Below are positions 1 to 43,516 of a DNA stretch of 43,516 bases, one piece after another; positions within the stretch are counted from its first letter, which is position 1, and every line of letters begins with the position of its first letter. Made by a program: the position numbers and the translations under genes. Origin of the DNA: Actinomycetota bacterium (GTDB taxonomy: Bacteria; Actinomycetota; JAUVYG01); contig JAUVYG010000005.1 in assembly GCA_030603185.1 (NCBI GenBank), forward strand, positions 1 to 43,516. Reading direction: 5' to 3'. A model generated the notes under the pieces. The model was not told the origin of the DNA and searched no databases. It saw only the letters and a list, made by a program, of their open reading frames with translations.

Positions 1-684
1 TGTGAGACCCCACTCAATCGCACGCTCAGGTTTCATGATGTCAAGGTTCTCAGTTCGGGCCTGAAATATTTCATTACCTGTAAGAAGTTCGTTGTACTCA
101 TCGATCCAATGAGGCATCTCGTCGCAGATCCGCAGAGCTGCGGCAAAGAACTCTTCGGGAGCGTCCTGAACGACACCGCCGACTCGTAGATAGTTGGGAG
201 TCATTCGGTAGCCAGCAACCAGCTCGAACAGGTCCAGTATCTTCTCGCGCTCTCTGAATCCGTAGAATGCAGGAGTCAGAGCTCCGACATCGAGGCCATA
301 GGTTCCGTAGAAGAACAGGTGGCTAGAGATTCGATTCAATTCAGCCATTATTATTCGAAGCCACTCAGCCCTAGGTGGAACTCTGACATCCATGAGTTTC
401 TCGACCGCTAGGGCATAGACCCACTCGTTAAAGAAGGCGCCAATGTAATCTGTCCTATCCAACAGCACAAAGACTTGATTGTAGTAGCGAGCCTCGGCCA
501 GTTTTTCTACACACCTGTGCAGATAGCCGATGTGCGACTTTGTGTTGACCACAACTTCTCCGTCAAGCTCAACCTCTAGATACAGAACACCATGAGTGCT
601 CGGATGCTGAGGTCCGAAGTTGACGGTGATCGTCTCTGTTTTTAAGTCTGTGTAAGCTTCTGTATCAATACTCTGATCAGGCAT
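1..684 (-). CDS. nuoD: NADH-quinone oxidoreductase subunit D (49 kDa), N-terminal part, runs off the left edge
   Basis: Reverse-strand translation from ATG at 684 gives [34 protein letters not shown]..., with the NuoD motif FGPQHPSTHGVL. The start overlaps the nuoC stop (TAATG). Confidence 0.95.
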   Translation of the reverse strand, partial: MPDQSIDTEAYTDLKTETITVNFGPQHPSTHGVLYLEVELDGEVVVNTKSHIGYLHRCVEKLAEARYYNQVFVLLDRTDYIGAFFNEWVYALAVEKLMDVRVPPRAEWLRIIMAELNRISSHLFFYGTYGLDVGALTPAFYGFREREKILDLFELVAGYRMTPNYLRVGGVVQDAPEEFFAAALRICDEMPHWIDEYNELLTGNEIFQARTENLDIMKPERAIEWGLT

Positions 685-1154
685 TATGCATCACTCAATA
701 GATAGCTGTCGATATCATCATGCGACCAGTCTTTCCGAAGAGGAAAACCGGGGAAATCATCGGCTAAAAGTAGTTTTCGTGGGTCTGGGTGACCAATGAA
801 CTCAACGCCGTAGAGTTCGGCAGTCTCACGCTCGTGCCAATTGGCAGTTACCCAGACGGGAGTAACGGTGGCAATTGATCCGCCATCCCTAGAAACCGAT
901 GCTCTCAGAACAAGGGCGTTGTGATCGCTGGTCCGATATAGGTGGTAAACGATTTCAATGGAGTCAGGATGGTCAAGTCCAGAAACATCATGTAGTAGGT
1001 CAAAATTCATTTCGTTGCGAACGACTTCGGCTACTTCAGTCATGGACTCACTTGGTACCGTGACATTGAATTTTCCGTCAGCCGTCGTAGCAACTGAGCC
1101 CTGGAAGCGGGTCGCAAGCTCTTCAGCGGCTTTGTTTAGATCCATATCAGACAT
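684..1154 (-). CDS. nuoC: NADH-quinone oxidoreductase subunit C
   Basis: 156 aa; NuoC-type motifs ([36 protein letters not shown]). Confidence 0.95.
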
Positions 1155-1677
1155 GCTTGGCTATCTCTATTCTGCGATCCGCAAGAGTCATACGCCTGTC
1201 CTTTAGGCTCTCGGACTCGATTTTTTCTTGCAGCTTCATGAATCCATGCATCAGCGCTTCAGGCCTTGGGTGGCAACCTGGGATGTAGATGTCGACGGGC
1301 ACTACCTTATCAGCGCCCTTGACCACGTTGTATCCCTCTTGGAACACGCCACCACTGACAGCACATGCGCCCATAGCAATAACCCACTTAGGGTCTGCCA
1401 TCTGCTCGTAGAGGACCTGAGTAACCTCGACCATCTTCTTGTTGATGTTTCCAGCGATGATCATCACATCTGCCTGTCGAGGAGTTGCTCTAGGAATTAC
1501 ACCGAACCGCTCAAGGTCATACCGGGACATGTTTACGGATATAAGCTCGATAGCACAGCATGCGATACCAAAGGTAAGGAACCAAAGGGAAGACTTTCGA
1601 GCCCAGTTGAACACATTGTCTACGGTTGTAAGTAGTACTTTGGGCATTGGCGTGTCAGAAATGTGTGGAGGTGTCAT
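1147..1677 (-). CDS. nuoB: NADH-quinone oxidoreductase subunit B
   Basis: N2-cluster motifs ([27 protein letters not shown]). Likely start ATG at 1677 in an ATGA overlap with the nuoA stop; the ORF-track start at 1704 is probably too early. Confidence 0.95.
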
Positions 1678-2030
1678 ACCCAGCGAAGCACTCCCTTCTT
1701 CCAAGGATAGAGAAGACCCAGTAGAAGGATCATTATGAATATAAGCATTTCAACGAGTCCAAGTAGACCGAGCTGATTAAATGCAACGGCCCACGGGAAC
1801 ATGAACACAGTCTCAATATCGAAAATCAAAAACAGTAGAGCAAAAATGTAATACCGGATACTGGTCTTAACCCACGGCTGCCCGATGATGGGGACACCGC
1901 ACTCATAGGGGTCTGATTTGATATCGGACTGAACCGACGGTGAGAGGAAGCGCTCGACCATGAATATAAGCATCACAAAGCCGGCGGCTACGAGCATGAA
2001 TATCCAGATGTATAAAAGCTCTATTGGCAT
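1674..2030 (-). CDS. nuoA: NADH-quinone oxidoreductase subunit A
   Basis: 118 aa, three TM segments, NuoA motif [10 protein letters not shown]. Confidence 0.93.
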
Positions 2031-2095
2031 TAGCTAACCTCTCTTGCGCGATCGCATCCGTCGCACCGTGAGATTGAACGAACTGTTCCGGCGCA

Positions 2096-2113
2096 AACGG
2101 TATCTCTACCGTT
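2096..2113. repeat. Inverted repeat AACGGTA-TCTC-TACCGTT in the fdh-nuoA intergenic region
   Basis: Perfect 7-bp arms with a 4-nt loop; outer GC.../...GC pairing with a bulge can extend it. No U-tract on the minus strand. Confidence 0.5.
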
Positions 2114-2160
2114 GTGCACTCCGAGCATTTTAGCAATGGGGTTTTGCTGCATCAAGGGAA

Positions 2161-5100
2161 TTAATCCAGCTTCTCTATACGAGCGGCCGACATCTTGAAC
2201 GCGGGGGTTTTAGATGCGGGATCCATTGAGCCGCTAGTGAGCCGATTAGCTGGCGCTTCCGCGAAATGGAACGGAAGGAACACAACGCCCTCTGGAGGCA
2301 TGTTGCTCTCCTTCACCTTTACTTCAACGGACCCTCTTTTGGTCACGACCCGTACTTTTTCCCCATCCGAAACTCCCAATCTGCGCACATCTTCAGGATT
2401 GACCTCGAGTCCCGCCTCGGGAGTGAGCTTGTCTAGAGCCTCTGATCTTCTGCTCATGGTTCCGGTGTGAAAGTGCTGTAGCATGCGTCCCGTAGAGAGC
2501 TGGAATGGGAACTCATCCTCTGGAAGTTCGCCGCGGCCATTCTGCTCGATCACTGTGAATCGACCACGGCCGCGAGGGAACGATTCCCCGTACAGGACTC
2601 TGGTTCCAGAATGATCGGTGTCGGGCACAGGCCACATGAGGTCATTATTCCCGAGCCTCTCATGCCTTACTCCGGCGTACTGCGGTACAAGCCCAGCAAG
2701 CTCCTCCATGATCTCAGCCGACTCCGTGTACGACATCGGGTAACCCATCTTTGTCGAGACCTCGGAGATTACCTGCCAATCGGTGCGGGACTCCCCTATC
2801 GGAGGAATGGCAGGCCTGATCAGTTGAACGCGTCGTTCGGTATTGGTAAAAGTGCCGTGCTTCTCAGCAAAAGATTGCACTGGAAGTACGACATCGGCTA
2901 GCTCGGCGGTCTCAGACAAGAATATGTCCTGGACGACCAGTAGCTCCAGATTGTTCAGGGCTTTTCTGACATGGTCAATGTCAGGGCTACTCATCATCGG
3001 ATTCTCACCCTGAATGTAGAGGGCCTTGAGCTCTCCAGTAGCAGCGGCATCCTCCATCTCAACGACGGTCAGCCCCTCTGCATCAGGGACAGTGGCGCCC
3101 CAGGCTTTTGAGAACTTCTCGCGCACTGCGGGATCAGATACTTTTTGGTATCCGGGCAAAGTAGTAGGCAACCCCATATCGCTGGCACCCTGAACATTGT
3201 TCTGCCCTCTCAGAGGCATCAGGCCGGTTCCAGGCCTTCCGATATGGCCGGTCATCAACGCTAGATTAACAAGGCCGTATGCACCGTTAACACCCGCGAT
3301 ATGCTGGGTGATGCCCATTCCCCACAGGATCATTCCTCGTTTGGCTTTTCCATAGATCAGAGCAGCTTCTCTCAATCGATCGGCTGGAATACCTGTAAGC
3401 TCAGCTACATCCTCAGGGCTGTAATCAGCAAGTACGGTCTTTAGCTCTTCGAATCCTTCTGTTCGGGCTGAGATGAAGTCTTCGTCGATCAATCCCTCAT
3501 CCAGGATGACTCGAGCCATGGCATTCAGAACCGCAACATTACTGCCGGCACTTGGTCTTAGCCAGACATCGCTGTGCTCCACCATTTCGATTCGGCGAGG
3601 GTCGATGACGATAATGGAGGCATCCCGCTCATGCTTTGCAGCAAGAGCAACATTCGAAATCACTGGATGAGTCTCAGTGGTATTCGAGCCGATCACGATG
3701 ATGGCATCTGCTTCACCGATGTCTCGAGTCGTGGCGGAAGGGGCGCTACTACCCAGAGCCTCACCGAGGGCCACTGCAGAAGCGATATGACAAAGTCGTG
3801 CGCAATGGTCGACATTATTGGTGCCGATGGTGGCGCGCATGAACTTTTGGAAAATATAATTCTCTTCATTGGTGGCTTTGGACGAGTTCAAGCCGCCTAT
3901 GGCCCCAGGACCATTCTCTTTCAGGATTGCTCCTAGGCGATCAGCAACATAGGTAGTTGCTTCATCCCATGACACGGGTTCGAGTGCTGCCCCTTTTCCA
4001 CCCTTGCGAATCATGGGGGTCGTCAAGCGATCCTCATGATTGATGAAGTCAAAACCAAAGCGCCCTTTGACGCACAGATTGCCTTCATTGGCCTCAGAAT
4101 CAAAGGAATTCGAGACCGCTACAACCTTTCCATCCTCGGTCTGCAGATCGAATACGCATCCGACTCCGCAATAGACGCAGGTGGTTGATGTCTTGTCTCT
4201 GGTGGAGGCGCGCATCTTCCCCTTATCTGTGAGGTCCTTGAGTGCACCGGTAGGACATGCTGAGACGCACTGTCCACAGTTATTGCAGACAGTGTCCCTA
4301 AAGTCTGTGGTCCCACTTACCAGAGCCGGATACTCGTCCGAGTCGACGGTGTAGACCTTCCGGCGTTGCACCTCGTCGCAGATCCGGACACAGTTGTGGC
4401 ATTTAATGCATTTCTCTTTGTCCATCACAAAGAATGGGTAGCTCGTCAGTTGAGTTAGTTGCTTGTCACCTTTGAACTCTTGGGTGCCAGCCTTATATTT
4501 GATCGAGTTCTCTTGAAGCTGGCACTCTCCAGCAGCCTGACAGATACATTGCAGGCATCGCTCAGCCTCAGCCTTAGCTTGCTCATCCGTGAAGCCTGTG
4601 TCGACCTCACGGAACGCTCCGCTGGCATCATCGGCGCCAAGATTGCCTGGGGTGATCTCGACACCGAACGTCGAGTTGCGAGGCTCAGCCTCAATGGCAG
4701 GCATAGACGCTCTCGGTGTGGTGTTCTCTGTGTGCGCGCCGATATCGAACAGGGTGGGATTCTCTTCAGCCACAATTCGAGCGATATCCCGTTGGTCATT
4801 ACCTTCTAGGAAGGCAGATATGGCCTTGGCAGCACGACGACCGCCTCCAACTGCTTCAACTACTGTCGCTGCGCCTGTCTCACAGTCACCGGCTGCAAAC
4901 ACTCTTGGCAGGCTCGACATCATGGTGGATTCATCCACATTGATCGATCCCCAGCCGGTAAGTGACATGTCTTCCTTCGTGCCAGGCATATCAACGTCCT
5001 GCCCGATCGCCAGAAGGATGTTGTCGACGACAATGTCAAACTCTGAACCCTCGACCGGTTCCGGTCTGCGCCTACCGCTATCGTCCGCTTCGCCCAGGGC

Positions 5101-6324
5101 CATTCTCTTACAGGTCATCACTAGGCTGCCATCTGCCGCCTCAGATATCGAGACAGGAGCGGTCAGGAGCTCTAGCTCAACACCTTCGACCTCGCACTCA
5201 TGGATCTCGTGCGCGCTTGCCGGCATCTCATCACGACCGCGACGATATACGAGCGAAACATTGCTCGCGCCCAACCTTCGAGAGGTACGAGCTGCATCAG
5301 CAGCTGTAAATCCTCCACCAATGACAGCAACGCGATCACCGACGGTAGTTCGCTTGCCTCGGTTTACCTCGGCAAGGAACTCAATGGCAGAGTAAACGCC
5401 CTCGCTGTCCTCACCATCCACACGAGCTGCTTTACCCACGCTGGCCCCGATGCCCATGAACACTGCGTCATGTCCTGAGTCGGTCAGCCCAGTAATGGAT
5501 ATGTCGCGTCCAAGAAACTTACCGGTCTCTAGTTTCACGCCAAGATCCAGAATGTCCTGAATCTCTTGGTCTAGAACGTCTTTGGGCAGTCGGTAGGGCG
5601 GGATCCCGTAGCGAAGCATCCCACCGGCCTTTTCGAGGCCTTCGTAGATGGTCACATCATGACCATCCAGCGCAAGGTAATAGGCGGCTGATAGCCCCGC
5701 AGGGCCGCCACCGACGACTGCAACGGATTTTCCTGTTGCAGGCTCACAATCCGGTTGGGTCTTGTCCCCGGCCTCGACAGCCTTATCCGCGGCATGGCGC
5801 TTCAACCAACAAATGGCCACCGGCTCACCATCGATCTGCGAGCGACGACAAACTGTTTCGCAGGGCGCAGGACATACGCGTCCGATCACTCCCGGCAACG
5901 GAAGGCGTTCTTTGATAAGAGTAGTTGCCGCTCCGAACTCGCCCTTGGCTATTAGGTCGATGTAGCCGGCCACATCAATGCCTGCTGGACATTTGTACTG
6001 GCATGGCGGCAAACAGTACGCATTGTGATTCTCTAGATACTCGCTGAGAATGACCCGTCGGCTCTCGACCAGGGCGGGAGAGTCAACAGTGATCGCCTGC
6101 CCATCCTCAGCGGCGGTCTGACAAGCAAGTACCGGCTCGGATTGCCCACTTATCTCTACGGCACAGACACCGCACCTACCGACAGGTTTGGTGCGAGGGT
6201 CAGAGCAGAGGTTCGGAATGTGCACACCGGCCCGCAATGCGGCCTTAAGTATGGTGTCACCAGTAAGCGCAGGTACGGAAGTGCCGTCTATATCTATTGT
6301 GACTGTCGCCGTTTGAATACTCAT
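2161..6324 (-). CDS. Multidomain formate dehydrogenase: 2Fe-2S ferredoxin + GltD/NfnB-type FAD/NAD(P) oxidoreductase + 2x[4Fe-4S] + FdhA molybdopterin catalytic domain (Cys form)
   Basis: About 1387 aa. N-terminal CxxxxxxxCGRCGVC-type 2Fe-2S region; Fer4_20-like CLPPCQYKCPAGIDVAGY; GltD dinucleotide motif VAVVGGGPAGLSAAYYLALDGHDVTIYE; ferredoxin motifs CIKCHNCVRICDE and CNNCGQCVSACPTGAL; FdhA motifs TTCVYCGVGCVFDLQ and NVDHCARLCHIAS. ATG at 6324 is preferred over TTG at 6330. Confidence 0.93.
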   Translation of the reverse strand: MSIQTATVTIDIDGTSVPALTGDTILKAALRAGVHIPNLCSDPRTKPVGRCGVCAVEISGQSEPVLACQTAAEDGQAITVDSPALVESRRVILSEYLENHNAYCLPPCQYKCPAGIDVAGYIDLIAKGEFGAATTLIKERLPLPGVIGRVCPAPCETVCRRSQIDGEPVAICWLKRHAADKAVEAGDKTQPDCEPATGKSVAVVGGGPAGLSAAYYLALDGHDVTIYEGLEKAGGMLRYGIPPYRLPKDVLDQEIQDILDLGVKLETGKFLGRDISITGLTDSGHDAVFMGIGASVGKAARVDGEDSEGVYSAIEFLAEVNRGKRTTVGDRVAVIGGGFTAADAARTSRRLGASNVSLVYRRGRDEMPASAHEIHECEVEGVELELLTAPVSISEAADGSLVMTCKRMALGEADDSGRRRPEPVEGSEFDIVVDNILLAIGQDVDMPGTKEDMSLTGWGSINVDESTMMSSLPRVFAAGDCETGAATVVEAVGGGRRAAKAISAFLEGNDQRDIARIVAEENPTLFDIGAHTENTTPRASMPAIEAEPRNSTFGVEITPGNLGADDASGAFREVDTGFTDEQAKAEAERCLQCICQAAGECQLQENSIKYKAGTQEFKGDKQLTQLTSYPFFVMDKEKCIKCHNCVRICDEVQRRKVYTVDSDEYPALVSGTTDFRDTVCNNCGQCVSACPTGALKDLTDKGKMRASTRDKTSTTCVYCGVGCVFDLQTEDGKVVAVSNSFDSEANEGNLCVKGRFGFDFINHEDRLTTPMIRKGGKGAALEPVSWDEATTYVADRLGAILKENGPGAIGGLNSSKATNEENYIFQKFMRATIGTNNVDHCARLCHIASAVALGEALGSSAPSATTRDIGEADAIIVIGSNTTETHPVISNVALAAKHERDASIIVIDPRRIEMVEHSDVWLRPSAGSNVAVLNAMARVILDEGLIDEDFISARTEGFEELKTVLADYSPEDVAELTGIPADRLREAALIYGKAKRGMILWGMGITQHIAGVNGAYGLVNLALMTGHIGRPGTGLMPLRGQNNVQGASDMGLPTTLPGYQKVSDPAVREKFSKAWGATVPDAEGLTVVEMEDAAATGELKALYIQGENPMMSSPDIDHVRKALNNLELLVVQDIFLSETAELADVVLPVQSFAEKHGTFTNTERRVQLIRPAIPPIGESRTDWQVISEVSTKMGYPMSYTESAEIMEELAGLVPQYAGVRHERLGNNDLMWPVPDTDHSGTRVLYGESFPRGRGRFTVIEQNGRGELPEDEFPFQLSTGRMLQHFHTGTMSRRSEALDKLTPEAGLEVNPEDVRRLGVSDGEKVRVVTKRGSVEVKVKESNMPPEGVVFLPFHFAEAPANRLTSGSMDPASKTPAFKMSAARIEKLD

Positions 6325-6386
6325 GATCAAATAACCCTTTTGTCGAACGGGCGAACCCGCTTACTTCCGGCAAATAACATGAGAGA

Positions 6387-6472
6387 GCGCCCAGGCGACC
6401 GACAGCCCTCTAGATCTAAGCAAACAGGTGCTTCCGAGTGGTTTACTCCACTTGCGCCAGTCACACCTGCTA
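6387..6472 (-). ncRNA. ZTP/ZMP (pfl motif) riboswitch aptamer upstream of the formate dehydrogenase fusion
   Basis: Minus strand: GCAGGTGTGACTGGCGCAAGTGGAGTAAACCACTCGGAAGCACCTGTTTGCTTAGATCTAGAGGGCTGTCGGTCGCCTGGGC. It contains the pfl hallmarks GUGACUGGCG, GUGG...CCAC hairpin, GGAAGC closing CAGGUG/CACCUG (P1), and downstream CGCCUGGGC. Confidence 0.9.
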
Positions 6473-6492
6473 AATGTTGAAAACGTAGAACG

Positions 6493-6522
6493 ATTCTACC
6501 AGAGCGAACTGGTTCGTCTCAA
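6493..6522 (-). promoter_or_regulatory. Putative sigma70-type promoter for the riboswitch-fdh-nuo transcript
   Basis: TTGAGA - 18 nt - TAGAAT on the minus strand, about 20 nt upstream of the aptamer. Confidence 0.5.
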
Positions 6523-6536
6523 CGAAATTCGGGCTT

Positions 6537-7337
6537 CTAGTCCTCTAGGTATGGATCCAGGTAGGAGTCAAAGTACAGAGTGTCGTTGCGGAATATCTCT
6601 GAGGTCCGAAGAACGCCCATCAAGTCCTTGTCCATCGGGTCAAGAATCGCTGAATCAAGACCATGGTTCATAAGGAACACTAGGTAGATCTTGGTGAGCA
6701 TGTTCTTAAGCTTGCTCGGGGCGCCATTAGAGATGTTGCTCAGACCGACTACCGTGTGTACCTGCGGATCACTAAGCTCACGGAACATCGTCAGGGCCTC
6801 AAAAGTCTCTTTTGGTGGCTGAAGCGACTGCGCGGTGGTAATTGAGAGAACCAAAGGATCGAGGTAAAGGTCGTCAGGTGAGACTCCCTCCACCATGCAA
6901 CGACCGAGGATCTCAGCAGCTATCATTACCCTCTCGTTCGCATCCCTCGGAATACCTTTGTCGGTCATCGTCAAGCCGATGATCTTCGCTCCGTATTTTG
7001 CTGCGAGTGGGATCATGGAGTCCATTCGCTCCACGTCACCCGATGTCGAGTTGATCATCGCTTGACCGTTATGCACTTTGAGTCCTGCCTCGATAGCAGC
7101 AGCATTGGTGGTATCAAGGCAAATGGGCTTGTCGACCTCGGCCTGAACCTGAGTGACCAACCACTCCATCAATTCCGGACCGTCCTTAGAGGCAGGTCCT
7201 ATGCTGATGTCAATGTAGTCAGCGCCAGCAGCAGCCTGTCGCTTCGCCATATCGATGATCGGAGCGGCATCGCGCTCTTTCATCGCAGCGCCGATCCTTT
7301 TGGATATGACTGAGATTCTTTCGCCAATAAGCAGCAT
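6537..7337 (-). CDS. acsE: 5-methyltetrahydrofolate:corrinoid/iron-sulfur protein methyltransferase
   Basis: 266 aa; pterin-binding methyltransferase (MLLIGERISVISKRIGAAMKERD..., AAAGADYIDISIGP, VGLSNISNGAP). Confidence 0.93.
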   Translation of the reverse strand: MLLIGERISVISKRIGAAMKERDAAPIIDMAKRQAAAGADYIDISIGPASKDGPELMEWLVTQVQAEVDKPICLDTTNAAAIEAGLKVHNGQAMINSTSGDVERMDSMIPLAAKYGAKIIGLTMTDKGIPRDANERVMIAAEILGRCMVEGVSPDDLYLDPLVLSITTAQSLQPPKETFEALTMFRELSDPQVHTVVGLSNISNGAPSKLKNMLTKIYLVFLMNHGLDSAILDPMDKDLMGVLRTSEIFRNDTLYFDSYLDPYLED

Positions 7338-7391
7338 TAAATGTTTTCTCCCTTGAGCATGAATACGAACCTTAGAAAGATAACCAAAAGG

Positions 7392-8174
7392 TTACTCAGT
7401 ATTCAAGAGCTGTTCCAGCCTTTTTGCCAGCTCGGATACCTTCTCAACTAATTGTGGGTCCTTATCGTAGGCCGATTGACCGGAGAGATCAGCCTCTCGA
7501 GTGGCAGCACTCTCTGACACGTAACCCAGGACAGGAATGCCAGGAACAGCCGCCTCGATCCTCTTGGCTTCCTCTTCATCACGGACCTTATTGACCACGA
7601 TAAACAGGCGCTCAACACCAATATCCTTTGCCAGGCGTGAAATAGTCTTGGCCGTCTGAACACTTCGCATCCCGGGTTCGACCACTATTACAAGGGCGTC
7701 CATCCCCTCAGCGGTTGAGCGAGCCAAGTGCTCAATGCCCGCCTCCATATCCATGATCACGACATCATCCCGATCTACGACAAGATGGCGCATCATTGTT
7801 CGAACCAAGGCGCTCTCTGGGCACACACAGCCGGTACCACCGTGGTCTATTCCACCCATAACCATGACTTTGACCCCGTTCACCTCGCGGGCAAGGGTCT
7901 CTGGTAGATCATCGACTCTAGGGTTGAGCTTGAAGAAACCACCGATGGTGCCTGGCTTAGCTCCAGTACGCTCGATAACGAGGTCCTTCATCTCAGCAAT
8001 AGGAGTGAATTCCAGCGCCTCTTCCATCTCCATTCCGATGGCAACACTAAGATTGGCGTCCGGATCTGCATCGACAGCGAACACTGTCTTCCCTTGGTCC
8101 GCGTAGTACCTGGCAAGAGTCGAAGAGATCGTGGTCTTCCCTACTCCGCCTTTTCCGGTGATAGCTAACTTCAT
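7392..8174 (-). CDS. cooC: CooC/AcsF-type nickel-insertion ATPase
   Basis: 260 aa; deviant Walker A GKGGVGKTTISSTLARYYADQGKTVFAVDADPD; CVCPESALVRTMMRHLVVDRDDVVIMDMEAGIEHLARSTA. Confidence 0.92.
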   Translation of the reverse strand: MKLAITGKGGVGKTTISSTLARYYADQGKTVFAVDADPDANLSVAIGMEMEEALEFTPIAEMKDLVIERTGAKPGTIGGFFKLNPRVDDLPETLAREVNGVKVMVMGGIDHGGTGCVCPESALVRTMMRHLVVDRDDVVIMDMEAGIEHLARSTAEGMDALVIVVEPGMRSVQTAKTISRLAKDIGVERLFIVVNKVRDEEEAKRIEAAVPGIPVLGYVSESAATREADLSGQSAYDKDPQLVEKVSELAKRLEQLLNTE

Positions 8175-8197
8175 GCTGTCTGCTTCCCCTTGTCTCT

Positions 8198-9583
8198 CTA
8201 AGTCAATGAATGAATCGACATTCCATCGATTCCTTCAGATGCTTCCATAATAGCCTCAGAGTAGGTCGGATGCTGGTGGATGAGTCTTCCTAGCTCAGAG
8301 GCTGTCATGCCTTGAGAGATGGCTAAGGCCGCCTCGTGTATCACGTCAGATGCATGCTCGCCGATGATCTGACATCCGATGATCAGTTCTGTCTGCTCAT
8401 CAGTGACTATCTGGGCAAATCCTTCCTCGTTCCCGTCTCCGAGCGCTCGTCCGAGCGCTCCCATGTTGAATTTGGATACTTTGGCAGTAACTCCCTTTTC
8501 GTTGGCAGCCCGGGGGGACAGCCCAACCGAGGCGTATTCTGGGATAGTGAACACGCAGCTTGGGACGACTGAGTAGTCCATCTCCTCGACTATCCCGAGA
8601 CAGTTAGAGGCGGCCACCTTGGCCTCTGCAGCAGCCACATGTGCAAGCATCGGTTCTCCCACAAGATCGCCTACAGCATATACGCCATCCAGCGATGTTT
8701 TCATGCAGCTATCCACGGTGACTGTGCCATGGTCTACTTCGATTCCCAGATCAGAGATTCCAGCAGTCCCGGTATTCGCGGACCGTCCGACTGCCACAAG
8801 GATGGTGGAATATCGTTCAACTTGATCATTGGATAAAGTAACGTCGACACCACGATCATCCCGGATCAGGGCCGAAATACTGGCACCCTCGATTATCTGC
8901 ACTCCGTTCCTCTTGAGATAACGGCTGTGCTGCGCGACGACCCTTGGGTCGTCCTTTCTCATCAACTTTGATCGGGCCAGGATCGTGACGTCTGAGCCCA
9001 GAGCAGAGTAGATTGACGCGAATTCAGCGGCGATGATGCCCGCACCGACGATAAGGAGCTTTTCGGGGAGCTCAGTGAGTGCGAGCGCTTGATCCGTGCT
9101 GATTACGCGGTCTCCGTCGGTCGAAACATCGGGCAGCTCGACACTTGATGAGCCGGTGGCAAGGATTACCTTGTCCACCTCAATAAGCTCGGTTCCACCT
9201 GCCGATTCTACCGATATCTGGAAAGGACTAATCAGGGTCGCTGCTCCAGAGAGGTACAGGACTTTTCTTTGCTTAAGAAGGGACTGAATACCGGCTACCA
9301 GCTTACCGATGATGCGATCATTTCGAGCAGTCATCTTCGACAGCGCTACCGTAGGCGTGCCTACTTCAATACCAAGCTCGGAAGCGGTCTGAATATCCTT
9401 GAATAAACGTGCAGATCGAACGAGGGCTTTGGTGGGTATGCACCCACGATTAAGGCAAGTGCCCCCAAGTTCCGCTCGCTCTATTAGTGTGACATCCGCA
9501 CCCAACTGGGCTGCCCGAATAGCAGCGGTGTAGCCTCCTACCCCGCCGCCAATAACGCCTACCCGTACAGGGTCAGTGGCTAT
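8198..9583 (-). CDS. lpdA: Dihydrolipoamide dehydrogenase-like flavoprotein; predicted AUA start
   Basis: GGTCLNRGCIPTKALV redox motif and HQHPTYSEAIMEA C-terminus. The FAD-binding motif VGVIGGGVGGYTAAIRAAQLGADVTLIE begins upstream of the ORF-track start (TTG 9505) and is open back to an ATAG overlap with the acsC stop. Confidence 0.9.
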   Translation of the reverse strand: MATDPVRVGVIGGGVGGYTAAIRAAQLGADVTLIERAELGGTCLNRGCIPTKALVRSARLFKDIQTASELGIEVGTPTVALSKMTARNDRIIGKLVAGIQSLLKQRKVLYLSGAATLISPFQISVESAGGTELIEVDKVILATGSSSVELPDVSTDGDRVISTDQALALTELPEKLLIVGAGIIAAEFASIYSALGSDVTILARSKLMRKDDPRVVAQHSRYLKRNGVQIIEGASISALIRDDRGVDVTLSNDQVERYSTILVAVGRSANTGTAGISDLGIEVDHGTVTVDSCMKTSLDGVYAVGDLVGEPMLAHVAAAEAKVAASNCLGIVEEMDYSVVPSCVFTIPEYASVGLSPRAANEKGVTAKVSKFNMGALGRALGDGNEEGFAQIVTDEQTELIIGCQIIGEHASDVIHEAALAISQGMTASELGRLIHQHPTYSEAIMEASEGIDGMSIHSLT

Positions 9584-10950
9584 GCAGCACTCCAGTCGCG
9601 AAGGAATACCGTGAGATCAGTCGCCTCACGTGATCCAACCTGGATCTTCCAATCACCATTCAGCTCGTCCTCAAGCTCACCACTCATCTGAGCTACGTAG
9701 CCAGGGATGATGAGACTGTTGTGATTGACCTTTTCGGCCATTCCGGATCGCTTAATGAACTTAGCGATCCTATCAGGAACGAACTTACCTGCAGCCCAGG
9801 CTGTCAGGACAGACATTCCCTCGGCATCCATAATCGCGATCCATGTAGGAACCTTGCTGGCCTCTACCTCGCCTGTGACCATGAAATAGGTCAGCGAGAA
9901 GTTGGTGGTCAGGATAACGGGCGAATCAGCGGTGGGGTTATTAATCGGATACATTCCCTCATCAACCTGCATTGGACGCTGTGGGTCGGTGAAGATGTTC
10001 TGCCGAAGAACGGTAAGTGGGAGGACCTTCCACGCCTCGAGTCCGGACATGACCATGATGCCGCCGTACTTCATGGTGTAGAGGGAAGCGTACATCGTCT
10101 CTAGGAGCTCGTTGTCCGTCTCTTCGCACGGGAAAGTGATGACTGGGTATCCAAGTGGCTTGTGCCCACTCTTAAGGGCTGAACGGCGTACATGCACAAG
10201 ATTCTTGTGAGTATCCGCAGCGTTCCTCGAGCCCGGATCTAAGACTATGTCCTTAATTCCAGCAGCTGCGACCTTCTCGGTCAGAGCCGACAGGTCTTCT
10301 AGGCTTCCAGACTCGACCTTAACGACCAGAGGAAGATCAGCTTCCTTGGCGATCGCAGTCATCGCTTCATGATTGCTGTCGGTCGCTGCATAAAGAAGAG
10401 GATGGCTGTCCTTGACGCCTGGAGCATCGATGGCAGTCTTAATGGCGTCTGGGTCATCTGACATCAGAATCAACGGAAATCCGGTGGCGGCAAGGGCCTT
10501 AGCGGATAGTGCCGCAAATGCTGCTGCGTCCCCAGAGTCATTCTTAACAGCGATACAGTCAGCCTTGAGCAGCTGACCGACTCTCTCGAACTGAGACGCC
10601 TTTGCCTCAGCGAGCTTTGTATCTACAACAGCATCATCCATCGAAGTGGAAAGCTGAAGGCCGTATCCAGGGTTGTTGTAGAAGGTCTTTTCGTGACGGA
10701 ACATGACTAGCTCTTCGCCAACCTTGAACTTGCTATCGCCAGATCCTATTTCTACACCGCGAATAGGAGGAGCGGATGCCTCGGACAATGCCGCTACAGC
10801 AGCCTCAGTCACATGTGGACACTCGCCTAGTTCAGCTGCTGCCTGCGCCAACTTCATGGCAAAGGCCAAGCATGTTGGTACCCCACAATCACCACAATTA
10901 GTCTTTGGGAGTTGTTTGAAAATCTCTAGTCCTGTGAGCGCCACGCTCAT
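9580..10950 (-). CDS. acsC: Corrinoid/iron-sulfur protein large (gamma) subunit
   Basis: 456 aa; N-terminal [4Fe-4S] motif LPKTNCGDCGVPTCLAFAMKLAQ. Confidence 0.95.
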   Translation of the reverse strand: MSVALTGLEIFKQLPKTNCGDCGVPTCLAFAMKLAQAAAELGECPHVTEAAVAALSEASAPPIRGVEIGSGDSKFKVGEELVMFRHEKTFYNNPGYGLQLSTSMDDAVVDTKLAEAKASQFERVGQLLKADCIAVKNDSGDAAAFAALSAKALAATGFPLILMSDDPDAIKTAIDAPGVKDSHPLLYAATDSNHEAMTAIAKEADLPLVVKVESGSLEDLSALTEKVAAAGIKDIVLDPGSRNAADTHKNLVHVRRSALKSGHKPLGYPVITFPCEETDNELLETMYASLYTMKYGGIMVMSGLEAWKVLPLTVLRQNIFTDPQRPMQVDEGMYPINNPTADSPVILTTNFSLTYFMVTGEVEASKVPTWIAIMDAEGMSVLTAWAAGKFVPDRIAKFIKRSGMAEKVNHNSLIIPGYVAQMSGELEDELNGDWKIQVGSREATDLTVFLRDWSAA

Positions 10951-10976
10951 CCCCTTTCAACGTCTCAAATCGGAAC

Positions 10977-11009
10977 CCGGCCGGAGCCCTTATTGTGCGC
11001 TCCGGCCGG
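10977..11009. repeat. Strong GC-rich hairpin between acsB and acsC
   Basis: CCGGCCGGAGC - 11 nt - GCTCCGGCCGG, perfect 11-bp stem. Confidence 0.7.
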
Positions 11010-11089
11010 ACCGTTCTTCTATGTTAATTCCGAAGCATCCCCGGCCTTCCGAAGAAGCAACCTGCCTAGGATACAAAAGCGGTCATTAC

Positions 11090-11107
11090 CTGTCCAGTGT
11101 TGGACAG
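11090..11107. repeat. Second acsB-acsC intercistronic hairpin, right after the acsB stop
   Basis: CTGTCCA-gtgt-TGGACAG, 4 bp downstream of the acsB TAG on the minus strand. Confidence 0.55.
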
Positions 11108-11111
11108 TAAG

Positions 11112-13319
11112 CTACATAATCGGGTCCATGGTAAGTGCGGGATGACCCACCTTGTTCATGTGCTCGATAACCTCATCCTCAGTAGTAGCAGTATTCTCAT
11201 CAGCGATCTTGCTGATGAAGTCGGGGTCTCCAATTCTCTCCGCCTGCTGCTCTAACAGAGGCCTCATCTGCTCCTTGAGGGAGCTAGGCATCCACGCGAT
11301 ACGCGAGAAGCCGCCGTCACCGAACAAGAATTTTGGTGATCCAAGGTAGTACTTTCCAACCCCCAAGAAACCAGGAGTCTGTACACCACCGCCGACCATA
11401 CCGGCCATGGTGGAGAAGGTCATTCCCGATGGAGTCATGATAGCGCTGTCGCGATCCACGACCATCACTGCATTTGTCATCGGCATGATTGCCAGAATGG
11501 CCTCGAAGCAACCGCAGGACGTCATTGGATTGTGGATCATACTGTATAGACTCAGACTATCCAGCGTGCCCTGAGAGTGTTTCTTAACAAACTCGTTCAC
11601 ACCAGAGAATTCGCCGAGCTTGGCGTCGATGATCTCACCCTTTGGAACTGGCTTGTGACCACCGGTGGGATCGATCTCGGAGCCGACTTTTCCGTCAAGC
11701 CAGTTGAAAGCTCCGCACAGTCCAAGCCTCTCAGGGCTGATAACACAGACCTGTGTGGGAGCGAAGGACTGACAGATCATACAAGAGTAGAAGGTGTCCA
11801 CAGACTCATCGGTCATTCCCTCAAGTCTATGGTCTCTCTCAGAGTAGATCTCGCGTGCGGCCACAAGTTCCTCGGTCACTTTTTCTTGGTCGCTGTAGAT
11901 CTCAACCTCTACCTTGTCGATAGCATTCTGGAATTCACTGAGCAGCTTTGACCGCAAGATGCGACCAAGATGCTCTAGCTTGAAGCCCTGCTCTTTCGCC
12001 TGCTTGCTCACACGTATCCATGCTACGTCGCGCTGTCCGATGTGCATCACACCCTCAGCACCGTTGATCCAGTGATGGAACTGACGCTCCATTATCGGCT
12101 CATAGTCTTTATTCATATTGCGCCCAGCGATCTTGACCTTGAGGGCCAAAGGAAGAGCTGAGTTCTCTTCAGTCTCGTCTACATCGGGTCCTACAACGGT
12201 GACCTTTCCATCTTCAATGGAATCAAGATCCACTGACTGGATGAGCTCGAAGCAGTCTGACTTGGTGCCGCCCATTTGAACATGAACTGCATCCTTACGC
12301 ACGCGCTCACCCTCGAAGGCCGGACTGTAGCCAACAGGAATGTCTGGCTTATCCACAATGATCTTGAGTCCGCGAACCTCGATAGCTTTCTGAACGATCT
12401 TGTCATGTGGAACTGCGGACACAACGTGCTCGTAGGTTGTAAGACCGCGAGGTAGGATCTCAGGTATTCCGGTATCAGCAATAGCTGGGAACCCGAAGTT
12501 GATCGCACCTGCAGCCTGCGCGAATTGCTCGTCGCTCACAGGTCCGAGCGCCATAGCGAACGCAAATATCCTGTTCTTGTTGTATAGAAGGTTCTTCTTG
12601 AAGTCACCAGGCTGCACAAGACCAAAGGCCATGGCGGCACGTACAGCAAACCCTAGAGCGAATACAGTCGCGGTGGTGTCGACTCCGAAGGGGACCAGAC
12701 GGGTCTCCCAACCCATCTCAACGCCGCCCTCTTTCAGCTGATCTGCGAAACTGACACCCTCTTTGTTTGAGGAGATGAATACGTACAGGCTCTTCTCCTG
12801 CAGCTCGCGAGCGATGCGGACGGCTGTCTCTACATCCGGTGCAGCACCAAGAATTGCTGCGAAGCCGGGAGCAGAACCATCGACGAACTCAATACCACGC
12901 TCGCGAAGGATGACATCATCAGCGGCACCCAACCAGATATTGTCATCTGTCGGAGACGTCGTCTTGGTATATGGGCAATCCTCGCCCTCTACGTACTTTA
13001 GAGCCTCGATGATCTCGTCTGCCCACAGAGCAGCCATACCTGAATCAAGAGTCTCACCCAGGTATGGAACCCAGACCTTTTCCTTAGGATCAGCCGGCAT
13101 AAGCTCTGCAGCCATGTCGATGATCTTCTGAATGTCCCCAAGCTTCTCAACGGCCTCACCGGTCATCGCATAGATGACTGGTAGATAGTAGTTGGTGTTC
13201 GGGAACGCTACCGGCTTATCCGGGCCGTACTTGCCCAGTGCCTCATTCAGCCGATCTTGTGCTCTCGCAACAATTGTTTTTGCACCGCGTATTGCTGCGG
13301 ACGCTATTACCTTAGACAC
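11112..13319 (-). CDS. acsB: CO-methylating acetyl-CoA synthase / CODH-ACS beta subunit
   Basis: 735 aa; A-cluster region CMICQSFAPTQVCVISPERLGLCGAFNWLDG and MTSCGCFEAI. Confidence 0.95.
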   Translation of the reverse strand: MSKVIASAAIRGAKTIVARAQDRLNEALGKYGPDKPVAFPNTNYYLPVIYAMTGEAVEKLGDIQKIIDMAAELMPADPKEKVWVPYLGETLDSGMAALWADEIIEALKYVEGEDCPYTKTTSPTDDNIWLGAADDVILRERGIEFVDGSAPGFAAILGAAPDVETAVRIARELQEKSLYVFISSNKEGVSFADQLKEGGVEMGWETRLVPFGVDTTATVFALGFAVRAAMAFGLVQPGDFKKNLLYNKNRIFAFAMALGPVSDEQFAQAAGAINFGFPAIADTGIPEILPRGLTTYEHVVSAVPHDKIVQKAIEVRGLKIIVDKPDIPVGYSPAFEGERVRKDAVHVQMGGTKSDCFELIQSVDLDSIEDGKVTVVGPDVDETEENSALPLALKVKIAGRNMNKDYEPIMERQFHHWINGAEGVMHIGQRDVAWIRVSKQAKEQGFKLEHLGRILRSKLLSEFQNAIDKVEVEIYSDQEKVTEELVAAREIYSERDHRLEGMTDESVDTFYSCMICQSFAPTQVCVISPERLGLCGAFNWLDGKVGSEIDPTGGHKPVPKGEIIDAKLGEFSGVNEFVKKHSQGTLDSLSLYSMIHNPMTSCGCFEAILAIMPMTNAVMVVDRDSAIMTPSGMTFSTMAGMVGGGVQTPGFLGVGKYYLGSPKFLFGDGGFSRIAWMPSSLKEQMRPLLEQQAERIGDPDFISKIADENTATTEDEVIEHMNKVGHPALTMDPIM

Positions 13320-13354
13320 TTTTTAGTGTTCTCCTCTCGAAACTAGTCGTCCGC

Positions 13355-15385
13355 TTATACTTCAAGGTCGCGGCGCATTTCCATGTCATACAAAACTCGT
13401 TCTTGCTCGCCATTGATGCCTAGAGCTTCACGTTTTTTGTCGATATGAGCAAGCATTCCATCAGCCATATCTTCCCACTTATCGAACTGTGCCCACTTGC
13501 CGCCAGAGATCTGCTCGTAGTCCTCAAAAATATACTTCTGGAACTCAGTCGATCCGGTTACAGGAAGTGTGGGGCGGAAGGCCACATATACACCGTAGTC
13601 TACGAAGTACTGTCCGATGGCTATGGCTTTCGCGTCCATCCAATCGGGAGCAGCACCGGCTACCGGCAGTTCATCTATGTCCTCTCCGATTCCACCTTCG
13701 TGAACCATCTCGGCCAAGGCAACTAGGATGCGACTATTGTCAACACACGCCCCGGCATGCAATACCGGTCCGATTCCGACAGCCTCACAGATTGAACGAA
13801 GTCCGGGGCCCGCCATTTCCATCGCTTCAGGAGTCAGCAGCCCGGCCTTGCCAGACACAGTTGCTGAACAACCTGTCTGAACAACCAGAACATCATTGGC
13901 AATAAGCTTCTTCACAAGCTCTACATGGGCAGCTTCTGATGTGCCCTCTTTGTTGTTCGTCACCGGTGTATCACAACCAACAACGGCAGCGACTCCTCTG
14001 ATGCGACCGTCAATGATCGCATCATTAAGTGGCCTGAAAGATGCGCGGAACTTCCCGCCTAACATGTACTTGATGTATTCGAACGAGTAGCCGGCTACCG
14101 CAGGCATCTTATCCTTGACCGGATTGATCTTGGAGGGATCACGATTCTTGAAATTTTCGATAACCATGTCAACGATGGCCTTCGCCTGTTCCTGCGCGTT
14201 CGAGTGGTCTGTCTCGACATGCTGAACACCCTCAATCATTGCTTTGGGGGAAGTTGTCAGCAATTTAGTGTGGTAGTGCTTCGCGACCTCGCCAAGCCCC
14301 TCAATGACGCATTGAACGTCAACAACCATGCCGTCAACGATGCCCGTACCCATAACGACTTCCTGGGCTGAGTAGCTGCCAGCGATTGAGACACCATGGC
14401 GCACCATCTGCTCGTTAGCTGTACAGCAGATACCAGCCATATTAAAACCTTTAGCACCAACCGCCTCGGCCTTAGCTTGCACCTCTGGGGTAAGGGAGTA
14501 CTCTACCATCAGCTCAGTAACCGAAGGCTCATGCCCATGGAATACTAGGTTTACGTAGTCGGGCTCGAGAACTCCGAGGTTTACCTCGCCAGTGGCAGGA
14601 GCCGGAGTGCCGAAGATGATATCCTGCAGTTCCGTTGCCACCATCGATCCGATCCAGCCATCAGCCATCGCGGTACGGGATACCTGCTTCATGAGGTTCT
14701 TATACTGCTGATCCATTCCCTGGTTGGTTCGGTGCATCAGCTCTACGACCTCGCGGTCGTTGCCTCGGGGAATAATCCCCATCTCGCGCCATTTTTCGAT
14801 CCTCTTGGCTGGCGCCCTACTAATAAAAGCTCCCTCACCGTGCTGGTTTGAGAACTCGGCTAGAGCCTTACGCCCTACGTCACCGCCAATCTCAAGGTCA
14901 CTGCGACCCTCGAGCTCGATCCCCCACTCTTCAGCGAGAGCGTACAGCTTGATTGTGTCCTTGATCCGATAGCCCGGTGCCTTTTCCTCTGACACGGCGA
15001 TCATCAGCTCGGCGACCTCACGGCCATGGTCCGAGTGACACGCTGTTCCTGCGGCAACGAATTTACCGAACTGGCGGGCGACTACTGTCTCGATCGTCAC
15101 ACCGCAAACGCCACGGTCCTTACCCTCTTTGCCTTCAATGAGGCGACAGGGGCCCATTTTGCAGGTATTACAGCAGACTCCTGCTGCGCCGATGGGACAC
15201 GGCTTCATAGTGTTCTGGCGGTCCCAGGCTGTGCTTATCTGATCGTCCTGCATTCGCGCGAGGATCTGGGATGTTGCTGCACATGATGTTAGACCCTCAA
15301 GGCCTGGGACAACATCACACTGGACCCCAAGGTCTTTGACCTCCGTCACGTCACCCATACTTGACTGTCTCTTCTCGTCGCTCAT
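13355..15385 (-). CDS. cooS: Anaerobic carbon monoxide dehydrogenase catalytic subunit
   Basis: 676 aa; CPIGAAGVCCNTCKMGPCRL, GICCTANEQMVRHG, QTGCSATVSGKAGLL, HAGACVDNSRIL. Confidence 0.95.
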   Translation of the reverse strand: MSDEKRQSSMGDVTEVKDLGVQCDVVPGLEGLTSCAATSQILARMQDDQISTAWDRQNTMKPCPIGAAGVCCNTCKMGPCRLIEGKEGKDRGVCGVTIETVVARQFGKFVAAGTACHSDHGREVAELMIAVSEEKAPGYRIKDTIKLYALAEEWGIELEGRSDLEIGGDVGRKALAEFSNQHGEGAFISRAPAKRIEKWREMGIIPRGNDREVVELMHRTNQGMDQQYKNLMKQVSRTAMADGWIGSMVATELQDIIFGTPAPATGEVNLGVLEPDYVNLVFHGHEPSVTELMVEYSLTPEVQAKAEAVGAKGFNMAGICCTANEQMVRHGVSIAGSYSAQEVVMGTGIVDGMVVDVQCVIEGLGEVAKHYHTKLLTTSPKAMIEGVQHVETDHSNAQEQAKAIVDMVIENFKNRDPSKINPVKDKMPAVAGYSFEYIKYMLGGKFRASFRPLNDAIIDGRIRGVAAVVGCDTPVTNNKEGTSEAAHVELVKKLIANDVLVVQTGCSATVSGKAGLLTPEAMEMAGPGLRSICEAVGIGPVLHAGACVDNSRILVALAEMVHEGGIGEDIDELPVAGAAPDWMDAKAIAIGQYFVDYGVYVAFRPTLPVTGSTEFQKYIFEDYEQISGGKWAQFDKWEDMADGMLAHIDKKREALGINGEQERVLYDMEMRRDLEV

Positions 15386-15448
15386 CGGCTACCTCCTTGG
15401 CAAGTTTCACGGCACAATTGGCCGTACTCAACGCTAATATTGCATTTC

Positions 15449-15469
15449 AAAAGACCCCCGTGTGGGGTC
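15449..15469 (-). terminator. Possible attenuator/terminator hairpin in the cooS leader
   Basis: Minus strand GACCCC-ACACG-GGGGTC-TTTT; short U-tract, lying between the regulator gene and cooS. Confidence 0.5.
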
Positions 15470-15491
15470 GAATAAGAGGGGCGGAAAGAAT

Positions 15492-15528
15492 GATACCAGA
15501 GATAACCCTGGTATCGTGGAACTGTCAA
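15492..15528 (-). promoter_or_regulatory. Putative cooS promoter with palindromic operator over the -10 region
   Basis: Minus strand TTGACA (15523-15528), 17-nt spacer, weak -10 TTATCT (15500-15505) inside the perfect inverted repeat GATACCAG-N8-CTGGTATC (15492-15515). Confidence 0.6.
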
Positions 15529-16238
15529 AGGGTTAGGGTCATACGGCATTCTTCTCCCTTCAATACGATACGCTCCTCAGACACTCCTGAGATCTTTAGG
15601 CCGACCTCAGAGGCGACTCCGGACAGTAGACCATGACAGACCTGGCATAACTTAGTCCCGTGCTTGGGCCCCAGATCAGCATAAATGCAGTTCGTGTTTA
15701 CGATGTTGGCCTCCTGCTCGCTCTGGTTCGTGGCACGCGTCATGTAACCCAGGTGCTCAAGGACCGAGAGGAAACGTTCCACTTGGTGACCGAAGTCTTC
15801 ATCACCGGGCGTGCCAGTGAGCACATCAGATGCAAGATCCTTGCCCGATTCAGCGGCCACTTCAGCGATCTTACTGCCACCCACCTTGTCGGACGAAGCG
15901 AGCGCCCTTAATAGTAGGTCAGACATAAGCATGTACTGACGTCCAGGATAGTGAAGTTGTAGTCCTCGGCTACCAGGGACATACACCTTTGCAGGTCTTC
16001 CACCTGCCGGATTTCGTCTAGATTTCGCGAGAATCAAGCCTGCAGCTTCAAGCTTAGCCAGATGATGTCTTGCCGCGTTAGGATGCAGCCCGAACGCACC
16101 GGAGACGTCAAGGGCGGTGACTGGATCAGCAGACCGCATTACAAATCGCAGCATATCGATGCGCGTTGGGTCCCCGAGTATCTGCCCGACTTCTTTTAAG
16201 TCGTCCCCAAAGGGACGCGAATATTCAGGTGGAGTCAT
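15525..16238 (-). CDS. ArsR/SufR-like winged-helix transcriptional regulator with a C-terminal cysteine cluster (putative Fe-S or redox sensor)
   Basis: 237 aa; N-terminal HTH (ILGDPTRIDMLRFV...ALDVSGAFGLHPNAARHHLAKLEAAGLI); C-terminal NCIYADLGPKHGTKLCQVCHGLLSG...GEECRM. Confidence 0.8.
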   Translation of the reverse strand: MTPPEYSRPFGDDLKEVGQILGDPTRIDMLRFVMRSADPVTALDVSGAFGLHPNAARHHLAKLEAAGLILAKSRRNPAGGRPAKVYVPGSRGLQLHYPGRQYMLMSDLLLRALASSDKVGGSKIAEVAAESGKDLASDVLTGTPGDEDFGHQVERFLSVLEHLGYMTRATNQSEQEANIVNTNCIYADLGPKHGTKLCQVCHGLLSGVASEVGLKISGVSEERIVLKGEECRMTLTL

Positions 16239-16244
16239 GCTGAA

Positions 16245-16273
16245 ATTATAACTGACCGATGAGTTAAGTCCAA
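16245..16273 (-). promoter_or_regulatory. Putative promoter of the regulator; leaderless transcript predicted
   Basis: Minus strand TTGGAC - 17 nt - TATAAT, then TTCAGC and the ATG (6 nt after TATAAT); no Shine-Dalgarno. Confidence 0.6.
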
Positions 16274-16313
16274 TTTACCCTGTGGCTATTGTCTATACCC
16301 GTATTTCAGGAAT

Positions 16314-17258
16314 CTAGTACAACTCGTCGATTGCACTCTTAACGAGCTTGATTGACTCAGGGTGCCTCATGATCAGGACGTTTGCTCCTGCTACAAGCAT
16401 TGATAGAGCAGTGATTGCCTCCCAGAGGATGCCTCTCTTGTCCTGGTCGCCCCACTCAGGAGCGTCCGCTTCCGAGGTCTTAACCTCTTTGGCCTTCCAC
16501 ACTTCACGTGTGACATTGCAGATGATAGGCAGCTGCATAACCTCGTCATTCGACTGCAAAGCCGCGAGACGATCGCGCTCCATTACTGAATAGCTGTATT
16601 CAAGCCCGTAGCCCAGCGACTGACCGCCAGTGGATGGATCCATTAGCACCATGTCTTCGGGAACTCCAAGATTGCCAAGCAAGATGTTGAGCTGCTTGGC
16701 CAGATTGACATCGATCGGAGTGGTACCGATCACGTTTTGGCGGTAACCCAATGCCGCACCGGCGACAGCCTTGTAGTTATCCTGAGTCGCAGGTCCAATA
16801 ACGATCCGCTTGTCCTGACCCACCTCGGCTGCCTTCTTCAGCACCTCGGCATCCTTCTCAGCATTACCGCATCCAAGCACCATAATGGGAAGATCAGTAG
16901 CGTCCGCAACGGCCTTTATGACCTCGGCTGCTTCATCCGGGGACTTATCGCCATTGTTCGGGTCAGCACCAGCAAGGTGCAGTGCGACTATGTCAGCACC
17001 CAACTCTGCAGCCTTCTTTGCCCATGCTGCTGGATCATTCACCGAGTCGCCATACTCTTTAGTTAGGGCCTCAGGCCAGTTGGACGGAGCGATGTCCTGG
17101 ATCTCGATTGCGATAGCCGGCTTATTCGGAGTGTCACCCTCGAAGCCATGAAAAGGAAGAGCGGTCTCTCCCCCAACTGTGACTGCGGTATCACCAGTTC
17201 CGATCGTTACCTCGCGAATCTTCCCGGGCATGTCCTGTGTCGGTGTGCTGTACGCCAT
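16314..17258 (-). CDS. acsD: Corrinoid/iron-sulfur protein small (delta) subunit
   Basis: 314 aa; TIM-barrel CdhD/AcsD family (LMDPSTGGQSLGYGLEYSYSVMERDRLAAL). Confidence 0.94.
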   Translation of the reverse strand: MAYSTPTQDMPGKIREVTIGTGDTAVTVGGETALPFHGFEGDTPNKPAIAIEIQDIAPSNWPEALTKEYGDSVNDPAAWAKKAAELGADIVALHLAGADPNNGDKSPDEAAEVIKAVADATDLPIMVLGCGNAEKDAEVLKKAAEVGQDKRIVIGPATQDNYKAVAGAALGYRQNVIGTTPIDVNLAKQLNILLGNLGVPEDMVLMDPSTGGQSLGYGLEYSYSVMERDRLAALQSNDEVMQLPIICNVTREVWKAKEVKTSEADAPEWGDQDKRGILWEAITALSMLVAGANVLIMRHPESIKLVKSAIDELY

Positions 17259-17288
17259 TCTTGGTTCCTCTCTTATCTAATTAGCCAG

Positions 17289-18161
17289 CTAGGCTATTGT
17301 CGCGGTTCTATTACCTACAGCGAAGCCCGCTGCCTTCAACGTTGCCTTTAGAAGCATTGCGATTGTCATGGGTCCTACTCCGCCGGGTACTGGCGTTATC
17401 GCACCAGCTATCGGAAGACATGACTCAAAATCAACATCACCGACAAGCCCTTCGTCGGTGCGGTTGACGCCGACGTCAATCACTATTGCTCCTTTTTTAA
17501 GCATGTCGCCAGTCACCATTTTCGGCACGCCCACAGCAGCAACCACGATGTCGGCCTGCTTTACCTCAGCAGCAAGGTCGACTGTGCGGGAGTGGCAAAT
17601 GGTTACCGTTGCACTCTCCTTGAGAAGCATCATAGAAATAGGCTTACCAACAATATTGCTGCGACCGATCACCACGGCCTTCTTTCCGGACACGTTGACG
17701 CCAAGGGTTTCGAGCATGACCATCACGCCCGTAGGAGTGCAAGGCTGGTGGCACTCTTCGCCAATGACCAGTCTGCCTACATTAATGGGGTGAAATCCGT
17801 CAACATCCTTGTCGGGCTCTATAAGCTCAAGAACCTTTTTCTCATTGATGTGAGAAGGAAGTGGAAGCTGCACCAGTATGCCGTGCACCTCGTCATCCTT
17901 ATTAAGGTCAGACACGATCTTGAGGAGCTCGGTCTCGCTGATTGTAGCGGGGAGCATGATCTGGACGGATTTCATTCCGACCTCCTCGCATCCTTTGTGC
18001 TTGTTGCGCACGTAAACCTCGGATGCGGGGTCCTCTCCAACGAGGACAACGGCTAGAGCTGGGGTAATACCGGTCTCAGCAACGAATGTGCTGACCTCAC
18101 GCTTTAGCTCCTGCCTTTTGGCGGCGGAAATAGCTTTACCGTCGATGATATCGGCGGACAT
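17289..18161 (-). CDS. folD: Bifunctional methylenetetrahydrofolate dehydrogenase/methenyl-THF cyclohydrolase
   Basis: [58 protein letters not shown] at 18161 has an AGGAG SD. Confidence 0.96.
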
Positions 18162-18208
18162 CTGGCTCCTTTCGGTGGAGTTAGACAAAAACGACACTTG
18201 AATTCAAA

Positions 18209-18236
18209 ATCATACAGTAGAACCTTTAGCCCTCAA
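18209..18236 (-). promoter_or_regulatory. Putative promoter for folD-acsD
   Basis: TTGAGG - 16 nt - TATGAT on the minus strand. Confidence 0.4.
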
Positions 18237-18350
18237 AGCACATTTAATCGGGAAAATATATTGCCAGGTCACTCATAGTTTCAAGCCATCTGCCGATGCA
18301 TAATACTAGATGTCTGGCGCTCTATTTCTATTCAGGGAGGAACATACCTT

Positions 18351-20309
18351 ATGAAGGCGTCCATAGAAGCCTTGCGTAATGGACCCTCGGACGGTGCCCC
18401 TAAGGGTAAGAAGGGTTCGGCGGAAAAAGACCGCCGCAGGATGGTGAGCTTGTTCACCATTGCGTCCGCGATAGTAACCATCAGTATCGGCTATGTAGTC
18501 GGTACTCAGATCGCGAACAGTGTTCGGGCCCAGATGATGGAGTCCTACGCTATAGCTACAGCTACCCAAGTCAGAGGTACAGTTAACTCCTATATTAACG
18601 AGGCGGACCTTGCCACCCCATTCACCGGGGACAAGTACACCAACTTCCAGGAGTACATCAACAGGTCCATCGAGGGCACTAACGTTGTAAAGGTCAAACT
18701 ATGGAGACTGGACTCAACGGTACTCTACTCGAACGACCCAGAGATCGTCGGCAAGAAGTTCGCAACAAAAGAGCCCTTACAGATAGCACTTAAGGGCGAT
18801 CCCTACTATGAGGTGACCAACCTTCAAGCGGATGAGAACTACAGAGAGGCGAGCCAATACAACAGGCTCCTCGAGATCTATGTACCTGTATATCTAGACG
18901 ACGCGAACCCCACTAAGGTGTCCGGAGTCTACGAAGTCTACATGTCCGTACTACCCCTAGACAAGTATGCGGGTGACGTCATGCGCTCCCTATACTATGG
19001 CCTGGGAGTCTTGATCCTTCTTCTAATAATTATCGCCGAGGTCGCGTCATGGATGCTTCGTAAGCGAAATGACAAGCTGCGTGAGCTCAGTACACAACTC
19101 GAGATGCGCGCTGATACCGATGGACTTACTGGTCTATATAATCACCGCCACTTCCAGGGTCACCTTGAGCGCGAGCTCGCACGAGCCCTACGTTACAACG
19201 AGCCCATCAGCCTCCTTCTAATCGACCTGGACTTCTTCAAGTCGGTCAACGATCGCTATGGTCATCAGACTGGAGATGAAGTCCTGCGCCAGGTATCCAG
19301 TATCTTCGGTCAGGTTCTCAGAAACGTTGATTACGCTGCCCGTTACGGAGGCGAAGAGTTCATCGCCATACTCCCAGGAACTGATGCAGCAGGTGCCCTG
19401 ACTACAGCCGAGAGGCTACGTAAGGCAGCCGAGGACCTAAAGATCGACTCCGGTGACGGCAAGACTAACGTCAAGGTCACCCTCAGTTGCGGTGTAGCAG
19501 ACTATCCAAGCTGCGCGACCGAGCGTGAGTCGCTCATCGCGGCCGCTGACTCTGCCCTACTCTTCGCAAAGCGTAAGGGTCGTAACCGAGTCGTCTTCTT
19601 TAGAGACATAGCCGGATCCGAGATCCAGGAAGGTGATCTTGAGAAACTGGTCAGCAGACTGCAGAACGCAAGTATGCCTACTATCCAGGCACTCATGGCA
19701 GCGGTCGACTCCAGAGACTCCTATGATCGCTCTCACAGCAGGAACGTAGCCTCACTTGCTACCGGATTCGCACAGTCCATGGATCTGGAAGAGAATATGG
19801 CTCACGCCCTCGCATTGGCCGCTCAGGTCCATGATGTTGGCAAGGTAAATGTTCCCCGCAGCGTTCTTCAGAAGAATGAGCCCCTGACTACTGCTGAGAT
19901 CGAGGCGATCAGGAAGCATCCTGAAGCAAGCGCTAAGATCGTTGAATCTGCAGCTCAGATGGAGCAACTGCTCTCGGCAGTACTGCATCATCACGAGAAC
20001 TGGGATGGCACCGGATACCCCAACGGACTTTCAGGCGAATCGATACCACCGTTAGCCCGGATGCTTCGGATAATCGATGCCTTCGAGGCAATGGTCTCGG
20101 ACAGGCCATATCGACCAGCACTTGCTATCGAGGCAGCAGTCGAGGAGCTCAAGAAGAACTCTGGTACGCAGTTCGATCCGAACATGCTTGAGAAGTTCGT
20201 TCACAGCGTGAAGACACAAAAAATCGTTCCATTGCCTCCTGGTCCCAGTGAACTGGACGGAGATGACGCTAGCGAGCTAGCGGAGGAAACAGAGACTACC
20301 AGCACCTAA
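18351..20309 (+). CDS. Membrane-bound c-di-GMP enzyme: Cache-like sensor + GGDEF + HD-GYP
   Basis: 652 aa; two TM segments flank an extracytoplasmic region; I-site RNVD then YGGEEF; HD-GYP motifs HDVGK and HHENWDGTGYP. SD GGGAGGA upstream. Confidence 0.95.
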   Translation: MKASIEALRNGPSDGAPKGKKGSAEKDRRRMVSLFTIASAIVTISIGYVVGTQIANSVRAQMMESYAIATATQVRGTVNSYINEADLATPFTGDKYTNFQEYINRSIEGTNVVKVKLWRLDSTVLYSNDPEIVGKKFATKEPLQIALKGDPYYEVTNLQADENYREASQYNRLLEIYVPVYLDDANPTKVSGVYEVYMSVLPLDKYAGDVMRSLYYGLGVLILLLIIIAEVASWMLRKRNDKLRELSTQLEMRADTDGLTGLYNHRHFQGHLERELARALRYNEPISLLLIDLDFFKSVNDRYGHQTGDEVLRQVSSIFGQVLRNVDYAARYGGEEFIAILPGTDAAGALTTAERLRKAAEDLKIDSGDGKTNVKVTLSCGVADYPSCATERESLIAAADSALLFAKRKGRNRVVFFRDIAGSEIQEGDLEKLVSRLQNASMPTIQALMAAVDSRDSYDRSHSRNVASLATGFAQSMDLEENMAHALALAAQVHDVGKVNVPRSVLQKNEPLTTAEIEAIRKHPEASAKIVESAAQMEQLLSAVLHHHENWDGTGYPNGLSGESIPPLARMLRIIDAFEAMVSDRPYRPALAIEAAVEELKKNSGTQFDPNMLEKFVHSVKTQKIVPLPPGPSELDGDDASELAEETETTST

Positions 20310-20340
20310 CAAAGAAAGCTGACGAACACACCCTCCCTGG

Positions 20341-20388
20341 AATCCGGTGGGGGCGGCGACCAGGCCGCTCTCGCCGGATTTCTTATTT
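20341..20388 (+). terminator. Rho-independent terminator of the GGDEF/HD-GYP gene
   Basis: AATCCGG tggggg CGGC gaccag GCCG ctctcg CCGGATT followed by TCTTATTT. Confidence 0.75.
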
Positions 20389-21148
20389 ATATGCCTGAGT
20401 TCTCTACAATGGCAGCGACAGCCTGCGATACCGGAGAGTCATCTGGGAGATCCAATACCGGACGACCGGCATAGGCAAAATCTAGCACTTCATCCGAAGC
20501 GGGTATCTGCCCCATCAGATTGAGATCGCTCTCTTCGATCATCTGAAGTAGCGCAGGGTGAAGATCGCCCTGAACGCGACTGAGAACAAGACCAGCGCTC
20601 TTGATGTCCAAATCCATCTCTTCCGACAGCTTCTTGATACGAGCAGCCGTCTTGATGCCGACTGGGCTCGCATCCGAGACAATGAACAGTTGGTCGACCC
20701 CTTGGGTCGTACGACGGCTCATGTGTTCCAGTCCGGCCTCATTGTCGATGACAATATATGGATAGTTCTTAGAAAGAGCGTCAACGTGCTTGCGTAGAAG
20801 ATTGTTAGCAAAACAGTAACAACCTGCGCCTTCAGGGCGCCCCATCACCAAAAGATCGAATCCCTCGGACTCAACGAGGGCTTCCTCCATCTGCATCTCA
20901 AGGAAGGTCTCTTTCGGCATTCCAACAGGTAGTGCGTTACCACCAATAGCTTTGGCAGTTTCCTCTCTCACTGTGCCGATAGTCTTGTCGACCTCGACGC
21001 CAAGGACATCGTTCATGTTCACGTTCGCATCTGCGTCAACTGCGAACACCGGGGTATTCCCGGTTCGAAGAAGATGTCTTACCAACAATCCAGAAAACGT
21101 GGTCTTTCCGACTCCGCCTTTTCCGGCAATAGCTATTACCTTGCTCAT
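20387..21148 (-). CDS. cooC: Second CooC-type nickel-insertion/accessory ATPase
   Basis: MSKVIAIAGKGGVGKTTFSGLLVRHLLRTGNTPVFAVDADANVN; GRPEGAGCYCFANNLLR. ATG at 21148 has a GGAGG SD. Confidence 0.92.
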   Translation of the reverse strand: MSKVIAIAGKGGVGKTTFSGLLVRHLLRTGNTPVFAVDADANVNMNDVLGVEVDKTIGTVREETAKAIGGNALPVGMPKETFLEMQMEEALVESEGFDLLVMGRPEGAGCYCFANNLLRKHVDALSKNYPYIVIDNEAGLEHMSRRTTQGVDQLFIVSDASPVGIKTAARIKKLSEEMDLDIKSAGLVLSRVQGDLHPALLQMIEESDLNLMGQIPASDEVLDFAYAGRPVLDLPDDSPVSQAVAAIVENSGI

Positions 21149-21191
21149 GAGCGTGTCCTCCAATTTGTGACGATGCAGAGACTATACGGGT

Positions 21192-23084
21192 TTAGCGGGC
21201 TGATTTCCTCTTGGCCACCGAGGGGAACAGTGACTCGTCGGTATGAGGAATAAATAAGGCTGACATGTAGTGATCCATGTAGCTTGGCACGTGGCTAAGC
21301 TCAATATAGGTGAGCTTGCGGGCAATCTCTTTGGCTTTGGAGCGTGCACCCTCTGACTGGAGCGCTAACCTGGCTCCAAGCAATGAACCGTTTCCAACGT
21401 AGCGGAACTTTTCCAACGGCAGGTCTGGAAGCAGTCCGACCCCCACGGCCTTCTCGATATCCAGATAGTGTCCGAATCCTCCTGCGATGAGAACCTGGTC
21501 AATGGCATCGAGGGTGAGTCCGACGTTGTCCAGCAGGCTTGTAACGCCCGCGAATATCGCTCCCTTGGCTCTGATGAAATTATCGATGTCGTTTTCGTCT
21601 AGCACGATATCTTTACCGGTGCCGGATTCCATCGCGTCAACAAGCACATACTCCGGGGCGCCATCCCTCTCAGTTACCGCTTCAACGGATCTGTCCAGTT
21701 TTCCATCGGGCCCCAGAACGCCTGCCATGTACATCTCGGAAATCGCGTTGATGATGCCGGATCCGCAAATGCCGATGGGTTTGCCCTGACCAACGGTGAA
21801 CACCGTTGGTCTACGGGACATGGGATCGACCCTAACGAGCTCAATGGCCCCTTTTGCGGCTCTCATGCCATTCCGTATCCCACCACCCTCAAATGCTGGC
21901 CCAGCGGAGCACGCACAGGTCATCATCCACTCGCGATTGCCGAGGACCATTTCACCATTGGTACCCATGTCTACGAATAGGGTCAGCGGCTCGCGGTCAG
22001 CCACTGAGGTCGCTAGAACCCCGGCGACTATGTCGCCGCCAACATAGCTGGCAACACACGGAGCGATTGCAATGAGCCCCTTGGGCGACATGGCGATACC
22101 TGAATCAACCGCCGAGACCAGCCCGTAGTCGGTTATTGATGGGACATAGGGCTCTTCGCGAATGTACTTGGGGGGAATTCCCAGCAGCAATTGAGTCATC
22201 GTAGTATTTCCCGCCAGGCTGAGATAGATGATGGCGGAGTGATCCGAGCTGACCTCGGACAAGAGCTCATTGATGGTCTTCAGGACCGCCTCTCTTAGCT
22301 CAGAGAGGCCCTTGTCGTCGCGAGCATGAACGATCCTTGTGATCACATCGTCGCCGAAAGCGATCTGTGCGTTGTAGGCGGTTGCCCTGGCGATGATGCG
22401 GCCATCGTTCAGGTCGATCAACTCTGCGGCGCACGTCGTTGTGCCTATGTCCATAGCCACACCCAATAACGATGAGCTCGTATCCCCGGGCTCGATCTGT
22501 ATTACCCGTTGTCCAATGATCGTAACGGTCAGTTTCCAATCCGATTCACGGAAGAGGTGTACTGACTCGCGAATCACACCAAGAGAAATACTCGGCGTCT
22601 CAATGCCCTGCTCTACGAGAGCACGTTCCAGCCTCTCTTTATCTGCAGTGGGCTCCTCTAGAGAAGGCGGGGTGACCTCAAGATAGATCTTCCTAACGGC
22701 TGGGGGTTCCTCGAAGACAGGAAGGGACTCTTCGAAGTCCGAGCCCTTCAGGACTTTACTGTTGAGAACCTCGACACGCTTGCCCTCGGGTGGCTTGATG
22801 TGCGTGAGTGAAGTCTCTTCGGGAATCGTTACGACAATGTCCTCGGTTACCTTCGAGAGGCATGCCAGAACATAGCCGTCATCGCGGTCCTGTTGAGTAA
22901 GTTTTGGGCTCTTGCCCCCTACTACTTCCCCACTGTCGATCCGGACCCTGCATTTGCCGCAGGTGCCGGCGCCGCCACAGGCGGCGTAAAGGTGCACCTG
23001 GCCTCCGAGGGCGGCCCTAAATAGGTTCTCACCCTCGTCGACCTGTATTTCTACGTTGTCAGGAAGGAATAGTACCTTCGGCAA
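21192..23084 (-). CDS. RACo-like reductive activator of the corrinoid/iron-sulfur protein (2Fe-2S + ASKHA ATPase)
   Basis: 630 aa; CGGAGTCGKCRVRIDSGEV 2Fe-2S motif; ASKHA-type motifs GVAMDIGTTTCAAELIDL, LFVDMGTNGEMVLGN, VLIAGGFGHYLDIEKAVGVGLLPDLP. Confidence 0.93.
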   Translation of the reverse strand: MPKVLFLPDNVEIQVDEGENLFRAALGGQVHLYAACGGAGTCGKCRVRIDSGEVVGGKSPKLTQQDRDDGYVLACLSKVTEDIVVTIPEETSLTHIKPPEGKRVEVLNSKVLKGSDFEESLPVFEEPPAVRKIYLEVTPPSLEEPTADKERLERALVEQGIETPSISLGVIRESVHLFRESDWKLTVTIIGQRVIQIEPGDTSSSLLGVAMDIGTTTCAAELIDLNDGRIIARATAYNAQIAFGDDVITRIVHARDDKGLSELREAVLKTINELLSEVSSDHSAIIYLSLAGNTTMTQLLLGIPPKYIREEPYVPSITDYGLVSAVDSGIAMSPKGLIAIAPCVASYVGGDIVAGVLATSVADREPLTLFVDMGTNGEMVLGNREWMMTCACSAGPAFEGGGIRNGMRAAKGAIELVRVDPMSRRPTVFTVGQGKPIGICGSGIINAISEMYMAGVLGPDGKLDRSVEAVTERDGAPEYVLVDAMESGTGKDIVLDENDIDNFIRAKGAIFAGVTSLLDNVGLTLDAIDQVLIAGGFGHYLDIEKAVGVGLLPDLPLEKFRYVGNGSLLGARLALQSEGARSKAKEIARKLTYIELSHVPSYMDHYMSALFIPHTDESLFPSVAKRKSAR

Positions 23085-23093
23085 GCGGCTGGC

Positions 23094-24812
23094 CTAGAAC
23101 AATCCGACGGTCTTACCATCTTCATCGATATCTATACGGGTGCCCCCAGGGACTGATGGCAATCCAGGCATGGTACGCATATCGCCGCAGAGTGGATACA
23201 AGAAGCCAGCGCCGACAGCGGCCTTGACGTCCCTGATGGGTACTCTGAATCCAGTTGGACGACCCTTCAAGGTCGGGTCATGGCTGAGAGAGAGATGAGT
23301 CTTGGCCATGCATATGGCAAGGTCGCTCATTCCAAGATCGGTGTACTGCTTGATCTTCTTCTCTGCAAGTGGGGAGTAATCCACCCCGTCTCCACCGTAT
23401 ATCTCGGTGACGATGGTCTCGATCTTCTCTTTTATGGATGCGCTATCAGGATAGAGAAGCTTGAACTCGCTTGGCAGCTCAGCTGCCGTGATAACCGCTT
23501 TTGCAAGGTCCTCGGCGCCTTCTCCACCGTCAGCCCAGTGGGTCGAGACAACCGCGTCGGATGCTCCTGCGGAGATAGCCCGCTCACGAATCATATCGAT
23601 CTCAGCAGGAGTATCAGTCGCAAAAGCGTTGACACAAACAACTGTCGGAATACCGAACTTGTTCACGTTCTCGATGTGCTTCTCAAGATTGACCATTCCC
23701 GCTGCCAGTCCGTCAAGATCCTCTGCGAGTAGCCCCGGATCGAGTGGCTTACCTGCGATAATGGTGTATTTGCCACTGTGGCTCTTAAGCGCCCTAACAG
23801 TAGCAACGATGACGACCGCGTCTGGATACTGTCCTGAGTAGCGACACTTAATGTTGGCGAACTTCTCAAAGCCCATGTCAGCGCCGAAGCCTGACTCTGT
23901 TACTACGTAGTCACCAAGCTTTAGACCGACCTGGTCCGCGACGACCGAGCTGTTGCCGTGGGCTATGTTTGCGAATGGTCCTGCGTGCACAAGAACAGCT
24001 GAGTTCTCGAGTGTCTGGATCAGGTTTGGATTGATCGCATCCTTAAGCAGTACTGTCATTGCGCCGGCAACCTTGAGGTCCTCGGCTGTAACAGGCTCAC
24101 CGTCATATGAGAATGCAACTACGACGCGTCCAAGACGCTCGCGCATATCGTGAAGGCTGGTGGCCAGTGCGAGGATCGCCATCACTTCAGAGGCGACGGT
24201 AATATCGAACCCATTCTCACGCGGGTAACCGTTTGCACGACCGCCAAGACCGATTGTGATCTGGCGAAGAGCCCTATCGCTTACATCCACGACTCTTGGC
24301 CACAGAACGGAGTTAGGATCGATGTTCAGTTTGTTGCCGTGCATGATCGAGTTGTCGATAAAAGCGGCGCAAAGATTGTGAGCCATAGTCACCGCGTGAT
24401 TGTCACCGGTGAAGTGAAGATTGAAGTCCTCCATTGGAACGACCTGTGAGTATCCACCGCCGGCTGCACCGCCCTTGATGCCGAATACAGGGCCGAGAGA
24501 TGGCTGCCTGATGGCGGCAATGCTCTTCTTGCCTAGTCGAGCTAGACCTTGAGCGAGACCGACTGTCGTGGTCGTCTTTCCTTCCCCAAGAGGAGTAGGA
24601 GTAATAGCCGTTACATCGATGTACTTACCGTTCGGCCTGTCCTGAAGTCTTTTCAGTACATCCAAATTGATCTTGGCTTTGTACTTTCCGTATAGCTCTA
24701 GTTCGTCCTCTTTCAGGCCGAGCTCAGCGGCGATTTCTGTAATCGGCTTCATGACTGCGGCTTGAGCTATATCAAGATCGCTAGGCACATTCTTAGTGGC
24801 GGTTGTCAACAT
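23094..24812 (-). CDS. fhs: Formate--tetrahydrofolate ligase
   Basis: 572 aa; VTAITPTPLGEGKTTTTVGLAQGL, RQPSLGPVFGIKGGAAGGGYSQVVPMEDFNLHFTGD. SD AGGAGG before the ATG. Confidence 0.97.
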   Translation of the reverse strand: MLTTATKNVPSDLDIAQAAVMKPITEIAAELGLKEDELELYGKYKAKINLDVLKRLQDRPNGKYIDVTAITPTPLGEGKTTTTVGLAQGLARLGKKSIAAIRQPSLGPVFGIKGGAAGGGYSQVVPMEDFNLHFTGDNHAVTMAHNLCAAFIDNSIMHGNKLNIDPNSVLWPRVVDVSDRALRQITIGLGGRANGYPRENGFDITVASEVMAILALATSLHDMRERLGRVVVAFSYDGEPVTAEDLKVAGAMTVLLKDAINPNLIQTLENSAVLVHAGPFANIAHGNSSVVADQVGLKLGDYVVTESGFGADMGFEKFANIKCRYSGQYPDAVVIVATVRALKSHSGKYTIIAGKPLDPGLLAEDLDGLAAGMVNLEKHIENVNKFGIPTVVCVNAFATDTPAEIDMIRERAISAGASDAVVSTHWADGGEGAEDLAKAVITAAELPSEFKLLYPDSASIKEKIETIVTEIYGGDGVDYSPLAEKKIKQYTDLGMSDLAICMAKTHLSLSHDPTLKGRPTGFRVPIRDVKAAVGAGFLYPLCGDMRTMPGLPSVPGGTRIDIDEDGKTVGLF

Positions 24813-24958
24813 ATCCTCCTGGTTGGTTGGGGGGCTTATGAACTGAAATCAAGCATCACCTCTGATGAAGCGTGCTGGCCTAATTTATCACAAGACATTC
24901 CCAGCGTGAAGGCCTATTTACCTTGTCATTTGCGCGCGGGACAGGGTATGAAGAGTAC

Positions 24959-25150
24959 ATGAATAAATACATGCTAGTCAGCGCCTCGATTATCGAGGCC
25001 GAAACATCCGAGGAAGCGCAGAAAAAGTTGAGGGACAATATCGGTTCCATCTCAGACGGAGTCACACTAATATCCATCTCTGATGAGCTGGGTGCCCGGG
25101 CTACGATAGACCCGACACCACTCTGGCCACCGGCCAGAACTGACGACTAG
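24959..25150 (+). CDS. Small hypothetical protein
   Basis: 63 aa (MNKYMLVSASIIEAETSEEAQKKLRDNIGSISDG...), between divergent fhs and convergent aquaporin; plausible composition, no known domain recognised. Confidence 0.4.
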   Translation: MNKYMLVSASIIEAETSEEAQKKLRDNIGSISDGVTLISISDELGARATIDPTPLWPPARTDD

Positions 25151-25794
25151 GCCTCGGGTTTCGAGACTACCTTATAGACTAAAGCCCCGAGTAGGGCGCC
25201 TATGATCGGTCCGGCGATATATATGCCAAGTGCACCTATATCCCCACTGACAAGAGCCGGACCTATTGAACGTGCCGGGTTCATTGACGCGCCGGATATC
25301 GGACCAGCGAAAAGTGCCTCAAGACCGACCGTTGCACCGATTGCAATGGCGGCGGCACTGCCGACAGCCCTAGAGTCTGTGGCCATGGCCGTGATCACAA
25401 ACATCAAGAAGAATGTGAGTATTACCTCGACCAGAAATGACTGCCACATCCCACCCGAAGGGATCGTCGCTCCGAGTGAGGCGACATTGCCGAACAAGAC
25501 CAAAAGCACAAGAGCGGCGCTGATAGCGCCGCCGATTTGAGCTGCCCAATAGGGAAGTATCTGGCGGCTTGGGAAATGACCGGTGACGGCAAAGGCCAGC
25601 GTCACCGCAGGATTGATGTGTGCCCCACTTATATGGCCCACAGCGTAGATCATTATCATGACAATCAGCCCGAAAGCGATACCCACACCGATAGCCCCAA
25701 GTCCGGCCCCCGTCACTTCGTCAATGACTATGGCGCCCGCACCGGCGAAGACCAGCCCAAAGGTGGCTATGAACTCCGCTAGGTATTTTCGCAT
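25147..25794 (-). CDS. MIP-family aquaporin / glycerol facilitator
   Basis: 215 aa, six TM; SGAHINPAVTLAF and SGASMNPARSIGP double NPA motif. Confidence 0.93.
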   Translation of the reverse strand: MRKYLAEFIATFGLVFAGAGAIVIDEVTGAGLGAIGVGIAFGLIVMIMIYAVGHISGAHINPAVTLAFAVTGHFPSRQILPYWAAQIGGAISAALVLLVLFGNVASLGATIPSGGMWQSFLVEVILTFFLMFVITAMATDSRAVGSAAAIAIGATVGLEALFAGPISGASMNPARSIGPALVSGDIGALGIYIAGPIIGALLGALVYKVVSKPEA

Positions 25795-25797
25795 GGT

Positions 25798-26640
25798 TTA
25801 GAGGGTGAGCTCTCTCAGCTTAGCTATTCTCTGCTCGATAGGTGGATGAGTAGAAAACAGGCCCGCTAGGCTCTTGCCACTTAAAGGGTTCACAATGTAC
25901 ATGTGGGCCGTTGCCTGATTCACTTCCATCGGCGGGAGCGCCTTGGCTCCTCTACCCAGGGTCTCGAGCGCCGAGGCAAGCCCATGAGGTTGTCCGGCAA
26001 TCTGGGCCCCAGTCTGATCTGCAATGTACTCACGAGAGCGCGAGATCGCCATCTGAATAATAGCCGCAGCGATCGGTGCGAGGATGAATGCGGCAAGCGC
26101 GATGATCGGTCCCAGTGGCGATCGATCGCGCCCTCCACCGAACCACATAGCGATGTAGGCGATGAATGTAAGAGCGCTGGCCATAACCGCCGCCACGCTA
26201 CCGATCAGGATGTCACGGTTCTTTATGTGGGCAAGCTCGTGCGCAAGAACTCCTTCAAGTTCCGGAGTGGAAAGAGTTCGCAGCAAGCCTTCTGTAACGG
26301 CAACCGCCGCGTGTTCCGGGTTTCGACCGGTAGCGAAAGCGTTTAGTTGTTGATTCGGGATGATGTACAGCTTTGGCATTGGAAGCTGTGCTGAAGTTGT
26401 CAGCTTTTGCATCGAAGCGTAGAGCCCGGGTGCCTGTTCTTGAGTTACCGGCCGGGCCTTGCTCATTTTTATGGCAAGTTTATCGCTGGACCAGTAACTG
26501 AAAAAATTGAGCACTAGAGCGATACCGATACCAATGTATAGTCCCTGCCCACCCGGCATTAGAAAATTTCCGAGTCCGATCAAAAGGACGCTCAAAGCTG
26601 CCAATAACAGCACGGTCTTGACTTGGTTCATCGTACTCAT
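25798..26640 (-). CDS. htpX: HtpX-like M48 membrane protease
   Basis: 280 aa; HELAHIKNRD zinc motif, AFATGRNPEHAAVAVTEGLL, STHPPIEQRIAKL. Confidence 0.94.
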   Translation of the reverse strand: MSTMNQVKTVLLLAALSVLLIGLGNFLMPGGQGLYIGIGIALVLNFFSYWSSDKLAIKMSKARPVTQEQAPGLYASMQKLTTSAQLPMPKLYIIPNQQLNAFATGRNPEHAAVAVTEGLLRTLSTPELEGVLAHELAHIKNRDILIGSVAAVMASALTFIAYIAMWFGGGRDRSPLGPIIALAAFILAPIAAAIIQMAISRSREYIADQTGAQIAGQPHGLASALETLGRGAKALPPMEVNQATAHMYIVNPLSGKSLAGLFSTHPPIEQRIAKLRELTL

Positions 26641-26710
26641 CTGTGATTGCCTCCTTTAGCTTTCTTTGAAAATTTTATCACTCTGCAAGCAGAACCGCCC
26701 CACTCTAGCG

Positions 26711-27352
26711 TTAATTCTGTGCAAAATGCCTGAGTCTAGAGACCAGAAGTGATGAAATAACGGCAACATCCTCAGTGGGCAGGTAGTGTCCTGCGGTCTT
26801 GTCGAACATGATCTTTCCGCGCGGTGGGAACTCATCATCCCCCTCCCACATCAGTATCGCCATGGGGAAACGGGGAAAGGCCTCTATCCGAAATGCAACA
26901 TCAGCTGACATCTCTAGCCTCGTTCCACCGATGGCCTCTGCAGCACGCTCGAATCCAGCAGCATCACCGCCAAATCGACTCAGTAGCGGACCAACCGCCC
27001 TACCCTCGAACGATCGCGCATACCCATCGCGGGCCTCTGGTAAATTCCGAAAGGCCGTCCATTCCCCCGAAAGAGCGGAACCGTCGGCGGTCTCCAAATG
27101 ATGAAGGAATACCAGGCCTTCCTCAGTCGCAATGACGTCCTGCCATGGCCCTGAGTCATCCATTGAACGGGTAAGAGTGATCTGTTCAGCCCATCTCACT
27201 TTGAATATTGCGCCCAGCATCGAGCCGGTGACCGTGCGGGTCTCAGGGTCGTACGAATAGCCGGTCCGGGACGCGATTTGCGCCGGATCCATCGCCAATA
27301 ATGCTGTTTGGGCCATCTGTACCGACAGCTGGTACTTAAACGTCTCAGACAT
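26711..27352 (-). CDS. DUF3786 domain-containing protein
   Basis: Characteristic C-terminal part: PRFPMAILMWEGDDEFPPRGKIMFDKTAGHYLPTEDVAVIS. ATG at 27352 is the likely start. Confidence 0.75.
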   Translation of the reverse strand: MSETFKYQLSVQMAQTALLAMDPAQIASRTGYSYDPETRTVTGSMLGAIFKVRWAEQITLTRSMDDSGPWQDVIATEEGLVFLHHLETADGSALSGEWTAFRNLPEARDGYARSFEGRAVGPLLSRFGGDAAGFERAAEAIGGTRLEMSADVAFRIEAFPRFPMAILMWEGDDEFPPRGKIMFDKTAGHYLPTEDVAVISSLLVSRLRHFAQN

Positions 27353-27399
27353 TATCCTCAGTCTACCTGAGGTCATATTGGAAAACGAACGGAGATGCT

Positions 27400-28377
27400 C
27401 TGGACCCCATACAACTGGCCCACTACATCGACATACGTGATGCTGTGGGGACGATCGGAACCCTCATCCTGATAGTGGCAACTGCTTCCGGCGTTGCTCT
27501 CGCGATCTTGAGCGCGACCGGCAAGGCCGAAACCCTAAGAACCTATCTCCTGGTAGGAGCCTCCGGCTCACTTCTGTTGGCCTTCGGATTCATCATCTAC
27601 TTCCACCTTCAGATAAATACCCTTCTACCCCTGGTCAATCCATTCGACGGACAGATCATCGGGACGTACAAGATCCCGCCATGGATCGAAGAGGAAAAAC
27701 TGTTGTTCTGGTCCCTGGGATTCTCGCTCGTGGCCATAGCGATCAACCTGCGACACTCGACCCAACGAATGATCATCACCGGGGTCAACGTCTTGCTTGT
27801 CGCCCTGCTCGCAATAATGCTGTTCGCATCGAACCCCTTCCACCCACTCCTGCCCAACTTCCATGCTGAGATCATCGGGTATCAGCAGGCGTTGATGTCG
27901 GGAGACCCGAATGCGGCCTTTGGCACCCTTCAGGGGTTGATCGGCAAGATGATGGGATTCTACAACTCCACGTACATGTGGACTCACCCTCCCCTCTTGT
28001 TCGCCTCATATGCCGCCTTCGGCGCCACATTGATCGGGTCGATCGCAATGCTCGGTCGCTCTGAGCGTAGCGTTGGGGACGCAGTAGCATATGACTACGG
28101 CAGGTTTGGATTCATAGCCCTGACTCTTGGCCTACTGCTAGGATACCCCTGGGCATTGTTGGCCTGGGAGGGCCAGTCCTGGTGGTGGGACCCTAAGATC
28201 AATATGGCCATCATGATGTGGGTCTTCTACGCCGCGTACCTGCATGCTCGGCTATACAAACATCGACCCACGATGTGGACCGCTACCGCCATTTTAGGTA
28301 TCTCATCATTTGGCGTCCTTGTGCTCACGTACCTCACGACCTATCTGATCCCCGGAATCCACTCGGTGGTCGGATGA
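27400..28377 (+). CDS. CcsA/CcmF-type cytochrome c biogenesis (heme-handling) membrane protein
   Basis: Multi-TM; WWD-like motif WEGQSWWWDPKINMAIMMWVFYAAYLHAR. The frame is open upstream of GTG 27445 to CTG 27400, which has GGAG 5 nt upstream. Confidence 0.85.
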   Translation: MDPIQLAHYIDIRDAVGTIGTLILIVATASGVALAILSATGKAETLRTYLLVGASGSLLLAFGFIIYFHLQINTLLPLVNPFDGQIIGTYKIPPWIEEEKLLFWSLGFSLVAIAINLRHSTQRMIITGVNVLLVALLAIMLFASNPFHPLLPNFHAEIIGYQQALMSGDPNAAFGTLQGLIGKMMGFYNSTYMWTHPPLLFASYAAFGATLIGSIAMLGRSERSVGDAVAYDYGRFGFIALTLGLLLGYPWALLAWEGQSWWWDPKINMAIMMWVFYAAYLHARLYKHRPTMWTATAILGISSFGVLVLTYLTTYLIPGIHSVVG

Positions 28378-29021
28378 AGAAATACGATATCGGTCTGATC
28401 GTAGTCACAGTAGTCGTCTTGGCGGCGCTTGGTGTCCTGGCGCTTGGAGGTACGCTCTACGTGTGGTGGGCATCGGATGTTCCTGGGGGCTTCCCCGGCA
28501 GCCTTGAGTACGAAGAATATGCTGCGGTGATGAACCGCTCAAGCCTGCCTCTGTTCATCGCTTTAGTCCTTTCGCTGGTTCTTTGTATCCCGAAAAGAAT
28601 CATTCGTCGCGCTCATCTTGTCTGGGTGACGCTGGGAATATTTTTGGTGAGCGCCGCTGTCTCGATTATCGCAGATCCATTGCTTGGGGCATCAGTGATG
28701 TTCCTGACCGCAATAGCAATCCAGGCCGCAGTAATCGTCATGACGTTAGTAGGGTCCAAAAGCCTGAACTTCCAGACCGAAGGTTTCTTCTCTCAGCTCG
28801 GGTCAGGACTACTGCACCTCGGTACGGTGCTGTTCCTCTATGACGTGCTACTACTATCCACGTCGAGTATTTCACATTCCTTAATATTCTGGAGCGCCAC
28901 ATTCCTGATCACGTCGGGCATGATCCTTAGCTTCTATCAAAAGGAGCTTTCGCGATTGTTTGTGTTCACTCGAGAGGTTCAGGAACCTCAAACGGAAGAT
29001 CCAAAGCCAGAGCGTGATTGA
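28374..29021 (+). CDS. Multi-TM protein, probable partner in cytochrome c assembly
   Basis: ATGA overlap with the CcsA-like gene; MKKYDIGLIVVTVVVLAALGVLALGG..., several TM segments. Confidence 0.7.
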   Translation: MKKYDIGLIVVTVVVLAALGVLALGGTLYVWWASDVPGGFPGSLEYEEYAAVMNRSSLPLFIALVLSLVLCIPKRIIRRAHLVWVTLGIFLVSAAVSIIADPLLGASVMFLTAIAIQAAVIVMTLVGSKSLNFQTEGFFSQLGSGLLHLGTVLFLYDVLLLSTSSISHSLIFWSATFLITSGMILSFYQKELSRLFVFTREVQEPQTEDPKPERD

Positions 29022-31389
29022 GAACTTCTTCGATGCGGTCGACGTAAACCAGCTCTAGGTTCTCACGAAGATCCGGGGGAATGTCCTCTTCGGCATCGTT
29101 CTGATTGTGTGCGGGCATCAGTATTTTGCTAATACCCGCCCGTTTGGCGGCCAGCACCTTTTCCTTAATCCCGCCGACTGGTAATACCTGTCCGGTAAGA
29201 GTTATCTCTCCGGTCATTGCTAAGCCGGAGTCTACCGGTCTATCAGTAAGCATGGATACGATAGAGGTAGCCATCGTGACGCCCGCACTAGGGCCATCCT
29301 TTGGAATGGCACCAGCAGGAATATGTACGTGTAGGTCGTTTTTCTTGAAGAAATCGTCCTTTACCCCAAGGCTCGAGCTGATGGACCGGGTGAAGCTTAG
29401 GGCTGCCTCAGCTGATTCCTTCATGACACTTCCCAGCTGTCCGGTCAGAGACAACTTTCCACTGCCCGGCATAGACACGGACTCAATGAATAGAATGTCG
29501 CCCCCCGCCTGAGTCCAGGCCAGGCCAGTAGCAACGCCTGAGGTGCTAGTCCGCCTTTTGGCCTCAGCCAAGAAGATGCGCTTTCCGATGTAGGTCGTTA
29601 TGTCTCCGTCATCCACCTTGAAAGGACCCTCATCCCCTTCAGCATATTTGCGTGCAAGTTTCCGGCAGACTGCCCCGATGCTGCGCTCGAGATTTCTCAG
29701 ACCTGCTTCTTTGGTGTAGTACTTGGCTAGATCCAGCACTGCAGCATCTGTGAACTCAGCCCTTCCTTCTTCGAGCCCGTTGTCCACTAGCTGTCTTGGA
29801 ACCAGATACTTTCGAGCGATCTGCACCTTCTCTTCCTCTGTGTACCCGGCGAGCCGAATGACCTCCATCCGGTCCCTGAGTGCGGGAGGAACGGTGTCCA
29901 AAGTATTGGCAGTGGTGATGAACAGCACCTTCGAAAGATCATATGGAAGATCGAGATAGTGGTCCCTAAAACTATCGTTCTGCTCCGGATCAAGGACCTC
30001 AAGAAGAGCCGAGGCCGGATCACCCCGGAATGCATCGGTCCCTATCTTGTCCACCTCATCCATCATGAACACCGGATTCGATGAACCTGCATCTCTAAGT
30101 GCACGCAGTACCGTTCCCGGGAGAGCGCCTACATACGTGCGACGATGACCCCGTATCTCTGCTTCATCTCGTACTCCACCCACCGATATCCGTATGAACT
30201 CCCGACCAAGAGCTCTAGCAATAGACTGGCCCAGGGAGGTCTTACCGACGCCAGGAGGGCCCACAAAGCAAAGTATAGGTCCCGACAACTGATCTCTTAG
30301 CTTGCGAACAGACAAATACTCTAGGATTCGGTCTTTCACCTTTTCAAGGTCGAAGTGATCCTCGTCCAAAATACGCTTGGCGTCCTCGATATCGACCTTA
30401 TCCTCGGTGTACTTGTTCCATGGGAGATCCGCTATCCAATCAAGATAGGTGCGGATCACCGACCAATCCGCCGCCATTTGGCTAAGCTTAGACAGCTTCG
30501 CGAGCTCCCGGTCAGACGCCTCTTGTACGTTGTCGGGTAGATCTGCTTCGTTCAACTTCTCTCGAAGTTGATCCACCTCAGAGGTGGCCTCATCGGACTC
30601 ACCCAGTTCATCTTGGATCGCCTTCAGCTGTTGGCGGAGAAAGTACTCCCGCTGAGACTTGTCCATCTGGGATTTGACCTCAGACTGTATCTTGTCACCG
30701 AGCTCGAACACCTCAAGCTCCCTGGTGAGTGTGCCGGTTAGTGTACGGAGTCGTTTCTCTACTACAGACTGCTCTAAGAGTTCTTGCTTCTCGGGCACCT
30801 TTACCCGCAACGTGCTTGAGACCAAGTGAGAGAGAGAAACAGGGTTATCTATATTTGCCAGTGCCACCTGCAGTTCATCGGGAAAGCTGGGCATGTGGCT
30901 CAGTAGTCGGCCGAACAATGATGAGACTTTATGAACCAGAGCCTGCATTTCAATGCTGTCCTCGAGCTTGTCTTCCGCAGGGCTGATTTTTGCCGTAAGA
31001 TACGGCTCGTTCGATAGCCCCTTCTCGATCTTGATCCGCTTTGCGCCCTGCACCAGGACTCGGATGCTGCCGTCGGGCATTCTCATCATCCTATGTATCT
31101 TGCCAAGGCATCCAGTCTGATAAATATCATCGAATCCAGCTGACTCCCCCTCGAACTCGTCGCGCTCGGCGAACAGCCCGACGAGTTTATCCGAACCAAG
31201 AACATCGTCGATCAGCTGCACCGAACGTTCCTGTCCGACCCCTAGCGGTAGCATTGTCTCAGGGAAGACGACCGTATCTTTTAAGGGAAGTATGGCCACC
31301 TCTTTGGGGACAGTGATATCATCGCCGCTCAGTGAACCCTCGAGCAGTTCCAGGCCCTGGTCTTCCTGGCCTTCAGACTCGCCACTCAT
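28966..31389 (-). CDS. lon: ATP-dependent Lon protease
   Basis: 807 aa; CFVGPPGVGKTSLGQSIARALGREF, PKDGPSAGVTMATS catalytic Ser, GGIKEKVLAAKRAG catalytic Lys. Confidence 0.97.
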   Translation of the reverse strand: MSGESEGQEDQGLELLEGSLSGDDITVPKEVAILPLKDTVVFPETMLPLGVGQERSVQLIDDVLGSDKLVGLFAERDEFEGESAGFDDIYQTGCLGKIHRMMRMPDGSIRVLVQGAKRIKIEKGLSNEPYLTAKISPAEDKLEDSIEMQALVHKVSSLFGRLLSHMPSFPDELQVALANIDNPVSLSHLVSSTLRVKVPEKQELLEQSVVEKRLRTLTGTLTRELEVFELGDKIQSEVKSQMDKSQREYFLRQQLKAIQDELGESDEATSEVDQLREKLNEADLPDNVQEASDRELAKLSKLSQMAADWSVIRTYLDWIADLPWNKYTEDKVDIEDAKRILDEDHFDLEKVKDRILEYLSVRKLRDQLSGPILCFVGPPGVGKTSLGQSIARALGREFIRISVGGVRDEAEIRGHRRTYVGALPGTVLRALRDAGSSNPVFMMDEVDKIGTDAFRGDPASALLEVLDPEQNDSFRDHYLDLPYDLSKVLFITTANTLDTVPPALRDRMEVIRLAGYTEEEKVQIARKYLVPRQLVDNGLEEGRAEFTDAAVLDLAKYYTKEAGLRNLERSIGAVCRKLARKYAEGDEGPFKVDDGDITTYIGKRIFLAEAKRRTSTSGVATGLAWTQAGGDILFIESVSMPGSGKLSLTGQLGSVMKESAEAALSFTRSISSSLGVKDDFFKKNDLHVHIPAGAIPKDGPSAGVTMATSIVSMLTDRPVDSGLAMTGEITLTGQVLPVGGIKEKVLAAKRAGISKILMPAHNQNDAEEDIPPDLRENLELVYVDRIEEVLNHALALDLPFEVPEPLE

Positions 31390-31850
31390 TGGTCTCTCCT
31401 TTCCCTGCTATGCAGAACGATGGATACGCGCTGTGACTGTGAATCAGAAGCCTTAGGCAACTCGAGCACCAAAAGACCCTTGTCATAGATGACATCGCTA
31501 TTCTCGGCGTCCACATCGAACGGAAGCATCAGCTTCCGCCGGAAGGGGCCTGTATCGATCTCCATGTGGTTGTAGTGGTTGCCTTTGGGACTAGTGCGCG
31601 GCTTGGCTCCCTCGACTACAAGGGTGCGGTCGAATACAGATATCCGAATATTGGCAATGTCGATACCGGGAAGTTCAAAGGTGACTCTGACGTGACTCAG
31701 GTCTTTGGGGTAGCACAAGTCGGCTGAAGGCCGGGTCACAACACCCGACCGACTACTACCGAATGGACCACCCATGTAGATGTCGAGAAACATCTCGTCC
31801 ATCTCACGACCGAGTAGACGAAATTCGTCAAAGAAGTCTTTGTCTCTCAC
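31386..31850 (-). CDS. Hsp20/alpha-crystallin family small heat shock protein
   Basis: Alpha-crystallin domain (VTFELPGIDIANIRISVFDRTLVVEGAK...GPFRRKLMLPFDVDAENSDVIYDKGLLVLELPKA). ATGA overlap with lon; GTG at 31850 preferred over TTG 31871. Confidence 0.9.
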   Translation of the reverse strand: MRDKDFFDEFRLLGREMDEMFLDIYMGGPFGSSRSGVVTRPSADLCYPKDLSHVRVTFELPGIDIANIRISVFDRTLVVEGAKPRTSPKGNHYNHMEIDTGPFRRKLMLPFDVDAENSDVIYDKGLLVLELPKASDSQSQRVSIVLHSRERRDQ

Positions 31851-31924
31851 TGATACTGCTCTCCTGATCAAAAGATGAGCTCACATCACACTGATACCCC
31901 AATAGAGGCCCAGTGACCCAACTG

Positions 31925-32296
31925 CTAGTTAGGGGTCCCCATTACGGGTAGATCGTGAATCTCAGAGAAGTGGATGACAGTTATGATGTCATCAAGCGTG
32001 AGAGGCTTGTCGTAGAGTTTGACCAGGAAATCAAGAACGTCTTCTGGTCTTCTAAGTTCTGGATTCTCTTTCTTGATATCGTTGCGAGAAAGATCCCTGA
32101 ACTTTTTCACCTGGACCTTGTCGAGGATTGCATTGAACATTTTTTGCCTGGGTCCGTATTTCTGACCCACGGTTATCCACACCACTTGTCCGTCTTCATA
32201 CTTTCCTGACTCGTCACCCAGTCGAATGGTAGCGGTCTTGCGCCGCTTTCTGAGCTGGTCTGCATATATTGAAGTGTAGAAGTTTATCGCGAACAT
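31925..32296 (-). CDS. ASCH domain protein
   Basis: 123 aa; FYTSIYADQLRKRRKTATIRLGDESGKYEDGQVVWITVG. Confidence 0.75.
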   Translation of the reverse strand: MFAINFYTSIYADQLRKRRKTATIRLGDESGKYEDGQVVWITVGQKYGPRQKMFNAILDKVQVKKFRDLSRNDIKKENPELRRPEDVLDFLVKLYDKPLTLDDIITVIHFSEIHDLPVMGTPN

Positions 32297-32345
32297 CGAT
32301 GGTCCCTCTCTGTCCGGCTATTCCCAGGTGAGTAGGTTAACACAT

Positions 32346-32867
32346 TCACCTGATATCGCCGAAACCCATAGTTCGAATCGCACCGGGCAGTTCAAGGAGA
32401 TGCGTGATGGTCTTGTCTGGCACTCCTCTTAGCTCACTGGGAACGGTGTCCACATCATACCTGTCGTTCCAACAGTGGAACACAGACAATATTCCGGCCC
32501 TGTTGGCCCCCAGGATATCTGTGTCCAGTCTGTCCCCCACCATTACGACCTCATCAGCAAGTAGACCAATGCGGTCTAGCACCTGTTGGTAGATTCGAGT
32601 ATCTGGCTTCGCATAACCAGCGGTAACGGAGGTGATAACGGTTTCGAAATAGACATCTAAGCCGATGCGAGCCAGAGTTCCAGTCACAACAGAGTCATCC
32701 GCATCAATGGTGTTACTGACTACCGCGAGAGTGTAGTCCCGATCAAGGTTTGCAAGAACCTCTTCGACCCCGTCCACCATATGTAGATCGGCTTCCAGCA
32801 TCGGAGTCGAAATATCTGTCTCGGCGACCAGCGTGTCCCCGAAGTCGAAAAGAACACCCTTTAGCAC
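32346..32867 (-). CDS. HAD-superfamily hydrolase
   Basis: HAD motifs VLFDFGDTLVAET, VVSNT, KPDTRIYQQVLDRIG, MVGDRLDTDILGANRAG. GTG at 32867 is a likely start. Confidence 0.88.
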   Translation of the reverse strand: MLKGVLFDFGDTLVAETDISTPMLEADLHMVDGVEEVLANLDRDYTLAVVSNTIDADDSVVTGTLARIGLDVYFETVITSVTAGYAKPDTRIYQQVLDRIGLLADEVVMVGDRLDTDILGANRAGILSVFHCWNDRYDVDTVPSELRGVPDKTITHLLELPGAIRTMGFGDIR

Positions 32868-32874
32868 GGGATGT

Positions 32875-33225
32875 CTAAGACTTGATACCTTCGACGGCCG
32901 CCATGAAGGTGTGCTCGACCTCGAATAGAGAGTTGAGGCCGGAGACTGTAAGGACACGCTCGATGTGGCTATTCACCACGAATATCATTCGACCCTGATG
33001 CTCTTTGATGCGCCTAAGGGCGGCAACAAGCATTCCCAGGCATGAACTGTCGATGAAATTGAGCTCCTTGCCGTCAAGAATGAACTTGGACACCCCGGCG
33101 TCCAACTGATCATCTATCAGTTGACGAAGTTCGTGGCAATTACTGAAGTCCACCTGTCCGCGCAGCGTGACCTGTGCGACCGTATCCACTATTTCGACCA
33201 GTATCTCGATATCTGAATCCATCAT
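32875..33225 (-). CDS. STAS-domain anti-sigma factor antagonist
   Basis: 116 aa; FILDGKELNFIDSSCLGMLVAALRRIKEHQG with the phosphorylatable DSS motif. Confidence 0.9.
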   Translation of the reverse strand: MMDSDIEILVEIVDTVAQVTLRGQVDFSNCHELRQLIDDQLDAGVSKFILDGKELNFIDSSCLGMLVAALRRIKEHQGRMIFVVNSHIERVLTVSGLNSLFEVEHTFMAAVEGIKS

Positions 33226-33309
33226 CTCTCCTGCAAAGCGCTGACCGCTGAACTATTCCCGACTCTGACACATTCGAACAGTGGAATGTCCATTTTTTGC
33301 CCCGACTCG

Positions 33310-33384
33310 TCGGGGTGACCGGATTCGAACCGGGAACCTCCACGTCCCGAACATAGCGCGCCAACCAAGCTGCGCTACATCCCG
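33310..33384 (-). tRNA. tRNA-Pro (anticodon CGG)
   Basis: Minus strand CGGGATGTAGCGCAGCTTGGTTGGCGCGCTATGTTCGGGACGTGGAGGTTCCCGGTTCGAATCCGGTCACCCCGA. Cloverleaf with loop TTCGGGA and TTCGAAT T-loop; CCA not encoded. Confidence 0.93.
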
Positions 33385-33499
33385 TGACGACGTGGTTTTG
33401 GCCACGGCGCAATGCCCAGTATATACCCGCCTTTCACCTGAGTCGAGAAGTGATACATGATAGACTTTACGTGCATGTTCTTACCCTTTATTGGTGTCT

Positions 33500-34807
33500 A
33501 TGGAATTTGACGAATGGGGTCCTGAGAACCCCGAACCACAGCATTCAAAGCGTTCGCACCGTATGCGCAGGCTATCTTCGATCCTGATCATTTCAGGGGT
33601 GATAGTCGGCGTGCTACCCCTTGGTACCGTTGCGTACGGTGCTATTAGCCAGTGGACACTGCAGAATGATTGGAATAACTCCATTGCTGCTGAGTCCGTT
33701 GCCCAAGAAGCCGTTGCGAACCAGGGGTTACATAGCGACCTTGAGGACTATGTATTCTCGACCGACCCCATAGACCTTCCCTCGGCATCCGGCAATGGTG
33801 AGCTGCCCAAGACAAAGATATTCATTCCCAAGATCGGGGTCGACCAAGTTGTGGTCGAGGGCTCTAGCGCCGAGGCCCTCAAGAACGGACCCGGCCACTA
33901 CAACGGCATGGCCCTCCCCGGGGAACGAGGAAACGTGGGAATCGCCGGCCATCGAGTCACTTGGACCAAACCCTTCAATCGTCTAGACGAATTGAGTCCT
34001 GGGGATCTGATCATCCTCGAGACGGTGGACAAGCGCTACGAGTATAAGGTTGTAGAGTCGGTGGTCTTGGACCCAAAAGACACCTCAATGCTTAGACCGA
34101 CCCAGGACTCACGGGTTACCCTGACCACCTGTAACCCAAAGTTCTCGGCGAGAACCCGACTTGACGTACAGGGCGTGCTGACCAACACGGTCGACAAGAA
34201 CCCAACCGTAGTCAGAGTGCTCGGGGGAATAAAGGAGGGAATCCAGGCAGCACTTGGGTCCTCAGATAACGAGCCTCGCGCTGATACATTTGCGGTTCTG
34301 ACTGAAGAAGAGCTACTCCTCGCAAAGACCGAGGATTCTCCTGACGATCCCACGCCATACATGCATCTAGGTGTTCTCATGCTGGACGAGGATCGTCCCA
34401 CAGAGGCCATTGAACAGTTCAGCACCGTCATCGAGCTCAGCCCAGAGAACGCCCTGGGGCACTTCTACCTAGGTTTGGCCCACGCTGAATCAGGCTCGCC
34501 ATCGGAGGCGATCACCAACTACCGCACGGCGATCTCGATCAACCCACTCTTGGAACCTGCCTTGCATCAAGTGGGAAAACAGCTACTGAATGAGAGGCGA
34601 TACCCGGAGGCGATCGAGATGTTCGATAGAGCTATCGCGGTCAGGCCACTGGAAGCTCAGAATTATCTTCTGTTGGGACGGGCGCAAGAGGCCAGTGGAA
34701 ATCTCGAGGCAGCCACAGATGCCTACTCAACTGTTTTGAAGTACACACCAGATGATGAAGATGCAGTCAAAGGATTAGAACGTTTAGGCATCATTCTTGG
34801 CGACTAG
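33500..34807 (+). CDS. Sortase (class E-like) fused to C-terminal TPR repeats
   Basis: N-terminal TM; GNVGIAGHRVTW (catalytic His) and VTLTTCNPKFSARTRLDVQG (catalytic Cys, Arg); then TPR repeats (PYMHLGVLMLDEDRPTEAIEQFSTVIELSPENALGHFYLGLAHAESG...). Confidence 0.92.
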   Translation: MEFDEWGPENPEPQHSKRSHRMRRLSSILIISGVIVGVLPLGTVAYGAISQWTLQNDWNNSIAAESVAQEAVANQGLHSDLEDYVFSTDPIDLPSASGNGELPKTKIFIPKIGVDQVVVEGSSAEALKNGPGHYNGMALPGERGNVGIAGHRVTWTKPFNRLDELSPGDLIILETVDKRYEYKVVESVVLDPKDTSMLRPTQDSRVTLTTCNPKFSARTRLDVQGVLTNTVDKNPTVVRVLGGIKEGIQAALGSSDNEPRADTFAVLTEEELLLAKTEDSPDDPTPYMHLGVLMLDEDRPTEAIEQFSTVIELSPENALGHFYLGLAHAESGSPSEAITNYRTAISINPLLEPALHQVGKQLLNERRYPEAIEMFDRAIAVRPLEAQNYLLLGRAQEASGNLEAATDAYSTVLKYTPDDEDAVKGLERLGIILGD

Positions 34808-35292
34808 TCTAGCTGATCAGCCCTGCGACGGATTATCAGTCCGGATGAAACAAGAAGTAGTCCGGCCATCGGGAACAGCCAGTCCTCTGCACCTGTTTGT
34901 GCTTGTTCATCGGGAGTAGCAGGATCACCCTCGGCTGACTCAACACTCGTCTCGACCGTTGTCTCGGCCTCGGTGTCCGCCGTTACAGTGGCACGTTCAA
35001 CAGTGGGGTACTTTGTCGATAGGTAATTAACGATTTGCTGCTTCTCCGGGTCAGTAAGAGGACAGCCCTTGGACTTCATACGTTCGACCAAGGTATCCCA
35101 TTCGGCAACAGTGTGTCCGTCAAGACCCATATCATCCACTCGATCAAGGGTATGGCAGATCACACATTTCTGATCAACTAGGGTTTCACCGGCCTCTTCG
35201 GCCGAAACAAGACTTGAGCCGGATAGAAGGAGTGCTAAAGACAAAGTAGCAATAACGCCTGTTTGCTTCACCTGCTTAGACCAGGTATTCAC
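34804..35292 (-). CDS. Secreted monoheme c-type cytochrome with C-terminal sorting-signal-like anchor
   Basis: Signal peptide; QKCVICHTLD heme motif; Thr/Glu-rich spacer; QAQTG - hydrophobic segment - RRR C-terminus. Confidence 0.88.
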   Translation of the reverse strand: MNTWSKQVKQTGVIATLSLALLLSGSSLVSAEEAGETLVDQKCVICHTLDRVDDMGLDGHTVAEWDTLVERMKSKGCPLTDPEKQQIVNYLSTKYPTVERATVTADTEAETTVETSVESAEGDPATPDEQAQTGAEDWLFPMAGLLLVSSGLIIRRRADQLD

Positions 35293-35500
35293 TAAACTCT
35301 CTTCCTCCTAGCGAAGTCAAACCGTCAAAACGGCTGCAGAACCAACATTATTCGGTCCCCCACCTTCTACAGGAGGAACGATCCCTTCCATCGTTCTTCC
35401 GTCCCGTGCAAATATACATTAATACACGCAAACTCAATGAAATTTTCTGTGCCCCTATACTACCAAATAGCAGGGTGTGATTCAATTAGGAGGCAACCAC

Positions 35501-35590
35501 ATGTGTATCCGTCAATGTATGGTTTCCAGGGATGAGTCAGTCTTGACCCTGGATTACGGATTGGATAGTGTTTCCGCCCATGACAACTGA
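35501..35590 (+). CDS. Putative 29-aa leader peptide upstream of and overlapping pabB
   Basis: AGGAGG 7 nt before ATG; MCIRQCMVSRDESVLTLDYGLDSVSAHDN*, whose stop lies 6 nt inside the pabB ORF. Confidence 0.45.
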   Translation: MCIRQCMVSRDESVLTLDYGLDSVSAHDN

Positions 35591-37001
35591 GCCATCGGCT
35601 GCGCGCTCCGCAGCTAGACTTCCGCATTACCGGACAGTGTGTAGCGACGTCATCGAGCAGTTAACCGAGGGCTCCGTCTACTGCCTTACCAGCGCTTATG
35701 ACAATGATGCAGGTTCTTCCAGATCGTATCTGGGGTGGGAGCCCGTTATCACATTTACGGCCTTCCCATCAGGTTCGACCAGTGTCACAGAGAACGGGAT
35801 CACAACAGAATCCAAAAGTGACCCACTTTCCGCTCTTCAGCTTTTACTGGACCGATTCCAGAATTCCGCCAGCCAACCTCTCTGTATTAGTTTCTTCTCA
35901 TATGACCTTCGAACGCACATTGAACGGTTCGACTCACCCATAGCCGATGACCTAGAGACGCCGCTGATACACATTGCCCTCTTCGACACCTACTGGGAGA
36001 TCGATCACCTGAACGAGGTTTCCGAGGTTGTTTCGGTGGATGTTCTCGACTCCCGTCCGTCTGCCCAGAATCGAGCGTTCGCTTTCCGGCAGGTATTAGA
36101 AAAGGCCCTTACCCGCGTTTCCCCGCTACCGACAGGGGGTTCGGCACAAGAGGGACCAAGAATTCCGAACGGCTTTACTAGTCACTTTGACCGTGCGCAG
36201 TACATGAGCAACATAGACAAGGCACATGAACATATTCTGTCCGGGGACATTTACCAGGTGAATCTCTCCCAGCGATTCTCTGGGCCCCTGGATATCCCAC
36301 CCAGACGAATGTTCCGGTGGTTAATGGACTCCACCCCCTCCCCATTCGCAGCATACGTCGAGCTCCCCGGAATGACTGTGCTGTCATCCTCTCCTGAACG
36401 ACTCCTCAAAGTTGAGAACGGGATCGTCGAGACAAGGCCGATCAAGGGAACCCGGCCACGCGGAGCAACCGAATCCGAGGACGTTGAGCTTCGCGAAGAG
36501 CTTTTAGCTAGCGCCAAGGACCGAGCAGAGAACGTGATGATCGTGGATGTTGAACGTAACGATTTGGGAAGAGTCTGCGAGATCGGCTCGATCGACGCCT
36601 CAACGCTTCTGGAGCTCGAGTCCTACCCGCAAGTCCACCACCTGGTCTCGGTTGTTACCGGCGAATTGCCGAAGGAAGTTGGCTTGACTGACATCCTTAG
36701 AGCAACATTCCCTGGGGGATCGATCTCGGGCGCTCCAAAGATCAGAGCGATGCAGATAATCGATGAGTTGGAGGGTGTGGGTAGAGGTGCTTATACAGGT
36801 TCCGTCGGCCGATTCGACTTCAATGGCACTCTTGATCTGAACATCCTCATTAGAACTCTGATCATCAAGGACGGGCAGGCCCACCTGAGTGTGGGCGGCG
36901 GTATCGTGGCCGACTCAGATCCCGAATCAGAATACGAAGAGACGCTCCATAAGGCTGCGGGTGTCTTTGATGCCATCAAAAGGGCCAATCGATGGAGCTA
37001 G
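35580..37001 (+). CDS. pabB: Aminodeoxychorismate synthase component I / anthranilate synthase component I family
   Basis: GDIYQVNLSQRFSG, RPIKGTRPRG, FPGGSISGAPKIRAMQIIDELE. Confidence 0.9.
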   Translation: MTTEPSAARSAARLPHYRTVCSDVIEQLTEGSVYCLTSAYDNDAGSSRSYLGWEPVITFTAFPSGSTSVTENGITTESKSDPLSALQLLLDRFQNSASQPLCISFFSYDLRTHIERFDSPIADDLETPLIHIALFDTYWEIDHLNEVSEVVSVDVLDSRPSAQNRAFAFRQVLEKALTRVSPLPTGGSAQEGPRIPNGFTSHFDRAQYMSNIDKAHEHILSGDIYQVNLSQRFSGPLDIPPRRMFRWLMDSTPSPFAAYVELPGMTVLSSSPERLLKVENGIVETRPIKGTRPRGATESEDVELREELLASAKDRAENVMIVDVERNDLGRVCEIGSIDASTLLELESYPQVHHLVSVVTGELPKEVGLTDILRATFPGGSISGAPKIRAMQIIDELEGVGRGAYTGSVGRFDFNGTLDLNILIRTLIIKDGQAHLSVGGGIVADSDPESEYEETLHKAAGVFDAIKRANRWS

Positions 37002-37783
37002 GTGTTTCTCGCACCACCCACCTGTTGAGTCCCACCGCGAGGACCTCTGACAGTGGAGTCTACGAGACATTCCTTGTTGATACACCGTTCCTGGACCGGC
37101 ACATCGCTCGCATGTATTCCGGAATAAATGCACTCGGGGGGCAGTGGTCGCAAGACATCTCTGAGCTGACCGCCTTGGTCTCGCGGGCTCTTGTGACTGA
37201 TTGCTCTTGGGCGACACGGGTAAGGCTGGACGCGACAATACCGCCCACCGATGACGTCAGTCTATCCATTACCGGATTCGAGCTAACCGGCTACGATCCG
37301 ACTCTTGGGACGGTACCCGTCTCAATCATGACTCGAGTTGCCGATAGAGACGCCAGTGAGCGGGCGTGGAACCTCAAGTCGTTGAGCAATTCAGACAACA
37401 AGACCCTGCGGGCCGATGCCGCTGCCGCTGGACACTTCGAAGGCGTATTCGTCTCAGGCGAGGGTCAAGTCTATGAGGGGGCATTCTCAAATCTATTCAT
37501 TGTCCGGAATGGAGGACTACAGACACCCGGGACTGATTTGGTGCTACCCGGAATCACCAGGCAAGTGGTTTTGGAGATTGCCGACGATGATGCTTTGGAT
37601 ATCGATGATGGAGGATTCACCGTTCAAGAGTTAGTCCAAGCGGATGAGGCCTTCATCACCAGCGCGATCATCGGAATCGTCCCCCTAAACGGAATCGAGC
37701 ATGAGGGTGTGGTTCACAGCATTGGCAGTGACCGAGATCGTACGGTCACGTCGATGTTTTCTCGTCTCTATCAATCTCTGTAG
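36992..37783 (+). CDS. pabC: Class IV aminotransferase, probable aminodeoxychorismate lyase
   Basis: GVYETFLVDTPFLDRHIARM, KSLSNSDNKTLRADAAAAGHFEGVFVS, EGAFSNLFIV, LPGITRQVVLE. Overlaps the pabB 3' end. Confidence 0.82.
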   Translation: MELGVSRTTHLLSPTARTSDSGVYETFLVDTPFLDRHIARMYSGINALGGQWSQDISELTALVSRALVTDCSWATRVRLDATIPPTDDVSLSITGFELTGYDPTLGTVPVSIMTRVADRDASERAWNLKSLSNSDNKTLRADAAAAGHFEGVFVSGEGQVYEGAFSNLFIVRNGGLQTPGTDLVLPGITRQVVLEIADDDALDIDDGGFTVQELVQADEAFITSAIIGIVPLNGIEHEGVVHSIGSDRDRTVTSMFSRLYQSL

Positions 37784-38459
37784 ACCTCCCTGACACCCTG
37801 AGAATCACCCCTATCGCCCCCACGACGGCTGCTTCTACTGCGGTTGCGGCATACAGCAGGAACATCGAGTCCACCCAGAATTTCTCTGGATACAGCTGGA
37901 GAAGGCTGCTTTCCGCGGCGAAGAAGTAGTTACCCTGTGGGAATAGGATCTCGTGCAAACCGATGAAAACAAAGCTGAAGTCGATGGCTGCGGCCAAGGC
38001 CATTAGGACATAAAGGCCCATAGCGGTCACAGACCCCCACAATAGGAGCGAGCCAAGCTGTCGCTTCCACCCAGAACCCGCCTTGAAATACCCGATTGCG
38101 ATGATCACGACGATCATGGTGCCAAAAGCTCCCCCAGCCGAGAACAGCCACCCTAATACTGTTCGAACATCGGACAGGTGGCTGACCTCCGACTCCTGGT
38201 AAATCAGCTCACCAGAAACACGTCTCAGATCCAACAGGTCACTATCGGGCCCTTTGCTCATGAGATATCCAATGGTCGCCTTTGATACTTGAGAGCGCTC
38301 ATCTGCTGAGAACTTGGTGCTGGGCGGAAAGTCATCCATCGAGTACTCACGCTCAACGAATCCATCGGACACCAGGAATGAGGTGTTGAGGGCCACGAGA
38401 GAGATCGCCAGGGACACCGAGAACAGCACCAAGAGCGACCAGAAAACTGGCCTAGGCAT
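37746..38459 (-). CDS. Hypothetical membrane protein
   Basis: About 237 aa, several TM segments; ATG overlaps the helicase stop. Confidence 0.75.
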   Translation of the reverse strand: MPRPVFWSLLVLFSVSLAISLVALNTSFLVSDGFVEREYSMDDFPPSTKFSADERSQVSKATIGYLMSKGPDSDLLDLRRVSGELIYQESEVSHLSDVRTVLGWLFSAGGAFGTMIVVIIAIGYFKAGSGWKRQLGSLLLWGSVTAMGLYVLMALAAAIDFSFVFIGLHEILFPQGNYFFAAESSLLQLYPEKFWVDSMFLLYAATAVEAAVVGAIGVILRVSGRSTEIDRDEKTST

Positions 38460-40743
38460 CGTCACCGCCGATCATCCACGAAACGATGCTTAGAGCACCG
38501 CTCTTATCCAAGGGCTCATTCATGTTGCCACATTTCGGTGACTGCACGCACGACGGACAGCCATATTTGCACTGACAACTACCGATCAACTCTCTGGTCA
38601 TCGCTAAGTGTGTTTCTGCACTGTTGTATGCCATCTCGCAGATGCCGATCCCACCCTCGTAACCGTCGTAGATGAACACGGTCGGCTCCTCGGTATCGTG
38701 GTGCAAGGGCGTCGACACACCACCTATGTCATTCCTGTCAGACAATGCCAGTGCTGGCAGTATTGCGATTGCTGCGTGCTCAAAAGCGTGCAGCGCTCCT
38801 GGGAGCGCTGCCTGTCCAACCCTATCGTCCACCTGCCGGTGCCCCAGCTCATACCAGACTGACTCAGTCGTTAACTCTATGGGAGGCAAGTCCAACTCCT
38901 CGTATCCAAGCGTGTCCCCGGTCTCAACATCCTTTCGAGCAAATCCCAGAATCCTGACACTCACATGCACGCGACCGAAGCTGCGGACCACCCCATCCCG
39001 GATCTGAATGTCTGGAGCCAGCCTGTTTAGGATATCTATGTGAGTCTCTTTTTTGACTTGTGTGTACGTGTCCCCCTCGGACTCAGATACCAGGACTAAC
39101 TTTTCGTCCAAGCGAAGCTCTTTGACCTGGTAATTGGCACCTCGATGAATGTAGACAGCTCCTGGATGGGTTTGGGTGTACACACCCATTCCACCGACGG
39201 TCCCGATGACGCTACCGGTCTCCTCCTCGACTATTGAGAAGGTCTTTCCACCCGACCCTCTGAGGTCCACCTCTTTGGTGGGATTCTTGTGTATCGGGGA
39301 CGCGTAGACCCCGCGCTTGCGGGAAATAAGGTCGCCGGACTCTGTGAGTGCTTCAATTCTTTCGGCCAGGCCGGCTCCGAGGACTTCAGTTTCTCTGTCG
39401 ACTCTGATGGGGCTCTCCAGCGCGGCACAGACCAAGTGCGAATCCATGATCTTCGGGTTTGACGGATTCACGATGGCCAACTCTTTGGGAGCCGAGTAAA
39501 AATGGTCCGGGTGATTCATGTAGTACTGATCAAGCGCGTCGCCACCAGCGATGAAAAATGTCAGGCTGCGTCCAGCGCGTCTTCCCACGCGCCCTGACTG
39601 CTGCAGAACGGACAACATGCTTCCCGGGAACCCTGAGATCACGCAGGCCTCGAGCTCACCGATGTCTATCCCGAGCTCGAGGGCATTTGTGGTCGTGACA
39701 CACAGAAGTTCACCATTTCGAAGCCGCTTCTCTATGTCGCGTCTCTCGGAGGGAAGATACCCTCCCCTGTAGGGGCTAATTTTGTCACGCAGCTCTTCCC
39801 CACCGATGTAGCCGAGTTCCCGATGAACATAGGATGTAATGAGCTCTGCAGCGCGTCTCGAACGACAGAACACTATGGTGCGTACGTTCTTCTTCATCAA
39901 ACGAGCTGCGACATGGGCCGCTTCACGATTGGGGGATACTCGCTTTTCGTCAGAGACAAGCGGTGGATTCCACAAAGCAAAAGTCCTGACTCCCCGCTGG
40001 GAAGAGTCAACGTCGACAGCCTTGAATGGGACCCCCACCAGACGCTGCGCAAACTCAGGGCCGTTAGGGACAGTCGCCGACGACAGGATGAATGTCGGGT
40101 TCGCTCCGTATCGCTTGATGATGCGCCGGAGGCGCCTGATGACCATCGACGCATGACTCCCGAACACCCCCCTCAATGTGTGTGCCTCATCGATCACTAC
40201 GTACTCAAGCGAGCGAAAGAACTTAGAGAACAGTGCATGATTGGGCAGTAGTGATGCGTGGACCATGTCCAGGTTGGACAGTAAAAGATTTGCGCTGGCG
40301 CGCAGATGTCGGCGGGTCTCATTGGGCGTGTCACCATCATATGCCCCCCTGATCAGTCCCGCCGGAGCAAGATCATCCAAACCGCTCAGCTGATCCCTGG
40401 ACAGCGCTTTGGTTGGGAACAGCCATAGGGCTTTCGTGTCGCTATTGCCTTCGAATTTTGAGATAAGGGGCAGCGTGTAGACCAGGCTTTTTCCGCTCGA
40501 AGTCCCTGTGGTGATAATGAGGTCCTGCTCTCCCCAGGCGAGATCCAGCCCCGTGCGCTGGTGAGAATACAGACTGTCGATACCCTTTGCTTCAAGGTTC
40601 TGGCGAGTACTCTGTGAGAGCCACTCCGGAAACTCGATCGACTCAGCGTCTCTGGGCTGAAGATCCCTGAAGTCGACCAGCTGCCCATTGTATTTTGGGT
40701 CGCTGGTCAGGCTCCGGCAAAACCCCTGAGGCTCAAAACTCAT
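38452..40743 (-). CDS. DEAD/DEAH-box helicase, MrfA/YprA-like with C-terminal Zn-binding DUF1998
   Basis: TTGTSSGKSLVYTLPL, VIDEAHTLRGVFGSH, LSSATVPN, QQSGRVGRRAG; C-terminal CQCKYGCPSCVQSPKCG. Confidence 0.92.
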   Translation of the reverse strand: MSFEPQGFCRSLTSDPKYNGQLVDFRDLQPRDAESIEFPEWLSQSTRQNLEAKGIDSLYSHQRTGLDLAWGEQDLIITTGTSSGKSLVYTLPLISKFEGNSDTKALWLFPTKALSRDQLSGLDDLAPAGLIRGAYDGDTPNETRRHLRASANLLLSNLDMVHASLLPNHALFSKFFRSLEYVVIDEAHTLRGVFGSHASMVIRRLRRIIKRYGANPTFILSSATVPNGPEFAQRLVGVPFKAVDVDSSQRGVRTFALWNPPLVSDEKRVSPNREAAHVAARLMKKNVRTIVFCRSRRAAELITSYVHRELGYIGGEELRDKISPYRGGYLPSERRDIEKRLRNGELLCVTTTNALELGIDIGELEACVISGFPGSMLSVLQQSGRVGRRAGRSLTFFIAGGDALDQYYMNHPDHFYSAPKELAIVNPSNPKIMDSHLVCAALESPIRVDRETEVLGAGLAERIEALTESGDLISRKRGVYASPIHKNPTKEVDLRGSGGKTFSIVEEETGSVIGTVGGMGVYTQTHPGAVYIHRGANYQVKELRLDEKLVLVSESEGDTYTQVKKETHIDILNRLAPDIQIRDGVVRSFGRVHVSVRILGFARKDVETGDTLGYEELDLPPIELTTESVWYELGHRQVDDRVGQAALPGALHAFEHAAIAILPALALSDRNDIGGVSTPLHHDTEEPTVFIYDGYEGGIGICEMAYNSAETHLAMTRELIGSCQCKYGCPSCVQSPKCGNMNEPLDKSGALSIVSWMIGGDDA

Positions 40744-41647
40744 GGTCATGGCTATGGGGGTCCTGATGAGGATTCACATGAATCATGACATCCTCGACTT
40801 CAGCCATAACATCCATGATGAGCTGCTTAGCCGTGTGAGCGATCGCATGGCCCTCCTCGATGCTCATCTGAGAATCCATGTCGATCGTCAGATCAAGCCA
40901 AATTCCCCTACCAGTCCTTCTTCCCCTGATCCTGTGAGCGTGGACTACTCCATCGACTGATTCAGCCAAGTACGTAGCCTTCTCGAGTAACGCTTTGTCG
41001 GGCGCACCGTCCATAAGCTCGTAGGTGCTCTTGCGAAGGATATTGAATCCCATTCGGAAGATGAACAGCGATACCAGCGCAGCAGCGATCGGGTCAAGAA
41101 TTGGAGCTCCGGCCAGCGCGCCTCCGATCCCGATTACGGTGACGATACTGGAGTATGCGTCAGACCTGTGACCCCAGGCGTTCGCCTCGACGACAGGACT
41201 CCCTACTTTTCGGCCGACTTTTATGGTGTAACGGTATAGGATTTCTTTGACCCCAATGGTACCCAGAGCTACCCAAAAAGCGATAACGCCAGGTGCAGTG
41301 TCGGGTGGATCCATGATGCCCTGGATGGCGATCCAGAGAATAGAGAATCCGGTGATGAAGAGGACTCCGCCGATTACTTGCGATACGAGACTTTCGACTT
41401 TTCCGTGACCATAGGGATGATCAGCATCACGCGGCTTGTCTGCGACCCTCAGACTTAGAAGAACAGCAAAGGTAACGATGATGTCCGAGGCCGACTCGAG
41501 AGCGTCCGCAAGCATTGCCTTGCTGCCGCTGACTACAGCCGCAGCAATTTTGATCACAGTAAGTATTGCGTTCCAGAAAAGGCCTAACTTGGTAACTGCG
41601 ATAGCGGCTAACTGCTGTTGTTCCCGCTCAGGGTTTGATGACCTGAT
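40733..41647 (-). CDS. Cation diffusion facilitator (CDF) transporter; 5' end uncertain
   Basis: LADALESASDIIV, DHPYGHGKVESL, EANAWGHRSDAYSS. Canonical start GTG 41557 truncates TM1; the frame is open to ATC 41647. Confidence 0.88.
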   Translation of the reverse strand: MRSSNPEREQQQLAAIAVTKLGLFWNAILTVIKIAAAVVSGSKAMLADALESASDIIVTFAVLLSLRVADKPRDADHPYGHGKVESLVSQVIGGVLFITGFSILWIAIQGIMDPPDTAPGVIAFWVALGTIGVKEILYRYTIKVGRKVGSPVVEANAWGHRSDAYSSIVTVIGIGGALAGAPILDPIAAALVSLFIFRMGFNILRKSTYELMDGAPDKALLEKATYLAESVDGVVHAHRIRGRRTGRGIWLDLTIDMDSQMSIEEGHAIAHTAKQLIMDVMAEVEDVMIHVNPHQDPHSHDHEF

Positions 41648-41655
41648 GCGAGCCC

Positions 41656-42672
41656 CTAACGATCCAGTAGCAGTTCGGCTATCTGCACTGCATTAAGCGC
41701 TGCGCCCTTGCGCAAGTTATCCGCAACGACCCATAGAGACAGACCTGTCTCTGCATCCAGATCATCTCGCACTCTGCCCACCAGAGTATCGTCTTGGCCA
41801 GCACAGTCCAAAGGAACTGGATAGCCTCCGGTCTCAGGTTCATCAACAAGACGGATGCCGTCAGAAGCAGAGAGCACCTCGCGTGCCTTGGCTGCCCCAA
41901 TACGCGTCTGAGTCTCGATATATACCGATTCACTGTGTCCACGAACAACTGGGACCCGAACTGTCGTCGCGTTTACGGCGATGCTTTGATCATTCAGTAT
42001 CTTCCGGGTCTCATTGACCATCTTCATCTCTTCCTTGGTGAACCCGCTGTCGAGAAAATCATCGATATGCGGAAGCACGTTGTAGGCGATCTGCTTAGGA
42101 TATACCTGAGGTGTGACATCATCACCTGCCTGAATTGTGTAGGCCTGGGACATCAGCTCGTCTATAGCTGCCTGCCCCGTCCCGGAAACAGCCTGGTATG
42201 TAGAGACGATAATCCTCTCAATGCGTGAGACCTTGTTCAGAGGAGCCAACGCCACCACCATTTGTATGGTCGAGCAGTTCGGATTGGCGATGATGTTCGA
42301 GTGACCATCTAGCGCCTCGGGGTTCACCTCAGGCACTACAAGCGGTACGTCGTCATCCATTCTGAAGGCGGATGAGTTATCCACTACTACGCACCCGGCT
42401 TTCGCAGCTATGGGTGCAAACCTCTTGGATGTTCCCCCACCGGCAGAAAAAAGTGCCAGATCAAAATCGTTCAGAGACTCAGCAGTCAGCTCTTCAACAG
42501 TGAGAAGCTCCCCTCGAAATGGAATCGTTTTTCCCGCGGATCTAGCCGAGGCAAAGGCTGTTACAGAAGCCGCCGGAAACTCACGCTGTTCTAGAATGCT
42601 GAACATTTCACGCCCGACGGCGCCGGTGGCACCTACCACCGCGACCCTGGGGCTCGAGGGGATTCTATTCAT
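41656..42672 (-). CDS. asd: Aspartate-semialdehyde dehydrogenase
   Basis: VAVVGATGAVGREMFSILEQREFP, NPNCSTIQMVVAL, TYQAVSGTGQAAIDEL, RVPVVRGHSE. ATGA overlap with the lysC stop. Confidence 0.95.
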   Translation of the reverse strand: MNRIPSSPRVAVVGATGAVGREMFSILEQREFPAASVTAFASARSAGKTIPFRGELLTVEELTAESLNDFDLALFSAGGGTSKRFAPIAAKAGCVVVDNSSAFRMDDDVPLVVPEVNPEALDGHSNIIANPNCSTIQMVVALAPLNKVSRIERIIVSTYQAVSGTGQAAIDELMSQAYTIQAGDDVTPQVYPKQIAYNVLPHIDDFLDSGFTKEEMKMVNETRKILNDQSIAVNATTVRVPVVRGHSESVYIETQTRIGAAKAREVLSASDGIRLVDEPETGGYPVPLDCAGQDDTLVGRVRDDLDAETGLSLWVVADNLRKGAALNAVQIAELLLDR

Positions 42673-43516
42673 CAACCGGCTTCGCTATTACGGCTGGCTA
42701 CATCGAACTCTTTGTGAAGCAACCTAACCGCTTCAGCTGCCTTGCTCTCATCAACGACGCACGAGACCTTGATAGAGCTGGTGGATATCATCTCTATGTT
42801 GATACCAGCATCCGACAGGCAGCGGAACATGCTTGCTGCAACGCCAGGATGACTCTTCATCCCTGCGCCAATGAGGGTCACCTTGGCAACACCGGGGTCA
42901 CACGCACTCCCCCGCGCATCCAGATCTTTGACCAAAGTGTTCACGGTTTCCTGGGCTGTATCGAGATCCTCTTTCGGGACCGTGAATGATATATCAGTGT
43001 GCCCATCCTCACTGATGTTCTGAATGATCATGTCCACGTTCACTAATTTGTCAGCCAACGTCCCAAAGATGATGGCGGCGATGCCGGGTCTATCGGGCAC
43101 ACCACGTATTGTCAGCTTCGCCTCGCTGATGTCGTGTGTGACCCCTCTGATTATCGCTTCTTCCATACCATCTTCCTCTCTGACCACAGTACCTGGGGAA
43201 TCATTAAAACTAGACCTTACATGCAACTCAATGCCGTATCTTCTTGCAAACTCGACTGACCGTGTTTGCAAGACCTTGGCTCCGGTGGCAGCCATCTCAA
43301 GCATTTCTTCATACGAGACCTGACTGAGCTTGACCGCATCGCTGACTATGCGGGGGTCCGCACTGTAGACCCCATCAACGTCAGTGTATATCTCGCACTT
43401 GGCGGCCCCAAGTCCGGCAGCCAAAGCAACCGCAGTCGTATCAGAACCGCCGCGCCCGAGAGTCGTCACGTCATACCCATCTTTTGAGACTCCCTGGAAC
43501 CCAGCGACTATCACGA
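42672..43516 (-). CDS. lysC: Aspartate kinase, C-terminal part (5' end off the right edge)
   Basis: [55 protein letters not shown] followed by two ACT domains. Confidence 0.95.

Follow-up and report, generated by a model that had tools for sequence, protein, structure and literature searches.

A predicted ZMP/ZTP riboswitch precedes a fused formate dehydrogenase gene in a Wood-Ljungdahl cluster of an Actinomycetota bacterium

The accumulation of ZMP and ZTP signals a shortage of 10-formyl-tetrahydrofolate (10-formyl-THF). In the stretch of DNA analyzed in this study (43,516 nucleotides, hereafter the window), a candidate aptamer for these molecules lies in the leader of a fused formate dehydrogenase gene (fdh), which raises the question of whether the same signal sets the supply of formate in this organism. 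We consider it likely that the leader holds a genuine ZMP/ZTP riboswitch that has its own promoter, drives fdh alone, and turns it on when 10-formyl-THF is short. The aptamer and its target are as follows.

6474..6382, reverse strand: ZMP/ZTP (pfl) riboswitch aptamer with P1, P2, P3, and the GGCG/CGCC pseudoknot (RF01750)
2161..6324, reverse strand: fused formate dehydrogenase (FDH), 1387 amino acids, cysteine form (TIGR01591 and Pfam)

A cmscan search of the 43.5 kb against the 4227 families of Rfam 15 gave a full-length match to RF01750 (model positions 1–86) with 50.8 bits (gathering cut-off, 39) and an E value of 1.7e-5. A sequence-only reading had assigned the element to the ZTP (pfl) class and proposed an Infernal comparison with RF01750 as its check; this significant match bears out the assignment. 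It is the single RF01750 match in the 1.8-Mb, 95%-complete genome assembly. With our own covariance model (R1), built from 32 aptamers of the phylum, the aptamer scored 54.5 bits versus 14.9 for the next-best match in the window, and no second convincing aptamer was found there. The core motifs named in that reading (GUGACUGGCG, GUGG/CCAC, GGAAGC, CAGGUG/CACCUG, and CGCCUGGGC) were all found, and the alignments show an intact core (ACUGGCG, GG-A-GC, CGCCUGGGC). The P1 and P3 helices and the J1/2–L3 pseudoknot are present. The pseudoknot is paired in all 16 related aptamers, and six P1 pairs are altered on both sides among them (co-variation), while the P2 pair count in this 16-aptamer alignment is distorted by a one-column misalignment. 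Judged by its sequence, the window aptamer is an ordinary member of the ZMP/ZTP riboswitch family, with ZMP/ZTP as the predicted ligand. It resembles RF01750 in score, core, the three helices, pseudoknot, 5′ leader position, and the overlapping terminator of its relatives; it differs in its target, a molybdopterin-type FDH in a Wood-Ljungdahl cluster, and in that the window copy has no terminator.

The FDH scored 826.7 bits against TIGR01591 (formate dehydrogenase alpha; curated cut-off, 666.25). Its domains are arranged in the order NuoG-like 2Fe-2S, GltD-like flavin/NAD(P), ferredoxin, and FdhA, with Pfam matches to Fer2_4, Fer4_20, Pyr_redox_2, and Molybdopterin. Cysteine replaces selenocysteine, and the motif NVDHCARLCH is found in the sequence. 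The gene is the last of a Wood-Ljungdahl (acetyl-CoA pathway) cluster, and the riboswitch lies between acsE and fdh. The annotated upstream genes include the following.

6537..7337, reverse strand: acsE-like methyl-THF:corrinoid protein methyltransferase, the gene before the riboswitch (NF005719, 272.6 bits)
9580..18197, reverse strand: acsC, acsB, cooS/acsA, a helix-turn-helix protein gene, acsD, and folD (NCBIfam and Pfam matches)
21192..24812, reverse strand: acsV and fhs, the latter encoding formate-THF ligase (NF040756, 678.9 bits; NF010030, 824.3 bits)

The cluster before fdh comprises fhs, acsV, folD, acsD, cooS, acsB, acsC, a dihydrolipoyl dehydrogenase gene, a CooC-like ATPase gene, and acsE, so that ACS/CODH, acsC/D/E, fhs, and folD occur together. 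The genes fhs and folD, which are customary ZTP targets, stand upstream of the switch, and the aptamer is placed before fdh. The distance from the aptamer 3′ end to the fdh ATG (6324), given earlier as about 60 nt, is 57 nt on the same strand with no intervening gene, which is a leader position before a one-carbon gene that shares its cluster with fhs and folD. Translation of fdh could instead start at an in-frame TTG at 6330. The location of the FDH gene among acetyl-CoA pathway genes makes it probable that the enzyme works in the CO2-reducing direction; it could run as a formate oxidase instead. The cluster also contains an HTH_20 (ArsR-like) regulator gene (15525–16238), and a DUF3786 gene (26711–27376) lies near fhs and acsV.

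We propose a route by which the signal may reach fdh. When 10-formyl-THF is short, PurH would be unable to formylate ZMP, and ZMP (and ZTP) would rise. Ligand binding would stabilize P3 and the pseudoknot and turn fdh on, and more FDH would yield more formate from CO2. The cluster also encodes Fhs and FolD, which would then channel the formate to both 10-formyl-THF and the Wood-Ljungdahl methyl branch. A likeness exists in pfl (pyruvate formate-lyase), another formate source controlled by ZTP riboswitches, where the same logic applies and formate supply goes up when 10-formyl-THF is short (PMC2864571). Unlike in pfl, the formate in the window organism would come from CO2 via a metal-dependent FDH and not from pyruvate. 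No AICARFT domain (PF01808) was detected in the assembly of the window genome. A comparison with a relative's PurH showed that purH is present as an N-terminal part cut by a contig end. The replacement of AICARFT by a formate-dependent PurP was therefore rejected, the absence of PF01808 being an assembly gap at that contig end; PurP itself was not found in 1.02 Mb of contigs with an approximate probe sequence.

Further aptamers before fdh homologs were found in f21, another family of the same phylum. Among the 396 genomes surveyed, 43 have a ZTP aptamer. In f21, 14 of the 19 genomes carry one each, and 13 of these 14 aptamers lie directly before a homologous fused FDH gene. All 13 leaders have a terminator hairpin that shares the P3 3′ strand and is followed by a T run; the CGCCUGGGCC stretch of L3/P3 forms its 5′ arm, and the folding energies range from -19.8 to -24.8 kcal/mol. 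A terminator overlapping P3 is the known layout of transcriptional ON-switches (PMC2864571; PMC7337938), and the f21 leaders appear to share this antiterminator layout. Nearly all f21 genomes checked have fhs and ACS. The survey upstream of fdh homologs, which had been suggested earlier, thus gave a divided answer: the 13 FDH-linked aptamers in f21 are on one side, and on the other, the fused-FDH loci of Sedimenticola and of two Actinomycetota families, f18 and f27, yielded no ZTP aptamer, so the link between aptamer and FDH is not general. Together with the covariance-model match, the f21 aptamers support FDH as the riboswitch target, and their ON-switch terminators support the proposal that a shortage of 10-formyl-THF turns on formate supply. 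Because the window leader lacks its relatives' terminator, the ON direction in the window is proposed by analogy.

The FDH of the window has another history than those of f21. In the phylogenetic tree, it groups with the FDH of Sedimenticola hydrogenitrophicus (L006; 64% identity) with an SH-aLRT value of 100, apart from the f21 FDHs, and the common descent of one FDH–riboswitch unit in the window and f21 was rejected for the gene. The identity with this gammaproteobacterial enzyme points to gene transfer. The P1–P2 core of the window aptamer, however, is closest to the f21 FDH aptamers. Since FDH lineage and aptamer-core affinity disagree, the histories of leader and gene differ, and because the FDH lineages differ, either aptamer and FDH came together on two or more occasions or the leader was transferred to a different FDH gene. 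This discordance would also suit a relic leader that arrived alongside some other gene and has lost control of the FDH, but the conserved core positions, P1, and pseudoknot are all intact, the leader retains a promoter-like site and short spacing, and the same pairing recurs in f21. We regard a relic as very improbable and favor a working riboswitch.

The remaining elements of the fdh leader are as follows.

6522–6493, reverse strand: promoter-like TTGAGA-N18-TAGAAT, 10 of 12 consensus positions
about 6362–6347, reverse strand: small hairpin GCGGG-TTCG-CCCG, with no T run after it
6407..6301, reverse strand: putative expression platform (RNAfold alternative fold)

The promoter-like site, also noticed in the earlier reading, is present with 10/12 matches, and shuffled sequence contains a mean of 0.3 sites of that quality. 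An inverted repeat (GTAGAA-TCG-TTCTAC, 6485–6499) overlaps its -10 element and is possibly an operator. No terminator-like site was found in the window leader; a terminator overlapping the aptamer 3′ part is a common but not required feature of the family. The hairpin with the TTCG loop is present as described earlier but was ruled out as a terminator because it lacks a T run, and it probably does not act as the switch element, for which an alternative fold that disrupts P3 is a better, though still putative, candidate. In this RNAfold prediction, the P3 5′ strand (6407–6400) pairs with early codons (6308–6301), and CUCAUG (6383–6378) pairs with CAUGAG (6325–6320) at the start codon. The segment 6480–6290 folds at -61.3 kcal/mol when free, with P1 and P2 kept and P3 broken, versus -50.0 kcal/mol with P3 enforced, in a comparison that leaves the pseudoknot out. 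This energy gap was reached by 5 of 150 downstream shuffles, and start-codon accessibility differs little between the folds (0.11 vs 0.24). Compared with shuffles, the alternative fold has only a moderate advantage and gives modest, non-conserved support. It suggests, as a lead only, that the window copy may be under translational control by start-codon masking: ligand-stabilized P3 would oppose the alternative fold and unmask the start codon. The earlier argument had run from the missing U-tract to translational control; the terminator is indeed missing, and for the translational mode itself the alternative fold is a weak pointer.

A real aptamer might also act by another route, either through mRNA processing or by terminating, with Rho or otherwise, transcripts that run on from the acs operon. 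The missing intrinsic terminator, the nearly unchanged accessibility of the start codon, and the location of fdh downstream of acsE in the same direction would fit such a route, but a promoter-like site stands between acsE and the aptamer, and the P3-breaking fold takes in the start codon and early codons. We hold this route to be a less likely but serious alternative to start-codon masking.

The genes 3′ of fdh bear on the extent of control. Beyond a 130-nt gap, in which no terminator-like site was found, lie nuoA, B, C, and D with the same orientation, and the switch might thus tune the whole fdh–nuo (complex I) block and join folate stress to respiration, a link that the sequence-only reading had raised. 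However, the gap contains a promoter-like site before nuoA, and the gene after fdh is fmdE-like, not nuo, in the single f21 FDH locus annotated downstream. Control of complex I was accordingly not upheld and seems unlikely to us; the preferred reading keeps fdh as the only target.

The wider survey placed ZTP aptamers mostly before known types of target. Classical purine/folate genes are the majority in Actinomycetota and Bacillota, and glyA, folD, serC, purH and PRK07106 types, pfl, fhs, and purE lie behind most surveyed sites, with pfl preceded by an aptamer at 16 of them. Actinobacterial associations with SerC_3 and glyA among the aptamers make Actinomycetota the probable identity of the surveyed phylum, and oxalate/formate-type transporters are also among the targets. 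Aptamers precede TIGR01440 (DUF436) genes at L185, L194, and L196. At L160 and L168 (G448 and G447), two divergent aptamers lie about 170 nt apart, with purE on one side and a membrane protein gene without an NCBIfam match on the other.

Tungsten is a metal usable by FDH-type enzymes. In G028, the one aptamer-bearing f21 genome without an FDH link, the aptamer precedes tupA, tupB, and an ABC ATPase gene, and its FDH is of a third lineage in the tree. A chance match was rejected for this 34-bit aptamer, given an overlapping terminator and a complete tup operon downstream. In the same locus (L147, G028:C85, 11543–8816), a Moco riboswitch (RF01055, 79.3 bits) follows before mobAB, so that two riboswitch classes stand in series on tungsten/molybdenum genes. 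Moco riboswitches control molybdenum/tungsten cofactor genes; the likeness to the ZTP elements lies in such metal-cofactor genes and in this neighboring pair, whereas the aptamer and presumed ligand are unrelated and the window element belongs to a different class. In G275, from another class, a 57-bit aptamer with a terminator precedes a ModE-type gene, tupA, tupB, and an ABC ATPase gene. The acetogen Sporomusa ovata (L227/L159, G443:C1) has a tandem aptamer pair with a terminator before moeA. At two other Sporomusa loci (L229 and L230; G443:C3 and G441:C1), rex is preceded at a distance of about 900 nt by an aptamer, the interval contains no clear gene, and modA and modB are found further on.

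We lean towards an unrecognized ZTP regulon in autotrophic or acetogenic bacteria, one that would tie purine/folate stress to metal-dependent CO2 reduction through FDH (at least two lineages), tungstate uptake (tupABC, modE-tup), and moeA (molybdenum cofactor insertion), and that would have been acquired independently more than once. The literature search covered sources other than Kim et al. 2015 and the Weinberg 2010 supplement, where an earlier listing is possible; within it, we found no paper connecting ZTP riboswitches with formate dehydrogenase or the Wood-Ljungdahl pathway and, judged from listings, none linking them with tungsten. The target set of FDH and tungsten genes, and not the aptamer, looks to be the new part. 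If the proposal is true, the alarmone of 10-formyl-THF shortage also sets the first carbon-fixation step of the acetyl-CoA pathway; in other bacteria it also sets the supply of a metal usable by such enzymes. The proposal would provide a testable regulatory tie of autotrophic C1 entry to purine synthesis, and the aptamer would serve as a marker for formate-making, as opposed to formate-oxidizing, FDHs in uncultured genomes.
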